64,000 bases of DNA from Micromonospora sediminicola. Lineage in GTDB: Bacteria > Actinomycetota > Actinomycetes > Mycobacteriales > Micromonosporaceae. Below the pieces are notes generated by a model that saw only the letters and a list, made by a program, of their open reading frames with translations, was not told the origin of the DNA and did not search any database. Every line of letters starts with the position of its first letter. Position 1 is the first letter of the stretch. The stretch is taken from positions 2,866,501 to 2,930,500 of the forward strand of contig NZ_FLRH01000003.1 in assembly GCF_900089585.1 (NCBI RefSeq), given 5' to 3'. A program made the position numbers and the translations under genes. This document shows positions 1 to 64,000 of this stretch, in pieces.

Positions 1-439
1 GCTCGATCTGGCCGATGGTGCGGTGCGGCAGCATGGCGACCTTGCGGGCGTGGACCGTGACGGCGTCGTGGTGGCACCGCGCTCGTTCGGGGTCGGCGCC
101 GTCGGCGAGCGCTTGCGTCGGCAGGGCGGACTGCACCAGTGTGCGTGGTTGGGCGGACGGGCTTGTCGCCGCCCGACGGGAGACGTCGGCCTGGTGCCAC
201 TGGTTCCGCCAGCTGTCGACGTCCCCACCGCAGGCGCGCACGACGGCGATGGTGGCCGCGAGGGTGGGGAAGCGGTGCCCGGCGAGCGCGTGGGCGATGG
301 TGGTGCGGGAGACGAAGCCTCGGGCCTCCATGTCGCGGAGGCTCGGCCGGCCAGCGCCCTCGCGCAGAGCCCGGAGCGCTGCCGCCAGATGGGCCGTCTC
401 GTGGTCGGTTCCCGCCGTCCCCGATCGTCCATTGTTCAC
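1..439 (-). CDS. XRE-family helix-turn-helix protein, N-terminal part (runs off the window)
   Basis: The minus strand reads open from a GTG at 439 to base 1, giving 146 residues with no stop. GGAGGG lies 8 bases upstream of the GTG and decides the start. Residues about 15-65 form a helix-turn-helix of the actinobacterial XRE type: an amphipathic helix (AALRALREGAGRPSLRDMEA), then SRTTIAHALAGHRFPTL, then a conserved W-RNQW segment. In this family the HTH is often fused to a longer sensor, NB-ARC or repeat domain, but that part lies outside the window. The family call is firm; its target and C-terminal half are unknown. Confidence 0.75.
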   Translation of the reverse strand, partial: MNNGRSGTAGTDHETAHLAAALRALREGAGRPSLRDMEARGFVSRTTIAHALAGHRFPTLAATIAVVRACGGDVDSWRNQWHQADVSRRAATSPSAQPRTLVQSALPTQALADGADPERARCHHDAVTVHARKVAMLPHRTIGQIE

Positions 440-832
440 TGCCGATTCCCTCCGCCGGTAGGCAGATGGTAGGGCAGTGGGGCAACCACGCGTCACGGTC
501 TGCCGACCGCACGTAACCGTCGACATTGGTCGATGGCGTTGGCGGCTGCACCGCGGCGCCTCGTCGCGGTACGCCCGTTCTCGTCGAAGCTCGGAACGGC
601 TCATCGAATCCACCCCCGCGCGGCCTGTCCCGGTCGGACCGGCATCGAATTGAGTCGACGTGAAGATTGTCGATGCCAGGAGGTCGTCGCGTCATGGCAC
701 ACCTGTCAGTTGACAAGACCTGGCCACGGAGCCGGACGTGCCCGCCGGTGAATGACGGCACTTCCGGTGGGTAACCGGCCGGGGCTCGGCGTCCGCCCGC
801 CGAGGGAAGCTTCCGACCCGTGAGGAGCGCTG
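440..832. other. Intergenic region, no gene recognised
   Basis: About 390 bases lie between the divergent starts of the XRE regulator and the decayed membrane-protein gene. Short open frames exist on both strands, but none has a ribosome site with a recognisable protein. It presumably holds the regulator's promoter. No clear -35/-10 pair or operator was found. Confidence 0.5.
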
Positions 833-2220
833 ATGCCTGGTTGTCCCGCCCACGTACGCCGTCGCGGCGACGTCGTCGAGCTGCGGGTGCACGGGGTGTG
901 CGGAGCGCGGGCCCGAGCGGTGCTGGACCGGCCGCACGTCGATCAGGTCGCCGGCGATCGCAGTGGCGGCTTCTATCGGCCGCGGGCAGGTTATCCGGGA
1001 CAGCCGGGGTCCGTGCGGCATTCAGCCGGAGATGTACCGCTCGAGTGATCTTCCGTCCGGTAGGGCGGCCCGCACGCTGTCCCTGGTCTTCCTGTAGCTC
1101 TTCATGCTCACCGACGTCGCGATCTGGATGCGGCCGTACAGCCGGGGGGACGGATCTGTGGTGAAGGCGTTGTGCCGGCTGCTGGCCTTCACGCTGACCG
1201 TGCTCTACGTCCTGTCGGTGGTCGCGGTGGCCCTCGACCTGCTCGCCTGGAAGTGCCTGGCGTCACCGCAGTGCCTGGCCGGCCGTGACTGGTTGTCGTG
1301 GCGGGGTGGGCGACCGGTCGGCGTGCGGCTCGCCGTCATGTCCCTCGTGCCGCTGGCGACGATCGGGCTTCTGTGGTGGCTCAGTACCCGGCCCGGGCGC
1401 GCCTTCGAGGCGTTCGAGCCGGAGCGGACCGAGACGACACCGGGGGACCGGTTGGACTCTCCGGATGCTGGCGGTCCACCGCCACTGATCGGCGTCTCCG
1501 CGCCATCCACGTCACCGGCGGTCTGAGCGCCGTCGACGGCACGCTGCTCGTCGCCGCGCAGGCCGGCCGTGCGCCGGGGTCCGTCTCGGTCCTGTTGGTC
1601 GCGACCGTGACCGTGATCGGTTGCTGCGTCGGCCTGCTGTGCGTGCCCGTCCTGGACGGCCGCGCGGCGTGGGTCGACGTGCTCGCCCGGGCGCTGCCGA
1701 CGACGGCCGTCGTTCTGACGACAACGACGATCGTCGCGGTGATCACCGCGGGGGGTCCGTGGGCGGGGGCCTCGGGGCTAGCGGGATACGGAGCGCTCGT
1801 CGTCTGGGTGTTCGCCGCGCAGACGGCCCTGCTCGCCGTGCTGGGCCTGGTGGTGCTGCCGAGGCGTGGCGAAGACCGTCGCCGCCCGGTGCTCCTGCAC
1901 GGGCTCGGCGTGTCGGCGATCGCCGCCGCCGGCGTCGGCCTCGCGGTGGCCTTCTCCGCCGAGTTGGTCTACCAGATCGCACACCCGTTAAGTGGGAAGC
2001 CGTCGCCCGACGGGGAGGTGCTACTCAGTCCTCCGCCGCTGGCGTACAAGTGGGCGATCTTCGCGGTCATCCTCGCCGTCGGCGGCGCGACCGTCGTCGG
2101 CGGCGCGGCGACACTCGCCGAGCTGCTGCGGGGTGCCGGGATGGGCATGGAGGCGGCGTCCGATCACGAGGCGGGGTCCGAAGCCGCTCGGGATGGCCGG
2201 CGTCTGACCAGGACGTTGGT
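833..2220 (+). pseudogene. Decayed large actinobacterial membrane protein (RVHGV...DRPH...VAGDR family)
   Basis: Three reading frames in series carry one recognisable protein. From ATG 833 the product begins with VVELRVHGV, then LDRPHVDQVAGDR and GGFYRPR, the N-terminal signature of large actinobacterial integral membrane proteins of unknown function. Near 1010-1040 the homology moves to another frame (SSDLPSGRAARTLSLVFL), which is cut by an in-frame TAG at 1095-1097 and resumes as DVAIWMRP with membrane segments. Near 1480 it moves to a third frame (RLRAIHVTGGLSAVDGTLL) with five or so hydrophobic segments up to about 2115. The usual C-terminal half is missing. With two frameshifts, one stop and a truncation, it is a dead gene. 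The family memory is from experience, not from a search. Confidence 0.7.
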
Positions 2221-2380
2221 GCGCAGGCGGGACCGGGCCGTCGGCCGGCGCCGGTGCGGGACGGCCCCACACCGACGTGCGCGGCGAGGAGGCCGGCCCA
2301 CGACGGGAAGAGACCGAGGTTTGGGCTGACGTGAGTCGGGGATTCCAGCCGCGCTCCACGCCACGGTACGGGGCCGGCGG
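2120..2380 (+). repeat. Diverged dispersed repeat, copy A
   Basis: This stretch matches 41413-41667 in the same orientation. Shared blocks are GAGCTGCTGCGG, GATCACGAGGC, GGTCCG followed by CCGCTCGGG, GAGGTTTGGGC, and GCGCTCCACGCCACG followed by CGGGGCCGGCG. The first 53 bases align without a gap at about 77 % identity; the rest needs small gaps. In copy B the same frame encodes the C-terminus of a small intact gene followed by a hairpin. Here it is joined to the decayed membrane-protein gene. The likely reading is a duplicated 3' gene end plus terminator. Confidence 0.6.
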
Positions 2381-3133
2381 CGCATCGGCGTCGCCGGCTC
2401 CGAGGCGGTCGGGTGCCGAGCGCGTCGTGGCGACGGCGTCGACACCCCTGCCCCGTGGTCGGTGTCGTCTTTGCCGAGCCCCGAGGCTGGCAGCGTCTCG
2501 CCGACCACGATACCGAGCAGGGACGCCACGACGGCGCCGCAGAACAGAGGCCGTCGGCGACCGCCCGCGCGCCAGATCGGCCGTCTCCCGCGGGAAGAGG
2601 GCGAGGTCGACCCGGACGCGTCCGCGGTCACGCCTGCCACCGGTCGGGTCCCAGACGATGGACGGAGGAACCCTCCGGGTACGCCAGGGGGTTGACCGCC
2701 AGCACCTCGATGGTCCCCGTCGAACGGTGGGCTGCGCGGGGTGGAACGGGTGAGCTGCCCGGCCCCGCAGGGCCGCCGTCGCGGCGGTAGGCGCACCGAG
2801 GTCGGTCCGCGCTCCGGCCCGGAGTGCCGCCACTGCCCCGTCGGCCGGTATGCCGAACTACCCGGCATGACGGCATCCGGAGTTACCGCGACTTCCCGCA
2901 GATGATGCACCAACATTCTCTTGTAATCGGCGATAGTTCCGCTGTAAGCGCCAAAACTTCTGCTCACTGCATGCAAAGACCGTCGACGTATCGCTGAAAG
3001 TCTTCTAAGGTCGTGCTACGTCACGGCATCAGGCTTGGTCGATCTTCTCGTCGCCGGCCGGCTCCGTGTCGGACCCGGCGGTCAGCTCCTCCGCAACGGG
3101 CCGCCGCCTCCGTCCCCCACCGCTGGAGGAACC
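2381..3133. other. Long non-coding stretch with a possible minus-strand gene remnant
   Basis: About 750 bases lack a convincing gene. On the minus strand between about 2740 and 2430, protein-like segments appear in different frames: TGTIEVLAVNPLAYPEG with a stop soon after, and further on a hydrophobic VVASLLGIVVGE. This looks like a decayed gene of unknown family, but I cannot assign it. The last 150 bases are more AT-rich and presumably hold the promoter and leader of the secreted protein that starts at 3134. Confidence 0.35.
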
Positions 3134-6100
3134 ATGGGCACACGGCGGCTGCGCCGACTCCGCAGCTCGGTCCTGGCAATGCTCACCCTCACCGCCACCG
3201 TCCTCGGGGCCGCTCCGGCCCACGCCGCACCGGCCCAGGAGCCGGGCGTGACGCTGCGCGTCTTCGACGTGCAGGTGCCACTGAACGAGATCTGCACCCT
3301 CAAACCGGGGCAGACACCCAACGTCGACAAGCTGATGTCGACCATCGACTGGACCTCGACCGCCGACTTCGGCTTCGACGACTACTTCGTCTCCCAGGTG
3401 CTCGCCAACCTGACCGTCACCCAGGCCGGCAGCTACACGTTCCGGCTGACCAGCGACGACGGCTCCCGGCTGACGATCGACGACGACGTCGTCGTCAACC
3501 ACGACGGGCTGCACGGCCCGACCCCGCCCGAGGAAGGCACCCTCACCCTCACCGCCGGGCTGCACCCGCTGCGTATCGACCACTTCGAGCGCACCGGCGG
3601 GCAGCAGATCACCCTGGAGTGGAGGACGCCGGGCTCGTCGACCTTCGCGGTCGTGCCGAACTCGGCGCTGAGCACCGACGCCGGTGTCGTCCGGGTGACC
3701 GCGCCGGGCAGGAAGGAGTGCGAGGGTGTCACCGACTCCCCGGGCGACGGATTGCCGCTGACCGGCGTGCATCCCGGCTACACCCTGACCAACCTGCGGC
3801 CGAGCGGCTTCCAGCCCAAGGTGACCGGGATGGACTGGCTGCCCGACGGCCGCCTGGTGATCTCCACCTGGGGCGGCAGCGACCAGTCCGGCACCTCGCA
3901 GGACGGCGAGGTGTACATCCTCGGCAACACCGGTGGCTCCACCAACCCGGGCAGCGTCACCACCAAGAAGATCGCCGGCGGCCTCAAGGAGCCGATGGGG
4001 CTCAAGGTCGTCGACGGCGTGGTCCACGTGTCGGAGAAGCAACGGCTGACCAGGCTCGTCGACACCAACGGCGACGAGGTCGCCGACCGCCTCGACACGG
4101 TCGCCACCTGGCCGTACGGGGGCAACTTCCACGAGTTCGCCTTCGGCCTGCTCTACGACGCCGGATTCTTCTACCTGAACCTGTCGGTGGCGATCAACTA
4201 CGGCGGCGCGACGACCAACCCGCAGCCGGCGCCCAATCGCGGCACCACCATCAAGGTCAACAAGGACACCGGCGCCGTCACCTACGTCGCCGGCGGCCTG
4301 CGCACGCCGCACGGCATCGGCTGGGGCCCGGAGAACGGCATCTTCGTCACCGACAACCAGGGCGGCTGGCTGCCCTCGTCGAAACTGCTGCATGTCAAGC
4401 AGGGCCGGTTCTTCAACCACTACACGAACCCGGCCGGCCCGTTCGACACCAACCCGGTCACCCCGCCGGTGCTCTGGATGCCGCAGAACGAGATCGCGAA
4501 CTCCCCGAGCACCCCGCTGTACCTGAAGTCCGGCACGTTCGCCGGGCAGTTCGTCATCGGCGACGTCACCTACGGCGGCCTCCAGCGCGCGTACGTCGAA
4601 AAGGTCGACGGCGAGTACCAGGGCGCCCTGTTCCGGCTCACCCAGGGCCTGGAGGCGGGCGTCTCGGAGGTCAACCTCGGCCCGGACGGCGCGATCTACG
4701 TCGGTGGCCTCGGCGCCGGCGGCAACTGGGGTCAGAGCGGCAAGCTCTCGTACGGCCTGCAGAAGTTGACGCCGAACGGCACCAGCGTCTTCGACATCCT
4801 GGCCATGCGGGCCACCGCCACCGGATTCGAGCTGGAGTACACCCAGCCGCTCTCGGCCGACACGGCGGCGAACCTGGCCGCCCACTACAAGGTCAAGCAG
4901 TGGCGCTACCAGCCGACCGCCAGCTACGGCGGCCCGAAGATCGACGAGGAGACGCTCCCCGTCACCTCGGCCACCCTCTCCGCCGACCGTAGGAAGGTCA
5001 GCCTGAGCATGAGCGGCCGCAAGGCCGGGCACGTGGTGTACGTCCGCTCGCCCCGCCCGTTCACCTCCGACAGCGGCCAGTCGCTGTGGAGCACCGAGGC
5101 GTGGTACACCCTCAACGCCATCCCCGGCACCACCCCGCCGCCGACCGGCGGGAGCAACCTGGCGCTCGACAAGCCGGCCACGGCGGACAGCTCCTGCGCC
5201 ACCACCGAGGGGCCGCAGAAGGCGGTCAACGGCTCCGTCACCGGCGGCAACACCGACAAGTGGTGCTCGAAGGGCACCACCAAGCACCTCCAGGTCGACC
5301 TCGGGGCCGGCACGGACGTGAACCGGTTCGTCGTCAGGCACGCCGGAGCCGGCGGCGAGAACACCGCCTGGAACACGAAGGACTTCACCATCGCCACCAG
5401 CACCGACGGGTCGAACTGGACCACCCGCGCCACGGTGACCGGCAACACCGCGAGCACCACCACGCACGACATCGCCACGGTGAGCGCCCGCTACGTCCGC
5501 CTGACCGTCACCGCACCGACCAGTACCACCGACCCGGCGGCCCGGATCTACGAGTTCGAGGTCTACGGGCCCAGCGGATCCGGTGGGCCCATCACCGGCA
5601 GCGCCGGCAAGTGCCTCGACGTCAGCAACGCCGGCACCGCCGACGGCACTAAGGTCCAGCTCTGGACCTGCAACGGCACCAACGCCCAGAAGTGGAGCCG
5701 GGTCGGTGACACCTACCGGGCGCTGGGCAAGTGCCTGGACGTCTCCAACGGCGGCACCGCCAACGGCACCAAGGTGCAACTCTGGACCTGCAACGGCACC
5801 GGCTCCCAGGTCTGGCGACCGCAGACCAACGGGACCCTCCTCAACCCCCAGTCCGGCAAGGTCCTCGAGGCCGCCGACGGCAGCACCGCCGACGGCACCC
5901 AGATCCAGATCTGGGCATACGACGGCGGCGACAACCAGCGGTGGTCGGTCGAGGCAAGCGCGGGGGCCCGCATCACGCTCCTCGACGGGGACGACCTGGA
6001 CGCATGGCAGAGCACCGGGGGCGGGGCGGCGACCTGGCCGTTGGCGAACGGTTCGGCGGAGGTCGCCGGCGGCGACATCCGCACCCGGCAGACCTTCGGC

Positions 6101-6550
6101 GACTTCCGTCTGCACGTCGAGTGGTACGAGCCGACGTACCCGGCGGACGTCACCGGACAGCAGCGCGGCAACAGCGGCATCTATCTTCAGGACCGGTACG
6201 AACTCCAGGTCCTCGACTCCTTCGGGGACACCTCGCTGGACAACACCGAGGCCGGCTCGATCTACGGGCGGAAGGCGGCCGACAGCAACGCCGCGACCGC
6301 GCCGCAGACGTGGCAGACGTACGACGTCGTCTTCCGCGCCGCCCGCTTCGACGGCGCCACCAAGACGGAGAACGCCCGGGTGACGGTCCGCTGGAACGGG
6401 GTACTGGTGCACGACGACGTGCCGATCTCCGGCCCGACGGGCGGTGGGGCCGCCGAGAGCGCGGCGGGTGGCCCGATCCGCCTCCAGGACCACGGCGATC
6501 CCGGTGCCAACGTCCGCTACCGCACCATCTGGATCGAGCCGCTGACCTGA
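3134..6550 (+). CDS. Secreted multidomain carbohydrate-active protein (PA14, propeller, F5/8C, ricin, DUF1080)
   Basis: This is a 1138-residue exported protein. ATG 3134 is chosen because GGAGGA precedes it by 3 bases and it opens directly into a signal peptide ending in AHA. Domains in order are PA14 (about 37-165), a propeller of glucose/sorbosone-dehydrogenase type (about 215-545, with LPDGRLVISTW and LRTPHGIGWGPENG), an uncharacterised beta region (about 555-660), an F5/8C/CBM32 module (about 674-808), a ricin-type trefoil (about 818-940, repeated GTKVQLWTCNGT), and a DUF1080 concanavalin-like domain (about 945-1138, GNSGIYLQDRYELQVLDSFG). Known members of these families bind or hydrolyse sugars, and DUF1080 includes 3-keto-glycoside hydrolases, so a role in extracellular glycan oxidation and cleavage is inferred. 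The gene stands alone and is followed by a terminator. Confidence 0.88.
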   Translation: MGTRRLRRLRSSVLAMLTLTATVLGAAPAHAAPAQEPGVTLRVFDVQVPLNEICTLKPGQTPNVDKLMSTIDWTSTADFGFDDYFVSQVLANLTVTQAGSYTFRLTSDDGSRLTIDDDVVVNHDGLHGPTPPEEGTLTLTAGLHPLRIDHFERTGGQQITLEWRTPGSSTFAVVPNSALSTDAGVVRVTAPGRKECEGVTDSPGDGLPLTGVHPGYTLTNLRPSGFQPKVTGMDWLPDGRLVISTWGGSDQSGTSQDGEVYILGNTGGSTNPGSVTTKKIAGGLKEPMGLKVVDGVVHVSEKQRLTRLVDTNGDEVADRLDTVATWPYGGNFHEFAFGLLYDAGFFYLNLSVAINYGGATTNPQPAPNRGTTIKVNKDTGAVTYVAGGLRTPHGIGWGPENGIFVTDNQGGWLPSSKLLHVKQGRFFNHYTNPAGPFDTNPVTPPVLWMPQNEIANSPSTPLYLKSGTFAGQFVIGDVTYGGLQRAYVEKVDGEYQGALFRLTQGLEAGVSEVNLGPDGAIYVGGLGAGGNWGQSGKLSYGLQKLTPNGTSVFDILAMRATATGFELEYTQPLSADTAANLAAHYKVKQWRYQPTASYGGPKIDEETLPVTSATLSADRRKVSLSMSGRKAGHVVYVRSPRPFTSDSGQSLWSTEAWYTLNAIPGTTPPPTGGSNLALDKPATADSSCATTEGPQKAVNGSVTGGNTDKWCSKGTTKHLQVDLGAGTDVNRFVVRHAGAGGENTAWNTKDFTIATSTDGSNWTTRATVTGNTASTTTHDIATVSARYVRLTVTAPTSTTDPAARIYEFEVYGPSGSGGPITGSAGKCLDVSNAGTADGTKVQLWTCNGTNAQKWSRVGDTYRALGKCLDVSNGGTANGTKVQLWTCNGTGSQVWRPQTNGTLLNPQSGKVLEAADGSTADGTQIQIWAYDGGDNQRWSVEASAGARITLLDGDDLDAWQSTGGGAATWPLANGSAEVAGGDIRTRQTFGDFRLHVEWYEPTYPADVTGQQRGNSGIYLQDRYELQVLDSFGDTSLDNTEAGSIYGRKAADSNAATAPQTWQTYDVVFRAARFDGATKTENARVTVRWNGVLVHDDVPISGPTGGGAAESAAGGPIRLQDHGDPGANVRYRTIWIEPLT

Positions 6551-6571
6551 TCAGACGCCCGTCCGGACGGC

Positions 6572-6606
6572 ACGGCGGCGAGCACGTTCACCCTGCTCGC
6601 CGCCGT
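6572..6606. terminator. Hairpin terminator after the multidomain secreted protein
   Basis: ACGGCGGCGAGCA (6572-6584) and TGCTCGCCGCCGT (6594-6606) form a perfect 13-base-pair stem with a 9-base loop, 22 bases after the stop codon. There is no T-run, which is normal in high-GC actinobacteria. It may also serve the convergent gene that ends at 6739. Confidence 0.75.
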
Positions 6607-6738
6607 CCCGCCGTTGCGTGGCGTACCTTGACCTGCTGGCCAGGTGGGGTTGGGCTCGGTGTTGACCGGGGCAGCTGTCCGGCGCCGCGTCCGCCGGGAA
6701 TGGCCGGACATGCGTCGTCGGTGTCGGCCCGCGCTGCC

Positions 6739-8193
6739 TCACCAGACGGTGAGGACCAGATGATTGACGGCGAGCGCCGTGGTCGCCTGCACTATGAGCC
6801 AACCACGCCGGTGTCGGCCGGGCAGCACGGCAGCCCCCGCGACGAGCCAGACGGTGAACGGCAGCCAGATCCGCTCGACCTCTGCCTTGCTCAGCCCGGA
6901 CAGGTCCGCCAGCAGGATCGCCGCCAGCGCGGCCGTCGGCAGCAGGAGCCACGACGTTCCGGCCACGGTGGGACGTGGCGTGATCCGGGCCCTCGGGACA
7001 GACGGTCGGGCCGCCCACGGCGCCCCGGCGGCCGCACGCGCGGCTCGCGACACGCGGGCCAGCGCCCGCCGCGCCATCGGGGCGGCGGCCGGTCCGGCCG
7101 AGGCGACGACGCAGGCCAGGTTTGCCCACACCCAGTAGGCGTACGGGCGGTCGCTGGCGATGCCCTGGTAGTACCGCTCGACGACGAGGTGGTAGCCGTC
7201 CCACCACCAGAAGCCGGCTGCGGCGAATCCGGCGACGACCGCCGCGGCCCCCACCAGGGCGTACGGCAACGGGGTGAACCGCCGGGTGACCACCAGGACG
7301 GCGAGGGCGATCGGTGCCGTCAGCACCAGTCCGTAGGAGAGGAACACGGCGGCGCCGAGGACGACACCGGCCCCCAGCGCCGCCGCGGCCGACACGACGC
7401 CGCGCCGGCGTGCCGAGAACGCGAGCAACGCGACCCCGGCCGAGGTGACCCCGGCGAACAGCCCGTCGGCGGAGGCACCGATCCACACGGCACCGGGAAA
7501 CAGCACCACGAACGGAACGGCGGCCCGGGCCGCCCGGTCCCCGCCGAGCAGCAGGACGGTCACCGGCACGGTCACCGCGACGGTGGCGCCCACCAGCACG
7601 CAGAGCACTGCCGCCCAGCCTCCGCCGGCCAGGCCGATCCGGTCGAGGCCGACGAAGACCAGAAGCGCGCCGGGCGGATGACCGGCGACGTGGGTGGTCC
7701 ACGAGTCGGGCTGGAAGTCGAGGATGCGTCCGGCGAAGCCCCGCACCATCGCCGGGACGTCGCGTACTCCGGGGACCTCGGTGAGATATTCGGGCCGGGT
7801 CGTCAGTCGGTCGGTCAGGCCCCGCTGCGCACCGTCGATGAGTGCCAGCGAGAACGTCCAGGCGAGCGCGGCCAGGTAGGCGAGCCCGAACAGGGGAACC
7901 CGGCCGAGGCGGGCGGCCAGCCGTGGACCATGCCAGATCACCAGGGCGGCGGTGGCGAGCGCCAGCGGTGTCCCGGGGCCGAGGTGCGGCAGCGGGTGGC
8001 CGAACAGCGGCGCCGCCGACGCGCGCACCGGCCGTCCGGCCAGGCCGAGCACCGCGCCCACGGCGGCGGCCGCCACGAACAGCCCGGCCGCCCCCACCGC
8101 CGCGACAAGATCCCCCCGGTTCGGCCGCGTCGAGTGGTGCCCGCGCCGCTGTCGGGCGCCGGGAGGGGGGTCCGGAGGCCTTAGCGCGGTCAT
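6739..8193 (-). CDS. Polytopic membrane protein, GT-C glycosyltransferase-like
   Basis: This 484-residue protein starts with a charged, proline-rich cytoplasmic segment (about 1-25) followed by some 11-12 hydrophobic helices. A short loop after an early helix holds the conserved-looking DSWTTHVAGHPPGALL, and HPPG-type loop motifs are seen in GT-C and GT87-like membrane glycosyltransferases. A lipid-linked sugar transferase in the cell membrane is therefore the best guess, but no catalytic DE or DD pair is certain. It is divergent from the methyltransferase/molybdoprotein operon (239 bases between starts). Families of this type do occur next to such operons in actinobacteria, though that is from memory. 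Confidence 0.6.
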   Translation of the reverse strand: MTALRPPDPPPGARQRRGHHSTRPNRGDLVAAVGAAGLFVAAAAVGAVLGLAGRPVRASAAPLFGHPLPHLGPGTPLALATAALVIWHGPRLAARLGRVPLFGLAYLAALAWTFSLALIDGAQRGLTDRLTTRPEYLTEVPGVRDVPAMVRGFAGRILDFQPDSWTTHVAGHPPGALLVFVGLDRIGLAGGGWAAVLCVLVGATVAVTVPVTVLLLGGDRAARAAVPFVVLFPGAVWIGASADGLFAGVTSAGVALLAFSARRRGVVSAAAALGAGVVLGAAVFLSYGLVLTAPIALAVLVVTRRFTPLPYALVGAAAVVAGFAAAGFWWWDGYHLVVERYYQGIASDRPYAYWVWANLACVVASAGPAAAPMARRALARVSRAARAAAGAPWAARPSVPRARITPRPTVAGTSWLLLPTAALAAILLADLSGLSKAEVERIWLPFTVWLVAGAAVLPGRHRRGWLIVQATTALAVNHLVLTVW

Positions 8194-8432
8194 CTCGGCC
8201 GGACCGCGGTGATCGTCGCCAGCGGATCGGATACGCTCTCGCCCGGTGTCGGGTCGACCCGGCGCCCGGCGCCCGGTCGGACGGTTGCCCCGACACGGAC
8301 GAGAGAAACTCGCGTCATCGGGTGAACATTAGGGCGCTGCATGCCGGGGCCGGCCGTCCCGTAAGGGTGCGGTAATGACCGGTCCCCGTTTCGTAAGCCT
8401 TGGCCGTCGCCGCTGCGGTTAGCGTTCCCCAC

Positions 8433-9113
8433 ATGATCGATGCGGCGCTGCGGTCCCGTTCGGTGGCCAGCTCACCCCTGGACGTCTACGGCGTCGCACT
8501 GCGACGGGCGGCCGCCGGCAACCCGGTAGTGCTGAACGCCGCCGACCCCGCCGGGCGGTCCCGCAGCCTCGCACCCGCAGCGTGGTGCGGAGGACTGGTG
8601 GACGGGGACGAGAGCCTGCTGCGGCGCTGCGTGGGCCCGGTCCTCGACGTCGGCTGCGGTCCCGGCCGGCTCGCCGGCGCGCTCGCGGCCCGGGGACACC
8701 CGGTGCTCGGTATCGACGTGAGCGCCGAAGCGGTCCGGCTGGCTCTGCTCCGGAAGGTGTCGGTGCTGCGCCGCGACGTGTTCGCCCCGCTTCCTGGCGA
8801 GGGCCGCTGGGCGCGGGTCCTGCTGGCGGACGGCAACATCGGCATCGGCGGTGATCCCGCACGTCTGCTGCGCCGCTGTCGGCAGGTGGCCGCGTCGCGC
8901 GGTGCGGTGCTGGTCGAACTCGATCCGCCGGGAGCGCCGTCCTGGGCCGGGCACCTGCGGCTCAGCGTCGACGGAGAGCGCGCGAGCGCGCCGTTCCCCT
9001 GGGCGTACGTGGGAGTCGACGACGTCGCCGCTCTGGCCCGAACCGTCGGGCTGCGGGTGCGGGAACAGTGGACGGAGGCGGGGCGATGGTTTGCCAGCAT
9101 GAGCGGCATCTGA
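8433..9113 (+). CDS. Class I SAM-dependent methyltransferase
   Basis: This 226-residue protein has the Rossmann motif I, LDVGCGPGRLAGALA (about 75-90), then GIDVS for the ribose-binding acid, and VLLADGNIGIGGD near motif IV. ATG 8433 gives the family-like start MIDAALRSRSVASSPLDVY; a TTG at 8400 in frame is less likely. No strong ribosome site is seen. The last 28 bases overlap the molybdopterin protein gene, so the two are cotranscribed. The substrate is unknown; the partner suggests a small-molecule or redox-cofactor role. The fold is certain, the substrate is not. Confidence 0.85.
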   Translation: MIDAALRSRSVASSPLDVYGVALRRAAAGNPVVLNAADPAGRSRSLAPAAWCGGLVDGDESLLRRCVGPVLDVGCGPGRLAGALAARGHPVLGIDVSAEAVRLALLRKVSVLRRDVFAPLPGEGRWARVLLADGNIGIGGDPARLLRRCRQVAASRGAVLVELDPPGAPSWAGHLRLSVDGERASAPFPWAYVGVDDVAALARTVGLRVREQWTEAGRWFASMSGI

Positions 9114-10372
9114 CAAGAACCCGCGCTCGGGCGCGGGACGTCGGCGGGCGGCTGCGCCGGTTCGGCCGGTGGCTGGGCGAGCCCCTGCCGGCGCCGCCCG
9201 CCCGGTGGCAGCGCGGACCGTTCCGGGACGGCGCCTTCAGTTCACCGGCGCGGTCGGCGCGGCTCTCCACCCACCTGGGGATGGCGCTCGCCGTGGCGTT
9301 CGGGGTGTGCTTCACCACCGGCCTGCTCAGCCATCTCGCCCAGCATCCGCCCGCCGGGTTCGACTGGCCCCCCCGGCCGGTGCAGTTCTACCGGGTCACT
9401 CAGGGCCTGCACGTGGCGACCGGGCTCGCCACGGTGCCGTTGCTGGCGGCGAAGCTCTGGGCGGTCTACCCGGAGCTGTTCCGCTGGCCACCGGCGCGCG
9501 ATGCCGCCCACGCGGTCGAACGGATCAGCGTGGCCATGCTGGTTGGTGCGGCGCTGTTCGAGCTGGTCACCGGCGTGTTGAACGTGTCGCTGTGGTACAC
9601 GCCGATGCCGTTCTACTTTCCCGCGGCGCACTACTGGACCGCCTGGCTGGCCGTCGGGGCCATCCTGATCCACGTCGGCGTGAAGCTGCCGGTGATCCGG
9701 GACGCCCTGCGCGGTCACCGTGCCGCCGAGCTGACGACGGCGGTGGATGGGGTCCCGGCCGCGGGCGGTGCGACGCGGCGGGATCTGCTCGGCGCGGTCG
9801 CCGCGGCGGCCGGGGTCATCACGCTGAGCACGGTCGGGCAGACCGTCGCTCCGCTGTCCGCGATCTCGGTGCTCGCACCACGGCGACCCCGGATCGGGCC
9901 GCAGCGGTTGCCGGTCAACACCAGCGCCCTCGCCGCGGGAGTGGCCGGAGCGGCCGCCGACGCGTCGTACACGTTGGAGCTCGTCGGTCCCGCCCGCAGC
10001 GTTCGGTTGTCCCTGGCGGAGTTGAACGCGCTGCGCCAGCACACCGTGCGCCTGCCGATCGCCTGCGTGGAGGGGTGGAGCGCCGACGCGACCTGGACGG
10101 GGGTGCGGCTGCGGGACCTCGCCGCGCTCGTCGGCGTCGACGCCCGGCACGCCGAGGCGACGGTCGAGTCGTTGCAGCGGACCGGCCGGCGTAGGTCATC
10201 GGTCGTGGCCGGTCCGCACCTCGACGACCCGCTCACCCTGCTGGCCGTGCGGCTGCACGGCGAACCGCTGCACCCCGATCACGGTTACCCCTGCCGGCTG
10301 ATCGCGCCGAACCGCCCCGGCGTGGCGCAGACCAAGTGGGTCGGCCGGATCAGCTTCGAGGAGCGTCCGTGA
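9086..10372 (+). CDS. Fused cytochrome b561-like / molybdopterin-dependent oxidoreductase
   Basis: This 428-residue protein has an N-terminal membrane half with at least four helices and several histidines (SHLAQH, LHVATG, HYWTAW, HVGVKLP), as in cytochrome b561-type haem subunits. A twin-arginine-like TRRDLLGAVAAAAGVIT follows near residue 230. The C-terminal half is a sulfite-oxidase-fold molybdopterin domain in which LPIACVEGWS supplies the probable molybdenum ligand Cys327. ATG 9086 has GGAGG 8 bases upstream and lies inside the end of the methyltransferase gene. Known relatives (MsrP, YedY) are soluble with a separate haem subunit, so the fusion would pass electrons straight to or from the membrane quinone pool. 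The substrate is unknown. Confidence 0.85.
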   Translation: MVCQHERHLTRTRARARDVGGRLRRFGRWLGEPLPAPPARWQRGPFRDGAFSSPARSARLSTHLGMALAVAFGVCFTTGLLSHLAQHPPAGFDWPPRPVQFYRVTQGLHVATGLATVPLLAAKLWAVYPELFRWPPARDAAHAVERISVAMLVGAALFELVTGVLNVSLWYTPMPFYFPAAHYWTAWLAVGAILIHVGVKLPVIRDALRGHRAAELTTAVDGVPAAGGATRRDLLGAVAAAAGVITLSTVGQTVAPLSAISVLAPRRPRIGPQRLPVNTSALAAGVAGAAADASYTLELVGPARSVRLSLAELNALRQHTVRLPIACVEGWSADATWTGVRLRDLAALVGVDARHAEATVESLQRTGRRRSSVVAGPHLDDPLTLLAVRLHGEPLHPDHGYPCRLIAPNRPGVAQTKWVGRISFEERP

Positions 10373-10800
10373 GAGGGACGAGGGTCGCTCTGGTCACGGT
10401 GGGCACGCTGATTTCCGCGTATGCGCTGCTCCGCGTCGTGACCGACCGGGACGCCGACCCTCTGGGGCAGTTGCTGTTCCTGGCGGGCCTGGTGGCTGCG
10501 CACGACGCGGTGGTACTGCCCGTGGCCATCGTGCTGGGAGCGCTGGTCGCCCGGTTCTCGCCCGACCGGATCCGCGGACCGATCCGGTTCGCGGGGTTCG
10601 TCACCGCGGCGGTCCTCGTCGTGGCGATGCCCCTGGTCCTCGGATACGGCCGCCGGCCGGACACCCCCTCGGCGCTGCCGCTGGGCTACGGCCGAGGTCT
10701 CGGCATCGCCCTGCTGGTGGTGTGGTCGGCCACACTCGCGGCCTCCGCGCTGCGGCAGGTCAGCCGACGCCGCCGGCGCACCCGCGGGCAGGAGGAGTGA
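10369..10800 (+). CDS. Small membrane protein of the molybdopterin operon
   Basis: This 143-residue protein has three to four hydrophobic helices (about 5-25, 35-60, 70-90, 105-125) and a very basic C-terminus. The start is GTG 10369, which overlaps the stop of the molybdopterin gene as GTGA, with GGAG 6 bases upstream. Translational coupling implies it works with the oxidoreductase, perhaps as a membrane partner. No family name is recognised. Confidence 0.75.
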   Translation: MRGTRVALVTVGTLISAYALLRVVTDRDADPLGQLLFLAGLVAAHDAVVLPVAIVLGALVARFSPDRIRGPIRFAGFVTAAVLVVAMPLVLGYGRRPDTPSALPLGYGRGLGIALLVVWSATLAASALRQVSRRRRRTRGQEE

Positions 10801-10835
10801 CTCACCGACCGCCGTCGGGCGAGCGACGGCCCGAC

Positions 10836-11280
10836 CGTGCCGGCGCCACACCTGCCCGTCGTCGTCGGCCAGGTTGAGGAAGCGCTCGATCCCGTTCTGT
10901 TTCGCGAACCGTCGCATCGCCTCGTCACCGCTGCCGAGCCCGGCGACCCCGACCACGCTGATCAGGCCGGCGGTGTCCCGCTGCACCGCGGCGACCTCGC
11001 CGGCCACCGCGCGGCACCGGGTGCCCAGGCCGCCCAGAACCACGACACGGCCAGCTTACCGGCAAGCCGGTACGGGCCTGAGGTGCCGCCGTCGATCGTC
11101 CCGGCGGTGCGTGAGAGCGCCTGCGGCACCACCGCCTCGTTCGTGCCGCCGCCCGCCGTCGGTGCGATGGTAGCCGCGGGTGTCGGCCGCGCCGCCGCGC
11201 TCGGCCCGGCGGTCGTGCTCGCCGAGCCGGCGGGCGGCGCGTGCCGCCGCAGGCGGCGCGGGTGGCCGTGGTGAGGGCTG
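10836..11280 (-). pseudogene. Broken thioredoxin-fold lipoprotein (TlpA/redoxin type)
   Basis: On the minus strand one frame reads a linker rich in Ala, Thr and Pro (from about 11219), then TIDGGTSGPYRLAGKLAV and the thioredoxin strand SWFWAAWAP. At about 11060 the frame breaks, and the homology continues one frame over as CRAVAGEVAAVQRD, GLISVVGVAGLGSG and FAKQNGIERFLNLADDDGQVW, the normal continuation of a TlpA-like domain. Upstream, a third frame holds a lipobox-like RAACGG. The CxxC site falls at the break and would read PxC, so the active site is lost as well. The end near 10836 is approximate. Confidence 0.65.
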
Positions 11281-11357
11281 CGACGGCGGGGCGGTACGGA
11301 TGCCGGGCATGACCGGATGTCGGCCCGTTCGCTCGCTCGGGTGGCCCTTCCGCCTCC

Positions 11358-11858
11358 TTACGCTTGTGCGGTGGACCCGTCCCCGTTCTTGCTGCGGAGG
11401 TAGCGGACCAGCCCGGCGACGTCGTCGGGCACGAGTCGGCCGATGGCGCCGCTGGAGTACACGGCGGTGAGGATCGTGCCGTCCGGGGCGAGGACGAATC
11501 CCGTCGACTGGAGGTGACGAGGCTCGTCGTTGACGTAGGCACCGGTCGCCGTCGCGACGTGCGTGGCGTCGGCGCTGTGGCCGACGGGGTAGGCGAGGTG
11601 GTGCTTGTCGACCAGAGCCTGGGTGGTGGGTTCGTCGTCGACGGAGAGTGCCGCCACGCGCACGTCGAGCGCGGCGAGGGTGTCGGCGGCGCGCTGGAAC
11701 GCCGCGAGTTGGGCGTTGCAGTAGGGGCACCAGGCGCCTCGGTAGATCAGGACAACGCCGTAGTGCCCGGCGAGTTCGTCGGGCAGCCGCAGGGTGCCGC
11801 CGCCGGTGCGGGGCACCTGGAGGGTGGGAAAGCTCTGGCCGTTGTCGAGTCGCGCCAC
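11358..11858 (-). CDS. Peroxiredoxin/thioredoxin-like (AhpC/TSA redoxin) protein
   Basis: This 166-residue cytosolic protein has the redoxin fold: an N-terminal LPDELAGHYGVVLIYRG strand, the active site GAWCPYCNAQL (about 43-52, CxxC), then RVAALSVDDE and a C-terminal GFVLAPDGTILTAVYS. It resembles AhpC/TSA-family thiol peroxidases or thioredoxin-like reductases. The start is GTG 11858, with AAGGAG 6 bases upstream. It is divergent from a TetR regulator, with the palindrome at 11911-11932 between them, so it is probably the regulator's target and may be induced by an electrophile or oxidant. Confidence 0.85.
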   Translation of the reverse strand: MARLDNGQSFPTLQVPRTGGGTLRLPDELAGHYGVVLIYRGAWCPYCNAQLAAFQRAADTLAALDVRVAALSVDDEPTTQALVDKHHLAYPVGHSADATHVATATGAYVNDEPRHLQSTGFVLAPDGTILTAVYSSGAIGRLVPDDVAGLVRYLRSKNGDGSTAQA

Positions 11859-11910
11859 GGTCGTCTCCTTGCCGGTCGATACTGGTTCACCGACGAGTCA
11901 ACCCCGCAGA

Positions 11911-11932
11911 AACTGGACTGGCAAGTCCAGTT
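11911..11932. promoter_or_regulatory. Palindromic operator between redoxin gene and TetR gene
   Basis: AACTGGACT (11911-11919) and AGTCCAGTT (11924-11932) are perfect 9-base inverted repeats with a 4-base spacer. The palindrome sits in the 91-base gap between the divergent redoxin and TetR starts, where a TetR-family dimer would be expected to bind and repress both. A second short palindrome, AGGCTAGCCT, follows at 11933-11942. Confidence 0.75.
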
Positions 11933-11949
11933 AGGCTAGCCTCTGTGCC

Positions 11950-12588
11950 ATGACGGTGTCGGGTCGGGCCAAGCTCACCGCCCGGGGCGCGCGGACCCGG
12001 GAGCGGATCGTGGACGTGACCGCCGCCCTAGTGTTCGCCCAGGGTGCCGCCGGCACCAGCCTGGACGAGGTGATGGCCGGAGCGGCGGTCAGCAAGTCTC
12101 AGCTCTACCACTACTTCGCCGACAAGGATGACCTGCTCCGTGCGGTGATCGAGCGCCAGACCGGTCGGATTCTCGCCGGCCAGCGGGACGCGCTGGAGGC
12201 CATCGACTCGATGGCGGGACTGCGTCGATGGCGGAACCTCGTCGTCGCGACGGTGGAAGCGGGTGGGCCTGTCGGCGGGTGCCCGCTCGGCTCGCTGGCC
12301 AACGAGCTGGCCGACCGCGACGAGGCGACCCGAGCAGTCCTGGGCACCTCCTTCGCGCGGTGGGAGGCCCAGTTGGCCGCCGGACTGACGAAGATGCGGG
12401 TCGCCGGGCGGCTGGTGTCGGACGCGAACCCGGAGATGCTCGCCGAGGTTCTCGTCGCTGCCCTGCAGGGTGGTCTGCTCCTGGCGAAGACCCGGCGGAG
12501 CGTCCGGCCGCTGGCCCGGGCACTCGATGTCGCCATTGCCCACATCGGCGCTCTCGCGCCCGTCGCCGAGGGTCCGCGACCCGGGTGA
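11950..12588 (+). CDS. TetR-family transcriptional regulator (LmrA/YxaF-like)
   Basis: This 212-residue regulator has an N-terminal TetR HTH (about 12-60) with TRERIVDVTAALVFAQGAAGTSLDEV and the recognition helix segment VSKSQLYHYFADKDDL. Its ligand domain contains the CPLGSLANELAD motif typical of the LmrA/YxaF-like subgroup. The ATG lies 17 bases after the palindromic operator, so it should autoregulate and control the divergent redoxin gene. Known relatives respond to flavonoids, quinones or drugs; the ligand here cannot be read from sequence. Confidence 0.9.
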   Translation: MTVSGRAKLTARGARTRERIVDVTAALVFAQGAAGTSLDEVMAGAAVSKSQLYHYFADKDDLLRAVIERQTGRILAGQRDALEAIDSMAGLRRWRNLVVATVEAGGPVGGCPLGSLANELADRDEATRAVLGTSFARWEAQLAAGLTKMRVAGRLVSDANPEMLAEVLVAALQGGLLLAKTRRSVRPLARALDVAIAHIGALAPVAEGPRPG

Positions 12589-12590
12589 GC

Positions 12591-12619
12591 GGCCCGGCGG
12601 GTCGATGCTCCGCCGGGCC
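12591..12619. terminator. Bidirectional terminator between TetR and DUF1996 genes
   Basis: GGCCCGGCGG (12591-12600) and CCGCCGGGCC (12610-12619) form a perfect 10-base-pair stem with a 9-base loop. It lies between two convergent genes whose stops are at 12588 and 12633. Confidence 0.7.
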
Positions 12620-12632
12620 GGCAACCCTCCGT

Positions 12633-14369
12633 TCAGGTGCAGCGGCGTCCCGCGTTGACACAGGAGACGATCTTCCGCATCTGCTTGTCGCTGTTGACGT
12701 TGACGAAGTCGTTGTGGTCGGAGAAGGGGTTGTGGTTCTCCTCGGGGAACGAGTCGAGGGCGTACTGGCCCTTGAGTTGGATGTGGCGCGGGATGTCGTA
12801 GGAGATGCTGATCCTGAGCTGGGGGATGGCGACGAACGCCGGTGGGCAGGCGCCGGTCTCGGGGTCGGCGAAGGCCAGGTGGGTCCGGTGGTTCTCGCTG
12901 TCGGTGTCGCGGCCGTTCCAGCAGCCGGGGAAGTCCTGCACCCGCATCACCCGGCTGCTTCTCGGGCAGATCGGATACTTGTCGGAGAGGCGGTCGGTGA
13001 AGCCGGAGCAGGTCCAGGTGGCGCGAGCGTTGGCCGGGCCGCGGCTGGTCGGTTTGGCGTCACCGGTCAGCGCGCGCAGGAATCGGGGCATGGCCGTCAC
13101 CTTCGTGGCCGGATTGCCGCGGTACTCGATCAGCACCTGCGACGGTTGCACGATGCGACCGGTGTTGTTGGGCAACTCCAGGTTCGGGCCCTGCGGTACG
13201 GGCAGCGCGCCGTCGTCGCCGATCCCGGGGTTGTTGCCGCTGTCCTGCCGTCCGGCGGCGGCGCGGCGATCGAGGGTGCAGGCGGCGAGGGTGCCGAGCC
13301 CTGTCGGACGGAGTCCGGCGCGGCCGACGGCGATGGAGATCCGGTCGAGTGTGGCGGCCCGCTCGTGCGTGAGCGGTTCGACGATGGCGTTACGGGTGAA
13401 GGTCGGGTCGCCGTTGCCCTGCGCGCGGGACAGCCGCTCGTTCGCCTCGGCGATCTGCCGCTCGAGTAGGTCCAGGTTGCGGTTCACCTCGTCGAGCGCC
13501 GACGTCGGCACCGCCGCCAGCTTGTCGCGGACCGTCGGGCAGGTGACGGTGGGGCTGGCGCCGCTGCCCGTGGCGGGGTGGCCGGTGTGCAGCCCGTCGT
13601 AGCTGATCTCGCAGTCCACCAGCGAGACGAGTTCGCCGGGGCGGCCTCCCGTCTCGTTCACCGTTCTGGAGATCCGTCTGATGACCAGGGCGCGCTCGGT
13701 GCGCAGCCGCCCTAGGACTGAGGCGTTGAGGCGCTGGTCGATGCGTCCTCTGCTGGCGCGCATCTCGTTCGCCGCGGTGACGAGCTGTCGATCGAGGGCG
13801 GCCAGGTCGCGGTCCACGGCGATCCTGGCCGACGCGGGCAGTGCGGGCAGGCGATCGGCGACCCGGGGGCAGGACACCGTCGGCTGCACCATGCGCAGCG
13901 CCGCGGCCACCTCGGCGTCGGCCCGCACCGTCCGGTCGATGCGCACCACGGGCCAGAAGTACGACGACCGGTCACCGTTGCGGCAGGTGGTGCCCGCTGC
14001 GGCCAACGCCGCATCCGGGGTGTCCGCGTCGATGGCGAGGTTGCCCACGAAGTCGTGCACGTGCTCCGCCCCGTTCTTGACTCCTGGCTGGGCGACCGGA
14101 TTGTCCGGGCTGAACTTACCGATGCGGTTGGTGCCGCAGTCGACGGTGAAGACACCCGCCGATGCCGCCGTACCGGGTCGGGGTGGTGCGAGGGTGACGG
14201 CGACCTTCTCGATGGGCACGAAGTCCGCCAGGCTCGTCTCCGCCGACGCCGCACCTCGGCCACCACCGGAGACGAACGTCGCCGTGAGTACGCCGGCGGC
14301 CGCCACCGCCGTGACGGCCGCAACCACCTGCGCCGCCCGCCGCCTACCGTGTCGCCTTATGCCGTTCAT
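12633..14369 (-). CDS. Secreted DUF1996 protein with an internal duplicated insert
   Basis: This 578-residue exported protein has a basic, hydrophobic N-terminus (about 1-35) acting as signal peptide or anchor. DUF1996 is recognised in two halves: residues 70-145 (GVFTVDCGTNRIGKFSPDNP, HVHDFVGN, SYFWPVVRID) and 400-578 (VLIEYRGNP, FPGCWNGRDTDSENHRTHLAF, HNDFVNVN). Between them lies an insert made of two similar modules of about 95 residues (163-255 and 274-368). Each opens with CP-V-D-L--LP/VP, holds a long amphipathic helix, and ends with a Cys in LVDC or AACT context. DUF1996 proteins are secreted and often carbohydrate-associated, but without a known reaction. The gene is monocistronic. 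Confidence 0.85.
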   Translation of the reverse strand: MNGIRRHGRRRAAQVVAAVTAVAAAGVLTATFVSGGGRGAASAETSLADFVPIEKVAVTLAPPRPGTAASAGVFTVDCGTNRIGKFSPDNPVAQPGVKNGAEHVHDFVGNLAIDADTPDAALAAAGTTCRNGDRSSYFWPVVRIDRTVRADAEVAAALRMVQPTVSCPRVADRLPALPASARIAVDRDLAALDRQLVTAANEMRASRGRIDQRLNASVLGRLRTERALVIRRISRTVNETGGRPGELVSLVDCEISYDGLHTGHPATGSGASPTVTCPTVRDKLAAVPTSALDEVNRNLDLLERQIAEANERLSRAQGNGDPTFTRNAIVEPLTHERAATLDRISIAVGRAGLRPTGLGTLAACTLDRRAAAGRQDSGNNPGIGDDGALPVPQGPNLELPNNTGRIVQPSQVLIEYRGNPATKVTAMPRFLRALTGDAKPTSRGPANARATWTCSGFTDRLSDKYPICPRSSRVMRVQDFPGCWNGRDTDSENHRTHLAFADPETGACPPAFVAIPQLRISISYDIPRHIQLKGQYALDSFPEENHNPFSDHNDFVNVNSDKQMRKIVSCVNAGRRCT

Positions 14370-14526
14370 GGGCTTTCCTTCCGCTCGTCCAGCCCCGCAC
14401 GGATCGGCGCTGGTCGTTGAGCGGTACGGGAAGCGCGACGACGGAGACGGGTCGCGGAGCGTCGGTCACCGACTGGTAAGAACTTGCGGTGGTCGCATCC
14501 GACAGGAAGCTACCGGCTGTGCGGTT

Positions 14527-14835
14527 CTACGAGCGCAGGCTGCCGCCGGCCCGCGCGACGATCTCCTGCAAGGCCGCGACGTGCCCGTCGAAGGCGTGCC
14601 GGCCGGCCCGTCCCAGCCGCACGGAAGTGCGCGGCCGCTTACCCACGAAGCTCTTGCGCACCTCGACGTAGCCCGCCTGCTCCAGGGTGCTGAGCTGCTT
14701 GGACAGCGCCGAGTCGGACATGGCGAGCTGCTCGCGCAGGTATCGGAAGTCAGCCCAGTCGCTCGCGGCCAGCAGGCTGACCAGCGACAGCCGGGTCGGC
14801 GCGTGGATCAGCTCGTCGAATCGGGGCGCCGTCAC
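14527..14835 (-). CDS. Small winged-helix transcriptional regulator
   Basis: This 102-residue protein is almost entirely a winged helix of the HTH_34/MarR-ArsR-like type: IHAPTRLSLVSLLAASDWADF, LREQLAMSDSALSKQLSTLE as the recognition region, and the wing YVEVRKSFVGKRPRT. The start is GTG 14835, which overlaps the stop of the upstream membrane-protein gene as GTGA, so the two are translated together. Pairing of such regulators with a small membrane protein is common in actinobacteria and usually autoregulatory. The palindrome at 15338-15356 is a candidate site. Confidence 0.85.
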   Translation of the reverse strand: MTAPRFDELIHAPTRLSLVSLLAASDWADFRYLREQLAMSDSALSKQLSTLEQAGYVEVRKSFVGKRPRTSVRLGRAGRHAFDGHVAALQEIVARAGGSLRS

Positions 14836-15311
14836 CGCCGGGCGCCGAGGGGTCGGGTCGCCATGACGGTGCGCAGGTGCCGCATCAGCCACGGGCCGGT
14901 GGCGGTCATCGCGCCCGCCGTGGCCGCCGCGCCGACCGTCGCCGGCAGCCCCAGGCCCGTCGACGCGGCCGCGTACCCGACTACGAGCCCGGTAGCCACC
15001 AGCCCCAATACCCAGACGAGGATCGTGACGAGGCCGCGTACCCCGAGCAGGCTGTTACGGATCTGAACCCGCTGCCGCAGCGCCACCCGGCCCACGACGA
15101 CGGCCAGGCCCAGCGCGAACGCGACCGAACCCACGGCCACCAACCACGGCCGCCCGCCCTCCACGGCGGCGGTGAAGACGACCGTCAGCCCGCCCACAGC
15201 GGGCCAGTACCAGCCGGGAACCAGGGTGGCGTCGATGGCCTGGGCGCGGCGGGTGCGGATCTCGACGAGAGCGTCGGCGGCGGCCGAGTGCGAGGCGGCG
15301 GGCTCGGTCAT
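14832..15311 (-). CDS. Small membrane protein coupled to the winged-helix regulator
   Basis: This 159-residue protein has an N-terminal soluble helix (about 1-35) and four hydrophobic helices (about 40-55, 60-85, 95-120, 125-145). ATG 15311 has GGAGA 4 bases upstream. No catalytic motif is visible. It is the first gene of a two-gene operon with the regulator, so it may be a sensor, transporter subunit or regulated target. No family function is known. Confidence 0.75.
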   Translation of the reverse strand: MTEPAASHSAAADALVEIRTRRAQAIDATLVPGWYWPAVGGLTVVFTAAVEGGRPWLVAVGSVAFALGLAVVVGRVALRQRVQIRNSLLGVRGLVTILVWVLGLVATGLVVGYAAASTGLGLPATVGAAATAGAMTATGPWLMRHLRTVMATRPLGARR

Positions 15312-15337
15312 CACTTCTCCTTGCTCGGGCAGATAAC

Positions 15338-15356
15338 ACTTTCCAAGTGAGAAAGT
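15338..15356. promoter_or_regulatory. Inverted repeat upstream of the regulator/membrane operon
   Basis: ACTTTC (15338-15343) and GAAAGT (15351-15356) are inverted with a 7-base spacer, 27 bases before the operon start. The surrounding bases are unusually AT-rich for this genome. It is a plausible operator for the winged-helix regulator, inferred only from position and symmetry. Confidence 0.5.
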
Positions 15357-15651
15357 AAGCCCCGGGATCACGCCTGGCAAGGGGCATATCGCCGGAGCGG
15401 CGGACGCGACGTGCGCTCTCACCACGGGGCACCCGCACCTGCGGGGCTGCGGTGCTCCCTTGCGCTTGAGTCGCGGTTGGCGGCAGGTGCGGGCGACGGT
15501 GACGGACCGGTTGATGTCCGGACGCGGATGGTTCGGTCTGGCGTACGGGCGGTAGTTGCCTGATCTAGCCTGGAGGATGGCGGAAGCGGTGTGTTCGGGC
15601 GGCGCCGCGTTGCGGTCGTGACGCCAATTCACGGGGGAGGCCGGACGAGTC

Positions 15652-16104
15652 ATGGACGGCAGCACCGGGATGTGGGGCCGTGCGGTGGTGTCCGGTCTCG
15701 CCGGAACGGTGGTCATGACCGCCTTTCAACGGCTTGTCGAGATGCCGCTGACCGGCCGCGGCGACAGCTTCGCCCCGGCCAACCTCGTCGAGCGGGTGCT
15801 TCCCGTGCCGGAGACGGGCGAGCGCGGGCGCAGAGGGTTGAACTGGGTGGCCCACTTCGCGCTGGGCGGGATGTGGGGAGCGGCGTTCGCCGCCGCGTTG
15901 GCAGCCGGTGTACGGAGGCAACGTGCCGTGCACGCCGTGTTCGCCGTGGTCTACGTAGGGGACGTCGTGCTGAACACCGCACTCGGGCTCTACCAGCCGC
16001 GTCGGTGGAGCGCCCAGGACTGGGCGGTCGATCTCGTCGACAAGTACGTGCAGGCCCAGGCGACGGGCCTGATCCTCGGCCGGATCAGCGGGGCGCGACG
16101 CTGA
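15652..16104 (+). CDS. Small integral membrane protein
   Basis: This 150-residue protein has hydrophobic segments at about 8-25, 65-85 and 95-115, a polar loop with the charged PETGERGRRGLNW, and a C-terminal helix with DKYVQAQATGLILG. GGGGGAGG lies about 10 bases before the ATG. It resembles small DUF1440-like membrane proteins, but the match is loose. It stands alone, and its function is unknown. Confidence 0.65.
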   Translation: MDGSTGMWGRAVVSGLAGTVVMTAFQRLVEMPLTGRGDSFAPANLVERVLPVPETGERGRRGLNWVAHFALGGMWGAAFAAALAAGVRRQRAVHAVFAVVYVGDVVLNTALGLYQPRRWSAQDWAVDLVDKYVQAQATGLILGRISGARR

Positions 16105-16241
16105 CTCTCGCCGCTCGCACCCGCCTGCCGAGGTGATCGGCGAGCGCGGGCGGCACGGCCGCCTCCGCAGCCGGAGGACACCCGAGCGGGCGCCGCACCG
16201 CTGTGCATCGGGCGCGGCGGTGCCGCCCTGCCCGAGGTGGG

Positions 16242-16850
16242 TCAGGACGCCGGGTAGGGGTGCCCCGCCAACAGCCGGGCCAGGTGTGCGGTGTTGGCGG
16301 CGAGGGCCTTCGTCGCGGCGCCGGTGGTGTCGGGCTTCGGTCCGGCGTCGGCGTAGTCGGTCTTGCCCATGGCCTCACCCACCCAGTAGGTGGACGCGGA
16401 GGCGGCGACGGTGAAGCCGACGTCGTTGAGTGCCTGCAGCACCTCGGCGGTCACGTGGTGGGCGCCGTCCTCGTTGCCGACCACCGCGACCGCGGCGACC
16501 TTGCCGAAGGTGCGCAGGCGTCCCTGCGCGTCGGTCTCGGACAGCTCCGCGTCGAGGCGCTCCAGGACCATCTTGCACACGCTGGAGGGCTGTCCCAGCC
16601 AGATCGGCGTGGCGATGACGAGCACCTGCGCCGCGAGCAGCTTCTCCCGGATCGTCGGCCACTGGTCGCCGTCGCCCTCGTCGGTCGAGACACCGAACCG
16701 CACGTCGTGGTCGACGACGCGGACCACCTCACCGTCGACGTCATGATCGCTCAGCGCGGTCAGCACCTCACGGCCGAGCAACTCGGCGCTGGACGGGGCA
16801 GGAGACGGCTTCAGGGTGCAGCACAGCACCAGAGCGCGCAGCGTGGGCAC
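16242..16850 (-). CDS. Flavodoxin-fold NAD(P)H:FMN oxidoreductase-like protein
   Basis: This 202-residue protein has a flavodoxin-like fold. The first strand LRALVLCCTLKPSPAPSSAE carries the phosphate-binding loop. The middle has LVIATPIWLGQPSSVCKMVLERLDA, the flavin-site P-I-W-G signature of the NADPH-dependent FMN reductase family, and then VAAVAVVGNEDGAHH. GTG 16850 is preferred over the upstream in-frame ATG because GAGGA sits 7 bases before it. A cytosolic flavin-dependent reductase is likely. It stands alone, and its substrate is unknown. Confidence 0.85.
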   Translation of the reverse strand: MPTLRALVLCCTLKPSPAPSSAELLGREVLTALSDHDVDGEVVRVVDHDVRFGVSTDEGDGDQWPTIREKLLAAQVLVIATPIWLGQPSSVCKMVLERLDAELSETDAQGRLRTFGKVAAVAVVGNEDGAHHVTAEVLQALNDVGFTVAASASTYWVGEAMGKTDYADAGPKPDTTGAATKALAANTAHLARLLAGHPYPAS

Positions 16851-17123
16851 AGTGGAGTCCTCTCGGGTGGGATAGCACATGTCCTACCCCTATCCGGTGA
16901 GGATCAATCGGGCGCGCTCGTTTGTCCCGGTCCGCAGCGCGTGAGGGTCGTCGTCGAAGCTCGCGGTACAAAGGCGCCGGAGGTGCTCCGGCATCCGACA
17001 CCCCGACGCTGCGTGGTGCTCGGGCTCATCCCTGGCCGGTCGGTCGCCGCCAGGAAAGTCGTCACGAAGCCCCGGGCCGGCTGATCCAGCCGATTGGCGC
17101 CTCGGGTGGCCGCGGATGCGATG

Positions 17124-17150
17124 TTGCGGTTGGTCGACGCTGTGTACATT
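17124..17150 (+). promoter_or_regulatory. Candidate promoter for the GT39-type glycosyltransferase
   Basis: TTGCGG (17124-17129) and TACATT (17145-17150) resemble -35 and -10 boxes with a 15-base spacer. The GTG start lies only 7 bases after the -10, so the mRNA would be leaderless or nearly so, which fits the absence of a ribosome site. The spacing is short, so confidence is moderate. Confidence 0.4.
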
Positions 17151-17157
17151 CACCGTC

Positions 17158-18696
17158 GTGACGCCGCCCGCAACGCGCAGTCCCCGGCCTGGGCCGGTGG
17201 AGGTGCGCCCGCGTACCTCGGTGCCGGCTCTCGCTGTCGGCCCGGTCGTGGCCGTCGTTGTCGCGTTGGCGGCGTTGCTGGCCGGAACAGCCTCGCGCTA
17301 CGGCTATCACCGTGACGAGTTGTACTTCCGGTTCCTCGGGTTTCATCCTGCCTGGGGCTATGCGGATCAGCCGCCCGGCACGCCGATGCTCACCCGCGCC
17401 GCGGTGGAGGTTTTCGGTGACTCGGTGTGGGGGCTGCGCGTGCCGGCGGTGCTCGCCGGGATCAGTGTCGCCGCACTCCTCGCGCTGATCGCCCGGGAGG
17501 CCGGCGCCCACCGGTGGGGCCAGAGCCTCGCCGCGTGCGGCGCGGCCGGCACGTTCCCGTTGTTGTTCGGGCACATCCTCATCACCGCCACGGTCGACAT
17601 GGTGGTCTGGTTGCTGGTGCTGTTGTTCGCGATGCGGGCGCTGCTGCGCGGTCAGCCTCGCTGGTGGCTTGCCGCGGGTCTCGCCGTCGGGGTCGGGCTG
17701 TGGTTCAAGCTGCTGATCGTCCTGCTGGTGGCTGTGCTGCTGGTCGCGGTGGCCGTCGTCGGACCACGTCCGGTGCTGAGGTGCCGATGGCTGTGGGCCG
17801 GAGTGCTGGTGGCGGTGCTGGTCGGTTCGCCGAACCTCGTCTACCAGGTCGCCAACGAGCTACCGCAACTGGAGATGGCGGACGCGCTGCGGGAGCACAA
17901 GGGTGATGAGGCCCGGGTGCTGCTGGTGCCGGTGCAACTCGTGGTCGTCGGCCTGCCCCTGCTTCCGGTGCTCGCCGCCGGCCTGGTCTCGCTCGCGCGC
18001 CGGCCCACCCTGCGGCCGGTGCGGGCCATGGCGCTCGGGTACAGCTTCCTGGTGGTGGCCCTGTTCGTGCTGGCCGCGCAGCCCTACTACACCGTCGGCC
18101 TGGTACTGACGATCTACGCCGTCGGCGCGGCGGCCACCGAACCGTGGATGACGACCGCGCCACGCCGGGCGGCGCTGTCGGTGGCCGTGGTGGTGAACGT
18201 CGCCGCCGCGGCCGCATTCGCGCTGCCGGTGTTCCCCCTGGCGACGCAGGAACGCGTCGGCCTGGCGGAGCTGAACCAGGGCACCCGGGACCAGATCGGC
18301 TGGCCCGCCTACACCCGGCAGGTCGCCGACGTGTTCGCCGCACTACCCGCCGGCGACGCGGCGCGGGCGGTGCTGATCACCGGAAACTACGGCGAACACG
18401 GCGCCATCCACCGCTACGGACCCGCGCTCGGACTGCCCATCGAGCGGTTGTACAGCGGCCAGAACGAGCTGCACCGCATCGCCTCCCCACCCGAGGGCAG
18501 CGACGTGGTGATTCTGGTGGGGCTCGGCGAGGACGGCAGTGAGGTCCGCGATTGGTTCGCCTCCTGCCAGATCGCCGCACGACTCGACCACGGACTGGAC
18601 ATCGACAACGAGGAACAGGACCGGCCCGTCACCGTCTGCCGGGGCCCTCTGCAGACGTGGTCGGCGTTGTGGCCGCGGTTCCAGCACTACGACTGA
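17158..18696 (+). CDS. GT39/ArnT-like membrane glycosyltransferase
   Basis: This 512-residue protein has ten or so membrane helices and the GT-C signature in its first extracellular loop: YGYHRDELYFRFLGFHPAWGYADQPP, where the D-E pair and the Y-DQPP motif are typical of GT39 and arabinofuranosyl-like transferases. A large C-terminal extracytoplasmic domain (about 380-512) holds ITGNYGEHGAIHRYGP. It should move a sugar from a polyprenyl-phosphate donor to an acceptor outside the membrane. It is monocistronic and probably leaderless. The acceptor is unknown. Confidence 0.85.
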   Translation: MTPPATRSPRPGPVEVRPRTSVPALAVGPVVAVVVALAALLAGTASRYGYHRDELYFRFLGFHPAWGYADQPPGTPMLTRAAVEVFGDSVWGLRVPAVLAGISVAALLALIAREAGAHRWGQSLAACGAAGTFPLLFGHILITATVDMVVWLLVLLFAMRALLRGQPRWWLAAGLAVGVGLWFKLLIVLLVAVLLVAVAVVGPRPVLRCRWLWAGVLVAVLVGSPNLVYQVANELPQLEMADALREHKGDEARVLLVPVQLVVVGLPLLPVLAAGLVSLARRPTLRPVRAMALGYSFLVVALFVLAAQPYYTVGLVLTIYAVGAAATEPWMTTAPRRAALSVAVVVNVAAAAAFALPVFPLATQERVGLAELNQGTRDQIGWPAYTRQVADVFAALPAGDAARAVLITGNYGEHGAIHRYGPALGLPIERLYSGQNELHRIASPPEGSDVVILVGLGEDGSEVRDWFASCQIAARLDHGLDIDNEEQDRPVTVCRGPLQTWSALWPRFQHYD

Positions 18697-19066
18697 GGAC
18701 GCCGTGCGGCGTCCGGCCCGGCCCTTCTGCCTGAGAGTCCGCGGAGGCCAACCGTCCGCGTCGCGGCCGTCGTCCGATCGAGCAGGCCCGGAGGGCGTCG
18801 TGAAGCGGCGGGCGCGCGTGCCGGACGGACGTGTCGTCGACGTCGGACAGGCAGTGCACCCGGCCTTGCAGCCAGCGCTCGCTTCTGTGCTGATCCTCCG
18901 GTCGGCCGGGAGTTTTCCGGGCTCCGCCCCCGATGCCACTCGGTGGCCTCACGACGACCGGCGGTCAATGCGGTCGCCAGGGCCGGAGGCGGTGCGGTGC
19001 CTCGCCGCTCGGCGCAACATGATCGGTGCGTGCCGTACGGTCGGCAGGTGTGACCCCAGGGTGCAG
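18697..19066. other. Intergenic region, nothing recognised
   Basis: About 370 bases lie between the glycosyltransferase stop and the MFS start. The MFS frame is open upstream to 18539, but that translation is low-complexity Arg/Pro/Ser sequence and overlaps the glycosyltransferase gene, so it is not credible. No promoter or hairpin stands out. Confidence 0.45.
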
Positions 19067-20281
19067 ATGGCAGCGGTGAAGCCCGGTTCCCGGCGGGGGC
19101 GGTGGTGGGCGCCGTACCGCCAGGTGTGGTCGGTACCTGGCGCGGCGGCGTTCAGCTCGGTCGGAGCGGTGGCCCGGCTGCCGCAGGCGATGGTCGGCCT
19201 GGGCGCCGTCGTGATGATCACCGCACTCGGCAGTTCGTACACCGTGGCCGGGGCGGTCGCGGGTGCCGTCTCCCTGTCGCAGGGGTTGCTTGCGCCTCAG
19301 GTCAGCCGGCTTGCCGACCGCCTCGGGCAGACCCGCGTCCTCGGCCCGCAGGCGGTCGTCAACGTCGCGGCGCTGTGCGTCCTGGTCGCCGCCGCCCATC
19401 GGCACGTCGGAGCGCTGGCGTTGGTGCCGCTCGGGGTGCTGGTCGGGGTGTCCCTGCCGCAGATCGGCGCCTTCGCGCGGGCCCGGTGGACGGCGTTGCT
19501 GGCCGGTGACCGGCGGCTGGCCACGGCCCTCGCGGTCGAGTCACTGATCGAGGAGGCGGTGTTCGTGATCGGCCCAGTGCTGGTCGTGGCCGCCACCACC
19601 GCCATCGCCCCGGCGGCCGGGCTGCTCATCGCCGCCGCCCTGGTGGCGTTCGGTTGCGCCGCGTTCCTGGCACAACGCGCCACCGAACCGGCCGTCCTGC
19701 CGTACGGGCGTCCGGAGCATCGGTCGCGGGCCACGGCTCATGCCGGCCTGCGGGTGCTCATCGGGGTGTTCCTGGGCATCGGCGCCCTGTTCGGGTTCGT
19801 CGAGGTCGGCGTGGTCGCGCTGACCCGTGAACTCGACCGCCCCGGTGTGTCCGGGGCGATGCTGGCCCTCTGGGCCGCTGGCAGCCTCGCCGCCGGCGTC
19901 GTCTACGGCAGCCGCACCTGGCAGACCCCACCCGTACGTCGATTCGGCACGGGCGTGGCCGCGATGGCCGCCGGCACGGTCCTGGTCGCGGCCTGCTCCG
20001 GCTCGCTCACCGGCACGACTGTCGCGCTGGCTATCGCCGGTGCGGCGAACGCGCCCACCCTGATCACCGGCAACGCGTTGGTCGCCGCGGTGGTGCCGGC
20101 ACACGCGGTGACCGAGGCCTACACCTGGCTAGGAGTGACCATCTTCGCCGGCATAGCCATGGGCGCGCCACTCGGCGGCGCCCTCATCGACCGCTTCGGC
20201 TCGCACGCCGCACTGTGGGCCGCCACCGCCGCCGGGATCGTCGCCGTGATCACCGCCGTCACCGGACGACGCCATCTGTAG
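19067..20281 (+). CDS. MFS transporter
   Basis: This 404-residue protein has about 12 hydrophobic helices. The loop after helix 2, RLADRLGQTRVLGPQAV, is the MFS motif A analogue (usually GxxxDRxGRR). A later cytoplasmic loop is MGAPLGGALIDRFGSHAALW. ATG 19067 is chosen because membrane homology begins soon after it and the upstream translation is low complexity; AGGG at 19058-19061 is a weak ribosome site. The substrate cannot be inferred; actinobacterial relatives are drug or metabolite exporters. Confidence 0.85.
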   Translation: MAAVKPGSRRGRWWAPYRQVWSVPGAAAFSSVGAVARLPQAMVGLGAVVMITALGSSYTVAGAVAGAVSLSQGLLAPQVSRLADRLGQTRVLGPQAVVNVAALCVLVAAAHRHVGALALVPLGVLVGVSLPQIGAFARARWTALLAGDRRLATALAVESLIEEAVFVIGPVLVVAATTAIAPAAGLLIAAALVAFGCAAFLAQRATEPAVLPYGRPEHRSRATAHAGLRVLIGVFLGIGALFGFVEVGVVALTRELDRPGVSGAMLALWAAGSLAAGVVYGSRTWQTPPVRRFGTGVAAMAAGTVLVAACSGSLTGTTVALAIAGAANAPTLITGNALVAAVVPAHAVTEAYTWLGVTIFAGIAMGAPLGGALIDRFGSHAALWAATAAGIVAVITAVTGRRHL

Positions 20282-20440
20282 GGCTGCCCCGCAGCGTCCG
20301 ACGATCCCCCAACCGGCACAGTGACCGGTCATGGCTGACCAACTGGGCGGTCGTTGATGGAAACGGTCGACCAACGCTGCTATCGACCGCCTCTGCGCCC
20401 TCTGCGTGGTCGCCATCGGCCCTGAGGCGACACTGGCCGG

Positions 20441-21211
20441 GTGACCTCGACAATGCTGGTGCTCGGGCCGAAACTCGCCATCGCGCTGGCGCTGATGACC
20501 GCAGCCGCGGCCACTGTCGCCACCGTCGGACGGCTCGGGCACGGCCGGCAGATCGCCGTCGCCGCCGTCCGGGCCGCGCTGCAACTGGCCGCCGTGTCAT
20601 TGGTGATCACCGCTATCGTCGGCTCGCTGTGGGCCACCGGGGTGTTCGTGCTGCTCATGAGCGTGGTCGCCGCGGGCACCTCCGGCCGGCGGATCACCGG
20701 CGGGCCGCACGGATGGTGGGCGGGAGTCCCGATCGCCACCGCCAGCCTGACCGTCGTCGCCGCGCTGCTCCTGGCGGGCCTGGTGCCCCCACACGGTATT
20801 GCGATCATCCCGATCGCCGGCATCCTGACCGGCGGCGCCATGACCGCCACCAGCCTCGCCGGGCGGCGCTTCAACGACGATCTGCACGCCCGGCGCGGCG
20901 AGGTCGAAGCCGCGCTCGCGCTGGGCCTGCCTCCCCGGGACGCCCGGTTGCTCGTCTGCCGCCCCGCCGCGAGCCAGGCCCTCGTCCCCGCCCTCGACCA
21001 GACCCGCACCGTCGGCCTCGTGACCCTCCCCGGCGCCTTCGTCGGTGTTCTCCTCGGCGGCGCCAGCCCGCTGACGGCGGGGATCACCCAACTGTTCGTC
21101 CTCGTCGGCCTTCTCGCCGTCGAAGCCACCGCCATCGTGCTCACCATCGAGGTGATGGCCCGAGGACAACTACGGCCGCAGGCGATCACCCGACGCCGTC
21201 GTAGTGACTGA
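20441..21211 (+). CDS. fetB: FetB/YbbM-type (UPF0014) ABC transporter permease without its ATPase
   Basis: This 256-residue membrane protein has seven or so helices and the conserved UPF0014 sequence IIPIAGILTGGAMTATSLAG, followed by a cytoplasmic region R-G-EVEAALALGLPPRDA and then TVGLVTLPGAFVGVLLGGASPL. E. coli FetB pairs with the ATPase FetA and is linked to iron homeostasis. Here no ATPase gene is adjacent. The gap upstream (20282-20440) encodes nothing similar. The start is GTG 20441 without a clear ribosome site. Confidence 0.85.
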   Translation: MTSTMLVLGPKLAIALALMTAAAATVATVGRLGHGRQIAVAAVRAALQLAAVSLVITAIVGSLWATGVFVLLMSVVAAGTSGRRITGGPHGWWAGVPIATASLTVVAALLLAGLVPPHGIAIIPIAGILTGGAMTATSLAGRRFNDDLHARRGEVEAALALGLPPRDARLLVCRPAASQALVPALDQTRTVGLVTLPGAFVGVLLGGASPLTAGITQLFVLVGLLAVEATAIVLTIEVMARGQLRPQAITRRRRSD

Positions 21212-21430
21212 GGGTCGTCACCAGGGCGTCTACCGTGGAGGCGCAGTCGCCCTGCACAAGGTTCGGCGCCCGCAAGCCGGTCAGGACCGCATCGATCTGG
21301 TCGTCGAGTTGGTGCCACGGCCACCTGAACCCAGCACCGATCAAGAGCCGCACGGGTCGACGTCCCGCACCTCGAATAGGACGGCGGAGTCGGCGACCTC
21401 GGTGAGCACGCGGGCCTCGACGACGATCGC
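21190..21430 (-). other. Possible minus-strand gene remnant, family unknown
   Basis: One minus-strand frame ends with FRWPWHQLDDQIDAVLTG and CASTVDALVTTLSHYDG before a stop. The frame just upstream reads VVEARVLTEVADSAVLFEVRDVDP and stops. Both look like natural protein, and together they could be one small gene broken by a frameshift near 21350. The rest of the 21212-21684 interval shows nothing. Confidence is low. Confidence 0.3.
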
Positions 21431-21684
21431 TGAGGGCGAGGGGTGTCAACGGCAGCGTGATCAAGAGTGGCTGGCGCACCCGCTCGACGCCGAATCCGCG
21501 TTGACGGCGCGCCGCGGCAGCCCGCCGAGGCCGAGTGAACACACCCGCCGAACAGATCCGCGCCGCCCTGACTGAACCTGCCTGCGGCGGTCGGCGTCCG
21601 CGCGATGGCCAGCACCGCGCGAGCCTTTCTGGAGCGGACTTGTCGTTGGCGCCACAGCGGGCCGTGAATCTATCGTCCGTTCGG

Positions 21685-21714
21685 TTGATTATTGTGTGCC
21701 TTGTCGTCTAGAGT
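21685..21714 (+). promoter_or_regulatory. Candidate promoter of the SigB-type sigma factor gene
   Basis: TTGATT (21685-21690) and TAGAGT (21709-21714) have an 18-base spacer and lie about 60 bases before the sigma factor start, in a locally AT-rich patch. They would suit a vegetative sigma factor. No GTTT/GGGTA pair is seen, so autoregulation by the SigB-type factor is not supported here. Confidence 0.4.
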
Positions 21715-21770
21715 TTCGCCACGATCGGTGCGATCGAGTCGGCGCCGGTCCAGCGAGGTGGGAGGGCAGC

Positions 21771-22580
21771 ATGACCACGATGACCATGGCACCGTCCGCC
21801 GCTGGGATGCGCCGCGCGCCGCAGACCGGTGAGGAGTCCCGCGCCAGCGAGCTGATCGGGGCGCTGGCCGCCCTGCCCGCGGGCCACCCGCAGCGGGCGA
21901 GCCTGCGTAATCAGGTCATCGAGGCGTGGCTGCCGCTGGCGAACCACCTGGCCGCCCGCTACAGCGGTCGCGGCGAGCCGGCCGGCGACCTGGCCCAGAC
22001 CGCGGCGCTCGGCCTGATCAAGGCGGTCGACCGGTTCGACGCCTCCCGCGGGGTCGACTTCGCCGGCTTCGCCATCCCGACCATCCTCGGCGAGATCAAG
22101 CGGCACTTCCGCGACCGCACCTGGAACATCCGGGTTCCGCGTCGCCTCCAGGAGCTGCGGCTGCGCATCTCCGAGGCGAACAGCACGCTGACCCAGACCC
22201 TCAACCGGGCCCCGACCGTGGCCGACATCGCCACCCACCTCGACGTCACCGAGGAAGAGGTGCTGGAGGGTATCGAGGGCGCTCAGGCGTATAACGCGGT
22301 GTCGCTGTCCGCTCCGATCGGCGACGGCGACAGCGCCACCGAGCTGGGCGACACGCTCGGCACCGAGGACAACGAGTACGAGCTGGCCGAGCTGCGTGCC
22401 TCGCTGGGCCCGGCGCTGGCCACGCTCGACGAGCGCGAGCAGAAGATCCTCACGCTGCGCTTCTACGGCAACCTGACCCAGAGCGAGATCGCCGCCCGGG
22501 TCGGTGTGTCCCAGATGCACGTGTCGCGGCTGCTCGCCCGCGCCCTGACCAAGCTGCGGGGCCAGCTCACCGAGGCCTGA
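21771..22580 (+). CDS. SigB/SigF-subfamily RNA polymerase sigma factor
   Basis: This 269-residue protein has the full sigma-B/F/G layout. Region 2 contains DLAQTAALGLIKAVDRFD and the -10 recognition helix FAGFAIPTILGEIKRHFRDR, region 3 has the APTVADIATHL HTH, and region 4 ends with LTQSEIAARVGVSQMHVSRLLARAL. ATG 21771 has GGAGG 5 bases upstream. Such factors drive general-stress regulons with GTTT-N14-16-GGGTA promoters. A matching site lies before the AI-2E-type transporter at 28107. No anti-sigma gene is adjacent. A hairpin terminator follows. Confidence 0.92.
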   Translation: MTTMTMAPSAAGMRRAPQTGEESRASELIGALAALPAGHPQRASLRNQVIEAWLPLANHLAARYSGRGEPAGDLAQTAALGLIKAVDRFDASRGVDFAGFAIPTILGEIKRHFRDRTWNIRVPRRLQELRLRISEANSTLTQTLNRAPTVADIATHLDVTEEEVLEGIEGAQAYNAVSLSAPIGDGDSATELGDTLGTEDNEYELAELRASLGPALATLDEREQKILTLRFYGNLTQSEIAARVGVSQMHVSRLLARALTKLRGQLTEA

Positions 22581-22650
22581 CCCGCCGTCAGCCCTAGGCT
22601 ACTTCCGCCATGACCGTCGCGGAGACGACCGCTCCGACCATCCCAGAGAC

Positions 22651-22687
22651 GAACGAGCCGCACGCTGGTTCAGCCTGCGGCTCGTTC
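22651..22687. terminator. Hairpin terminator after the sigma factor gene
   Basis: GAACGAGCCGCA (22651-22662) and TGCGGCTCGTTC (22676-22687) form a perfect 12-base-pair stem with a 13-base loop, about 70 bases after the sigma factor stop codon. There is no T-run. Confidence 0.7.
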
Positions 22688-23219
22688 CATGCTCCTGAGG
22701 CGGGCGCGCACGAGGCCTTCACCGAATTGTGGCGCCACGAGCGGCGTCGCCCGGCTGATTCCGGAGCACATGGCTCGCCACGTGAGATGATCATGCGGTA
22801 GGGTGGCCAGTCGCACCGGGGGGTAGCAGGGTCGTGTCTGCTCGCATCGAGACTTCGTGCAGGCATGGCCCCGCTTCAACATCCTCGAGGGAACGAGACG
22901 CTGCGGTTGGGCCGAGCCGACTGACATCGACCAGTAAGTGCTCGGCTCCGGATAGCGAATCGTCCATGGCGATGCGGCGTCGGGCGGGCATGGCGGTAGC
23001 GCCTGCTCGGGCGAACAGGCCCGAGCGCGGACTGGCTCCTGACTGACGGTCGGTCGGTCGGTCGGTCGGAACCCTAATGGTGACCACGGGGGCACGCCGT
23101 GCGTCGCCGCACCTGTCATGAGGCGCTCACCGTTGAACGGGCAGGGTGGTTGCGCAACGCGCCGATGACCGGCGCTTGCAGTAGCCTGCTGTCGACGGGC
23201 GTGTGGCTGAGGAGGACGA
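22688..23219. other. Intergenic region with a short GGTC tandem repeat
   Basis: About 530 bases carry no credible gene. At 23048-23069 the tetranucleotide GGTC is repeated five and a half times, the longest simple repeat noticed in the window. The promoter of the Nramp operon must lie near here, but no good SigB-type GTTT/GGGTA pair was found. Confidence 0.55.
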
Positions 23220-23678
23220 TTGCGAGCACGCGCGTGGGCGGCCGTCGTCGCGACGCTGGTGGCTGGCGGGTGGGGCGCAGCGGGCTACCTGACGACGAAG
23301 CCCACCGACTTCCACGACTACCGCAGGGTGGCGGTGCAGGCCGCTCAGTCGACCTTGCACGCGGTAGCCACCACCCGGATGGTTGGTAGCGCTGCGTCGC
23401 AGGATCGACTGTGGTCGCCCTACGTGTCGAGTGTCCTCGACGACGCCCGCGATGCTTTCGCGGGCGCGGCCAAGAAGATGGCCGGCGAGACGCCCCCAGA
23501 CGAGCGGACGACGGCCATGCGCGACGAGCTGACGCCGCTGATGTCGACGGCTGACGAGCGCATGACCGAGGCGGAGGAGGCCATCGACGCCGAGGATGCG
23601 ACGGCGCTGCGCCGGGCGGTGGACGCTCTCGCGCCGGTGGCCGAGGCCCTGTCCATCTTCATCGAGGAGCATCGGTGA
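23220..23678 (+). CDS. Membrane-anchored helical protein, first gene of the Nramp operon
   Basis: This 152-residue protein has one N-terminal hydrophobic segment (about 5-22, signal or anchor) followed by a largely helical, acidic exported domain with heptad-like stretches (DDARDAFAGAAKKM, DERMTEAEEAIDAED). The start is TTG 23220, supported by GAGGAGG 5 bases upstream. It ends 20 bases before the Nramp start. No family is recognised; a coiled-coil accessory or stress protein at the membrane surface is only a guess. Confidence 0.65.
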   Translation: MRARAWAAVVATLVAGGWGAAGYLTTKPTDFHDYRRVAVQAAQSTLHAVATTRMVGSAASQDRLWSPYVSSVLDDARDAFAGAAKKMAGETPPDERTTAMRDELTPLMSTADERMTEAEEAIDAEDATALRRAVDALAPVAEALSIFIEEHR

Positions 23679-23697
23679 CCCTCCGGACGCCGCCTCG

Positions 23698-24927
23698 ATG
23701 AAGAAGCTGCTGGCTATCACGCTGGGCATCCTCACCGCCATCGGCGGCTTCGTCGACATCGGCGACATCGTCTCCACCTCCGAGGCGGGCAGCCGCTTCG
23801 GGCTGGCCCACACCTGGGTGCTGATCGTGGGAGTGATCGGCATCTGCGTGTACGCCGAGATGGCCGGCCGGGTGACCGTGGTCAGCACCCGGCCGGTCTT
23901 CGACCTGATCAGGGAGCGTCTAGGGCCCCGGGCGGCGCTGGTCAACCTGCTGGGTTCGTACCTGATCACGCTGTTGACGCTCGCGGCCGAGATCGGCGGC
24001 GTCGCGCTGGCGTTGCAACTGATCAGCGGTGCCCCGTACCTGCTGTGGGTCCCCGCCGTCGCGCTGGTGCTGTGGCTGGCTCTCTGGCGGGTGAGGTTCG
24101 AGACGCTCGAGCGGATCTTCGGCCTGGGCGGACTCGCTCTGGTGATTCTCGTGGTGGGCATCTTCTGGCTGCACCCGCCGTTCGACACGCTACGCGCGCA
24201 GACGATCTCGACGTCACCGCCGCCTGGCGAGAACTGGCCGACCTACTGGTTCCTCGCGGTCGCACTCTTCGCCTCCGCGATGACCCCTTACGAGGTGTTC
24301 TTCTTTTCCTCCGGCGGGGTGGAGGAACGCTGGACCCCGAGGGATCTGACCCTTTCCAGGATCAACGTCTTCCTCGGCTTTCCCCTCGGCGGCCTGCTCG
24401 CCTTCGGTTTCCTCGCCACCTCGGCGATCGTCTTCCATCCACTCCAGGTGTCGGTGGACACCCTCGGCCAGGCCGTGTTGCCCGCCGGGCTGGCCTTCGG
24501 CCAGGTCGGCCTCGGTCTGATCATCCTCGGTGTCTTCGCCGCCACGTTCGGGGCGGCGATGGAGACGAGTCTGTCGGCCGGGTACGCGGTGGCCCAGTAC
24601 TTCGGCTGGTCGTGGGGGAAGGCGCTACGCCCTCGACAGGCCGCGCGCTTCCACACGGTCGTGCTGATCAGCATCCTGCTCGCCGTCGCCGCGCTGCTGA
24701 GCACCATCGACCCGATCCAACTCACCGAATACATGCTGATCTTCAGCGCGGTCGTGCTGCCGTTGACGTATCTTCCGATCCTGATCATCGCCAACGACCG
24801 CGGCTACCTGGGGGATCGGGTCAACGGACCGTTCGCCAACACCCTCGGCGTCGTCTACCTCGTGGTCGTCGCCGCCGCCGCGGTGGCGGCCATTCCGCTG
24901 ATGGTCATGACCGGTATGGGAGGCTGA
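23698..24927 (+). CDS. Nramp-family divalent metal transporter
   Basis: This 409-residue protein has 11 or so membrane helices. Helix 1 contains IGGFVDIGDIVSTSEAGSRFG, the place where classical Nramp proteins have DPGN. Here DIGD replaces it, so metal ligation may differ. Helix 6 has ASAMTPYEVFFFSSGGVEE in place of the usual MPHN-type motif. It resembles the divergent Nramp-related clade, so manganese or magnesium uptake is possible but unproven. ATG 23698 lacks a good ribosome site and probably depends on the gene upstream. Two PRC-barrel genes follow in the same operon. Confidence 0.8.
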   Translation: MKKLLAITLGILTAIGGFVDIGDIVSTSEAGSRFGLAHTWVLIVGVIGICVYAEMAGRVTVVSTRPVFDLIRERLGPRAALVNLLGSYLITLLTLAAEIGGVALALQLISGAPYLLWVPAVALVLWLALWRVRFETLERIFGLGGLALVILVVGIFWLHPPFDTLRAQTISTSPPPGENWPTYWFLAVALFASAMTPYEVFFFSSGGVEERWTPRDLTLSRINVFLGFPLGGLLAFGFLATSAIVFHPLQVSVDTLGQAVLPAGLAFGQVGLGLIILGVFAATFGAAMETSLSAGYAVAQYFGWSWGKALRPRQAARFHTVVLISILLAVAALLSTIDPIQLTEYMLIFSAVVLPLTYLPILIIANDRGYLGDRVNGPFANTLGVVYLVVVAAAAVAAIPLMVMTGMGG

Positions 24928-24929
24928 GC

Positions 24930-25304
24930 ATGCCCCTGCTCATCGGATTCGACCTGCTCGACCGGCAGATCGTCGACTGCGACGGCATCCCCGTCGGCAA
25001 GGTTGACGACGTCGAACTACGACGCCGCCCGGACGGGACACTGATCATATCGGCACTGCTGACCGGGCAGCAGGCCCTGGGTGCCCGCTTCGGTGGCACC
25101 CTCGGTCGATGGATCGCCGCCACCGCGGCCCGCCTCGACATGCACCGGCGTGGACCTCGCCGCATCGGCTACAACCTCGTCGAGCGCGTCGCGTCCGCCG
25201 TTCACCTGACAGTCCGCCGAGATCTGCTGCCCGAGCCGGCGCTCGAGAGCTGGCTCAACGATCACCTCGTCGGCCGCATCCCGGGAGCCTCCGATGGCCA
25301 GTGA
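24930..25304 (+). CDS. PRC-barrel domain protein
   Basis: This 124-residue protein has the PRC-barrel start LIGFDLLDRQIVDCDGIPVGKVDDVELRR in its first 35 residues, followed by a helical C-terminal part with RIGYNLVERVASAVHLT. GGAGG lies 6 bases before ATG 24930, 2 bases after the Nramp stop. PRC barrels bind RNA-processing or regulatory partners; here the neighbour suggests control of metal transport or a stress response. It overlaps the next PRC gene by 11 bases. Confidence 0.8.
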   Translation: MPLLIGFDLLDRQIVDCDGIPVGKVDDVELRRRPDGTLIISALLTGQQALGARFGGTLGRWIAATAARLDMHRRGPRRIGYNLVERVASAVHLTVRRDLLPEPALESWLNDHLVGRIPGASDGQ

Positions 25305-25584
25305 CCAAGACACGCTCCGAGCCAGCGACCTTCTCGGCCGCAACATCATCGACGGCTCCGGCCGCCCACGTGGACACATCGTTGACATCGTCGCGGACGG
25401 CCATGAGCGCGGCCACCTGGAGGTCACGGCGGTACTGGCCACGGCCGGTCCGTGGGGACGGCTGCTCGGTTACGAACGGGATGAGGTTCGCGGGCCCTGG
25501 ATCATCGAGGTCCTCGCCCGACGCGTCCTGCGACGCCACGTGAAACGCGTTCCATGGTCGCAGGTGCGGTTCGCGGAAGACTGA
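25294..25584 (+). CDS. Second small PRC-barrel-like protein
   Basis: This 96-residue protein has ASDLLGRNIIDGSGRPRGHIVDIVAD at residues 9-34, the same barrel start as its neighbour, and a C-terminal basic tail with RRHVKRVPWSQV. GGGAG precedes ATG 25294 by 7 bases, inside the end of the previous gene. Tandem PRC genes after an Nramp gene form a compact four-gene operon (23220-25584). The function is inferred only from neighbours. Confidence 0.75.
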   Translation: MASDQDTLRASDLLGRNIIDGSGRPRGHIVDIVADGHERGHLEVTAVLATAGPWGRLLGYERDEVRGPWIIEVLARRVLRRHVKRVPWSQVRFAED

Positions 25585-25825
25585 TCGGATGCGCCCGAAC
25601 CTGAGCCAAGGGCCACAGCGCCGTGCAGTCGGCGCAGAGCACGGTCATTCGCACACGAAATCGGTGCTGACGCCGTCGAGAATGCCGTCCTGCTGGTCCG
25701 AGGGCGCTGAGCGCCTCAGGTTTCCCTCGGCTCGGTTCCACTGCCGCGGGTCGCCACCGGCTCGCAGCCACCGCGCACAAGCGATCGTGACGCAGGCGGC
25801 TGCGAGCCGGGCGACGAGTCGCGCA

Positions 25826-26458
25826 TCATCGGTGCTGAGCGCTGTCCCTGACGTCGTGAGCGGCAGCCTGGGCGTCGTCCTTGACCGCCTGGGCGGCCTC
25901 CTGCGCGGTGGACCGCACCGACTCGGCGGCGTGCTGCGCCGGCTCGCGCAGTTCCTCCCTGAGCTCCCCGGCGACCTCGCCGAGCTTCTCCTTGACCACG
26001 CCGCCGTGCTCGGTCGCCTTCTCCTTGACCTGCGCGGCGAGCTGCTGCTCCCGCCGGGTGGCCGGGATGAGCGAGGAGACCAGCATGCCCACGCCGAAGG
26101 CGATCACGCCGGCGGCGATCGGGTTGCCCTCGGACTTCTGCCGCACCACGTGGGGCGCGCGGTGCGCTGCGTCGCTCACCGCGGAGGCGGCGGAGTGGGC
26201 CTTGTCGCCCACCGTGGACGCCGTCGAGGAGGCGTGGTCGCCCACCGAGTGGGCGGCGTGGCCGGTGCTGTGGCCGAGGTCGGAAGCGGTTCCCATCACC
26301 TTGTCCTTCACGTTCGTCAGCGCGCTGCGCACGCGCTGCTTGCGGTCGTCGACGATGCGGCCCGGGCTGACCTTGTACGCCAGGGCGTCCACGTCCGAGC
26401 TGAGGTTGTTGCGGGTGGCTTCGATCTCCCGGCGGATCTGGTCGGGATCGGTGCTCAT
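25826..26458 (-). CDS. DUF3618 stress/envelope protein
   Basis: This 210-residue protein starts with the DUF3618 motif PDQIRREIEATRNNLSSDVDAL, then a long Ser/Ala/His-rich helical region with repeated VGDHASS/VGDKAHS units, one membrane helix near 115-135 (NPIAAGVIAFGVGMLVSSLIP), and a lysine/glutamate-rich coiled-coil tail. The ATG overlaps the upstream stop as ATGA. Such proteins occur in actinobacterial three-gene sets with a holin-superfamily protein, probably acting at the membrane under stress. The reaction is unknown. Confidence 0.85.
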   Translation of the reverse strand: MSTDPDQIRREIEATRNNLSSDVDALAYKVSPGRIVDDRKQRVRSALTNVKDKVMGTASDLGHSTGHAAHSVGDHASSTASTVGDKAHSAASAVSDAAHRAPHVVRQKSEGNPIAAGVIAFGVGMLVSSLIPATRREQQLAAQVKEKATEHGGVVKEKLGEVAGELREELREPAQHAAESVRSTAQEAAQAVKDDAQAAAHDVRDSAQHR

Positions 26459-26895
26459 CGGGTGACTCCCTCCGGGTGCGGCTTGAGTGCGTCGGGGATG
26501 CGCTGCACGGTGTCGTTGGTCTGCTTCAGGCCACGGATCTGCTCGGCGTTCCGCTTCGCCTTCGAGTAGAGGACGGCGGCGACGACGGCCCAGATCACGG
26601 CCACGATGAGCGCGGCCAGGCCGGAGTCCATGACGTTGTCGAGGAACTGCCACACCGCGATGGAGACGAAGAGCGCCACCATGTAGCCGCCGAAGCCGGC
26701 GCCGCCGTAGAAGCCGGCGGCCTTGCCCGCCTTCTTGCCCTCCTGGCGGATCTCGGCCTTGGCCAGCTCGACCTCCTGCCGCATCAGCGTGGACAGGTCG
26801 CCGGTGACCTGGCTCATCAGCTCACCGATCGAGCTGCCCCGCACCTCGTCCGCGCTGTGATGGCGCCCGCCGGGATCCTGGATCGACGCGCTCAT
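26455..26895 (-). CDS. Phage-holin-superfamily (DUF1469-like) membrane protein
   Basis: This 146-residue protein has the conserved N-terminal helix SIGELMSQVTGDLSTLMRQEVELAKAE and two membrane helices (about 60-85 and 90-110), then a basic C-terminus. Both ends overlap neighbours by 4 bases. Despite the superfamily name it is a chromosomal actinobacterial family and not evidence of a prophage. It probably works in the membrane with the DUF3618 protein. Confidence 0.85.
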   Translation of the reverse strand: MSASIQDPGGRHHSADEVRGSSIGELMSQVTGDLSTLMRQEVELAKAEIRQEGKKAGKAAGFYGGAGFGGYMVALFVSIAVWQFLDNVMDSGLAALIVAVIWAVVAAVLYSKAKRNAEQIRGLKQTNDTVQRIPDALKPHPEGVTR

Positions 26896-27527
26896 GCCGT
26901 CGGCCCGCTCGGTACGACATTTCCGCCCGCGACAGGGCTCGGCGGGGTCTGCACGGGCATCACCGGAGTCGTCGGTAGGACCGCGGTGCGGTCCTGGTCG
27001 TACGCCGGCCGCACGCCACCGTCGTCGTTGCCGACGGCGGCGATGTTCCGGGTGAGCCGGCCCGCGACCACGCCGAGCAACGCGGCGCCGACCAGGAACG
27101 TGCCGGGGTTGCGGCGGGCGTAGCTCTTCACCTCGTGGAGCAGGTCGCACGGCTCGCGCTGCTCCAGCCAGCCGGCCACGCCGTGCACCCGCTCGGCCGC
27201 CTGGTGGGCCAGCTCGGTGACCGGGCCGGAGCCGCCGCCCTGCTGCGCCATCGAGCGCATCTCGTCGGCCAGCGACCGCAGGCCGCTGGCGGCGCGCTGC
27301 TGCTGCTGACCGGCCTGGGAGGTGACCTGGTTGCGGGCCTCGCCGTAGAGGTCGCGGACCTGCCGCTTGGCCTCGCCCACCACCTCCTGACCCTGCTGCT
27401 TGGCGGTCTGCGCGGCCGCGCCACCGGCGCCTGCGGCGTCGGAGCCGACCTGCCGGGCCTGGTCGCGCACGCCGCCGCCGTTCGTCGACTCGTACGTGGC
27501 GGACGTGGGGGAAAGATCGTGAGTCAT
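26892..27527 (-). CDS. Ala/Gln-rich helical protein with one membrane segment
   Basis: This 211-residue protein opens the three-gene operon. AAGGGA lies 5 bases before ATG 27527. Residues 15-110 are Gln/Ala-rich helix resembling late-embryogenesis-like repeats (GEAKRQVRDLYGEARNQV), then HEVKSYARRNPGTFLVGAALLGVVAGRL gives one membrane segment near 140-160, then a proline-rich tail. It is a typical partner of DUF3618/DUF1469 operons and probably a membrane stress protein. A GGTTT and a GGGTA lie upstream but are only 11 bases apart, too close for a confident SigB-type promoter. Confidence 0.75.
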   Translation of the reverse strand: MTHDLSPTSATYESTNGGGVRDQARQVGSDAAGAGGAAAQTAKQQGQEVVGEAKRQVRDLYGEARNQVTSQAGQQQQRAASGLRSLADEMRSMAQQGGGSGPVTELAHQAAERVHGVAGWLEQREPCDLLHEVKSYARRNPGTFLVGAALLGVVAGRLTRNIAAVGNDDGGVRPAYDQDRTAVLPTTPVMPVQTPPSPVAGGNVVPSGPTA

Positions 27528-28012
27528 GGTGTCCCTTCCGCTCGTGCGTTCCTAGCGGTTGTCTTCCGGGGGTCACGCAAATTGCTTTCCGCGTGACAAC
27601 CGTCCTACCCGCGAACTGCGGAAACCATGCTCATCAATGGCGGGACCTCGCAGCCGTTCTCCTCGTTGGCATTGACGAGTGCCGCCGCTTCGCAGCGGCC
27701 AGCGAGGGGGCTCAGCGCCACCACGACGAGAGGTTGTCCGGCAGCTCCTGCCGTCCCCGTGAGTCGCTACCCCCACTCCATCCATACGGCGCTCTCGAGC
27801 TGAAGACCTGCGCGCTACGCGATAAAGGCGGCAGTCGGACAGGCGGCGGTTCGTCCGGCGGGTCCGCTTGTCGGCCCGTCATCCGAGACGAGCGATCATG
27901 TCGGCCCCGCTGTCTGATGGCCCCTGGTTCGTGTCTAGTCCCCGCTCGTTGGCCGTGCCACTGGAGGCAGGAGTTCGCCGGCTATCAGCCATCGACCGTC
28001 GTGGCCTGCGGC
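27528..28012. other. Divergent intergenic region, no gene recognised
   Basis: About 485 bases separate the divergent stress operon and the promoter of the AI-2E-type transporter. Open frames are low complexity. It is likely to hold the stress operon promoter on the minus strand near 27605-27626. Confidence 0.45.
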
Positions 28013-28036
28013 GTTTCCGTCACTGACCGAGGGGTA
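28013..28036 (+). promoter_or_regulatory. SigB-type promoter of the AI-2E-type transporter
   Basis: GTTT (28013-28016) and GGGTA (28032-28036) are separated by 15 bases, matching the actinobacterial SigB/SigF consensus GTTT-N14-16-GGGTA. The start codon is about 70 bases downstream. The sigma factor at 21771 belongs to the matching subfamily. Confidence 0.65.
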
Positions 28037-28106
28037 GGGATGAGGCCGTCAGGACGCTCTGGCCTACCGCCGCCGCGCAGGGCAGACCACAACAGGGGGA
28101 CGAGCC

Positions 28107-29459
28107 ATGCGTTGGACGTCGCAGGTGCGGGACCAGGCACGCGCGCGGCTGGAAGCTGCCCGGCAGGCCGAGCCTCCACCCTTCGACGAGTCCGGCCTGG
28201 GCACCCGAATCGGCCAGGTGCTCGTCGTCGATTCGGGTGAGCCGGACGGTGCTCACGCCCTGGGTGTGCCACGCGGGATCAGAGTGGCCGCCGCATGGGC
28301 CTGGCGGCTGATCCTGCTGGTTGCCGGCGCCTACGTACTCATCAAGACGGTCAGTGTGCTGCGAGTGGTCGTCATCCCAGTTATCGTGGCGCTGCTGCTG
28401 GCAGCGCTCCTGCAGCCCGCCGCAGCGCTGTTGCGCCGGCGCGGTATCGGAGCCGCACCTGCCGCCGCACTGGTCCTGGTCGCGGGACTGGTTGCGGTGT
28501 TCGGCACGCTGGCGATGATCGTGCGGACCTTCATCGACCAGTACGACGAACTCGCCGACCAGGTCCGCGGCGGCCTCGACGAAGTGCAGGCGTGGCTCGC
28601 CCGCGGCCCGCTGCATCTCGACGACCAACAACTCAGTAGCTTGGTCGATCGGGCCCAGGTGCAGGTCACCCAGAACCAGGGCGCACTGACCTCCGGAGCA
28701 CTGAGCACCGCGACCACCCTCGGCGAGCTGCTGACCGGGTTCTTCCTCGTACTGTTCACCTTGTTCTTCTTCTTGCGTGACGGCGATCGGATCTGGCGCT
28801 TCCTGTGCCGTCTGCTGCCACACGGCGCTCGGGTATCCATCGCCCGTGCCGGCCACTACTCGTGGCACACGCTGATCTCCTATGTCCGCGCCACCGTGCT
28901 CGTCGCCTTCGTCGACGCGCTCGGCATCGGCATCGGTCTGCTCGTGCTGGACGTGCCGCTTGCCCTTCCGCTTGCCGCGCTGGTCTTCCTCGGTGCCTTC
29001 ATTCCCGTCGTCGGTGCGACAGTCTCTGGCGCCGTCGCCGTACTCGTGGCGCTGGTCGCCCAAGGTCCAGTGAGTGCGCTGATCATTCTGGGCGTCGTGA
29101 TCGCCGTGCAACAACTCGAAGGTCACGTCCTTCAACCCTTGATCATGGGCCGTGCCGTGGCGCTGCACCCCTTGGCGGTCATCCTCGCCATTGCCGCTGG
29201 CATCGTCGTCGCGGGTATCGTCGGCGGTCTTGTCGCGGTGCCGCTGCTCGCGGTCGTCAACACCGCCACGCGTTACCTGGCTGCGCATCCCGACGGTCAG
29301 CCCACCGTCGACCGCACACCGCCGGGCACTCGTCCTACCGACAACGATCAAGCAGACGCCGAGGAAACCGCCGACGACCGGCGTGCGCGCACAGAGGAAC
29401 CGGTGCCTGCCGTCGACAGCTCCGTCGACGAGCGGGCCACCGGCCCATCGTCAGCCTAG
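28107..29459 (+). CDS. AI-2E (PerM)-family membrane transporter
   Basis: This 450-residue protein has a soluble N-terminus (about 1-55), about eight helices, and the family core FFLRDGDRIWRFLCRLLP, SYVRATVLVAFVDALGIGIGL, FLGAFIPVVGATVSGAVAVLVAL and QQLEGHVLQPLIMGRAVALHPL. An acidic, threonine-rich tail (about 385-450) follows. The name comes from an autoinducer exporter in E. coli, but members also act as Na+/H+ antiporters. With a SigB-type promoter and stress neighbours, an osmotic or pH role is more likely than signalling. Confidence 0.88.
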   Translation: MRWTSQVRDQARARLEAARQAEPPPFDESGLGTRIGQVLVVDSGEPDGAHALGVPRGIRVAAAWAWRLILLVAGAYVLIKTVSVLRVVVIPVIVALLLAALLQPAAALLRRRGIGAAPAAALVLVAGLVAVFGTLAMIVRTFIDQYDELADQVRGGLDEVQAWLARGPLHLDDQQLSSLVDRAQVQVTQNQGALTSGALSTATTLGELLTGFFLVLFTLFFFLRDGDRIWRFLCRLLPHGARVSIARAGHYSWHTLISYVRATVLVAFVDALGIGIGLLVLDVPLALPLAALVFLGAFIPVVGATVSGAVAVLVALVAQGPVSALIILGVVIAVQQLEGHVLQPLIMGRAVALHPLAVILAIAAGIVVAGIVGGLVAVPLLAVVNTATRYLAAHPDGQPTVDRTPPGTRPTDNDQADAEETADDRRARTEEPVPAVDSSVDERATGPSSA

Positions 29460-29568
29460 GGTGGGACCAGACGACGGCCACATCCATCGCAGTGGCGGGA
29501 ACGCCTCCGACCTGGCCGGTCGTGCGGGGGGCAACGGGTGACGGCGTGGGCGCAGGGAGATGAGGAAC

Positions 29569-30822
29569 GTGAGCGAGGCTTTGTCACTGCGACGTATGTT
29601 GGTCCGATCCCATCGGGCCCTCCCCGAGGATCTACCGGGGATGGTCAGACGGGCCGTCCGCGAGCTGGGGGCGTCGGATGCGGTGATGTTTCTGGTCGAT
29701 CACCATCAGCGAGTGCTGGCGCCCTTGTCCGACGAGCGGTCACCGCGGCGCGAGTTGATCGCCGTGGACGGCACCCTCCCGGGCCGCGCCTACAGCACGA
29801 TGAGGGCTGTCGCCGCAGTCGGCGGCGACGCGAGCGCATGGTTCCCGCTGGTCGACGGGTTGGAGCGGCTCGGCGTCGTGGAGATCATCGGTCCAGGCGA
29901 GCTGCTCAACACGCGGCAGGCGGAGCTCGCCGACGTGGCCGCGTTGCTCGCCGAGCTGGTCATCACGCGCGGCATGTACAGCGACACGGTTGAGCGGATC
30001 CGCAGGCGAGAACCGATGAATTTGGCGGCCGAGATGCTGCGCGCCCAATTGCCGCCGTTGACCTTCGCTACCAGCAACATGGTCATCAGCGGGATCCTGG
30101 AGCCTGCGTACGACGTGGGTGGCGACGCGTTCGACTTCGCCGTCAACGGCGATGTCGCGCATCTGGCGTTGTTCGACGCCGTCGGACACGGGTCGCAGAG
30201 CGACCTGCGGGCCGTCATGTTGGCCTCCATCGCCCTCGCTGCCTACCGCAACGCGCGCCGTGCCGGCTACGACCTGGTGGCGACCTACCATCACATCGAC
30301 GCGGCGGCACGAGGATTCGACCGATCCGGCCTGATCACCGGCGTGTTTGGCGAATTGGACCAGCGCACCGGCCAGCTTCGGGTGATCTCTGCCGGACACC
30401 CGAGCGGCATCGTGCTACGGCAGGGCAAGATCGCGGCCGTTCTGCCCACCCCGACCGCGCTGCCGGTCACGCTCGGGGAGTACCGCCAACCGGTGGTCAC
30501 TCGATACAGCCTTGAGCCGGGCGACGATGTGCTGCTCTACACCGATGGCATCACCGAAGCCCGGTCCGCCGACGGCGAGTTGTTCGGCCTCGAACGGCTG
30601 TCCGACCTCGCTGTCCGTGCCCTGGCCGACGATCTGCCACTGCCGGAAATCGCCCGGCGGCTCGTGCACGCCGTGATCGCACACCAGGACAACCGGCTGC
30701 AGGACGACGCGACCGTGCTTTTCGTCCGCTGGACAGGTGCGCCGGACGGCGGCGAGGATGGCCGCAACGAAGCCCCGCGGAACACCGGTGTCGAGGATGA
30801 CACTGGACACCTCCGCCGATAG
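29569..30822 (+). CDS. SpoIIE/RsbU-type PP2C serine phosphatase with a GAF-like N-terminus
   Basis: This 417-residue protein has a GAF-like N-terminal half (about 10-140) and a PP2C phosphatase domain (about 170-390): YDVGGDAFDFAV with the metal-binding aspartate, FDAVGHG, VISAGHPSGIVL and VLLYTDGITEAR with the second aspartate, then DDATVLFVRW. GTG 29569 is preferred over ATG 29560, because GGGAG sits 9 bases before the former but directly abuts the latter. Such phosphatases activate anti-anti-sigma factors and so fit the SigB-type system in this region. Confidence 0.88.
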   Translation: MSEALSLRRMLVRSHRALPEDLPGMVRRAVRELGASDAVMFLVDHHQRVLAPLSDERSPRRELIAVDGTLPGRAYSTMRAVAAVGGDASAWFPLVDGLERLGVVEIIGPGELLNTRQAELADVAALLAELVITRGMYSDTVERIRRREPMNLAAEMLRAQLPPLTFATSNMVISGILEPAYDVGGDAFDFAVNGDVAHLALFDAVGHGSQSDLRAVMLASIALAAYRNARRAGYDLVATYHHIDAAARGFDRSGLITGVFGELDQRTGQLRVISAGHPSGIVLRQGKIAAVLPTPTALPVTLGEYRQPVVTRYSLEPGDDVLLYTDGITEARSADGELFGLERLSDLAVRALADDLPLPEIARRLVHAVIAHQDNRLQDDATVLFVRWTGAPDGGEDGRNEAPRNTGVEDDTGHLRR

Positions 30823-31104
30823 GCGGGCGGCTACGTGGTTCGACGCGGCCGAATTGTTCCGGCTGCGCCGGCGGGGCGGAAGGCTCGTGGCGGTCGCCGC
30901 GACCTCGGCCGCTGCCCGAGCTTCGACCTCGAAACGCGCCTCCGAGCCGTCACCCCTTCGCTGGAAGCGACCCGCTTCGCGCTTGCACTCCTACGGCGCG
31001 CCGCCTGGGTCGCGCCTTGATCCGCAGCGGTTCTTTATCCCAAGACCTGGGCCATTCCGCCAATCCGCTGGGTGCCCTCGACAGGAGAAGTTGGCACCGC
31101 ATCG

Positions 31105-32586
31105 TCAGCTGCGTCTGAGCGTTTCGTACGATTCGGCGAACCGTGCGCGCCGCTGTGCGTAGTGTTCCACGTGCGCGGGCTCGGGCTCGTACGTCGCTCC
31201 GGTGGCCCGGCTCGCGCGCGGTACGTCCGGCGCCAGCGCGTCGAGGGCGAGTAGCGCGGTGCCCCGTTGCGTCGCGCGGCGTCGGGTCACGTGCGTGACA
31301 GGTCGCCCGAGCACGTCCGCGAGGATCTGCAGCCATTCCGGGTGGTCGTTGCTGACGCGTCCCGCTGCCGCGACCTCCAGGACGTGCGGGGCGGCTGAGT
31401 GTAGTTCGTCGGCGACTCGCGCATAGGTGATGGCGACGCCCTCGACGATTCCGCGGAACAGGGTGTCGGCGTCGCTGGCCGCCGATATTCCGCCGAGCAC
31501 GGCGCGTGCCCCGCCGGCCCAGCCCGGTGCTCGTTCCCCGGTGAGGTACGGCAGCACCAGCGGCGTGGTGTGGCTCGGCGGCGCGGTGAGGGTGCCCGCG
31601 AGTGCCGGGCTGAGACGTAGGGTGCTCTGTGCCCAGCTCACGGCGCGACCGACGTCGTTGATCGCTCCACCGAGCAGCGTGCGTCCCGCGTCGACCCGGT
31701 AGTTCCACAGTCCGAACGGCAAGGGCTCGGCCGGGCCGTCGAGCAGCACTCGCAGCGCACCGCTTGTGGCTGTCGCCGCGGTGAGCACGGTGGCGTCGGT
31801 GGCCCCGGACCCGACGTTGCTGGCGAAGCCGTCGGTGATGACGGGAAACCACGCCGCCTTCGCCAGTGCGGGCCAGCGCGTCGTGTTCGCTGCCGGAGTC
31901 GGTTGGTTCGTGTTTCGGGGCGGGGAAAGCTGATCGGGGCTGACGCCCGCGGCGGCGAGCAGTTCGGCGTCGAACTCGCCGGTACTGCGGTCGAGCAGGC
32001 CCGTCCACGCCACCGTGGAGGTCCCGGCCAGGGGGTGGCCGATCAGCCGAGCCAGGACGTACTCGCCCAGGGACCACCAGTTCGCGGTATTGGCGACGAG
32101 GTGCGGCTGTGTGGCGGAGAGCCAGCGCACGCGTGGAGCGTGGTAGCTCGTGTGGAGGCGGGTTCCGGTGCGCTGGTGAACCGTCCGTTCGTCAAGCTCC
32201 TCGCGTAGGGCGGAGATTGCGTGCGCGCTGCGGGAATCGGCGTAGGTCAGGCACAGCGTCAGGGGGCGGCCGGCCTTGTCGACCGCGATCAGCGAGGCGG
32301 CGAAGGTGTCCATCGCGACGCCAGCGATGCGGGTTCCCAACCGCGGGTCGCTGGTTGCCGCGTCGAGGACCTCTTCGACCTCGGCCGTCACCTGATCGGG
32401 GTCGATGATCGAGGTGCCGTCAGGCGCGACGGTGAAGGCGTGCGGCACCTTGTGCTGCAGGCCGTGGATCCGCCGCCCGGACGCGTCGTGCACGCCGCCG
32501 CGGGTCGCCGTGGACCCGATGTCTATCGCGAGGACCAGCGGATCCATCGCCGAGTCGAGAGCGATGTCGTCGCCGCTCAGAGGCAT
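31105..32586 (-). CDS. FGGY-family carbohydrate kinase (gluconokinase/xylulokinase-like)
   Basis: This 493-residue cytosolic kinase has the phosphate-1 loop LAIDIGSTATRGGVHD near the N-terminus, AGVAMDTFAASLIAVD, and the C-terminal adenine-site region EVAAAGRVSNDHPEWLQILADVLG. Length and order are those of FGGY sugar kinases; VDAGRTLLGGAINDVG resembles the gluconokinase group. ATG 32586 has GAGGA 5 bases upstream. It stands alone with no sugar transporter beside it, so the substrate is uncertain. Confidence 0.88.
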   Translation of the reverse strand: MPLSGDDIALDSAMDPLVLAIDIGSTATRGGVHDASGRRIHGLQHKVPHAFTVAPDGTSIIDPDQVTAEVEEVLDAATSDPRLGTRIAGVAMDTFAASLIAVDKAGRPLTLCLTYADSRSAHAISALREELDERTVHQRTGTRLHTSYHAPRVRWLSATQPHLVANTANWWSLGEYVLARLIGHPLAGTSTVAWTGLLDRSTGEFDAELLAAAGVSPDQLSPPRNTNQPTPAANTTRWPALAKAAWFPVITDGFASNVGSGATDATVLTAATATSGALRVLLDGPAEPLPFGLWNYRVDAGRTLLGGAINDVGRAVSWAQSTLRLSPALAGTLTAPPSHTTPLVLPYLTGERAPGWAGGARAVLGGISAASDADTLFRGIVEGVAITYARVADELHSAAPHVLEVAAAGRVSNDHPEWLQILADVLGRPVTHVTRRRATQRGTALLALDALAPDVPRASRATGATYEPEPAHVEHYAQRRARFAESYETLRRS

Positions 32587-32887
32587 CGTGGTCCTCGCTG
32601 TGTCGGGCGTCGGGGGTCTCCGGCGACCATAGTCCAACCCTGATGCCGGGCGCACTCTTTTCTTCGGCCCGAGGGCGTTCTCCCTGGTGCAGGAGACAGG
32701 TATCGAAGCCGGGAGATCGTCCGCCTGGTCGGACCGGCCGCAGCCGGAACCCTGCCACGCAGGGGTTGAGGTCAGGAGGTATCGAGGCGGGCAGGGCCGA
32801 GGACAGGGCTCTCAGGGCTCGCTCGCTCGCACGCCGGCGTCGGCACGCCTTGCGGCGGTGCGCTGAACCGCTGCGCCGATCATGCCA

Positions 32888-33448
32888 TCAGTCGGCGCTG
32901 CGGATCTCGTGTGGTTCGTCGACTGGCTTGCGCGGTCGCGCCAATGACGCAGCCTGTCCTGTGCGTCGCGCATGCTGTGCCATCGGTAGCAGATACCAGA
33001 CGGCGACGAATGCCGTGGCGAGGCCGGCGCCGACGGCTACGGCTGCGGGTGTGCCGACGACGACGTCGATGACCAGGTAGACGGCGCCGACGATGGCCAA
33101 CCAGAGCGACGACAGGCCCGCCAGCGCCAGCCGGCTCGCCGCGGCTACGAAGTCCGACTTGCGATCCCGGTGAAACAGGATCCGGTGGTGGTTGACCGGC
33201 GCGATGAGGCACACCGTCGCCACCGCCGCAAGGAGAAGTGTGGTCAGGTAGGCAGCGCGCTGCCCGTCGCCGAGGATCCCGAACCGCTGCGTGAAGGGCA
33301 GGGTCAGGAGGAAGGCAAAAAGGATCTGCACTCCGGTCTGGGCGACCCGCAGTTCCTGAAGCAGTTCGTCGAAGTGTCGATCTGCGCGCTCCTGCTCCGA
33401 CTCGTCCCGCCCGTCCGGCGCCGCGTCCCGCCGGTACTGATCGCTCAC
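32888..33448 (-). CDS. DUF6328-type membrane protein
   Basis: This 186-residue protein begins with an acidic soluble helix ending FDELLQELRVAQTGVQILFAFLLTLPF and has four membrane helices (about 38-58, 68-88, 105-125, 130-150). This layout, including the QELRVAQTGVQILF signature, is the DUF6328 family of actinobacteria, which lacks a known function. GTG 33448 has GGGAG 7 bases upstream. It is monocistronic. Confidence 0.85.
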   Translation of the reverse strand: MSDQYRRDAAPDGRDESEQERADRHFDELLQELRVAQTGVQILFAFLLTLPFTQRFGILGDGQRAAYLTTLLLAAVATVCLIAPVNHHRILFHRDRKSDFVAAASRLALAGLSSLWLAIVGAVYLVIDVVVGTPAAVAVGAGLATAFVAVWYLLPMAQHARRTGQAASLARPRKPVDEPHEIRSAD

Positions 33449-33688
33449 GTCGAACTCCCTCGATCACGGCTGTCTGCCGAGGGCATCCTCTCACCACGCA
33501 TCTGGCGTCCGTACAGGCGACGGCTGAACGACGAACCACGCCCGCAAGGCCGCGGTCAGATCGGTCGCTGCGGGCCGTGCCGCAGGGGAGCCGGGCCGGC
33601 GTTCAGCCGCCGGCAGCGTCGATGCGTGGGCCGGGTCCGCCGCGCGTCAGGTGGTTGAGCACCACGCCGGGCTGGGTAGTGGCAACAC

Positions 33689-34462
33689 GTGAGAGCGTTT
33701 ATCTTCGGCATGGTGGCATCGAGCGCGCTGCTCCTGGGTGCGGCGGCCGGCGTGTGGATCCGGCTGCCCAAGAGGTGGCTGGCCGTTCTGCTCGCGTTCG
33801 CCTCGGGTGCGTTGATCACGGCGCTGGCCTTCGAGTTGTTCGAGGACGCCTACGAGCAGGGTGGGATCTGGCGTGCCGCGATCGGGCTGGTGGTCGGTGC
33901 GGGGGTGTTCACCGCGCTGAGCGCCGCACTGGATCGGGTGGCGCAGGGCGGCCGTCGACAACAGCACGGTAGCGAGAAGCTCGATCCGGACGCTGCCGCT
34001 CGGGACCGGGCCGCGTCGACCGCGTCGACCACCGGCGCCGCCGGCCTGGCACTGCTGGCTGCCGTCACCCTCGACGGCGTGCCCGAGAACGTCGCGCTCG
34101 GTGTGTCGCTCGGTGAGGGCACCGGTGGGCTGGTGCTGCTGGCGGCGATCTTCGTGTCGAATTTTCCCGAGGCGTTGGTCGGCAGTGCCTCGATGCGGGC
34201 ACAAGGCCGGTCCATTGCCTTTGTGCTCGGCACGTGGGGGGTGTGCGCCGCGGTACTCGTCGCGGCCGTGGTCCTGGGCGCCGGCCCCCTGTCCCACACC
34301 GCTCCGGAGACCATCTCGCTGCCGCTGGCGTTCGCCGCAGGGGCGGTGCTGGCATCTCTCGCGGACACCCTCATGCCGGAAGCGTACGAGAAAGGCGGGC
34401 CCTCGGTCGCGTTGAGCACGACCGCTGGGTTCGTGCTCTCCTTCGTCCTCGCCACGCTGTGA
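33689..34462 (+). CDS. ZIP-family metal transporter
   Basis: This 257-residue protein has eight or so helices. Helix 4 carries the metal motif LDGVPENVALGVSLGEG and helix 5 has FVSNFPEALVGSASM, the paired N-x-x-E and E-x-x-x-G elements of ZIP transporters; the more usual HxxxE histidines are replaced. A basic, glutamine-rich loop lies between helices 3 and 4. GTG 33689 lacks a ribosome site, suggesting a leaderless transcript. Zinc or another divalent metal is the likely substrate. Confidence 0.85.
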   Translation: MRAFIFGMVASSALLLGAAAGVWIRLPKRWLAVLLAFASGALITALAFELFEDAYEQGGIWRAAIGLVVGAGVFTALSAALDRVAQGGRRQQHGSEKLDPDAAARDRAASTASTTGAAGLALLAAVTLDGVPENVALGVSLGEGTGGLVLLAAIFVSNFPEALVGSASMRAQGRSIAFVLGTWGVCAAVLVAAVVLGAGPLSHTAPETISLPLAFAAGAVLASLADTLMPEAYEKGGPSVALSTTAGFVLSFVLATL

Positions 34463-34960
34463 GTGACGCCGCCGATTCTCGTTTCCTGCCCTACGGTGAC
34501 CGCTCGACGTGTTGGCCGTGGGCAGGCGTGACCGTACTCGGCTTTGAGGGCTGCATTGAGAGCGCGCCCGGTTCGCCGCCGCGAACTCGCGCACGTGCAG
34601 GCAGGCCTGCGCTCAGCGTTTGCCGAGACTGACGACCGCGCGCGGTCGCACGCGAGCATGTCGGCCAATCTCTCCCCGCGGTGCCGCTGGGCGCGGGCGG
34701 GCCGGCCTGCCCTCACCGCAGCGACCGGGACGGGGTGATGATGCCGTACGGTCGATCGTCCGTCGGACGGAGTCGACCTGCGCGCGGATGTCGGGTGCAA
34801 GCGCGCCTGGAGCGGGGCTGGCCGTCACGGAAGGGCCGCCGCGCTGCGGCCGGTTTGGGGGACCGGTACCGACCGAAGCTTGATGCTGAACGCTGGAAGC
34901 CGGGCCCTCGAATGACGTCGGGTAGATCGTGACGCCAATCCGTCTGCCGTCTCCGCCTCC
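34463..34960. other. Intergenic region between convergent genes, nothing recognised
   Basis: About 500 bases separate the ZIP gene and the pseudokinase gene. Open frames on both strands are Arg/Ala-rich and lack ribosome sites or recognisable folds. No strong hairpin was noticed. Confidence 0.45.
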
Positions 34961-36604
34961 TCACGCGAGGCGAAAGGTCGCGAGGGCTGTCTGCTGGACT
35001 GAGCGGGTCCGGATCCACCGGCTGTCCTGGGTGATCCAGGACAGGCTGTAGGCGCGGGATCGGCCGTCGTTGATCAGCAGTCGGCGGACGTGCAACCGCT
35101 CGCCGTTGGGCTGGTCGCAGGTGTACTCCCATTCGGCGGCGCCACCCGGGCGGATGATCGGCCCGATGCTGATCCTCTGATAGCCGGTCAGTGCTCCGGT
35201 CTCGAGCAGGTCGCGCTCGGCAACGTCCCATCGCTTCGACGGTACGGCGGAGGCCCTGACAGTGGGGTCGACGGCGATGGCGTCTGTCCGGGCGGGATCG
35301 CGGAGGCAGATCGTCGTGCCCTCGGTGTGTCGGGTCCACCGCTCGGGGACCGCGATCAGGAATCCTGCCGGGTCCTGGTGCCACGCCCACCCACTCGGTG
35401 GGGCGTGCGGTGGCGGTTCGGTGGGCTCCCGCAGCGGTTCGGCCTCGCCGGCGGCGTCGTTCAGGCACAGGTGGCCGGGCCGCGCCGGCGCGGTCGTCAC
35501 CACCGCGTCGGCGGCCGGGCCGTCGAGTCCGCCCGCCGGTGTGCCGTCCTGGGCGCGCACGGCGCCGACCACCGCGCCGGCTGCCGTGACGACGACGGTC
35601 CCGACTCCCAGCAGGCCCAACACGGCGCCCGCGAACGCCCAGCCGGTCGTCCGGTCGCGGGTGGTCGACGTCGTGACCGCGAGGGCCGTGGTGTCGATCG
35701 TGTCCTGGGGGACCGGGTCGGTCGCGGCGGCGGCTCGGCGCCACCGACGCGGCCGGGCGGACGGACGCGCGGGCACGGGGTGAACGGGCGAGGTGGAAGC
35801 CAGCACCTGTTCGAGTCGATCACACGCTTCCTGAGTGGACAGTCGCTGGCGGGGATTGCGCTGCAGGAGACCGAGGATCGAGGGCTCGAGCGGCGGAACG
35901 GTCATCCGGTCCGGTGCCTCGGTGGCCAGGGCGGCGAGCGTGGCCAGGGCGGTGGGCCGGGTCCACGGCAGCCGGCCCTCGGCGGCCAGGTAGAGGGTCA
36001 CGCCGAGGGCCCACAGGTCGGCGGCCGGGGTGGACCTCCCGTCCCGGGTGCGCTCCGGAGCGACGTACTGGAGTTTCGACAGGGTCGCCGCGGTGACGGC
36101 CGCCGGGGCGCGGCTGTCGAGGATAGACAGGCCGAATCCGCCGAGTATCACCCGGCCGTCGTCGGCGAGGAGCACATTCCGTGGGCAGATCTCCCGGTGC
36201 AGCACCCCTGATGCGTGGGCGGCGCCGAGAGCCGCGAGCAGGTGCAGACCGACCCGGGTGACCTCGGCCGGAGCCAGCGGACCGCCGGCGGCGACCACCT
36301 CGGCGAGGGAGCGGGAGGGTACGTGTTCCATGACGAGCCAGAGGCACCCGTCGGCGCTCACCACGTCCCACATCCCGGCCACACCCGGATGGTCCAGACT
36401 CGCCAGGGCGCGTACCTCCCTGAGCGTCGCGTCGCGCAGGCGCGACCGCTCCGCGTCGCTCACCCAACCTGGTAGGGCGATCTGCTTGAGTGCGACGTGC
36501 CGGTCGAGCACCTCGTCGCGCGCCAACCAGACCCGCCACGGGGTCGCCGTGTCACCGATCGGCACGAGCCGGCGGTACCGGCCGGCGAGCAGCTCGTCAT
36601 CCAC
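34961..36604 (-). CDS. Membrane-bound Ser/Thr kinase homologue, probable pseudokinase
   Basis: This 547-residue protein has a Hanks-type kinase domain (about 5-275), one membrane helix (about 322-348) and an extracytoplasmic C-terminal domain (about 350-547) of unknown fold. The ATP lysine K40 (VALK), the helix C glutamate E63, the APE motif and DLWALG are present. However, the catalytic HRD is HRE (136-138), the DFG is GFG (156-158), and the glycine-rich loop is degraded. Phosphotransfer is therefore unlikely, and a scaffold or sensor role is inferred. The reading frame is intact, so it is a pseudokinase and not a dead gene. It lies downstream of rskA/sigK on the same strand, 78 bases after rskA. 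Confidence 0.85.
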   Translation of the reverse strand: MDDELLAGRYRRLVPIGDTATPWRVWLARDEVLDRHVALKQIALPGWVSDAERSRLRDATLREVRALASLDHPGVAGMWDVVSADGCLWLVMEHVPSRSLAEVVAAGGPLAPAEVTRVGLHLLAALGAAHASGVLHREICPRNVLLADDGRVILGGFGLSILDSRAPAAVTAATLSKLQYVAPERTRDGRSTPAADLWALGVTLYLAAEGRLPWTRPTALATLAALATEAPDRMTVPPLEPSILGLLQRNPRQRLSTQEACDRLEQVLASTSPVHPVPARPSARPRRWRRAAAATDPVPQDTIDTTALAVTTSTTRDRTTGWAFAGAVLGLLGVGTVVVTAAGAVVGAVRAQDGTPAGGLDGPAADAVVTTAPARPGHLCLNDAAGEAEPLREPTEPPPHAPPSGWAWHQDPAGFLIAVPERWTRHTEGTTICLRDPARTDAIAVDPTVRASAVPSKRWDVAERDLLETGALTGYQRISIGPIIRPGGAAEWEYTCDQPNGERLHVRRLLINDGRSRAYSLSWITQDSRWIRTRSVQQTALATFRLA

Positions 36605-36682
36605 GCTGGTGATTCGAAGCGGCTCCCGGCCCGGATGGGAACGGGCGACAAGAAAACTGCCCGCGGCCCGGCGCCCCCGGGC

Positions 36683-37402
36683 TCAGCCGAGTTCGACCGT
36701 ACCGACGAACTGCGTGGGGGCGTCGGAGCCGCCTCGGGGCTCGTTGGACACGCCGAACGTGCCCGCACCGGCGACCGGACCGATGACCGTGGTCGACGCC
36801 CTCGCTCCCTCGGCGAGTCGTCCCACCTTACGAGGCTCGCCACCCCGGATGAGCCACAGCTCGTAGATCCTTCCGCGGCCGGGCTCGGGCAGGTCGCGCA
36901 GCAGCACCACACCACGGTCGCGCTCGCGCGAGACCACCACGGTGGCGGCACCGCCGGGCTGCAGCGACCGCTCGAACACCCGGGCGTCCGGAGCGTCCAG
37001 GACGGCGGCGATGCGCCGGGCCTCGTCGGCGCTCGCCCGCTCGTCGCTGATCCGTCCGTTGCTCACGGTCCAGGTGACCGCGCTCGCGCCGCCGGCCACG
37101 AGTACGGCCGCGGCGGCGGCCACGGTGAGCCGTCGCCACGTTCCTGCCCGCCGTCCGGCGCCTCTGGCGTCGGTCCTCAACTGCGGGGTGCGCGCCACCT
37201 GGGCCAGGGTCCGCTCCCGCAGCCCCGGTGGTGTGGCCACGACGTTCTCGTCGGCGAGCCGCGCCGCCGTCTGCCGAAGCTCGGCCACCTCGGTGCGGCA
37301 CGGCTCGCACTCGGCCACGTGCCGCTCGAACGCCGCCCGCTCGACGTCGTCAACCGCGTCGAGAGCGTACGCGCCGGCGAGGGTGTGGATGTCGCCGCTC
37401 AT
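36683..37402 (-). CDS. rskA: RskA-type anti-sigma factor
   Basis: This 239-residue protein has an N-terminal zinc anti-sigma domain (HTLAGAYALDAVDDVE, then HVAECEPCRTEV giving HxxxCxxC), one membrane helix (about 92-108) and an extracytoplasmic RskA C-terminal domain (IYELWLIRGGEPRKVGRL, TFGVSNEPRGGS). It should hold SigK at the membrane until regulated proteolysis. The ATG overlaps the sigma factor stop as ATGA, so the two are made in a fixed ratio. Confidence 0.9.
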   Translation of the reverse strand: MSGDIHTLAGAYALDAVDDVERAAFERHVAECEPCRTEVAELRQTAARLADENVVATPPGLRERTLAQVARTPQLRTDARGAGRRAGTWRRLTVAAAAAVLVAGGASAVTWTVSNGRISDERASADEARRIAAVLDAPDARVFERSLQPGGAATVVVSRERDRGVVLLRDLPEPGRGRIYELWLIRGGEPRKVGRLAEGARASTTVIGPVAGAGTFGVSNEPRGGSDAPTQFVGTVELG

Positions 37403-38016
37403 GCCCGCCCCTCGATCTCGACGCCGAGGCAGTCGCGCATCCGGATCAGCCCGTCGCGCATCCGCGTCTTCACCGTCGGTAGCGGTGTGCGGAGCTTCTC
37501 GGCGACCTCACGGTAGGTGTGGCCCCCGTAGTAGGCCAGGGTCACCGCCTCCCGCTGGACCGGTGTCAGCCGGCCCAGACACCGGCGGACCTGTTCCCGC
37601 TCCAGCCGCGCGGTGACGTCCTCGACCACCTCGTCGTAGGGAACGTGCGCTTCGGACGCGGCGACCTGCGACGTCCGTCTGGTGTGCGCCTGTTCCGAGC
37701 GCACCCGGTCCACGACCCGGCGGTGCGCCATGGTCAGGATCCAACCGACAGCCGAGCCGCGACCGGCGTCGAAGCGGCCGGCGGTGCGCCACACCTCCAC
37801 CATCACCTCCTGCGTCACCTCCTCCGCCTGCGCCGCGTCGCGAACGACCCGGCGGGCCAGCCCGAGAACCCGACCCACCACGATGTCGTACAGCGACGCG
37901 AACGCCGTCTCGTCGCCACGCGTCACGCGCGCCAGCAACTCCTCGGCGGTCGGCGGCGTCGCGGTGTCGGGCGGTACCGGCCGGACCCGCCGCGCCTGTT
38001 CCGGGTCACCGCTCAT
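37399..38016 (-). CDS. sigK: ECF sigma factor, SigK type
   Basis: This 205-residue protein has ECF region 2 (ETAFASLYDIVVGRVLGLARRV, QEVMVEVWRTAGRFD) and region 4 (REAVTLAYYGGHTYREVAEKL, PTVKTRMRDGLIRMRDCL). ATG 38016 is preferred over ATG 38037 because GGAAGGA lies about 10 bases upstream of the former and nothing lies upstream of the latter. In mycobacteria SigK with RskA controls secreted envelope antigens. Here a sortase and a surface protein sit immediately upstream on the same strand and are likely targets. Confidence 0.9.
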   Translation of the reverse strand: MSGDPEQARRVRPVPPDTATPPTAEELLARVTRGDETAFASLYDIVVGRVLGLARRVVRDAAQAEEVTQEVMVEVWRTAGRFDAGRGSAVGWILTMAHRRVVDRVRSEQAHTRRTSQVAASEAHVPYDEVVEDVTARLEREQVRRCLGRLTPVQREAVTLAYYGGHTYREVAEKLRTPLPTVKTRMRDGLIRMRDCLGVEIEGRA

Positions 38017-38076
38017 TCTCGGCAGGTCCTTCCGCATGCGGGACGATGGGTGTGCCGCCTACATGTACCCGACGTG

Positions 38077-38766
38077 CTAGGCGGGATGGGCATGGGCGAG
38101 GCGCGCGTAGACGATGACATTGTCGCGGTAGTGCTGCGTGTTGTCGTCGAACTCGCCGCCGCAGGTGATCAGGCGCAGTGCCGCGTGGTCGACGGCCCCG
38201 TACACCTCGTCGGTGGGGAAGCGGTCCTTGGGATACTGCGCCACCCTGGTCACGGTGAACATCGCGCTGCTGCCGTCCTGCCGGTCGACCGTGATCCCGG
38301 CACCGACGGCCAGCCTGCCCAGACCGAAGAACGTTCCGCGGTGGCCCTTCCAGTCGATGTGGCCGGCCAACACGGCCGGGCCGAGCGCGCCGGGCGTCGG
38401 CGCCCTGGTGAACCACCCGACGTCGGCGGGGCTGTCCGGAACCTGCATCGCCCCGTCCGCCTGCAGGCCGAGGGCGACGACCGCGGCGGTGGCCCGCAGC
38501 GACGGGATCGACACCCGCCTCGGCGGCGACGAGGACATCAGCGGGCCCGAGGTCAACTCGCCCGGCCTGGTTGCTGGGCCGGCCGCCGGTTCCGCGGCCG
38601 GCGCCGCAGCCGAGACGTCAGGTCGGGGCGGTTCTCCGCCCGGTTCGGCGACGGCGAACCCGATGGTCACGGCCGCCGTCAGGATGAGGATGCCGGCCAC
38701 CGCCAGGAGCGTGGCGCGCTCCCGACGGCGGCCGGCCGGCACTCGCGCGTCGCCGGTGTCCGTCAC
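38077..38766 (-). CDS. Class F sortase
   Basis: This 229-residue protein has an N-terminal membrane anchor (about 15-38), an Ala/Pro-rich linker and a sortase barrel. The catalytic histidine is in VLAGHIDWKG and the cysteine in LRLITCGGEFD, with a following arginine in HYRDNVIVYAR. That spacing and short length are typical of class F sortases of actinobacteria. GTG 38766 is 13 bases after the stop of the surface-protein gene, so they form an operon. It would transfer that protein to the cell wall or another acceptor. Confidence 0.88.
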   Translation of the reverse strand: MTDTGDARVPAGRRRERATLLAVAGILILTAAVTIGFAVAEPGGEPPRPDVSAAAPAAEPAAGPATRPGELTSGPLMSSSPPRRVSIPSLRATAAVVALGLQADGAMQVPDSPADVGWFTRAPTPGALGPAVLAGHIDWKGHRGTFFGLGRLAVGAGITVDRQDGSSAMFTVTRVAQYPKDRFPTDEVYGAVDHAALRLITCGGEFDDNTQHYRDNVIVYARLAHAHPA

Positions 38767-38779
38767 GACCGCCTCCGGT

Positions 38780-39565
38780 TCAGCGCCCGTCGGCGAGTCG
38801 GCGGCGGGCGACCACCGCACCGGCGGCGCCGAGCAGCGCGAGAGCACCCACCGACCACATGACCGGCGCGCCGCCGGAGGTGCTGCCGTCGCCGGTGGCG
38901 ACACCCCCTGCGGGTACGGAGCCGGCCGCCGCGCCGCTGACCATGCCGCACGTCGCGGGGTCGGTGGCCTCGGCGGGGATGCCGTTGACGCCGACGGACT
39001 TCGCGAACGTCGACTCCCCGAGCGCCTCCATGTCGTACGCGCCGTTCTTGTTGGCGTCGATGCCGTGCTGCACGAGATGCAGGTCCTTCAGGTGTTCGAT
39101 GGTGCCGGCGGGCAGCTCGGCGGCGGGGATGGTGCGCTCGTAGCTGAGGTTGCCCCGCGCGTCGGCCTTCGGCATCCGGTCCACCGCCAGGCCGCTGGCC
39201 CTGGTGGTGTCCCCGGTGGTGGTCAGCGAGATGAAGATGTCGCCGTACATCTTCAGGCCCTCCTCGGTGCTGACGTAGCCGTTGCCGTCGGCGTCGGCGG
39301 ACTTGTCCGGACAGTGGAAGTCCATGCCGTTGACCGCGCCGTGCACGTGCTGGGCGTGCGGCGAGTTCGGCGTCATGCCCGTCGACCGGATCATGACTTG
39401 CAGGTCGCCTCCGTCCGTCGCGGTCAACGTCGCGGTCCCGGTCGCGCCGGTCTCGTTGAGATCCTGCAACCGGACCTGCACGCTCTCGTCAGCGTGCGCG
39501 ACGCCCGGAACCGAGAGAGCCAGCGCGGCCACGGGCAGGGCGAGCAGGGCTCGGGAAAGTCTCAC
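38780..39565 (-). CDS. CHRD-like cell-surface protein, probable sortase substrate
   Basis: This 261-residue protein has a signal peptide (ALALSVPGVAHA), a CHRD-like beta domain (VRLQDLNETGATGTATLTAT, HAQHVHG), an EF-hand-like acidic loop DADGNGYVSTEEG, and a C-terminal membrane helix followed by RRR. Before the helix lies VPAGGVATGDGSTSGG (from about 217), which could be the sorting signal recognised by the adjacent class F sortase in place of LPXTG. GTG 39565 has GGAGA about 8 bases upstream. It is the first gene of the operon. Confidence 0.8.
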   Translation of the reverse strand: MRLSRALLALPVAALALSVPGVAHADESVQVRLQDLNETGATGTATLTATDGGDLQVMIRSTGMTPNSPHAQHVHGAVNGMDFHCPDKSADADGNGYVSTEEGLKMYGDIFISLTTTGDTTRASGLAVDRMPKADARGNLSYERTIPAAELPAGTIEHLKDLHLVQHGIDANKNGAYDMEALGESTFAKSVGVNGIPAEATDPATCGMVSGAAAGSVPAGGVATGDGSTSGGAPVMWSVGALALLGAAGAVVARRRLADGR

Positions 39566-39794
39566 AACAGGTCTCCGTCTCCGCCTGGTCACGGCGCTGG
39601 TGTCGTTGCTGTCGAGAGGGATTCGTCGCCCACCGCCCGCCGGACTGGTGCCGGCTCGCACATTTCTCGACCGGCGCCCGGGCCACCCCGCCTGTCGCGG
39701 TGGCACCGTGCCGTCTGCTGCTTCGGCAACGTCGACGTCAGGGCGAGCGCCCGGACAGGCCGATCGATCGGAGGAGACGTGGACGATCGGGTGC

Positions 39795-40090
39795 GATCAC
39801 TGGCCCTCGGCGCGCCTGTGCGGCGTTCATCGCCGTACCTGTTCTCGGCCGTTGCTCGGCAAGGGCGAACAGACCCGCCGCTACGACACGGTGATCACCC
39901 CATCCGGCTACGCCTTCGTCGTCTGGGCGCCGATCTTCGCCGGGTGCGCCCTGTCGACCGTAGGTCAGTGCCTGCCCGAAGGTCGAAGCCATCCCGTCAG
40001 CCGCCGCAGCGGATGGCCCCTGGCCGGTGCCTACGCGGTGAGCACCGCCTGGTCGCTCGCCGCGCAGAGTGATCGGCGCGCTGGCACCGC
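39795..40090 (+). pseudogene. TspO/MBR-like protein remnant
   Basis: The plus strand encodes TVITPSGYAFVVWAPIFAGC, then SGWPLAGAYAVSTAWSLAAQ, the core of actinobacterial tryptophan-rich sensory (TspO) relatives, in one frame from about 39864. A piece of the preceding helix (AAFIAVPVLG) is in another frame, and no start codon or ribosome site serves it. The frame then loses similarity near 40090, where the neighbouring gene ends. Only about half of the expected length remains. Confidence 0.5.
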
Positions 40091-40093
40091 CGG

Positions 40094-40897
40094 TCATGCT
40101 CGTCGATTCGACGGATCGACCACTCCGTGTCGCTGGAGCGCCCGACGCACCAGTCCGAGGCCGGAGAGCCCGGGCAGTCTCTCGATCCGGTCGTCGAGCT
40201 GCCGGATCTCCTGCCAACCGGCCTCATCAGCGAGCAGATACCGCATCAGGTGTGCGGTCTCGACCCGAGGCATCCCCGCCGCGCCGGCCGGTGCCCAGAA
40301 GTGACGCAGCGCGAAGCGGGTCAGGCGCCGGACGCGCACCGAGCGGGCCAGCCGATCGCAGGCCCGGCCGGCGTAGTAGGCGGCATGCCGCACCTCCTGA
40401 CTCGTCACCCGATGCAGGACGTCGGTCAGGACGGGGTGCTCCTCCCGTAGGACGAGCCGGTGATAGCAGCTGTGGGTCATCCACTCGTTGATCGCGCCCC
40501 ACGTCATCCGGATGGCGGCGGCGTCGTCACCGCTGACGCCGTAGCGCAGAGCCCACCAGGCCGGCCCGCGGCGACCACTTCGACCGACCCCCCACGGCGC
40601 CGCCGTCACAGGCGGCGTGCCGGTCGGGACATCGTGTGCGGTGAGCACCCTGACCAGCACCTTTCGATGCCAGTCCTTCTCGTAGATGCACCTGGTCAGG
40701 ACGGCTGTGTCGGTCTGTTCGACTTGCGCCGGCGCGACCAGCAGGTCGAGCGGGTGGCAGATGTCACACAGGTAGCGCAGGCAGCGTAGCGCCCCGGGCG
40801 ACAGAGGCCAGCGTCGGAAGACGTCGTAGTCCACGCCGTCGTCGGGGTGGACAGCCGCGCGGGTGTAGGGACCGGACTCGAAGGCCATGAACTGCAT
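40094..40897 (-). CDS. Ferritin-like diiron protein of unknown function
   Basis: This 267-residue, mostly helical protein has MAFESGPYTRAAVHPDDGVDYDVFRRWPL at its start, a family-like signature. Candidate diiron ligands are the acids and histidines in CIYEKDWHRKV, TWGAINEWMTH and SQEVRHAAYY, spaced as in ferritin-like or acyl-ACP-desaturase-like helical bundles. ATG 40897 is used; ATG 40888 is equally possible, and neither has a ribosome site. It could oxidise a lipid or small molecule, but the substrate is unknown. It stands alone. Confidence 0.65.
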   Translation of the reverse strand: MQFMAFESGPYTRAAVHPDDGVDYDVFRRWPLSPGALRCLRYLCDICHPLDLLVAPAQVEQTDTAVLTRCIYEKDWHRKVLVRVLTAHDVPTGTPPVTAAPWGVGRSGRRGPAWWALRYGVSGDDAAAIRMTWGAINEWMTHSCYHRLVLREEHPVLTDVLHRVTSQEVRHAAYYAGRACDRLARSVRVRRLTRFALRHFWAPAGAAGMPRVETAHLMRYLLADEAGWQEIRQLDDRIERLPGLSGLGLVRRALQRHGVVDPSNRRA

Positions 40898-41196
40898 TCG
40901 GAGGCGGCTGCTTGACGGATGGGTCGGTCGGCCACCCGGCACGGGCGCGGCGCCGTCTCCCGTAGTCCCGACCGACCGACCGCACGCCGAGCGCCGCCGC
41001 CGAGGGTGTCGGGCCGGCGTCGGCGTGGCATTCGCGGCGACCTGTCCTCGACGGCGAAACGATCACGGCGTTCGCCCGTGCCCATACCGTTGACGATGCT
41101 CGGCGCGTGGTTGGTCGTCCCGTGGCGCAGACTCGTGCGCGGAGGGACGGATCGCGCCGGGTTCCGGTGCCGGCCCTGGTCCATTACGGTCGACTG

Positions 41197-41511
41197 ATGG
41201 TGCACGTGCCGTCGCTGCCAGAGACCGACCGTGTCGTCCTTGCCGAGGTGCTCGGTGTGGCGGGCCGGTACGGCACCGGGCGGGATCGCGACGCGTCGCG
41301 GCGGGAGGCCCTGTCGCAGGTCCGCGCGGTGTGCGTGGATCCGTGGCTGTTGGGGGTGGCGGCGGGAACGGTTGCAGTCGGCATTCCGTCGGGATGCGCG
41401 GAACCAACCGTGGAGCTGCTGCGGAACGCCGGGGCGGACATGGGTGTGGCCGCTGATCACGAGGCTGAGGTCCGGGCCCGCTCGGGGGAGTCGACGTATG
41501 ACATGACGTGA
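41197..41511 (+). CDS. Small soluble protein of unknown function
   Basis: This 104-residue protein is mainly helical: ETDRVVLAEVLGVAGRY, VRAVCVDPWLLGVAAGTVAVG, PTVELLRNAGADMGVAADHEAEVRA. ATG 41197 follows a TACGGT box closely and lacks a ribosome site, so it may be leaderless. Its C-terminal coding part and the hairpin after it are duplicated, in degraded form, at 2120-2380. No function is known, but the sequence looks like real protein. Confidence 0.6.
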   Translation: MVHVPSLPETDRVVLAEVLGVAGRYGTGRDRDASRREALSQVRAVCVDPWLLGVAAGTVAVGIPSGCAEPTVELLRNAGADMGVAADHEAEVRARSGESTYDMT

Positions 41512-41667
41512 CGTGACGCGAAGGCGGCGCCGGTCCGTCGCCCGGCGAGCCAGCCCCGCACCTGCGTGCGGCCCGGCGACCAGTACAAGGCGGGCCGAGG
41601 GGCGAGGTTTGGGCAGGTGCGACCCGGGAATCCAGGTGCGCTCCACGCCACGCTGCGGGGCCGGCGA
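41413..41667 (+). repeat. Diverged dispersed repeat, copy B
   Basis: This is the partner of the repeat at 2120-2380, in the same orientation. It starts inside the C-terminal codons of the 104-residue gene and runs through its stop to the hairpin at 41653-41689. Because this copy keeps an intact frame and a full hairpin, it is probably closer to the source. Confidence 0.6.
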
Positions 41668-41689
41668 CAAGATGCCACCGGCCCCGCAG
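41653..41689. terminator. Hairpin terminator downstream of the 104-residue gene
   Basis: CTGCGGGGCCGG (41653-41664) and CCGGCCCCGCAG (41678-41689) form a perfect 12-base-pair stem with a 13-base loop. It is about 140 bases after the stop codon. The right arm is lost in the repeat copy near 2380. Confidence 0.6.
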
Positions 41690-41794
41690 CATGGCTCGGG
41701 TGTGTGGTACCGCCGCCGCGAGGCCGTCGTCGTGTGGTGGGCCCCGATCCGGGTACCCGGCGGATCCGGCGGTCGTGCGAGGACGGGGGAGCGG

Positions 41795-42406
41795 GTGACG
41801 GAGCAGGAGCGGGCGCAGGCTCTGGTGACGGCGTTGACGACCGAGCACTTCGTGCTGCAGACGTCACGTTCGGCAACGGTCGCGGAGTCCGTGGGTCGCG
41901 CCACCGTGTTCCTGTCGACGCTGTCAGCCGGGCTGATCGGGCTCGGCTTCGTCGCCGGCAAGGGCACGGTCGCCGCGGCGTACCTGGCCGCCGTGATGCC
42001 CACGCTGTTGGTCGTGGGGTGGCTGACCTTCGTACGCCTCACTCAGACCACCGTGGAGAACGCCGTGGACCTTCAGCGGATCCGTCGCATCCGCGCCTAT
42101 TACCACGAGCAGTTCGAGCCGGACGGCCAGTTCTTCGCCGACGCCGTCGCCCCGGGCGACAACGCACGCGTGGCATGGGCGGCGACCGGGGTGCCGCCGA
42201 GCCGGTTTGCGATGCTCTACACCGCAGCCGCCATGGTGGCAGCGATCAACTCTCTGCTCGCCGGCGCTGCCGCGGCGCTGCTGCTGGCTCTGGCCAGAAC
42301 CGTACTCGAGGCGGGCATCGCCGCGGGCGTCGTGATCGCTGTTCTCGCCTTCGCGGCGCAGATCCGCTTCCAGAGCCGAGTCATGTCCCGCCTACCGGAG
42401 CCGTGA
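41795..42406 (+). CDS. Membrane protein of unknown function, four helices
   Basis: This 203-residue protein has a soluble N-terminal helix (ERAQALVTALTTEHFVLQTSR), two helices (about 35-80), a soluble middle with RIRRIRAYYHEQFEPDGQFFAD, and two C-terminal helices (about 140-195). GGGGGA lies 4 bases before GTG 41795. The layout is common in actinobacterial proteins without assigned function. It ends before a strong bidirectional terminator. Confidence 0.75.
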   Translation: MTEQERAQALVTALTTEHFVLQTSRSATVAESVGRATVFLSTLSAGLIGLGFVAGKGTVAAAYLAAVMPTLLVVGWLTFVRLTQTTVENAVDLQRIRRIRAYYHEQFEPDGQFFADAVAPGDNARVAWAATGVPPSRFAMLYTAAAMVAAINSLLAGAAAALLLALARTVLEAGIAAGVVIAVLAFAAQIRFQSRVMSRLPEP

Positions 42407-42452
42407 TTTCAGAGATCCGGTCGGACACCGAGGTGCTGAAGCACCGAGCGCC

Positions 42453-42484
42453 CCTCGGGCCCGACCGGTCGGTCGGGCCCGAGG
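42453..42484. terminator. Bidirectional terminator between convergent genes
   Basis: CCTCGGGCCCGACC (42453-42466) and GGTCGGGCCCGAGG (42471-42484) form a perfect 14-base-pair stem with a 4-base loop, the strongest hairpin noticed in the window. It lies between stops at 42406 and 42494. Confidence 0.85.
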
Positions 42485-42493
42485 CGCGCTCGG

Positions 42494-43288
42494 TCAGCCG
42501 GTGACGGCGGTGAGTGCCGGTAGGTATCCGCCCGAGTAGCCGCTGGCCTTCGGGTGGTAGGACTCGACGACGGGCCAGGTCGTGCCGTTGATCCACGGGC
42601 TGCCGGCGCACACACCGTGTCCGGCGAAGCGGCCCCGCACGTCGGCGTAGGCGAAACCGGCTGCCGACGCACGGCCGGAGATGACGCCGGACATGGTGTC
42701 GGCGCCGCCGTTGAGCAGGCCACGCTTGTACTCGTTGATGCTGCCGAGACCGCAGGAGCCGAGTTCGAACAGGCGCGGGTAGCCGAGCACGACCACCCGG
42801 GCGCCGGGCGCGCGGTTGCGGATCGCCCGGTAGGTTTCGTCGAGGCGGCCGGGCAGCGTGTTGGTGATGTAGGACTTGGCGTTGTTGACGGCGGTGAGGC
42901 ATCCGCTGTCCGAGCCGAGGCGACAGGTGGTGACGACGTCGGCGAAGCCGGCGTCGTTGCCGCCGATCGAGAGCGTGACGAGGTCGGTGCCGGCGTTCAG
43001 CGCGCCGAGCTGGTTGTTCAGCACCTCGCGGGTGGTGGCGCCGGAGCAGGCGACGAACTGGAAGCTTGCCGGTGCGTGGCTGTTGGCCCACAACCTTGGG
43101 TACGCCTGTGGGCTGCGCCGGCACGAGCCGCTGCCGCTGTCGTAGTTGTTGGTGCCGACACCGGAGGAGTAGGAGTCGCCGAGCGCGGCGTAGTCCGTAC
43201 CGGCGGCGGAGGCGGGGGCGGCGAGACCGAGGCTGAGCAGCAGGGCGGTGGCGAGACTGCCGAGAAGCGCCAGGGGGCGACGGGTCAT
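42494..43288 (-). CDS. Secreted SGNH/GDSL lipase-esterase
   Basis: This 264-residue exported enzyme has a signal peptide ending PASA, block I DYAALGDSYSSGVGT with the nucleophile serine, block III TLSIGGNDAGF, and block V with the catalytic histidine in VVESYHPKASGYSGGYLP. Six cysteines suit an extracellular fold like Streptomyces lipases of this family. ATG 43288 has GGAGG 5 bases upstream. It likely hydrolyses lipid or acyl esters outside the cell. Confidence 0.92.
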   Translation of the reverse strand: MTRRPLALLGSLATALLLSLGLAAPASAAGTDYAALGDSYSSGVGTNNYDSGSGSCRRSPQAYPRLWANSHAPASFQFVACSGATTREVLNNQLGALNAGTDLVTLSIGGNDAGFADVVTTCRLGSDSGCLTAVNNAKSYITNTLPGRLDETYRAIRNRAPGARVVVLGYPRLFELGSCGLGSINEYKRGLLNGGADTMSGVISGRASAAGFAYADVRGRFAGHGVCAGSPWINGTTWPVVESYHPKASGYSGGYLPALTAVTG

Positions 43289-43620
43289 GCGGGACCTCCA
43301 GGGGGATGAGGGCCCACTTCGTAACACGTCGTCTACCGGTCAGTAACAATCGCCGGAGCCGATTCCATGACTGGCGCTTTTTGTCGTCGCCGGCCTTGCT
43401 GTGGATGGAATCTATCGAGAAGAATGGATGGGTTGGTGGTGCGGGGAGGGCGGGAGCGGCCGACCGCTTCCGCCGTCACCGATGCGCCTCACCTCAGCGG
43501 TTCGGCGGCAGCCGTTGTGGTCCGCGGCCCTCCGCTCGTGGTCGACGCCGCCTCGGTCCGATCGAGCAGGACATCCGATCGTGCGTAGGTGTCAGGTCGG
43601 AGGGCGGGGGCCGGCCGTCT
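43289..43620. other. Intergenic region, nothing recognised
   Basis: About 330 bases lie between the lipase start and the response-regulator stop. The first 90 bases upstream of the lipase are AT-richer and probably hold its promoter, but no clear boxes were identified. Confidence 0.4.
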
Positions 43621-44094
43621 TCACGCCGTGCGGGGACGTGGCGGCAGGGTTGCGGTGGCACCGTAGAAGCGGTGGATCAGCCCGACGACGCGTTCGAAGT
43701 CGTCGAGGTCGATGGGCTTGGCGATGTAGGCGTTGGCGTGCGCGGTGTAGCTGGCCACCACGTCGGCGTCGACGGCGCTGGTGGTGAACACGACGAGCGG
43801 GATGGCCTGCAGCCACGGGTCGGTTTTCACCGCGGTGAGGACCTCGCGGCCGTTCATGCGGGGCATGTTCAGGTCGAGCAGGATCAACTCCGGACGTGGG
43901 GCGCTGGCGTACTGGCCCTGACGGCGCAGGAACGCCATCGCCTCGACTCCGTCAGGGACGTGGTGCAGTTCGGCGACAAGGGCGTGGGCGGCGAGGGCTT
44001 CCTGGATGAGGGCGACGTCAGCGGGATCGTCCTCGACCAGCAGCACCCGCAGCGGCTCTGACCGGTCACGAGAGGTATCTCCGGCAGCGTTCAC
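43621..44094 (-). CDS. Single-domain response regulator (Rcp1-like)
   Basis: This 157-residue protein is a stand-alone receiver domain: the acid pair in LLVEDDPADVALI, the phosphoacceptor aspartate in LILLDLNMPRMNGREVL, the threonine pair in VVFTTSA, and the lysine in AYIAKPIDLDDF. It has no output domain, like Rcp1 partners of phytochrome kinases. No histidine kinase is adjacent. The start is GTG 44094 without a clear ribosome site. Confidence 0.9.
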   Translation of the reverse strand: MNAAGDTSRDRSEPLRVLLVEDDPADVALIQEALAAHALVAELHHVPDGVEAMAFLRRQGQYASAPRPELILLDLNMPRMNGREVLTAVKTDPWLQAIPLVVFTTSAVDADVVASYTAHANAYIAKPIDLDDFERVVGLIHRFYGATATLPPRPRTA

Positions 44095-44282
44095 AGCCGA
44101 AGAGTACTTCCTGAATCCGGCGCAGTTGACCGAGTGGATCTCGCCCTGTCCGCAGGATCACTACCGGACCGGCCCGCGCCGTAGCGGAGGAGCGCGGAGG
44201 GCCTCGGTCGTGTCCTGAGGGTATGCGAAGGGCCGGCCTGGCTGCGGTGCCCGGACAGATAGACAAGACCGCTCGAGTCGGA

Positions 44283-44804
44283 TCATCCCCACCTCAGTCG
44301 GAAGTATCGACCGGAGGAGGGCAGAAGCAGCAGTACGACGACCACGAGGGTGCCCAGGGCGACGCCGCCGCGGAGCAGCGCGTGCAGGAGGGGGTGCCAG
44401 TCAGGCATGCGCTGCTCGGTGAGCTGAGTGACCCGCTCGGCGAAGGCCAGGTCGTCCGGCGCGCTGCCCCGGGCGAACACGGCGTCAAGGACGTTGAGGC
44501 CCGAGCAGCACACCAGGAGCAGGCTCACCGGCGCGAGCCAGAAGCGAGCTGCGCCCTGCCGCCGCGTGATCTGCGTCGCGGCGACGAGGTAGCTGCCTGC
44601 CAGGACAGAGAGCCACACCAACGAGACCAGGTGAGCGAGGGCTACGGCCAGCATGGTGTTGTCGCCGGCGCCAGCCTCCTCGTAGATGGCGCCGAGGAGA
44701 GAGTCGCGCCGCCAGGTCAGCGCCAGATGCATAAAGGCCATCACGATGAGGAGAAGAAGGAGCCAGAGCGCCAGCCGAATGGGCGCAGGTCGATTTGTCA
44801 TCAT
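44283..44804 (-). CDS. Four-helix membrane protein of unknown function
   Basis: This 173-residue protein has helices at about 8-25, 45-65, 80-100 and 140-165. The first ATG of a tandem pair is used, with AAGGG 4 bases upstream. The loop SAPDDLAFAERVTQLTEQRMPDWHPLLHALLRGG lies between the last two helices. No family is recognised, and there are no operon neighbours. Confidence 0.65.
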   Translation of the reverse strand: MMTNRPAPIRLALWLLLLLIVMAFMHLALTWRRDSLLGAIYEEAGAGDNTMLAVALAHLVSLVWLSVLAGSYLVAATQITRRQGAARFWLAPVSLLLVCCSGLNVLDAVFARGSAPDDLAFAERVTQLTEQRMPDWHPLLHALLRGGVALGTLVVVVLLLLPSSGRYFRLRWG

Positions 44805-45039
44805 CACGCCCTTCGAGCGTCGCGGGCGCTTGGCACCCGTCAATCTATCGTGGAGCAACAAGGCGGACTAGGTCCAGGGGCAGATGACGGGTCTATCTGC
44901 GACGACGGCCTCGAACGACGAGCACAGATCACATCCGGGTCAGCGGGGCCGGACCATACCGTGGACCACTCTTGCCCGATGCGTCTCGTGCCGCGTTGGA
45001 AGCCAAGCCTCTTGCGGACGATCCGGCCCCGCCGACACC

Positions 45040-45129
45040 CCGTGAGTTGGCGCCGTAGGAGTCGAGCACCTGAATCTCGTAGCGGTCCTGCGGATGGACG
45101 CCGCTGATGCCGATCATCCGGGCGAGCAC
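45040..45129 (-). pseudogene. Fragment of a DUF1080 (3-keto-disaccharide hydrolase-like) domain
   Basis: The minus strand encodes ISGVHPQDRYEIQVLDSYGAN, nearly the same as the DUF1080 core GIYLQDRYELQVLDSFG in the intact protein at 3134-6550. The rest of the domain is absent on both sides. It is a relic of a second DUF1080 gene. The remaining bases of 44805-45226 show nothing else. Confidence 0.6.
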
Positions 45130-45226
45130 TCGCTGTTCAGTCCCTCAACCTTGCACGAGCGAGTCGTACGCCTCGGCGCCGTTCGAGAGAAATCGACTAC
45201 TGGCTACGGCCTCAGCAGCACGTGCC

Positions 45227-45992
45227 TCAGCACGGATAGCCGGTGCGGACCCTGTCGAAGGCGGCCTCGCGGGTCAAGCCGGTGTCGCCGACGCTGGTCG
45301 GCCCGTTGCGGGCGGACCGGCCGAGCTGCACCGGTTCGATCACGGTGCGGCGGATCTGGTACCTGTTGCCGTCGGTCGTTCTTTCCGCGCGCAGGCCGAC
45401 CAGTGTCAGGCCGTCGCCTCCACGGAGGCACCCGACACCGGTACCGGACCAGGCGAACCCGTTGTCGAACCGATACTGCTCGCCCTCGGCGTTGTGCGTC
45501 ACGACCACCTGGCATCCGGTGAACGCGAAGAGATATGCCTGCCGCGAGCCGCTGAGCAGGATCAGCGACGAGCCGTCGGCGGCGACGAAGCCGTGCGGTT
45601 CGAGTTCGCTGGGTTCGGCGACCGAGAAGCGGGTGGAGGTGGTCAGGCCGGCCGCGGTCCGCACCCCGACGCGGTTGTCCCCGTCATCGACCAGGAACAG
45701 CGTGTCCCGCCGGCCGTCGTGGTCGAGATCGCCCGTCAGTGCGGCGCGGGAGCCCGGCGGAATCGGGTCCTCGTTCGCCGGGCAGCCCGGGCCGGTGCCA
45801 CTGTCCGGGTCGCCGGGGTAGGCGTGGCGGGCTTGACGGGCCCGTGGTCGTGGCGGTGCCCGGCGTCGCGGGTGCCGCCGGGGCGGCGGCGTCCTCGTCG
45901 GTGCAGCCGCTCAGGCCGGTGAGTCCGAGAACGATTACGGCTGTCGTCAGCGTGACGGTGGAGCGTCGCTTCCTCCCCCTCCTCGGTGGCAC
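45227..45992 (-). pseudogene. Frameshifted lipoprotein with an FG-GAP-like domain
   Basis: From 45992 one frame encodes a lipoprotein signal, LTTAVIVLGLTGLSGCTDED, and an Ala/Pro/Thr linker. The globular part follows in a different frame: GDLDHDGRRDTLFLVDDGDN (an FG-GAP-type calcium loop), then FTGCQVVVTHNAEGEQYRFD and TREAAFDRVRTGYPC before the stop at 45227. The second frame has no plausible start codon of its own. A single-base shift in the linker near 45830 explains it, either a real mutation or a sequencing error. Without it, this would be an ordinary secreted lipoprotein of about 250 residues. Confidence 0.7.
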
Positions 45993-46125
45993 GTGCGACG
46001 GCGTACGTGGTCGCGTGGGCTCAGTGCCCTGTCCGGGAAGAGTTCACTCCTTCGTCCACCGGGGCGCGACGTGCCGGGGTGGCGATTACCTCCCGGGGGA
46101 GCGCCGTAAGCCGGGGGAGTCGCCC

Positions 46126-46947
46126 ATGCTGCGACGGGGTAGGAACCGGGGCGTGACGCAGACGGTGGGGACGGTGCGGCGGATGTTCGAACGCGGGACG
46201 GGTGGAGGGATCGTGGGGCTGCTCCTGTTGGCTGCGCTGGCCGGCGGCTGCCGGGCCGGCGAGCCGCGGGACGCCGGTCGCCCGGGCCCCGGCGGCGACG
46301 GCCACGCGTGGACCGACCGCGGCGCCGGCGGCGAGGATCGGCACACGGTGGCCGCGGATCGGGGTGATCTGCGTTCCGCTGACTTCGTGCTGGTCGACGG
46401 CGCGGACGTGGTGCGGGTGCGGACCGCCGATCTCGGGGACGACCTGTACCGGGTGTCGACGCCGGCGGGGGCGAAGGTCCGTCCGGCGGTGTCGGTGTCC
46501 GACGGCACCGTGACGGCTGGTCTGGCCGCTGCCGGCGGCGCGGGGCCGGCGCTGGTCGAGGTGGCCCTCCACGACGACGTGCGGTGGCGTGTCCGGCTCG
46601 GCGGTGGTGCCCAGGAGGAGGTGCTCGACCTGCGCGGCGGCCGGATCGAGGAGGTCGAGCTGACGGCCGGCACGAGCCGCGCGGAGGTCACCTTGCCGCC
46701 CGCCGTGGGCACCGTGCGGCTGGTGATGAGCGGCGGGGCGAGTCGGCTGCTCGTGCACCTTGCCGGCGACGCGCCGGTGCGGGTGCGCGCCGCGGGCGGG
46801 GCCGGCCGGGTGAGTGTGGACGGCGTCGATCGGACCGGCGTGGCCGGTGGCACGGTGCTCACGCCCAACGGTTGGGACACCGCGACCGACCGGTACGACG
46901 TCGACGCGGTCGCAGGAGTCTCCGACCTCGTCGTCGACCGCACCTGA
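46126..46947 (+). CDS. Lipoprotein of unknown function, beta-rich
   Basis: This 273-residue protein has a basic N-terminus and a hydrophobic segment ending LAALAGGCRAG, a lipobox with the acylated cysteine at about 42. The rest is low in lysine and predicted beta, with repeated short strands (GGRIEEVELTAGTSRAEVTLPPAVGTVRLVMSGGASR), as in a DUF4097-like adhesin beta-helix. GGGGGAG lies 6 bases before ATG 46126; GTG 46153 is an alternative start. It is probably anchored on the outer face of the membrane. Confidence 0.7.
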   Translation: MLRRGRNRGVTQTVGTVRRMFERGTGGGIVGLLLLAALAGGCRAGEPRDAGRPGPGGDGHAWTDRGAGGEDRHTVAADRGDLRSADFVLVDGADVVRVRTADLGDDLYRVSTPAGAKVRPAVSVSDGTVTAGLAAAGGAGPALVEVALHDDVRWRVRLGGGAQEEVLDLRGGRIEEVELTAGTSRAEVTLPPAVGTVRLVMSGGASRLLVHLAGDAPVRVRAAGGAGRVSVDGVDRTGVAGGTVLTPNGWDTATDRYDVDAVAGVSDLVVDRT

Positions 46948-47095
46948 CCGGGCCTGCCGACGGACCAGATCACGGGACCGGCAGCGGCGACGACCGCGTC
47001 ACCACCGGTTCGGACGGTGTTCACCGTGCGGTGGCCCGTACGGGAGACGAGCGGCGTTCAATGGTGGTGAGCAGTCCGCCGTCGGGAGGTTCGCC

Positions 47096-47308
47096 GTGGC
47101 GTTGCCGTTGCACGAGGGTCTGCTGTTCGCCGGGTGGATGATCGCTCTGGCCTGCGCGGCGGCCGGTGGGTACGCGATCCTCGCCCATCGCGAGTCCTCC
47201 CGGCCGCTGACGATGCTGCGGGTGGGGCGGTATGGGGTCGTGGTGGCGATGGCGGGGCTTGTGGGACAGGCCATCTGGGCGTTGCTCATCGTGCTCGTCG
47301 ACCGATGA
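47096..47308 (+). CDS. Small two-helix membrane protein
   Basis: This 70-residue protein has two hydrophobic helices (about 8-28 and 45-66) joined by a basic loop HRESSRPLTMLRVGRYG. GGGAGG lies 7 bases before GTG 47096. It could be a membrane subunit or a small stress protein. No family is recognised. Confidence 0.65.
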   Translation: MALPLHEGLLFAGWMIALACAAAGGYAILAHRESSRPLTMLRVGRYGVVVAMAGLVGQAIWALLIVLVDR

Positions 47309-47328
47309 CGTCGGACGACGGGTGGTGA

Positions 47329-48540
47329 TCAGCGACGGTGGCGGCGCCGGTGTTCACGGTGTGACACGACCCCGACACTGGCGACGACCGCGGCGGCGGT
47401 GACGAGGCCGGCCAGGGGCACGGCGAGTCGGCCGGTGAAGCTTGCCGCCAGGGTGAGCGCGGCCGCGGTCGGTGCGATGAGCTGCTCGGTCGTACCTTGC
47501 TTGTAGTGACGGGTCTGCAGCAGCCAGACGGCGAGCAGGAACAGGGCGGTGGGCGCGGTCACGGCCAGAGCGACGGTGGTCGCGTCGGCCGTGCCGTGTC
47601 CGACAGCGTGCTCGAAGGCTGCCTCCAGGCCGGCGCCGACCGCCGCGGCCGAAGCGAAGATCACGTAGTGGCCGTAGCCCCAGTTGAAGCCGGATCGGCG
47701 ATCGAGCAACCTGTCGCGCCCGGGCACGGCGAAGTAGATCGACCAGAAGGAGAAGACGATCAACAGGCCGCCGGCCGCGATCGGCAACAGTTGGTCGAGC
47801 TGGTCGGCGCCGTCCACGGCGGACTGCAGTGCCACCGAGGCGGCGGCGATCGTCTCGCCGAGCACGATGATGGTGAACAGGCCGTACCGCTCGGCTATGT
47901 GTCGGGGGTTCCACGGGGTGGGCCGGCCGCGTTCGGCGGCTGCGGGCACGCTGAGTTCGGCGGCGGCCATGGCGATGAACAGCCACAGCTTCGTCGGCGC
48001 CGGTACGGCGAGCAGCAGCAGCCATCCGAACTGGCAGGCGATGATCCCGACGGCGTAGCGACGCGCCGTGCGCCGTGCCCGGTCGGTCTCGTTGCGGGCC
48101 GCCCGCATCCACTGCACGCTCAGGGCGGCACGCATGATGACGTAACCGACGAAGATGAGGGTCCAGTTCTGGTCGTCGAAGGCGCGGGGCACGCCGGCGG
48201 CGAGCACCAGGACTCCGGCCATCTGTGTGAAGGTCAGCAGCCGGTAGCCGATGTCGTCGGTGTCGTAGGCGGAGGCGAACCAGCTGAAGTTCATCCAGGC
48301 CCACCAGATGGCGAAGAACACCGTCGCATAGGCCACCACACCGTCGAGTGAGTGCCCGGTGGTGACGGCATGGGCGAGGCGCTCGCCGGCCTGCGCGACC
48401 GCCACGACGAACACCAGGTCGAACAGGAGTTCGAGCGGAGTGGCCGAGCGGTGTGGCTCGTCGCGCCGCCGGGGCGTCATGGGCCGGCGGACCCACCCCC
48501 CACGGCTGACCTCCAGATTCGACGACGAGGTGCTGCTCAC
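47329..48540 (-). CDS. ltrA: Low temperature requirement protein A (LtrA) family membrane protein
   Basis: This 403-residue protein has about ten helices and the LtrA signature TPLELLFDLVFVVAVAQ, WWAWMNFSWFASAYDTDD, then ERYGLFTIIVLGETIAAASVAL and FNWGYGHYVIFASAAAVGAG. GTG 48540 has AAGGGG about 6 bases upstream. Named for cold growth in Listeria, the molecular activity of LtrA proteins is unknown. It ends a minus-strand region and is separate from the inositol/YcaO operon. Confidence 0.9.
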   Translation of the reverse strand: MSSTSSSNLEVSRGGWVRRPMTPRRRDEPHRSATPLELLFDLVFVVAVAQAGERLAHAVTTGHSLDGVVAYATVFFAIWWAWMNFSWFASAYDTDDIGYRLLTFTQMAGVLVLAAGVPRAFDDQNWTLIFVGYVIMRAALSVQWMRAARNETDRARRTARRYAVGIIACQFGWLLLLAVPAPTKLWLFIAMAAAELSVPAAAERGRPTPWNPRHIAERYGLFTIIVLGETIAAASVALQSAVDGADQLDQLLPIAAGGLLIVFSFWSIYFAVPGRDRLLDRRSGFNWGYGHYVIFASAAAVGAGLEAAFEHAVGHGTADATTVALAVTAPTALFLLAVWLLQTRHYKQGTTEQLIAPTAAALTLAASFTGRLAVPLAGLVTAAAVVASVGVVSHREHRRRHRR

Positions 48541-48700
48541 CAATGGCCCCTTCCGACGGCTGCGGCGCCGGCGACACCCGAGCGTGCCGGCCGGTGGGAC
48601 GCGGTCCTTGCCCTGCGCGAGGAGGCCGATCCGGTCGCCGATCGTGCAGAGGTCCGGACCCGGCGGGAGGGCAGCGCGAGCCACTGCCGGACGGACGACG

Positions 48701-49543
48701 TCACGGCGGGCCGACCGCCGCGCCGGGCACCGACCTGCCACCAAGCGGTAGTCGATCCGTCGTCGGACCGCGCAGCGCCTCCACCGCGCCGGCGACGTCG
48801 AGGCGGGTGGCTTCGGCGACGGCGAGGTCCCGCAGCGAGACCGCCGCCCCGGCGTCGCCGAACTGGTACGCGAGTTGGCTGCGGTACCGGCCGGCGGCGT
48901 CCACCTTCGTCACCAGGTGATCGGCGATGTCGACAGCCACCTCGACGCCGGCCGGCACGCACCGCCAGGGGGTTGCCGCCGGTCGGCGGGCGACGTACGG
49001 CACGTCGCGCCACCAGAACGCGTCGGCGGCGATCCCGGCGACGGTCTCCGCGACGATCTGATGGTCGACGTGGTCGCCGAGCGCCTGCGGCGCGAGGACG
49101 AGGTCGGCGTCCGCGAGGTAGGCCCGCAGTGCCGGTGCGAGCATCTCGACCGCCGGATCGCCGCGGCGGACGCCGGCGAACAGCGCGTCCGCGTCCGCGT
49201 ACCCCCGGTGGGGTGCCTCGGCCAGCGGGAGATGCACCGGGCGTACACCGAGCACCGCGCAGGCGGTCCGGTCCTCGGCGCGGCGCAGCGCCATGTAGTC
49301 GACGTCGGCCGGCAGTCCCTTGTCGAGTTGGCAGGCCAGGGCGAACGCCGGCGGGTCGGGAACGGTCGCGGTGAAGCAGGTGACGACCCGCACGGTCCAC
49401 CCGGCCGCCACCAGCGCGGCGAGGGTGCCGCCGGCGGAGAAGACCGCGTCGTCCAGGTGCGGGCTGACCGCCACCGCCCGTCCGGCGATCCGGTGCCGGT
49501 CGCCGGCGGTCGTCGCGGCGGCGCGGCCATCGCGGCCGGTCAC
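48701..49543 (-). CDS. PIG-L family deacetylase, last gene of the inositol/YcaO operon
   Basis: This 280-residue protein has the zinc site of PIG-L/MshB enzymes: VSPHLDDAVFSAGGTLAAL (PHxDD) near residue 27 and GDHVDHQIVAE (HxxH) near 150. Known members remove N-acetyl groups from GlcNAc linked to inositol or other aglycones. With a GT4 and an inositol-phosphate synthase in the same operon, deacetylation of an aminosugar-inositol intermediate is inferred. GTG 49543 overlaps the GT4 stop as GTGA. Confidence 0.88.
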   Translation of the reverse strand: MTGRDGRAAATTAGDRHRIAGRAVAVSPHLDDAVFSAGGTLAALVAAGWTVRVVTCFTATVPDPPAFALACQLDKGLPADVDYMALRRAEDRTACAVLGVRPVHLPLAEAPHRGYADADALFAGVRRGDPAVEMLAPALRAYLADADLVLAPQALGDHVDHQIVAETVAGIAADAFWWRDVPYVARRPAATPWRCVPAGVEVAVDIADHLVTKVDAAGRYRSQLAYQFGDAGAAVSLRDLAVAEATRLDVAGAVEALRGPTTDRLPLGGRSVPGAAVGPP

Positions 49544-50781
49544 AGCAGGTGCGGGGCCGCGCGGAAGCGGCAGGTCGGGTCCACCGGCGGATCGGGGATC
49601 TCCGGTACGTCGCGGGACGGCTTGTCGTACCCGCTGACGATCCGGTCGGCGACGACCGGCCAGCTCCACCGCCGCTCGACGTCTCGGCGGGCCTGTGCGG
49701 CGAGCCGGCGGCGCAGCGCCGGGTCGTCGAGCAGCCGGCGGACGGCCCCGGCGAGCGCCGCCGGATCCCCGGCCGGCACCAGCACGCCGTTCTCGTCGGG
49801 GCGGACGCAGTCGCGGACGCCCACCACGTCGGTCGAGACGACCGGCAGTCCGCTCGCCATCGCCTCCAGGATCGTGTTGGAGAAGCCCTCGGCGTAGGTC
49901 GGGCTCACGAAGATCCCACCCCGGGCGTAGACCTCGTGGGCCAGCTCGTAGGGCACCGCGCCGAGCAGTTCGGTCACGCCGGTGAGTCCCAGCTCGGTGA
50001 TGCGCCCAGCGACGGTGTCCAGGTCGGGGCCGATCCCGGAGAGCAGCAGCCGCACCGGCACCGCGTCCGCGCGTAGCTTGGCGACCGCGTCGAGCAGGTC
50101 CAGCACGCCCTTGCGGACGTCGATGCGACCGTGGTAGAGCAGCACCGCCGGATCGGACACCCGACCGGGGTCCGTCACCGGTACGAAACGTTCGGCGTCG
50201 GTGGCGCCCGGCACCACGGTGAAGCGGGCCGGATCCAGCTCGTGACGCCGGCACACCTCGGCGGCGAACGACGGCGACCCGATCAGCAGGGCCGGGGCGT
50301 GCGTGAAGACGGCCCGCACGAGCGTCCGGTGGGTGGTGCAGCAGGTGCCCACCCAGTGCCCGTCGCCGCCCTGCACGGACACCACGGCGGGCAGTCCTGC
50401 GGCGCGGGCCGCGCGCAGCACGGCGAGGCCGTTGGGATAGGCGTACTGGGCGTGCAGCACGTCGAAGGGCCGGCGGGCGTGCAGCCGCAGGATCGTCTCG
50501 GTCATCTCGTCGACGTCGGCCTCGAAGTCGGCCGGCTCGCCGCGGACCACGGCCTGCTCGCCACGCGCCTCCAACGCGTGCACCTCGACGCCGGCGGGCA
50601 CCCGCTCCGGTGGGGGCGGCCCTCCGCCGTACACGGCACGACCCGCCCGGTCGGCTCGGTACTGGGAGATCAGGGTGGGTTCGTGGCCGGCGCGGACCAG
50701 GTGCCGCAGCAGGTTCTCGGCGTACGCGCTCATACCGGACACCGCCGGCCAGTAGCGGCGGGACACGAAGCAGATCCTCAC
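49540..50781 (-). CDS. GT4-family glycosyltransferase of the inositol/YcaO operon
   Basis: This 413-residue GT-B enzyme has an N-terminal Rossmann half (ICFVSRRYWPAVSGMSAYAENLL, the glycine-rich acceptor-side loop) and a donor half with GRIDVRKGVLDLLDAV and the EX7E motif in YAEGFSNTILEAMASGLP. It would transfer a nucleotide-activated sugar, by context to an inositol-derived acceptor as MshA does. GTG 50781 overlaps the isomerase stop as GTGA. The donor is unknown; the divergent epimerase at 58404 may supply it. Confidence 0.88.
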   Translation of the reverse strand: MRICFVSRRYWPAVSGMSAYAENLLRHLVRAGHEPTLISQYRADRAGRAVYGGGPPPPERVPAGVEVHALEARGEQAVVRGEPADFEADVDEMTETILRLHARRPFDVLHAQYAYPNGLAVLRAARAAGLPAVVSVQGGDGHWVGTCCTTHRTLVRAVFTHAPALLIGSPSFAAEVCRRHELDPARFTVVPGATDAERFVPVTDPGRVSDPAVLLYHGRIDVRKGVLDLLDAVAKLRADAVPVRLLLSGIGPDLDTVAGRITELGLTGVTELLGAVPYELAHEVYARGGIFVSPTYAEGFSNTILEAMASGLPVVSTDVVGVRDCVRPDENGVLVPAGDPAALAGAVRRLLDDPALRRRLAAQARRDVERRWSWPVVADRIVSGYDKPSRDVPEIPDPPVDPTCRFRAAPHLL

Positions 50782-51659
50782 GCGCCCACCTCCGCGGCGA
50801 CCGCGGGCCGCGACGCGTGGCTCGACGCCGCCCGCTCCGCGTCGCGCAGCGCGGCCAGCGCGGCGGGCACCAGCGTGTCGGCCCGGTGCGCGTCGCGGGA
50901 CAGTTCGAGGCTGACCAGGCCTCCGTAGCCGACCTGGGTGAGCGCGCCGAGCACGGCCGGGAAGTCGAGGTCGCCCTCGCCGGGCGCGCGGTGCTCGTGC
51001 CGGCCGCGCGGCATGTCCTCGATCGCGCAGGCGCCGAGCCGGCCGGCGAACGCCTGCACCGCGGCGGCCGGCTCGTGGCGGCCGGCCACCAGGCAGTGCC
51101 CGGTGTCCAGGGCCAGGGTGAGGCCGGGCACCTCGGCGGCCAGGCGGGCCCAGTCGTCGCAGTCCTCGACGAGCATTCCCGGCTCCGGCTCGAACGCGCA
51201 GCGCACCCCGCGTCGTTGCGCGTACGCGACGACGTCGTGAACGCCGTCGACGAGCCAGCGCCAGCACCGGTGGCGGTCGGCGCCGGGCTCCGGGACGCCC
51301 GCCCAGAACGACACCGCCTCGCTGCCGAGGCCGGCCGCCACGTCCACGCAGGTGCGCAGGAAGTCACGCCGTCGGACCCGGTCGGTCCCGTCCGGCGACA
51401 CGAGGGTCGGGTGGTGCTTGCGCCGCGGGTCGAGCAGGAACCGCGCGCCGGTCTCGACCACGCTCGCGAGTCCGAGCGCCCGCAACCGGCGGGCCAGCCG
51501 GTCGGTCCGCGCGGCCAGGTCCGCCGCGAACGGGTCGTGGTGTGCCACGTCGAGGGTGAGCGCGACCCCGTCGTAGCCGCAGTCGGCGAGCAGGGTGAGC
51601 GCGTCGTCGAGGCGGTGCGAGGTCAGGCCGTTGGTGTTGTAGGCGTAGCGCAGGGTCAT
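50778..51659 (-). CDS. TIM-barrel sugar-phosphate isomerase/epimerase
   Basis: This 293-residue protein belongs to the xylose-isomerase-like AP_endonuc_2 superfamily. It starts LRYAYNTNGLTSHRLDDALTLLADCGYDGVAL, and metal ligands are expected in CAFEPEPGML, LALDTGHCL and the C-terminal GGLVSLELSRD. Related enzymes isomerise or epimerise sugars and inosose or dehydrate keto-inositols (IolE, IolI). With Gfo/Idh and inositol-phosphate synthase in one operon, action on an oxidised inositol or sugar is plausible. Both ends overlap neighbours by 4 bases. Confidence 0.85.
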   Translation of the reverse strand: MTLRYAYNTNGLTSHRLDDALTLLADCGYDGVALTLDVAHHDPFAADLAARTDRLARRLRALGLASVVETGARFLLDPRRKHHPTLVSPDGTDRVRRRDFLRTCVDVAAGLGSEAVSFWAGVPEPGADRHRCWRWLVDGVHDVVAYAQRRGVRCAFEPEPGMLVEDCDDWARLAAEVPGLTLALDTGHCLVAGRHEPAAAVQAFAGRLGACAIEDMPRGRHEHRAPGEGDLDFPAVLGALTQVGYGGLVSLELSRDAHRADTLVPAALAALRDAERAASSHASRPAVAAEVGA

Positions 51660-53143
51660 CGCCCGCTCCGCTGCACGGCGTGCCGGGTGGGCTCCCGGTA
51701 GAGCGGATAGAGCGGGCCGATCGTGCGGGCCACCGCCGCCAGGTCGAGCCAGGCGTCGGCGGCGCCGAGCCGTTCCCGGCCGGCCTGGTCGAGGACCACG
51801 GGCGCGGCGCCGGCGTGCGGCGGAGTCCCGAGACCGACCAGCGGTGAGTCCCGCTCCCGCAGGCGTTCGATCCCGCGCGCCGCGATCCGTCCGTACGACA
51901 TGGTTTCCGCCTCCAGCCCGGGCACGATCACCTTGGCCACCGTCGCGCCCTCCCCGGGCGCGACGACGACCAGCACGTCGAAGTCGGCGAGCCGGCGCAG
52001 CAGTTCGGCCAGCAGCGCGCCCTGGTCGTCGAGGCTGCCCGGCGCGACGGTGGGCAGCGCGCTGAGGGGCACGCTGTCGCGGCGGGCCAGCACCACCGGT
52101 TCCAGCAGCGCGAGCAGTTGCGCGCCGTCGAGGTGCGTCCAGCCGCGCATGGCGGTGATCGCCCGGCTCTCCTGCGCCTCGGCCGGCCGGGCGAACTCCC
52201 GCCGCCAGTACGCCTGCGGCGCGACCGGCCGCAGCAGGTCCAGCGGTGCGTGCGAGAAGACCTTGCGGGATCGCGACGAGACGTACTCCAGCAGCGCCTT
52301 GCGCAGGGCGACCTCCCGGTCCGGGTGCACGGCCTCGCCGCAGGCGGTGACCGCCAGTGCCGGTGTCTCGGGCTGTCGGTCGATGCCGACCACATGCACG
52401 TCGGGCATGCCGAACGCGGTCGAGGCGAGCTTGGGCAGCACCTCGATGCCGGCGTCCGCCAGGCGGTCCAGCATCAACCGGATGACCGGGTCGTGTACCT
52501 CGTCGACGTCGATCACGACGCCGGCGTCCATGGCCCGGAACGCGGTGGTGTTGCCGTCGCGTTGCAGCAGTTCGAGCAGGCCGTGCGCGACCGCCCGCTC
52601 GACGGTGTCGCCGGCGCCGGAGCCGTTCGTGATCACCGGGATCAGCCGCTCGGCCGGGTCCTGCCACGGCAGGTCGGCGCCGTCCGCCGCGCAGAACTCG
52701 GCCGGCACCAGCACCGTCTCACCGGTACGCCAGCGCAGCGTGGGCAGCCAGGAGCGGGGCTGGTCGTCGTCGACCACCGTGCCGGCCGGCAGGACCAGTG
52801 AGCGGGGATCCACCACCCCGTGCGCACCGACCGCGCCGCGAAGCTCGCGGTAGGAGGCCCGGCGGGGCGTCATCGTCCGCAGGTGGCCGTGCAGCAGCAG
52901 GGCCTCCGCCAGCTCCCCGTACGCGCCGGTGCGGGCCTGCTCGACGGTGGCGCCGTAGCCGACGGCGGCGGCCCGGGGCCAGCCGGCGCCCAGGTGGTCG
53001 GCGGAGATCACCGGTACACCGAGGCGGTCCAGCCCGGACACGTCGAAGTCGCCCACCTCGCCGGCCGGCAGGGCGTCCGCGAGCCGGTCGGCGACCGACC
53101 GGGCCGAGGTGATGGGCGTGCGCGGTTCGACGGCTCGGGTCAT
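51656..53143 (-). CDS. YcaO-domain ATP-dependent enzyme
   Basis: This 495-residue protein carries all three YcaO nucleotide/Mg motifs: GYGATVEQARTGAYGELAE (62-80), NGSGAGDTVERAVAHGLLEL to R195 (173-195), and REVALRKALLEYVSSR (276-291). YcaO enzymes use ATP to activate a backbone amide, forming azolines, thioamides, amidines or similar. The C-terminus lacks the PxPxP tail of azoline-forming members, and no E1-like, ocin-ThiF or TfuA partner is adjacent. No precursor peptide gene is seen, so a small-molecule substrate is possible. ATG 53143 has GGAG 6 bases upstream. Confidence 0.9.
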   Translation of the reverse strand: MTRAVEPRTPITSARSVADRLADALPAGEVGDFDVSGLDRLGVPVISADHLGAGWPRAAAVGYGATVEQARTGAYGELAEALLLHGHLRTMTPRRASYRELRGAVGAHGVVDPRSLVLPAGTVVDDDQPRSWLPTLRWRTGETVLVPAEFCAADGADLPWQDPAERLIPVITNGSGAGDTVERAVAHGLLELLQRDGNTTAFRAMDAGVVIDVDEVHDPVIRLMLDRLADAGIEVLPKLASTAFGMPDVHVVGIDRQPETPALAVTACGEAVHPDREVALRKALLEYVSSRSRKVFSHAPLDLLRPVAPQAYWRREFARPAEAQESRAITAMRGWTHLDGAQLLALLEPVVLARRDSVPLSALPTVAPGSLDDQGALLAELLRRLADFDVLVVVAPGEGATVAKVIVPGLEAETMSYGRIAARGIERLRERDSPLVGLGTPPHAGAAPVVLDQAGRERLGAADAWLDLAAVARTIGPLYPLYREPTRHAVQRSGR

Positions 53144-53967
53144 GTCAGCTCCTCGATCGGGATCGGGCCGGCCACCGGCTGCCCGCGCAGGTGCCGGTCG
53201 AACAGGGCTAGCACCTGCTTGCGGGCGACGGGTGCCGCGTACTCGAAGGGGGTGGCGACCGCGTCGAAGTCCAACTCCTCGACCAGGTCGCGCGCCTGGC
53301 GCAACTCGGCGTGCGAGAGCGGGATCTGGGCGTGGTAGGCCTTGTGGCAGGAGAGCGCGACCGGCGTCTCCCCAGCCACCTCCACCTTGATCAGGTCGCC
53401 GACGAACAGGATCCCGCGCCGCTCGTCGTGCAGCACGCTGTGCCCCGGAAAGTGGCCGCCGCTGCGGTACATGGTCAGGCCGGGCGCGAGCGGATGCCGG
53501 TCGTCGGTCGGCCAGGTGACCTGGAACGCCTTGGTCCAGACCAGGTCGTCGACGCCGATGGCGAGGACCGGCGGGGCCAGTTCGTCCTGGAGTTGCCACA
53601 GCGCGCCGTATCCGTGTACGTGGCTGGCGCCGAGCGCCACCAGGCCGCCGCGGGCGCGCAGCTCGGCGATGGCGGCGGCCGGATACCAACCGGCGGCCTC
53701 CCAGCCGACCTGGCCGACGTCGGTCTCGATCACCCAGCCGGTGCTGCCGAGGCCGAGCTGCGGGTCGCTCCAGTAGCCGGTCACTCCGGGCGCGACGGCG
53801 GCCGAGCGGGCCTGTCGGCCGACCGCCACCTCGTCGGCCGCGAGGAACCGCCAGCCGTCCGGGGGAAGCGCGTTGCGCACGTCGGTGCAGACCGGGCAGG
53901 ACGGCGGCGGGCCGAACCACCGCTGCCAGTGGCCGCAGTTCGTGCAGGCGTAAGGGCGCAGGGGCAC
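53140..53967 (-). CDS. Zinc-ribbon plus metallo-beta-lactamase-fold protein
   Basis: This 275-residue protein begins with a rubredoxin-like zinc ribbon (Cys8, Cys11, Cys24, Cys27). The rest is a metallo-beta-lactamase fold: strands with STGWVIETDVGQVGWEA, ASHVHGYGALW (116-121) where HxHxDH is expected, SGGHFPGHSVL (His172, His176), LFVGDLIKV (Asp191) and a C-terminal Tyr/Glu-rich end. The D-H of the metal motif is replaced, so activity may be altered, for instance binding one metal or none. GTG 53967 has AAAGGA 6 bases upstream, 2 bases after the Gfo/Idh stop. Confidence 0.82.
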   Translation of the reverse strand: MPLRPYACTNCGHWQRWFGPPPSCPVCTDVRNALPPDGWRFLAADEVAVGRQARSAAVAPGVTGYWSDPQLGLGSTGWVIETDVGQVGWEAAGWYPAAAIAELRARGGLVALGASHVHGYGALWQLQDELAPPVLAIGVDDLVWTKAFQVTWPTDDRHPLAPGLTMYRSGGHFPGHSVLHDERRGILFVGDLIKVEVAGETPVALSCHKAYHAQIPLSHAELRQARDLVEELDFDAVATPFEYAAPVARKQVLALFDRHLRGQPVAGPIPIEELT

Positions 53968-53969
53968 GG

Positions 53970-54962
53970 TCAGGTCCTTTCGGCGGCGGTGTGCAGCAGT
54001 TCGTACAGGTGCAGGTCGCGGGTCAGCGGCCACTGCCAGTCGCCGCCGCGGACGGCGTCGGCGAAAGCCTGTGCCTGTGCGGTGAACGGGCTCATCCCGG
54101 TGTCGAACGGCACCGCCTCGGCGGTGCCGGTCTCGGCGTCGAGTCGGGTCAGCGTGCCGCCGGCGGTCTGGCCGAGGGTGTCGGCGGCGACGAGTTGGGC
54201 GCGGGTGCCGACGACCTCCAGCCGGCGGCGGGGCAGCGGGTCGGCGGTGTTGAACGAGACGTGCGCCTGCACCAGCACCCCGCCGCCGGTGACGCCGGTC
54301 AGCATCGCGCCGTCGTCCACTCCGTACGGATGCACCCGACGTTGGGTGCGGACGGTCAGCTCGGCCAGGTCGTCGCCGAGCAGCACGCCGATGAGGTCGA
54401 CGCCGTGCGGGGCCAGGTCGGCCAGGGCGCCGCCGCCGGAGCGCGCCGGGTCGATGCGCCAGTTGTCGTGCGGCCGCCCGTCCGGGCTCCATCCCGGCGG
54501 CAGCCAGCAGCCGTAGACGATCCGCACGGCGGTGACGGTGCCCAGGTCGCCGGCGGCGACGAGGTCGGCGATGCGCCGGTGAGCGGGGTGGAACCGTTGG
54601 TCGAAGGCGGCTCCGGCGAGCGTGCCCCCGGCCGCGTCGACCAGCCGTCGGGCGTCGGGCAGGCTGGCCGCGAGCGGTTTTTCGCACAGCACCGGCCGGC
54701 CCGCCTTGGCCACCGCCGCGACCACGTCGGCGTGCGTGTGGTTCGGCGTCGCCACGTGCACCGCCTCGATCTCGTGGTGGTCGAGCAGTTCGTGCAGGTC
54801 GGTTGCGGCGATCCGGTCGGGGGCGAGCGCGCGGGCGGCGGCGGGGTCGCTGTCGCAGGCGCCGACGAGCCGGTGTCCCGCCGCGCGGATCGCCGGCACG
54901 ACGTGGTCGCGGGTGACCCACCCGCAGCCGACGACTCCCCATCCGAACGGCCGCACGGTCAC
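53970..54962 (-). CDS. Gfo/Idh/MocA-family oxidoreductase
   Basis: This 330-residue protein has an N-terminal Rossmann domain (WGVVGCGWVTRDHVVPAI), the EKP active-site motif (LCEKPLA, 94-96), and a C-terminal GFO domain with a histidine in LADLAPHGVDLIGVLL. Family members oxidise or reduce a sugar or inositol hydroxyl with NAD(P). Beside an inositol-phosphate synthase, an inositol- or sugar-oxidising step is inferred. GTG 54962 overlaps the methyltransferase stop as GTGA. Confidence 0.9.
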   Translation of the reverse strand: MTVRPFGWGVVGCGWVTRDHVVPAIRAAGHRLVGACDSDPAAARALAPDRIAATDLHELLDHHEIEAVHVATPNHTHADVVAAVAKAGRPVLCEKPLAASLPDARRLVDAAGGTLAGAAFDQRFHPAHRRIADLVAAGDLGTVTAVRIVYGCWLPPGWSPDGRPHDNWRIDPARSGGGALADLAPHGVDLIGVLLGDDLAELTVRTQRRVHPYGVDDGAMLTGVTGGGVLVQAHVSFNTADPLPRRRLEVVGTRAQLVAADTLGQTAGGTLTRLDAETGTAEAVPFDTGMSPFTAQAQAFADAVRGGDWQWPLTRDLHLYELLHTAAERT

Positions 54963-56107
54963 CACCGCTCGGGCAGGTCGAGCAGCAGCCGACGGCGTAC
55001 CGCGTCCGGGCCCGGCTCCGCCGGCCAGCGCTCCGGAAGGTAGCCGGCGGCCCGGCCGCCGTACTCCTCGGCCCAGCGCGGGTCGGGCCAGCGACGGGCG
55101 CCGTCGACGTAGAGCGGGTTGGGTCGCAGGGGGCTCGCCGGGGCCGGTTGCAGCAGCCCCGGGTCGGCCGCCGGGCCGGCGGGGTCCCGGGCCAGGCCGA
55201 CGGCCTCGGTGCCGGTCAGCTCGGCCGGAACCGCGGGTTCGGGTGGCCGCCCGGCGACCGCGGCCGCCGTCAGCTCCTCCTCGGCGTAGGCGGTGGCCCC
55301 CGGCAGCAGTGCGGTCCATTGCTCGGCGGGCAGGGGCAGCCCGGCTTGGCCGGCCGGATGCCGCGCGTTGTGCAGGTGACCCAGCAGCAGCGCCCCGCCG
55401 GGCCCGGCGCAGGCCAGGGCGGCGGCCACCGCAGCGGCCTTGTCCGGAAGGAAGTAGAGGGCGTCGTGGCAGGCCACGTGCCGGGCAGCCGTGGGCGGTG
55501 GCAGCGGCCAGGCGGCGGTCAGGTCGGCGCAGACCAGGGACACCCGCGCGCCGGGCGGAAGGACGAACCGGCGGGCCAGCCACAGCTTCGCGAAGACCAC
55601 GTCGACTCCGACGGCATCGCGGTGTCCGTGACGGACCAGGTGACGCAGCAGGTGCCCAGCGCCGCAGGCCAGGTCGACCACGGGCCGGCCGGCGGGCGGG
55701 TGTGCGGCGGTCAGCGCCAGGGCGGCCAGCCAGCTCGGATCGGACCAGCGATGGAGGAAGTACACCCCGACCCGACCGAGACCGAGCAGCCGGACCGCCT
55801 CGCGCAGGGTGCCGGCGCGCAGCGCGGTGCGGAGCTGCTCCGGCGGGGGTGGTGCCGCCTCCCACCAGTCGTCGGCGTCGCCGAGCAGCAGCACGGCGGC
55901 GGCATCGGGTTCGCCCGCGTCGAGCGCGGCCACCGCCCGCTCCCGCAGATCGTCGCGCCCCGGGCGCAGCCAGGGGATGCCCTCGACCACGGGCCAGCGG
56001 CGAAGACCGTCGGCGAGCGTGTGCCGGGTGTCCGGGTGCAGTGTCGTGCCGTCGGGGCCGCGCCACCGGAAAGTAGCGCCGACGGGCGCGGAGGGGGACG
56101 CGGTCAC
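54959..56107 (-). CDS. SAM-dependent methyltransferase of the inositol/YcaO operon
   Basis: This 382-residue protein has a Trm112-like N-terminal segment (TLADGLRRWPVVEGIPWLRPGRDDL), often seen in front of small-molecule methyltransferases, and a class I core with VVDLACGAGHLLRHLVRHG (motif I), VGVDVVFAKLWLARR and HVACHDALYFLPDKAAAVAAAL. The C-terminal 90 residues are proline-rich and unassigned. GTG 56107 overlaps the HD-like gene stop as GTGA. The acceptor is unknown. Confidence 0.85.
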   Translation of the reverse strand: MTASPSAPVGATFRWRGPDGTTLHPDTRHTLADGLRRWPVVEGIPWLRPGRDDLRERAVAALDAGEPDAAAVLLLGDADDWWEAAPPPPEQLRTALRAGTLREAVRLLGLGRVGVYFLHRWSDPSWLAALALTAAHPPAGRPVVDLACGAGHLLRHLVRHGHRDAVGVDVVFAKLWLARRFVLPPGARVSLVCADLTAAWPLPPPTAARHVACHDALYFLPDKAAAVAAALACAGPGGALLLGHLHNARHPAGQAGLPLPAEQWTALLPGATAYAEEELTAAAVAGRPPEPAVPAELTGTEAVGLARDPAGPAADPGLLQPAPASPLRPNPLYVDGARRWPDPRWAEEYGGRAAGYLPERWPAEPGPDAVRRRLLLDLPERW

Positions 56108-57030
56108 AGCCCGGCCGCCCGCAGCACCGACCGGTGGTAGTCCACCACCGGGCCGTCGTGCACCAGCGCCAGGTCCACCAGGGCCTGGTTGGCGGTGAAC
56201 GCCGCCGCGCGGGCGTGGTGGTGCACCTGGAGCACCCGGTCCAGCACGTCGGCGGCGTGGAAGGCCCGCCCGAGCGGGGTGCCCGCGTCCGCCCGGGCCG
56301 GCAGCACCGCGGCCACCCGGGCCGCGACCCGGCCCGGAAGTTCCGTGAGCGCCAGCGCGGTGAGCCGGTCGACGACCGGATCGAGGTACGCGCCGAGCAG
56401 TTGCTCACCGGCGAAGCCCGCGTCCGGCATCCGGGCGTTGTGCAGATGGTGCGCGAGGCCGAGCAGGAACGCCTCCGCCGGGTCGGCGCCGACGTCGTCG
56501 GCGAGCAGCGCGCCGTACACCCCGACGGCCCAGCAGTGGTCGGCGTGGCTCTCCGGCGGCTCCAGGACCAGCCGGGAACGTCCCGGCGCGGTGGCACCGG
56601 CGCGGGGCTGCCGGCACAGCGCGACCGCGAACGCCGGCACCGGCCGATCGGGGATATCCCCGCCGGCCGGGTCGGCCAGCGCGGCCCGGATTCGACGCCG
56701 AGTGGTCGGGTGCAGCGCGCCGTCTAGTTCCCCTGCGGCCCGGGTGAGCACGCTCGCCACCTCGGCCGGGACCAGGCCACAGTCGCCGAGGGTGGCCGCG
56801 TCGAGCCCGCCGAGGCGGGCGCCGGCCAGCGCGGCGGCGCACTCCCGGTCGGCCACGTCCGCCGGATCGGCGCCTGCGGCGAGGGCCGCCCAGGCCCGGA
56901 CGAACGCCCGTTCGGCCGCCGAGCCGTCGGCGTGCGCCACCCGCACCCGCTTCAGGTCCCCGACCTGCCGCAGCGTGGGCACCGAGACGGCGAGCCGGTC
57001 GACCGGCGCGGCGGCCAGCACGGTGGTCAT
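56104..57030 (-). CDS. HD-domain-like protein of the inositol/YcaO operon
   Basis: This 308-residue, largely helical protein has histidines and acids placed as in HD hydrolases: ESHADHCWAVGVYGALLAD (His162, His165), GLAHHLHNARMPD (His194, His195, in place of the HD pair) and FHAADVLDRVLQVHHHA (Asp about 248). Because HD is replaced by HH, the metal site is unusual. Phosphohydrolase or diiron oxygenase (inositol oxygenase-like) activity are both possible, and the inositol context makes the latter worth testing. ATG 57030 overlaps the inositol synthase stop as ATGA. Confidence 0.6.
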   Translation of the reverse strand: MTTVLAAAPVDRLAVSVPTLRQVGDLKRVRVAHADGSAAERAFVRAWAALAAGADPADVADRECAAALAGARLGGLDAATLGDCGLVPAEVASVLTRAAGELDGALHPTTRRRIRAALADPAGGDIPDRPVPAFAVALCRQPRAGATAPGRSRLVLEPPESHADHCWAVGVYGALLADDVGADPAEAFLLGLAHHLHNARMPDAGFAGEQLLGAYLDPVVDRLTALALTELPGRVAARVAAVLPARADAGTPLGRAFHAADVLDRVLQVHHHARAAAFTANQALVDLALVHDGPVVDYHRSVLRAAGL

Positions 57031-58205
57031 GCCGGCGCGTCCAGCCAGTCCAGCAGGGCCCGCTCCTGGGCGTGCAGCGCGTGCTCCGGCGTCCGCCCGT
57101 CCCGGGTGACCGGCGCCTTGAAGAAGTAGCCGAGTTGTTCCTGCGCGCCGCGCTCGCCCCGGCGGCCGGCCTCGGCCAAGAGCCGCACCAGGTCCAGCAC
57201 GAGCGGCGCGGCGAGAATCGAGTCCCGGCACAGGAAGTCGACCTTCAGTTGCATCCGTTGGCCGAGGAAGCCCACGAGGTCGATGTTGTCCCAGGCCTCC
57301 TTCGCGTCGCCGCGCGGTCGGTAGTAGTCGATCCGCACCACGTGGTCGTCGACGTCGTAGCCGAGAATCTGGTTGAGCACGGAACCCTTGGTGTCGAGCT
57401 TGCTCGCCAGCGACGACGGGTCGTCCAGGATCTGCCCGTCCCGGTTGCCGAGGATGTTTGTCGAGTACCAGCCCTCCACGGTCAACGCACGGGACCGGAA
57501 GGCCGGTGCGAGCACGGTCTTGACCAGCGTCTGACCGGTCTTGCCGTCCTTGCCCGCGACCGGCACCCCCGCCCGTTCGGCCAGTTCCAGCAGAGCCGGC
57601 ACGTCGGCGCCGAGACCGGGCGTGAAGTTGACGTAGGGACAGCCCTCCTGGATCGCCGCGTAGGCGTAGAGCAGTCCCGGTGTGATCACCGGATCGTCGG
57701 CGTCCAGCCCGGCCTCGAATGCGGCCGGGCTGCGCAGCGCCGGTGACGCCGGGTCCGGCCGCGCCTCGGTGGAGGCCAGATTCACCACCACGACCTGATG
57801 CGCGGAGATCTCGGCCCGGAACCGGGCGATATCGGCGCGCAGATGCGCCACCCGCTCCCGCAACGGCCCGATGGGCACCGTGTTGGCGCCGGTGGCGTTG
57901 CGGCAGTACGCCGGGTCCGCCACCGCCGGCCAGGGGCTGATCCGGCCGAGCGGCCCGGCGACGGTGTCCAGCTGAGCCGGCTCGACCACGCGATGCACGT
58001 GCGCCGCCTTGGCCAGGTCGTCCGGCGCCAGGTCCCAGCCGCCGAAGACCATCGACTCGTACGGCACCAGATCCGTGCGGTGCGCCAGCGGCAGCCCGGC
58101 CATGTCCCGCATGCCCAGGCGCAGCAGTTCCACCCCGGCTATCGCCGTCGTCGCCACGGCGCCACCCAGTCCGACCACCGCGACCCCGATGCGCTGCTCC
58201 GTCAT
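57027..58205 (-). CDS. Inositol-3-phosphate synthase (myo-inositol-1-phosphate synthase)
   Basis: This 392-residue protein has the NAD site VVVGLGGAVATTAIAGVE, YESMVFGGWDL, and the catalytic GKDGKTGQTLVKT (lysines at 219, 222 and 229), followed by GWYSTNILGNRDG. It should convert glucose-6-phosphate to inositol phosphate in the cytosol. It is somewhat longer than the mycothiol-linked Ino1 of actinobacteria (about 360 residues) and belongs to another branch. GGGAGG lies 4 bases before ATG 58205. It is the first gene of the nine-gene operon and defines the likely starting metabolite. Confidence 0.92.
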   Translation of the reverse strand: MTEQRIGVAVVGLGGAVATTAIAGVELLRLGMRDMAGLPLAHRTDLVPYESMVFGGWDLAPDDLAKAAHVHRVVEPAQLDTVAGPLGRISPWPAVADPAYCRNATGANTVPIGPLRERVAHLRADIARFRAEISAHQVVVVNLASTEARPDPASPALRSPAAFEAGLDADDPVITPGLLYAYAAIQEGCPYVNFTPGLGADVPALLELAERAGVPVAGKDGKTGQTLVKTVLAPAFRSRALTVEGWYSTNILGNRDGQILDDPSSLASKLDTKGSVLNQILGYDVDDHVVRIDYYRPRGDAKEAWDNIDLVGFLGQRMQLKVDFLCRDSILAAPLVLDLVRLLAEAGRRGERGAQEQLGYFFKAPVTRDGRTPEHALHAQERALLDWLDAPA

Positions 58206-58403
58206 GCTGCCTCCCGATTCGACCGGGTCGTCCGACCCGGGCCGCCGCGTACCCGCGCGACGCCCCGCCAGTCATGCACATCCGTCGAACTCACCGTCCA
58301 CGCGCCGATCCGTCGATTCGCCGGAAAGGAACGGTGGCCTGCGGCCAGGATGCAGATGGCGGCGTCACCGGTCGTGGTGGCGGTCACCCGGGGAGGTCTA
58401 CTG

Positions 58404-59432
58404 GTGAAGGTGCTGATCGCGGGCGGAGCGGGGTTCATCGGCAGCACTGTCGCCTCGGCGTTGACCGATGCCGGACACACGCCGGTGGTGCTGGACAACC
58501 TGGTCACCGGGCGGCGCGAGTTCTGCCGCGGACGGGCGTTCCAGCTCGGCGACATCGGCGACGCCGACGCGGTGGACCGCATGCTGCGCCGGCATCCGGA
58601 CATCGGGGTGGTGGTGCACTGCGCCGCGCTGATCGCGGTGCCCGACTCGGTGGCCCGCCCGGTGGACTACTACCGGGCCAACGTGTCGGCGACGCTGGAG
58701 TTCGTCGACCGGCTACTTGCCCACGGCGTACACCGGTTGATCTTCAGCTCGTCCGCGGCGATCTACGCTCCGGGCGCGGGCCTCGGCGTCGACGAGACGT
58801 CGCCGCTGGAGGCCGGCAGCCCGTACGCGCAGACCAAGCTGGTGGTGGAGCGGATGCTCGCCGACATCGCGGCCAGCAGCCCGCTGCGGGTGCTGTCCCT
58901 GCGCTACTTCAACCCCATCGGCGCGGACCCCGCGATGCGAACCGGGCTGCAGACCGCGGTTCCGTCGCACGCCCTGGGCCGGCTGATGCTCGCGCACCGA
59001 GCCGGTGTGCCGTTCGCGGTCAACGGGCTCGACTGGCCCACCCGCGACGGCTCGGGACTTCGCGACTACGTGCACGTCTGGGACCTGGCTGTGGCACACC
59101 TGCGGGCACTGGAACGCTTCGACGACATCTTCGCCGTCGGTGCCGCTCCGCACGTGGCGGTGAACCTGGGCAGCGGCACCGGCACCACCGTGCTCGAACT
59201 GGTCGCGGCGTTCAACGCGGTGGTCGACCGGCCGGTCCTGGTGCGGGAGGCGCCGCGTCGGCCCGGCGACGCCGCCGGCGCGTACGCCCGGGGTCGCCGG
59301 GCCCGTGAGTTGCTGGGCTGGCGGGCGCGACGTGACCTCGCCACCGGCATCGCCGACTCACTGGCCTGGCACGACCGGCGCGAGCGGCTTCTCGGGGATC
59401 TGGCACCGCGCCGTCGGCAACTCGCTGGCTGA
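58404..59432 (+). CDS. NAD-dependent nucleotide-sugar epimerase (GalE-like)
   Basis: This 342-residue SDR-family epimerase has the cofactor motif LIAGGAGFIGSTVA at the N-terminus, the catalytic SSSAAIYA serines, and GSPYAQTKLVVE (YxxxK). The core LSLRYFNPIGADP is typical of UDP-glucose 4-epimerases. GTG 58404 has GGGGAGG about 7 bases upstream. It is divergent from the inositol/YcaO operon across 198 bases, so a shared regulatory region and a role in making the GT4 donor are likely. Confidence 0.88.
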   Translation: MKVLIAGGAGFIGSTVASALTDAGHTPVVLDNLVTGRREFCRGRAFQLGDIGDADAVDRMLRRHPDIGVVVHCAALIAVPDSVARPVDYYRANVSATLEFVDRLLAHGVHRLIFSSSAAIYAPGAGLGVDETSPLEAGSPYAQTKLVVERMLADIAASSPLRVLSLRYFNPIGADPAMRTGLQTAVPSHALGRLMLAHRAGVPFAVNGLDWPTRDGSGLRDYVHVWDLAVAHLRALERFDDIFAVGAAPHVAVNLGSGTGTTVLELVAAFNAVVDRPVLVREAPRRPGDAAGAYARGRRARELLGWRARRDLATGIADSLAWHDRRERLLGDLAPRRRQLAG

Positions 59433-59480
59433 TCGATCGGACCTTTGGGCACGCCGAGTCGGGCACCATGGGTCGCCGCA

Positions 59481-60059
59481 TCATCGGAGGGTGGGGCGGT
59501 AGACAAGCTCCTGGGTGTGGCCGTCGAGGGTCCGGCTCTCGAGCAACTCCAGGTCGAAGTCGTCCGCTCCGTGCAGAACGGGGCTGGTTCCGCTTCGTCC
59601 GGATATGACGGGGAAGATGGTCACCTGGAGTCGGTCGACCAGTCCGGCGGCCATCAACGCCCGGTTCAGCGACAGGCTGGCCTGCGAGCGTAGCGGCACG
59701 TCCGACGTCTGCTTGAGCTGGGCGACGATGTTCACGGCATCGCCGCTGACGATGGTCGCGTCCGGCCAGCCGAGGGTGTCGTGCAACGTGGAGGAGATCA
59801 CGGTGGCGGGCATGCGCATCAGCCGGACGTTCCACTCGTCCGACGAGTGGGGATCGAGGCCCGAGGTCATGATCTGTGCGACCTCGCGGAAGGTGGTGGC
59901 ACCGTAGACCATCCGTTGTGGCGCGCTGAAGAGGGCAGCGCGGTGCTCGAGCAACTCGGGGCCCTGCTTGCCCCAGTAGCCGCCCCAGTCGATGCTCCGA
60001 TCGTAGGAGCCGTAGCCGTCGACGGTGGAGAAGACATCCCAGGTATACGTGGCGGTCAT
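59481..60059 (-). CDS. Dihydrofolate reductase/RibD-C-like protein
   Basis: This 192-residue protein resembles the actinobacterial YwjB-like dihydrofolate-reductase family: WDVFSTVDGYGSYDRSIDWGGYWGKQG at the start, MVYGATTFREVAQIM, and SQASLSLNRALMAAGLVDRLQVTIFPVISGRSG. ATG 60059 has GAGGA 8 bases upstream. These proteins bind NADPH, but most are not true dihydrofolate reductases, and the substrate is unknown. It converges with the epimerase gene. Confidence 0.85.
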   Translation of the reverse strand: MTATYTWDVFSTVDGYGSYDRSIDWGGYWGKQGPELLEHRAALFSAPQRMVYGATTFREVAQIMTSGLDPHSSDEWNVRLMRMPATVISSTLHDTLGWPDATIVSGDAVNIVAQLKQTSDVPLRSQASLSLNRALMAAGLVDRLQVTIFPVISGRSGTSPVLHGADDFDLELLESRTLDGHTQELVYRPTLR

Positions 60060-60207
60060 GACAACATCCTCGTCTGTGTTGTGGAAGAACGGGCGTGGAC
60101 GTCCCGCTCTCCGCGTCTGCTTACCCGCCTCGCGAGCGGGACCTCGCCGCGCGGTCCGCACGCCCACGAAACGGGATTCGGGCACCTGATGACGGGTAAG
60201 GACTCGT

Positions 60208-61398
60208 GTGGCTGACGACCGGCGGAACGGGCGCGCCGCCGGCGCGGCGTGGCGTGCGGCCGCCGAACACGGTGAGCGGGACGTCGTGAGCGCGCGGCGG
60301 CGCGGTCAGGCCGCCGGCCGGGTCCGCCTCCGTCAGACGGAGGTCATCCTGGTGATCTCGGTCCAGGCCGGTCTGGCGGCTGCCCTCGCCGCCGTTCTCG
60401 CCGACCACCTGCTCGGCCCGGGGGCGCACGTGTTCGCGCCGTCCGCGGCCGTCGGCACGATCGCGACGGCCATCGGGCAACGCGCGCGGCGTACCGTCGA
60501 GTTGCTGGCCGGCGTCGGGCTCGGGATCGCCATCGGCGACGGGTTGCGGTTCCTGCTCGGGTCGGGCCCGTGGCAGACCGGGGTGATGGTCGCTCTGGCG
60601 ATCGCCGCGGCTCTGCTGCTCTCCGGCCGGGGTAGCGCCCTCGTCGGTCAGGCCGGCGGCACGGCGGTGCTGATCGCCACGCTCGCACCGATGGAGCGCG
60701 GGCTCGAGCTCCCACGGATCTTGGACGCCCTCGTCGGTGCGGTCGTGGGCATCGCCGTCGTCACCCTGCTGCTGCCGGTCAATCCGCTGCGCATCCTGGA
60801 CAAGGCCACCAAGCCGATCTTCGACTCGTTGTCCGGTCAGCTGAACCGGGTTGCGCGCGCGCTGGTCGACCGGGACGCCGAAGCCGCCGTACGGGTGCTC
60901 GAGGAACTCCGCAACCTCGACGACGACCTCGGTCGGATGCACGAGGCGCTGGCCGGCGCCGACGAGGTGGTCACGCTCGCACCGGTGCGTTGGCGCCGCC
61001 GGCAGCAGTTTCACCGGTACGCGGACATCGCCCAGCACCTGGAGCGCCTGGTCGTTGACGCGCGTGGCATGTCCCGCTGGGCAGCGAACGCGCTGCAGTA
61101 TCGCGAGCTGATGCCCCCGTCGTTGCCCCGGGGGATCGCCCGCCTCGCCGATGCCATCGACCAGCTACGGCGGGAGAGTCACCGCGGAAGCGGCCACGCG
61201 CACAGCCGGGACATGGCCCGACAGGCGGTCGAGTTGGCCGCGGCGGCCCGGAGCGGCGGCCTGCGCACGTACGGCGACGGCCTCGTCGCCGACCTGCGGA
61301 CGGCCGCCAGCGACGTCCTTCGGGCGACCGGTTGTCCACCGCCCGAGGCGAACCGGATCGTCCGCGCGGCGGCCGACGCCGGGACGACGGCTACCTGA
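60208..61398 (+). CDS. FUSC-type / aromatic acid exporter-like membrane protein
   Basis: This 396-residue protein has an N-terminal membrane half of six helices (about 40-195, with FAPSAAVGTIATAIGQRARRTVE and TAVLIATLAPMERGLELPRILDALVGAVVG) and a C-terminal soluble helical half (about 200-396). The arrangement is that of FUSC/ArAE-family exporters (DUF939-like). AAGGA lies 5 bases before GTG 60208. It probably exports an aromatic or amphipathic metabolite. No membrane-fusion partner is adjacent. Confidence 0.8.
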   Translation: MADDRRNGRAAGAAWRAAAEHGERDVVSARRRGQAAGRVRLRQTEVILVISVQAGLAAALAAVLADHLLGPGAHVFAPSAAVGTIATAIGQRARRTVELLAGVGLGIAIGDGLRFLLGSGPWQTGVMVALAIAAALLLSGRGSALVGQAGGTAVLIATLAPMERGLELPRILDALVGAVVGIAVVTLLLPVNPLRILDKATKPIFDSLSGQLNRVARALVDRDAEAAVRVLEELRNLDDDLGRMHEALAGADEVVTLAPVRWRRRQQFHRYADIAQHLERLVVDARGMSRWAANALQYRELMPPSLPRGIARLADAIDQLRRESHRGSGHAHSRDMARQAVELAAAARSGGLRTYGDGLVADLRTAASDVLRATGCPPPEANRIVRAAADAGTTAT

Positions 61399-61480
61399 CC
61401 TCTCGACACGAACGACGGAGCGGGGAGGATGTGGTGGGGCGCCACCGGCGCGCTTCCGGGGCGGGCCGCACCACGCCGGC

Positions 61481-62044
61481 TCACCATCGCAGCGGCACGC
61501 GACCCGCGGCGATGAGGCCGAGTCGGCGGGCTGCGCTCATTAGCTGTGCGATCCTGCGGCCGTCGCCCGTCGGGGGTAGGCTCCCGGCCGGCACACCATA
61601 GGCCGCGATCACGCCCGAGACCAGGGCCGTCGTGGTCCAGCCGACCGGCACCTCGATCAGGCCGCCGGCGAAGGGCAGTCCCGTCGGGTCGTGCAGCGCG
61701 AGGCCCATGGCGTGCCGGCGCGCGTACCATCCGGGTGCCGGCGGTGGCGACGCCGCGTGCCCCCACCGGGCGAGCCCGAGCACGATCGCGGCCTCGACCT
61801 GCGCCTCGTGCACGTGTCCGTTCAGGGCCTCGGTCATCGCCGGGCGCCCCGGCGCGAACCACACCACGGCCGGCGACCGATCGACCGCTTCGGACCGGTG
61901 CGGTAAGAGGAGCACCCGGACCGCGCCCGGTTCAGGGGTCCGCCGTCGAGCGGTCTCAGCCTCCGCGAGCATCCACGCGTCACTCACGTGGTCCCGCTGA
62001 CGCGCCCGGGGAGCTGCGGTCGGATCGCTCGCGTCGTACACCAC
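61481..62044 (-). CDS. Protein of unknown function
   Basis: This 187-residue soluble protein has VVYDASDPTAAPRARQRDHVSDAWMLAEAE near the start, AVRVLLLPH, AVVWFAPGRPAM, and a C-terminal helical half with ARRHAMGLALHDPTG. No known motif is recognised. GTG 62044 is used; an ATG at 62095 gives 204 residues, and neither has a ribosome site. The gene lies between an FUSC-type gene and a gap. Confidence 0.5.
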   Translation of the reverse strand: MVYDASDPTAAPRARQRDHVSDAWMLAEAETARRRTPEPGAVRVLLLPHRSEAVDRSPAVVWFAPGRPAMTEALNGHVHEAQVEAAIVLGLARWGHAASPPPAPGWYARRHAMGLALHDPTGLPFAGGLIEVPVGWTTTALVSGVIAAYGVPAGSLPPTGDGRRIAQLMSAARRLGLIAAGRVPLRW

Positions 62045-62422
62045 GTGACGTAACGTACCGAACACCCGCGGGGATGTCCGAGTTCGATGGAACATCGTCG
62101 GGCCCGAACCTCGGGCGCCGCACCGTCCTGCCATCGTGACGAATCCAGAATGTCTCCGCGGTGCCCGCGCTCCGGTGCGGTGCCGTGCCCTGCGCGCGGA
62201 TCGCCAGGGCGGACACGGCCGGACGAGCCGCCCTCTGTCGTTTTCCGCAGATTGCGTACTGTGACATTCCCATAGGGGTACCGGCCTGCGGTTTACTCCC
62301 GATGCTCAAGCCGGGGCACCGGCCCGTCCGATTCGCCGGTCAGCGCTTTCCGTCAGTCCGTCCCGTTGGCAGGAGTTACCGTCTCGGATGCGGGGCACAC
62401 CCTTCCAGGAGAGACCACGGAT
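62045..62422. other. Divergent intergenic region, nothing recognised
   Basis: About 380 bases lie between the divergent starts at 62044 and 62423. It presumably contains two promoters. At 62042-62056, overlapping the first codons of the minus-strand gene, a run of CACGTGACGTAACGT contains repeated ACGT units that could be an operator, but this is weak. Confidence 0.4.
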
Positions 62423-62812
62423 GTGAACATGCCGCATCGGGAGTCTGACGCGACACAGCAACTCAGAATCGACTTCTTCGTCGGTGATCGGCTGATGCGC
62501 CGCCTGCGCCGAACCGCGGCGCCGATGTCTGCGGGGTGGCGGCATCTTCCGGTCGTGCCCGACTGGTACTGCGGCGACTGCGCCCAACCCTGGCCGTGCC
62601 GAGCCGGTCGCGATCGCCTGAGGGACGAGCACCGCCGTGCGCCCGGAGCCGTCTTCCAGTACCTCGGCGCCTGCTACGCGCGGGCCCTGACCGATCTACC
62701 CGCGGAACCGACCCGATACCTGCACGCACGGTTTCTGGGCTGGATACCGCGTCGTCGGACGCCCAATTCCGTTCCCGATCGGAGGTACGGACGAGACGTG
62801 CCGTCGAACTGA
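62423..62812 (+). CDS. Small CxxCxxPWPC-motif protein
   Basis: This 129-residue protein has the motif PDWYCGDCAQPWPCRAGRDRLRDE near residues 50-72. It is a hallmark of a widespread actinobacterial family often labelled flavin reductase without evidence. The three cysteines could bind zinc. The C-terminus LHARFLGWIPRR is also typical. GTG 62423 is favoured because GGAGAG lies 9 bases upstream; ATG 62429 is possible. Function is unknown. Confidence 0.7.
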   Translation: MNMPHRESDATQQLRIDFFVGDRLMRRLRRTAAPMSAGWRHLPVVPDWYCGDCAQPWPCRAGRDRLRDEHRRAPGAVFQYLGACYARALTDLPAEPTRYLHARFLGWIPRRRTPNSVPDRRYGRDVPSN

Positions 62813-62919
62813 GCCCAGCGCGAGCACGAGGGGACCGGCAGGAGGAGGCTTGAGGTGAGCAGCCGCGGTGCCTGTCCTCGCCGCAGGCGGCGGCCGACGC
62901 GGCGGAGCAGGCGACACGG

Positions 62920-64000
62920 TCAGGCCTCATCCTCCGTCGCTTTCGCAGGCCAGGTCAGGTGGAGCAGGGCGGTGTCGTCGTTGTGTCGGCCGTCGTCGCC
63001 GCGCCTGATCTCGGTGAGGAGAGCGGTGAGGAAGTCGCCGGGATCGGTGGTGACGCTCAAGCTGCCGGCGAGGTTGACGAATCGTTGCTCGCCGAGCCGG
63101 GTCCCGTCCTCGGCGAACCCTTCGTAGGCTCCGTCGGTGTAGAGCAGCAGTCCCGCGTCTTTCGGAAGAGTGACGACGGACTCCTGCCAGCGGCCCCGTC
63201 CAGGGAACATGCCCAACCCGAGGTGGTGACGGATCGGCGCGGGGTAGGCGCCGTCGGGTGTGATCACCAGGGGTGCGGGATGGCCGGCGCTGACGACGAC
63301 CACGGTCGAGCGGTCCGGGGTGACGCGGATGGTGCAGGCGGTGGCGAACATCGCCTCGCGTGGTCGTTCGGCCACCAGCACCTGTTCCAGCAGCCGCATC
63401 CGGGAGGTCTTGTCCACTCCGGCCAGGGTCAGGGTGCGCCATCCGACGCGGAGGCCGACGCCGATCGCGGCCTCGTCCGGGCCGTTGCCGCAGACGTCAC
63501 CGATGACGGCGTGGATCGTGTGGTCCCTGTCCTGCACCAGGTCGAAGAAGTCACCGCCGAGCAGCGATCGTCCTCGCCCCGGTACATATCTGCTGGTGAC
63601 CGCCAACGTGGGATCGGTGATCAACGGCGTAGGGAGCAGGCCCCGCTGCAGCCGGAGGTTCTCGCTGGCCTGCATGCGGCTGTCCCGCAACTGCCGCTGC
63701 GTGACGACCACCCGGCGGCGCTGAACGGCGTACTCGACGGTGCGCCCGAGAAGCGTCCCGTCGATCTGGCCCTTGATCAGGTAGTCCTGGGCGCCGGCGG
63801 CGACGGCCGCCGTGGCCGTGGCGGCGTCGGCCAGGCCGGTGAGCACCACCACGGCCGCGTCCGGCCATCGGTGCAGCACCTGCCTGAGCGCCGCCAACCC
63901 GCGGCTGTCGGGCAGGTGCAGGTCAAGCAGTACACAGTCCGGCGTCGAGGTGGTAGCTGCGGCCTCGGTCAGGCTGCTGGCCTGCGCGAACCGGGTGCCC
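62920..64000 (-). CDS. Response-regulator/PP2C phosphatase, N-terminus beyond the window
   Basis: The minus-strand frame is open from the window end to a stop at 62920, giving 360 residues. It begins inside a receiver domain: the phosphoacceptor aspartate in CVLLDLHLPDSRGLAAL, then VVVLTGLAD and the lysine in DYLIKGQID. A linker coiled coil follows, then a SpoIIE/RsbU-type PP2C domain: SLLGGDFFDLVQD, AVIGDVCGNGPDEAA, VVVVSAGHPAPLVI, LLLYTDGAYEG and DDTALLHLTW. It should be a phosphorylation-controlled serine phosphatase acting on an anti-sigma antagonist. Confidence 0.88.
   Translation of the reverse strand, partial: GTRFAQASSLTEAAATTSTPDCVLLDLHLPDSRGLAALRQVLHRWPDAAVVVLTGLADAATATAAVAAGAQDYLIKGQIDGTLLGRTVEYAVQRRRVVVTQRQLRDSRMQASENLRLQRGLLPTPLITDPTLAVTSRYVPGRGRSLLGGDFFDLVQDRDHTIHAVIGDVCGNGPDEAAIGVGLRVGWRTLTLAGVDKTSRMRLLEQVLVAERPREAMFATACTIRVTPDRSTVVVVSAGHPAPLVITPDGAYPAPIRHHLGLGMFPGRGRWQESVVTLPKDAGLLLYTDGAYEGFAEDGTRLGEQRFVNLAGSLSVTTDPGDFLTALLTEIRRGDDGRHNDDTALLHLTWPAKATEDEA

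Follow-up and report, generated by a model that had tools for sequence, protein, structure and literature searches.

A conserved nine-gene operon of Micromonospora sediminicola with inositol-phosphate synthase and YcaO genes: a candidate pathway for a glycosylated cyclitol

What do nine tightly coupled genes, among them those for an inositol-phosphate synthase, a YcaO protein, a GT4 glycosyltransferase and a PIG-L deacetylase, make together in an actinomycete? The question is raised by an operon in a 64,000-nucleotide stretch of the Micromonospora sediminicola genome (the window), which a sequence-only reading had described as one coupled pathway, distinct from mycothiol synthesis, for a modified aminosugar-inositol. 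The ORF coordinates agree with the layout given there, nine minus-strand genes that overlap by 4 bases at seven junctions and stand 2 bases apart at the eighth: along the order Ino1–HD–MT–Gfo/Idh–MBL–YcaO–TIM–GT4–PIG-L (Table 1) the junction distances are -4, -4, -4, +2, -4, -4, -4 and -4. Its family assignments are likewise matched by Pfam profiles, with E-values of 5e-60 for Ino1, 7e-51 for YcaO, 6e-38 for TIM (AP_endonuc_2), 5e-35 for GT4, 4e-26 for Gfo/Idh, 5e-17 for PIG-L, 1e-9 for MT (Methyltransf_25) and 9e-6 for MBL; the HD match is weak (8e-4, below the cut-off). Scans for promoters and terminators were uninformative.

Table 1. Genes of the operon and the divergent neighbouring gene (positions in the window)
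Gene	Product family	Position	Strand	Length	Remark
1, Ino1	Inositol-phosphate synthase	57027..58205	-	392 aa	
2, HD	HD-domain phosphohydrolase-like	56104..57030	-	308 aa	
3, MT	SAM-dependent methyltransferase	54959..56107	-	382 aa	N-terminal region of its own
4, Gfo/Idh	Gfo/Idh/MocA dehydrogenase	53970..54962	-	330 aa	
5, MBL	Metallo-beta-lactamase fold	53140..53967	-	275 aa	N-terminal zinc ribbon
6, YcaO	Stand-alone YcaO (ATP-dependent amide-activating enzyme family)	51656..53143	-	495 aa	
7, TIM	Xylose-isomerase-like TIM barrel	50778..51659	-	293 aa	
8, GT4	GT4 glycosyltransferase	49540..50781	-	413 aa	
9, PIG-L	PIG-L deacetylase	48701..49543	-	280 aa	
GalE	UDP-glucose 4-epimerase	58404..59432	+		Divergent from operon; 287.6 bits, cut-off 262.3

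Co-occurrence of the nine families in other genomes, the check put forward with the sequence-only reading, is strongly positive, with 32 loci that hold all nine. The same nine-gene order is found in Micromonospora, Pseudonocardia, Streptomyces, Geodermatophilus, Rubrobacter and Acetobacteraceae; Methylobacterium, Corallococcus and Hymenobacter each have one family absent or moved elsewhere. MBL lies at a separate locus in all ten Methylobacterium tested, and MT is missing from the Corallococcus and Hymenobacter operons, so that it appears to be an optional tailoring enzyme, dispensable in some lineages. In Actinomycetospora the operon is split into two collinear halves about 15 kb apart, with no gene lost. 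Overlaps of 4 bases are frequent at most junctions across loci (73 of 84 for YcaO|TIM, 39 of 40 for MBL|YcaO). Since identical families recur in identical order in at least four phyla, the arrangement is far beyond chance. Furthermore, for seven of the nine proteins, pairwise distances across 73 loci are correlated, with coefficients of 0.85-0.98. The TIM gene is present in 78 of 79 Methylobacterium genomes, yet in only 6 of 299 Pseudomonadota, and carriers elsewhere are rare (3/198 Bacteroidota and, by YcaO, 10/397 in the host's own phylum). Plasmid copies exist. A tblastn search of plasmids with YcaO returned four records only; the same search with TIM returned 32, mostly from Streptomyces, of which four were inspected and proved to be of the ebo type discussed below. 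Together, this evidence supports a single portable biosynthetic pathway common to bacteria of several phyla.

Conserved residues and structural relatives narrow the likely functions. Ino1 matches both PF07994 and PF01658 above cut-off, its closest solved relative is 7nwr, and K269, K273, K302 and K363 align with K274, K278, K306 and K367 of the Archaeoglobus fulgidus enzyme (1u1i), lysines whose catalytic role is established; all four are kept in 15 relatives. In a Foldseek search, the predicted structure of the HD protein (pLDDT 90.6) matched HD-domain phosphohydrolases best, with E-values of 0.025 or worse, which is suggestive of that fold, and H162, H165, H194, H195, N198 and D261 are invariant; the protein is likely a phosphatase. 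The closest PDB relative of Gfo/Idh is 1,5-anhydrofructose reductase, not inositol dehydrogenase, a point against the route inferred below. MBL carries its zinc ribbon at C8, C11, C24 and C27, and H116, H118, H172, D191 and H208 are invariant. YcaO matches PF02624 with 174 bits over profile positions 2-325 of 325, a full-length ATP/Mg2+-binding domain, and E77, E80, N173, E191, Q194, R195 and E286 are invariant among 14 sequences. For TIM, the likely metal ligands are E157, D185, H188, H221/H223 and E252.

Gene fusions and neighbours add to this picture. Gfo/Idh is fused to MBL in a Rubrobacter and MBL to YcaO in Hymenobacter, which ties the respective steps together. Adjacent Ino1 and TIM genes without HD occur in two further genomes (YcaO is absent in the one tested), and these bare pairs, with the joint membership of both genes in Streptomyces ebo-type clusters, tie TIM to Ino1; neither the pairs nor the clusters have a dehydrogenase gene alongside TIM. 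Sister YcaO genes accompany ABC solute importers (SBP_bac_1, BPD_transp_1) and polysaccharide deacetylases, which indicates a small, sugar-like substrate. GalE relatives also adjoin the operon in other Micromonospora, in Geodermatophilus/Modestobacter and in Acetobacteraceae, and GalE is a probable tenth gene of the set.

From the gene set, its order, its co-inheritance and the conserved active sites we infer a possible route. Ino1 would cyclise a hexose phosphate to inositol phosphate, from which the HD protein would remove the phosphate. Gfo/Idh and TIM, in either order, could then oxidise the ring and isomerise or dehydrate it to a keto- or enol-cyclitol; alternatively, TIM may make the substrate of Ino1. 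Where present, MT would methylate the ring product. YcaO, with the zinc-ribbon MBL protein, would use ATP to phosphorylate a carbonyl or amide oxygen, to be displaced by a nitrogen or sulfur nucleophile. GT4 would transfer an N-acetylhexosamine from a donor adjusted by GalE, and PIG-L would unmask its amine. The product is thus probably an inositol-derived, sugar-decorated, amine-bearing cyclitol with a YcaO-activated bond; the inositol part of the earlier proposal is supported, and its aminosugar part is probable. No exporter gene was found with the operon.

A role for such a product is suggested by the genomic surroundings. In several unrelated lineages the operon has a gene for spore photoproduct lyase or a DNA glycosylase at its flank, a pattern noticed post hoc and without a formal null model. 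Spore photoproduct lyase adjoins it in Actinomycetospora, R. marinus and Roseomonas, a gene of the uracil-DNA-glycosylase superfamily stands at +1 in 37 loci, mostly of Methylobacterium, two Rubrobacter have Fpg/Nei family genes beside it, and Geodermatophilus has Ada/AlkA. No DNA-repair neighbours were recognised in the flanks read of Micromonospora, Streptomyces, Corallococcus and Hymenobacter. Most of the carrier genera live under exposure to sun or drought. The most likely role is protection against stress or UV, and on balance we lean, with modest confidence, towards one mobile pathway whose product is a small glycosylated cyclitol, probably kept inside the cell, that shields it from UV or related damage. 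A bolder version is doubtful: the operon would make a new class of bacterial sunscreen, a mycosporine-like cyclitol of the enol or enaminone type derived from inositol, with YcaO acting on a cyclitol rather than a peptide and taking the place of the ATP-grasp ligase, and the product would be the UVA-absorbing compound reported from Methylobacterium (Yoshida 2017, as cited in PMC12573535).

The scattered, partly plasmid-borne distribution, the presence of the operon in Streptomyces, Micromonospora and Corallococcus, and a PIG-L protein whose closest solved relatives are deacetylases of glycopeptide antibiotics (the pseudoaglycone deacetylases Dbv21 and Orf2) would also suit a secreted, antibiotic-like aminocyclitol, a secondary metabolite of the aminoglycoside type. 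We consider this unlikely, as near-fixation in Methylobacterium is atypical for an antibiotic cluster and no gene for export, self-resistance or regulation was seen to accompany the nine consistently across genera. An envelope component, such as an inositol-aminosugar glycolipid head group or a polysaccharide decoration, is quite improbable: GT4 and PIG-L are paired as for GlcN-inositol lipids, and mdoH-like genes or those of other glycosyltransferases come after the operon in Acetobacteraceae, but Pfam assigns none of the nine genes to a membrane enzyme family such as the CDP-alcohol transferases or flippases, and we know of no lipid role for YcaO.

Two further readings set the operon within better-known chemistry. 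Inositol-phosphate synthase, GT4 and PIG-L folds also stand together in the mycothiol pathway, and MshA is among the two closest solved relatives of the operon GT4, so that a mycothiol-like low-molecular-weight thiol could be imagined. However, the gene-by-gene mirror of Ino1, MshA and MshB drawn in the sequence-only reading did not hold, all three proteins falling far below the mycothiol cut-offs: 39.2 bits against 638 for INO1 (TIGR03450), 78.1 against 462.5 for MshA (TIGR03449) and 16.5 against 224.35 for MshB (TIGR03445). The host has a separate INO1 (667.9 bits) and MshB (363.5 bits) outside the operon, both above cut-off, and a profile search found no MshC cysteine ligase or MshD acetyltransferase family among the nine genes, which include six other enzymes. 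To our knowledge mycothiol is not made outside Actinomycetota, and many carriers belong to other phyla (Methylobacterium, Hymenobacter, Corallococcus). Membership in mycothiol synthesis is ruled out by these scores, paralogues and phyla, a thiol pathway of that kind is very unlikely, and the distinction from mycothiol made at the outset is upheld. Characterised YcaO enzymes mostly act on peptides, and the SagD and McrA-thioamidation models do match the operon protein, which would be expected of a RiPP cluster in which YcaO modifies a ribosomal peptide. Both matches are below cut-off (89.4 against 219.25 for SagD, TIGR03604), no E1-like or TfuA partner was found among the nine genes by profile search, the neighbours of the sister YcaO genes point to a small substrate instead, and the 4-base overlaps leave no intergenic space in which a precursor gene could lie within the operon. 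The SagD score and this geometry lead us to reject a RiPP cluster, a reading to which we give hardly any credence.

The gene set is, as the sequence-only reading supposed, apparently undescribed: searches combining YcaO with inositol, cyclitol, sunscreen, Methylobacterium or Rubrobacter found no description of the operon in the literature searched. A nine-enzyme pathway that is near-universal in Methylobacterium, a genus dominant on leaf surfaces, and that passes from phylum to phylum, in part by way of plasmids, would apparently lack a known product. YcaO, known almost only from peptides, would gain a likely sugar or cyclitol substrate, and inositol chemistry may be connected with tolerance of UV and DNA damage.

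Among known systems, the Streptomyces ebo-type cluster (Ino1, SCO3242-family prenyltransferase, TIM, EboA, TatD, EboE and an EboF-like phosphodiesterase) also unites Ino1 (about 42% identity) and TIM (49-52%, sister clades in the TIM tree) in one operon. The two share nothing else, the operon having YcaO, MBL, HD, MT, Gfo/Idh, GT4 and PIG-L instead, and a profile search found no EboA, UbiA-type prenyltransferase, TatD, EboE or EboF among the nine genes; ebo membership is therefore ruled out. Cyanobacterial ebo genes adjoin those for the sunscreen scytonemin (PMC5133447). Inositol catabolism (IolG, IolE, IolI) offers the same Gfo/Idh and TIM folds, and TIM has the DTGHC stretch of IolE, but the operon proteins score 89 against a cut-off of 355 for IolG and 41 against 290 for IolE, and they sit in a biosynthetic operon with Ino1. 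With the YcaO superfamily, known for azoline, thioamide and amidine formation in RiPPs, the operon protein shares the full domain and invariant acidic residues, and it differs in standing beside cyclitol and sugar enzymes without peptide partner genes and in its fusion to MBL in Hymenobacter. Finally, if the sunscreen hypothesis holds, the operon would share with mycosporine-like amino acid and gadusol synthesis a cyclitol core, a methyltransferase and an ATP-dependent amine condensation; neither a sedoheptulose-7-phosphate cyclase nor an ATP-grasp ligase is among the nine genes by Pfam, and Ino1 and YcaO would stand in for the cyclase and the ATP-grasp enzyme.

The coordinates, strand and overlaps that the sequence-only reading had given for the nine genes hold, with 4-base overlaps at seven junctions and a 2-base gap at one. 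Its family assignments were borne out by Pfam for Ino1 (inositol-phosphate synthase), YcaO, GT4, PIG-L, Gfo/Idh, the TIM barrel (TIM; AP_endonuc_2-type), the class I methyltransferase (MT) and MBL. Its HD call draws its support more from structure than from sequence: the family match by sequence is weak, and a confident structure prediction gave HD phosphohydrolases as the top Foldseek matches, with E-values no better than 0.025. The MBL assignment was confirmed at the level of a confident structure prediction with strong structural matches. In this protein H116, H118, H172, D191 and H208 are invariant, and C8, C11, C24 and C27, which are near-invariant, suggest an N-terminal zinc ribbon.

Coordinates of the window operon and of features at compared loci
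Locus	Coordinates	Strand	Feature
Window	58205-48701	minus	Nine genes, in the order Ino1, HD, MT, Gfo/Idh, MBL, YcaO, TIM, GT4, PIG-L
L153 (Bacteroidota)	7759-11529		Ino1-TIM pair, then PabB (aminodeoxychorismate synthase component I, above cut-off) and a PabC-like gene
L158 (Hymenobacter volaticus plasmid)	13063-14111		Gfo/Idh annotated as two overlapping pieces
L158 (Hymenobacter volaticus plasmid)	17332-18563		GT4 without annotation, matched in two frames
L159 (Roseomonas plasmid)	17822-19943		Two neighbouring spore photoproduct lyase family genes right after the operon and mdoH

The host genome is 6.89 Mb, and the closest relatives of its operon are found in Micromonospora. Even near the host the distribution is patchy: among 251 sampled genomes of the family, a close YcaO (84% identity) was present in one other member of the genus, which carries the complete nine-gene order. 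Ten of 397 genomes sampled across the phylum have the YcaO gene, nine of them from one other family, which includes Rubrobacter. When 84,980 species genomes were scanned with an alignment of TIM, more than 550 relatives were returned; among the best 80 are those of Micromonospora, Pseudonocardia, Streptomyces, Actinomycetospora, Geodermatophilus, Modestobacter and Rubrobacter, and also of Methylobacterium, Lichenibacterium, Belnapia, Roseococcus, Corallococcus and Hymenobacter. The TIM gene occurs in 78 of 79 Methylobacterium genomes, 7 of 40 Rubrobacter-family genomes, 3 of 198 Bacteroidota and 6 of 299 sampled Pseudomonadota, all six being also among the genomes of the Methylobacterium search. 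Gene order is constant across carriers; MT is absent in Corallococcus and Hymenobacter, and MBL lies outside the operon in Methylobacterium, kept at a separate locus in all ten genomes tested.

Several observations together show that the operon is a mobile, co-selected pathway. All nine families are present at 32 loci, and 4-base overlaps are common at each junction (YcaO|TIM, 73 of 84; MBL|YcaO, 39 of 40). Pairwise distances of seven proteins at 73 loci correlate at 0.85-0.98, a correlation to which the common ancestry of the genomes contributes. Actinomycetospora retains both halves of a split operon, Ino1-to-YcaO and TIM-to-PIG-L, which share a strand and are separated by about 15 kb. Gfo and MBL are fused in one Rubrobacter (671 aa), as are MBL and YcaO in Hymenobacter setariae (773 aa), these last two being separate, overlapping genes on a Hymenobacter plasmid. 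Finally, the operon is plasmid-borne in Hymenobacter volaticus, Roseomonas haemaphysalidis and Methylobacterium. The Gfo/Idh and GT4 anomalies of the H. volaticus plasmid may reflect a frameshift, sequencing error or decay.

Some of the chemistry can be read from conserved residues and relatives. In Ino1, four lysines align with those of the Archaeoglobus enzyme that have an established catalytic role, and TIM shares the DTGHC stretch with IolE and has its expected metal-ligand residues. The nearest relatives of PIG-L are deacetylases acting on glycopeptides, in which they unmask the amine of an N-acylglucosaminyl group; a deacetylated hexosamine is therefore likely. GalE is divergent from the operon in the window, and adjoins it in other Micromonospora, Geodermatophilus, Modestobacter and Acetobacteraceae. 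It is established for the YcaO family that an amide oxygen is phosphorylated and then displaced by a nucleophile. Against a RiPP reading, the YcaO of the operon falls under the SagD cut-off and has no peptide partner among the nine genes. Its relatives in Micromonosporaceae and Rubrobacter adjoin SBP_bac_1/BPD_transp_1 ABC solute importers and a polysaccharide deacetylase, neighbours that favour a substrate which is small and sugar-like rather than a peptide. This second system, found in the Rubrobacter family (loci L027 and L029) and Micromonosporaceae (L020-L023), places a YcaO of the same subfamily by SBP_bac_1 and two BPD_transp_1 permeases, without the other eight operon genes; the deacetylase is present in L020, L027 and L029, and in the YcaO tree the two groups lie apart.

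DNA-repair genes flank the operon in several carriers. Spore photoproduct lyase genes lie beside it in Actinomycetospora (overlapping PIG-L), Rubrobacter marinus and Roseomonas, the last a genus that is not known to form spores. A uracil-DNA-glycosylase superfamily gene lies 3' of it at 37 loci, mainly in Methylobacterium. In two Rubrobacter an Fpg/Nei gene comes after the operon, and in Geodermatophilus Ada/AlkA is nearby. The carriers are known mainly from leaves, air, deserts and rock. The UVA-absorbing compounds of Methylobacterium are reportedly highly polar. That the genus contains such compounds has been reported (Yoshida 2017, as cited in PMC12573535). Together, these neighbours, habitats and compounds favour a role as a UV or stress protectant, the repair-gene association being post hoc and without a null model.

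As for known systems, the ebo-type cluster of Streptomyces (Ino1, SCO3242 prenyltransferase, TIM, EboA, TatD, EboE, EboF-like phosphodiesterase) has Ino1 and a TIM of a sister clade, with 49-52% identity to the operon TIM, whereas none of its remaining genes is in the window operon, which argues against ebo membership. The description of ebo (PMC5133447) had noted a fusion to a xylose-isomerase-like domain in EboA proteins of actinobacteria. Ebo-type clusters on Streptomyces linear plasmids (L161-L164) carry Ino1 and TIM where other bacteria carry the EboD sugar-phosphate cyclase, and three of these four adjoin a ScyD/ScyE family gene. Solitary adjacent Ino1-TIM pairs occur in one Egibacteraceae and one Bacteroidota genome; HD was found in neither, nor YcaO in the Egibacteraceae genome. 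From these pairs and the ebo-type clusters we infer that Ino1-TIM is a module for a common cyclitol, redeployed in at least two pathways. The PabB and PabC-like genes at L153 hint at a p-aminobenzoate link, or are chance neighbours. The comparison with mycothiol synthesis made in the sequence-only reading reduces to a resemblance of folds, since Ino1, GT4 and PIG-L score far under the NCBIfam cut-offs of mycothiol INO1, MshA and MshB, and the host has a separate INO1, above cut-off, and a separate MshB. Its central proposal, a distinct coupled inositol pathway, emerges strengthened.

Follow-up and report, generated by a model that had tools for sequence, protein, structure and literature searches.

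A divergent YcaO protein with an altered ATP site, encoded in an inositol/aminosugar-type operon of three bacterial phyla, may act on a small molecule

Introduction

What defines YcaO enzymes is that they use ATP to activate the backbones of peptides and proteins. All members characterized so far act on a peptide or a protein, with peptides, McrA and uL16 as substrates, and the authors of the uL16 study considered that uncharacterized YcaOs may act on proteins (PMC13063428); Cox et al. set aside the non-TOMM YcaOs of unknown substrate (PMC4603692). The closest described relatives of the protein analyzed here are the methanogen enzyme MjYcaO (MJ1094), which is linked to the thioamide of an McrA glycine, together with the TfuA-linked YcaOs, the azoline cyclodehydratases SagD, TruD and LynD, and Escherichia coli YcaO, which is involved in uL16 thioamidation. 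A search of the literature by name and by role, in which few subscription papers were covered, found no publication joining a YcaO with an inositol synthase or a PIG-L protein.

Here we describe a ycaO gene from a stretch of 64,000 nucleotides of the Micromonospora sediminicola genome (the window), for which an earlier note had proposed a small molecule as the substrate of the enzyme.

Results

Operon organization

The region assigned in the earlier note to a YcaO enzyme encloses an ORF of 495 aa on the minus strand (53143..51656), which is gene 6 of nine genes that extend on the same strand from 58205 to 48701 (Table 1; start codons were chosen by comparison among loci). Since neighboring genes overlap by 4 bp in seven pairs and are separated by 2 bp in one, the run contains no space for a precursor gene, as had been claimed. 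The description of the locus as a sugar/inositol operon was borne out by the Pfam assignments and by a match of 291 bits between the Ino1 homologue, in which the GKDxKxGQT motif is conserved, and the inositol-3-phosphate synthase 7nwr in the PDB. The Gfo/Idh/MocA dehydrogenase had 1,5-anhydro-D-fructose reductase as its top PDB match and inositol 2-dehydrogenase as its top NCBIfam match, the latter well below threshold, while D-inositol-3-phosphate glycosyltransferase was the second PDB match of the GT4 protein, and glycopeptide N-acyl-glucosamine deacetylases were the PDB matches of the PIG-L protein. In the MBL-fold protein, a zinc ribbon of the form CxxC..CxxC is present and the metal motif is reduced to SHxH from the usual HxHxDH. 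Ratios of dN/dS between 0.08 and 0.38 across the operon genes indicate purifying selection, and the value for ycaO against its closest relative (0.23) lies inside the range of its operon neighbors. A UDP-glucose-4-epimerase-like gene at 58400-59432, divergent from the operon, was seen in Micromonospora loci only.

Table 1. Genes of the ycaO operon in the window, listed in operon order
Product	Position	Strand	Remarks
Inositol-3-phosphate synthase homologue (Ino1), 392 aa	57027..58205	-	First operon gene; Pfam NAD_binding_5 5e-60, Inos-1-P_synth 6e-33
HD-domain protein, 308 aa	56104..57030	-	Weak Pfam HD_3 match
SAM-dependent methyltransferase, 382 aa	54959..56107	-	Pfam Methyltransf_25 1e-9
Gfo/Idh/MocA dehydrogenase, 330 aa	53970..54962	-	Pfam 4e-26 and 6e-23
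MBL-fold protein with N-terminal zinc ribbon, 275 aa	53140..53967	-	Pfam Lactamase_B 9e-6
YcaO, 495 aa	51656..53143	-	Pfam YcaO 7e-51, tree, active-site columns, predicted structure
Xylose-isomerase-like TIM barrel (sugar isomerase/epimerase), 293 aa	50778..51659	-	Pfam AP_endonuc_2 6e-38
GT4 glycosyltransferase, 413 aa	49540..50781	-	EGFSNTILEA motif; Pfam 5e-35
PIG-L family N-deacetylase, 280 aa	48701..49543	-	PHLDD motif; Pfam PIG-L 5e-17

The AlphaFold model of the HD-domain protein (pLDDT 86) matched HD phosphohydrolases over residues 126-308 with Z scores of 11-12 and predicts a helical N-terminal part followed by a YfbR/HDDC2-like HD fold. The protein has H194-H195 instead of the His-Asp doublet, and H162, H165, H194, H195 and D261 are invariant in all 17 copies. 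By its predicted structure it would thus have a fold of the nucleotide phosphohydrolase type with His-His in place of His-Asp. A role as a ring cleaver resembling myo-inositol oxygenase (MIOX) was considered and seems less likely, since the model matched YfbR/HDDC2-type phosphohydrolases and no MIOX was found among the matches listed.

The inositol phosphate synthase, GT4 and PIG-L families of the operon are also those of the mycothiol pathway (Ino1, MshA, MshB), but the operon proteins scored far below the equivalog cut-offs for these enzymes (39 vs 638 bits for Ino1, 78 vs 462 bits for MshA and 16.5 vs 224 bits for MshB). Canonical mycothiol Ino1 and MshA, which exceed the cut-offs, are encoded elsewhere in the genome; the operon copies are therefore dedicated paralogues, and mycothiol synthesis was rejected as the role of the operon. 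The ebo cluster is widespread and functions in scytonemin precursor export in Nostoc. Ebo-type clusters of actinobacteria and Gemmatimonadota contain homologues of the operon's Ino1 (43-45%) and TIM barrel (48-50%), the TIM barrel of Streptomyces ebo clusters being 50% identical to that of the operon. However, the operon has none of the EboA, EboE, UbiA-like prenyltransferase and TatD genes of the ebo cluster, and no YcaO was present in the ebo clusters viewed. We regard the ebo-type clusters as a separate system that has only Ino1 and the TIM barrel in common with the operon.

Family assignment and phylogeny of the YcaO protein

The YcaO protein matched the Pfam family PF02624 over residues 62-411 with 173.9 bits (cut-off 25.7), and its AlphaFold model (pLDDT 89.6) displays the full YcaO fold with the M. 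jannaschii YcaO as the closest structure (6peu; Z 33.6 over 362 residues, 2.8 Å). Because family profile and fold both place the protein there, it is a divergent member of the YcaO superfamily. The genome (6.9 Mb) encodes one further YcaO (L053 7772-14416, in the region C3:3236000-3255999), whose neighbors are a radical SAM gene encoding a B12-binding-like domain and a gene for an M16-type peptidase; this second locus is possibly a RiPP cluster.

A phylogeny, proposed in the earlier note as a check, was calculated from 48 YcaOs, comprising 18 operon proteins, two stray members encoded outside the operon and 28 references that were mostly actinobacterial and were chosen without specific regard to the known YcaOs of bottromycin and streptamidine. 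The operon and stray YcaOs formed a single clade (support 100/100, stem of 1.49 changes per column) that belonged to no sampled RiPP clade and lay outside the sampled TfuA, azoline, McrA and E. coli uL16 branches. MJ1094 and the TfuA-linked YcaOs constituted the adjoining, weakly placed branch, and the exact position of E. coli YcaO is unsure because its own branch is long.

Although MjYcaO thus shares the fold with the operon YcaO and is its top PDB match as well as a member of its nearest tree branch, the operon protein reached only 85 of the 365 required by the NCBIfam model methan_mark_1, is encoded among carbohydrate genes and has no TfuA partner. The tfuA gene adjoins those TfuA-branch reference YcaOs for which flanking sequence was available, while no TfuA homologue was found in the 64-kb window or in the operon loci. 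Likewise, the YcaO fold is common to SagD, TruD, LynD and the operon YcaO, but the latter lacks an E1-like partner, a fused domain and a PxPxP end, stands apart from the azoline-type branches and scored 89 bits against a SagD family cut-off of 219 bits. E. coli YcaO resembles it in fold and in having no precursor nearby; nevertheless, the tree separates the two widely, the match stops before the C-terminal third of the E. coli protein, and the ATP residues differ.

The claims that the enzyme has neither a PxPxP tail nor an E1-like, ocin-ThiF or TfuA gene beside it held, since the C-terminus ends in LYPLYREP, a sequence conserved in the clade, and the operon proteins included no match to an E1-like or ocin-ThiF family. 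No protease or exporter family was found among them either. When short ORFs of 20-150 aa outside called genes were collected from about 20 kb around the gene at 25 loci and compared across lineages, as the earlier note had suggested, none was conserved across lineages, and three weak pairs were at chance level. Of the two outcomes that the earlier note had named as refuting its proposal, grouping with a known RiPP clade and a conserved short ORF close to the operon, neither was thus obtained with the clades and loci sampled.

The gene for each of the two stray members (f18 genomes L042 and L052) follows, at a distance of 3 bp, the second of the permease genes for a sugar ABC transporter; a polysaccharide-deacetylase-like gene comes directly after it, and glycoside-hydrolase-like genes are near. 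Their neighborhoods contain no other operon genes and their genomes no HD gene, and they retain the active-site residues of the clade.

Active site

We take E75, E78, E191, E199 and R203 of E. coli YcaO to be residues of the ATP/Mg site. A further ATP-site residue is E202, the E202A variant of which was used in the uL16 study, and in E. coli YcaO with replaced ATP-binding residues the thioamidation of uL16 was incomplete (PMC13063428). The corresponding alignment columns, which are gap-free around motif 2, were compared between the 20 clade members and the 28 other YcaOs. Position 202 is Glu in 28 of 28 others and Gln in 20 of 20 clade members (Q194 in the numbering of the window protein), and the Glu at position 191 is likewise lost throughout the clade (20/20), being replaced by Arg, His or Phe. 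The remainder of the canonical set (E. coli E75, E78, E199 and R203) is kept, the residues retained in the clade being E77, E80, E191 (equivalent to E. coli E199), R195 and E286 in window numbering. Further changes concern the positions of E. coli K61 (Tyr or Phe in the clade), R286 (K282 in the window YcaO) and Q293 (Ala, Ser or Gly). The earlier claim of a full set of three YcaO ATP motifs therefore has to be corrected: motif 1 (E77, E80) is intact, but motif 2 (E202 to Q194, E191 lost) and motif 3 (R286 to K282, Q293 lost) are altered. At the same time the clade has acquired invariant residues of its own, among them N198, R203, D206, K238, C268, E270, K282, R293 and K294 (window numbering).

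Kept active-site residues, new invariants and purifying selection together argue for refitting rather than decay, and judged from these sequences the operon YcaO looks like a refitted enzyme. With the Glu202 and Glu191 equivalents lost, the enzyme may not use ATP in the customary way.

Distribution of the operon

The operon was found at nine Micromonospora, three Actinomycetospora and four Geodermatophilaceae loci (including Modestobacter) and in six genomes of f18, another actinobacterial family. Plasmid-borne copies came from Roseomonas haemaphysalidis, Methylobacterium aquaticum, M. bullatum and Hymenobacter volaticus. The operon spans three bacterial phyla with its gene order kept and few losses, some of the loci being cut by contig ends, and YcaO identity to the window protein is 42-60% between lineages. 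The methyltransferase gene is absent from the operon copies of Hymenobacter and locus L051, and the MBL-fold gene was not found on the two Methylobacterium replicons. In Actinomycetospora cinnamomea the TIM barrel, GT and PIG-L genes form a separate three-gene set on another contig, and thus the two halves of the operon stay together in this genome though unlinked. Next to each half lies a gene that resembles a regulator (IclR-like by eye); the two are similar and are located downstream of ycaO (L012 11556-12497) and upstream of the TIM gene (L091 8556-9491).

Among 151 Micromonospora genomes the operon YcaO is present in a patchy set of eight, and exactly these eight also carry the HD gene. 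The same coincidence was observed in the f18 family, where the HD gene occurs in exactly the six genomes with the operon and is absent from three with a stray YcaO, and on the four plasmids that bear the operon YcaO; over 190 genomes, the HD gene was present only where a YcaO of the operon clade occurs. Such patchiness, and the fact that plasmids carry the operon, suggest horizontal spread.

Two unrelated copies of the Gfo/Idh gene (L003 13063-14111, from Hymenobacter, and L037 11958-12934) carry a frameshift around codon 180. Both shifts lie close to G/C runs, though not in the same sequence, and they resemble sequencing errors or the results of decay, not programmed shifts. Two copies of spore photoproduct lyase genes, with uvsE nearby, lie near the Roseomonas operon (L004 20822-22943), and a related gene lies near the operon of one f18 genome (L037 18863-19978). 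Such neighbors in two lineages, together with the air- and surface-dwelling habit of the hosts, are hints of a role in UV or desiccation. Methylobamine, a UVA-absorbing compound of Methylobacterium, was considered as the product of the operon and set aside as a lead only; the papers found to cite it give neither its structure nor its genes.

Discussion

The best reading of these observations is that ycaO belongs to an operon that has spread horizontally and is dedicated to the biosynthesis of a small molecule of the cyclitol-aminosugar type. Since carbohydrate enzymes are its conserved partners in three phyla, and since the stray members occur in a second, independent context beside a sugar transporter, a small-molecule, non-peptide substrate of the operon YcaO is favored, with a probability of about 0.6 that does not extend to the exact reaction. 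The proposal of the earlier note is thereby supported in part. We lean slightly, and a little less firmly, towards the fuller statement that this is the first YcaO with a natural small carbohydrate or cyclitol as substrate, and that it works with a remodeled ATP site (E202Q, E191 lost) as part of a pathway spread by plasmids and present in three phyla.

In a pathway of this kind, Ino1 would make inositol-3-phosphate, and the HD protein might remove the phosphate from this compound or from an intermediate further along. Oxidation and re-setting of the cyclitol, by way of an inosose-like species, could then fall to the Gfo/Idh dehydrogenase and TIM-barrel isomerase, the GT4 protein would attach an N-acetylhexosamine from which the PIG-L protein would remove the acetyl group, similar to MshA and MshB in mycothiol synthesis, and the methyltransferase may cap the product. 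The YcaO, which may activate an amide or a carboxylate, as had been suggested earlier, would transfer a phosphoryl group to a carbonyl of this small molecule (an N-acyl amide or a carboxylate), which a nucleophile would then attack. Because the operon encodes neither TfuA nor a sulfur-transfer protein, we would guess that O-to-N chemistry, i.e., the formation of an amidine, a cyclic imidate or an amide, is a little likelier than the formation of a thioamide.

Several points stand against a small-molecule substrate. The nearest structure and the nearest branch are those of peptide- or protein-modifying YcaOs, membership in an operon is no proof that the substrate of the YcaO is a pathway intermediate, and, by analogy with E. 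coli YcaO, a missing nearby precursor can mean that the substrate is a structured protein encoded elsewhere. The operon YcaO might accordingly modify a structured protein of the host at its backbone, for example an operon enzyme that needs the modification, as in the cases of uL16 and McrA. E. coli YcaO indeed modifies uL16 without a nearby precursor (PMC13063428), and the clade is nearest to the branch of MjYcaO, the closest solved fold, which modifies McrA. However, it is far from both E. coli YcaO and MJ1094 and has no TfuA, and an operon protein is an improbable substrate for the stray members, since operon genes are missing from their surroundings and the HD gene from their genomes while their active-site residues are kept. 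The second carbohydrate context, in which the stray members lie and which contains no peptide genes, speaks more strongly than any other single point against a substrate that is a peptide or a protein of the operon, and we consider modification of a host protein unlikely.

Equally doubtful is the view that the protein is catalytically dead or a YcaO fold that does not use ATP, serving as a scaffold or in a different, ATP-free reaction. It would account for the replacement by Q194 of a Glu that is invariant elsewhere and for the loss of the Glu191 position, and it agrees with the incomplete thioamidation after replacement of ATP residues in E. coli YcaO, of which E202A is a mutant (PMC13063428), but it is opposed by the invariance of E77, E80, E191 (E. 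coli E199), R195 and E286, by the new invariants C268, E270, R203, D206 and K282 and by purifying selection. Least probable is a RiPP pathway with a precursor peptide elsewhere in the genome or missed, for although most known YcaOs work in RiPP clusters and precursors at distances over 10 kb escape detection (Cox et al.; PMC4603692), no cross-lineage short ORF was found within about 20 kb at 25 loci, and the operon has conserved carbohydrate partners instead of an E1-like, protease or exporter family.

If a small molecule is indeed the substrate, this clade, with its long-standing ties to enzymes for inositol and aminosugars, would extend the YcaO superfamily into small-molecule chemistry, and the operon would point to an undescribed metabolite common to bacteria of three phyla. 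Moreover, with Gln naturally in place of an ATP-site Glu, the clade lends itself to tests of the YcaO mechanism.
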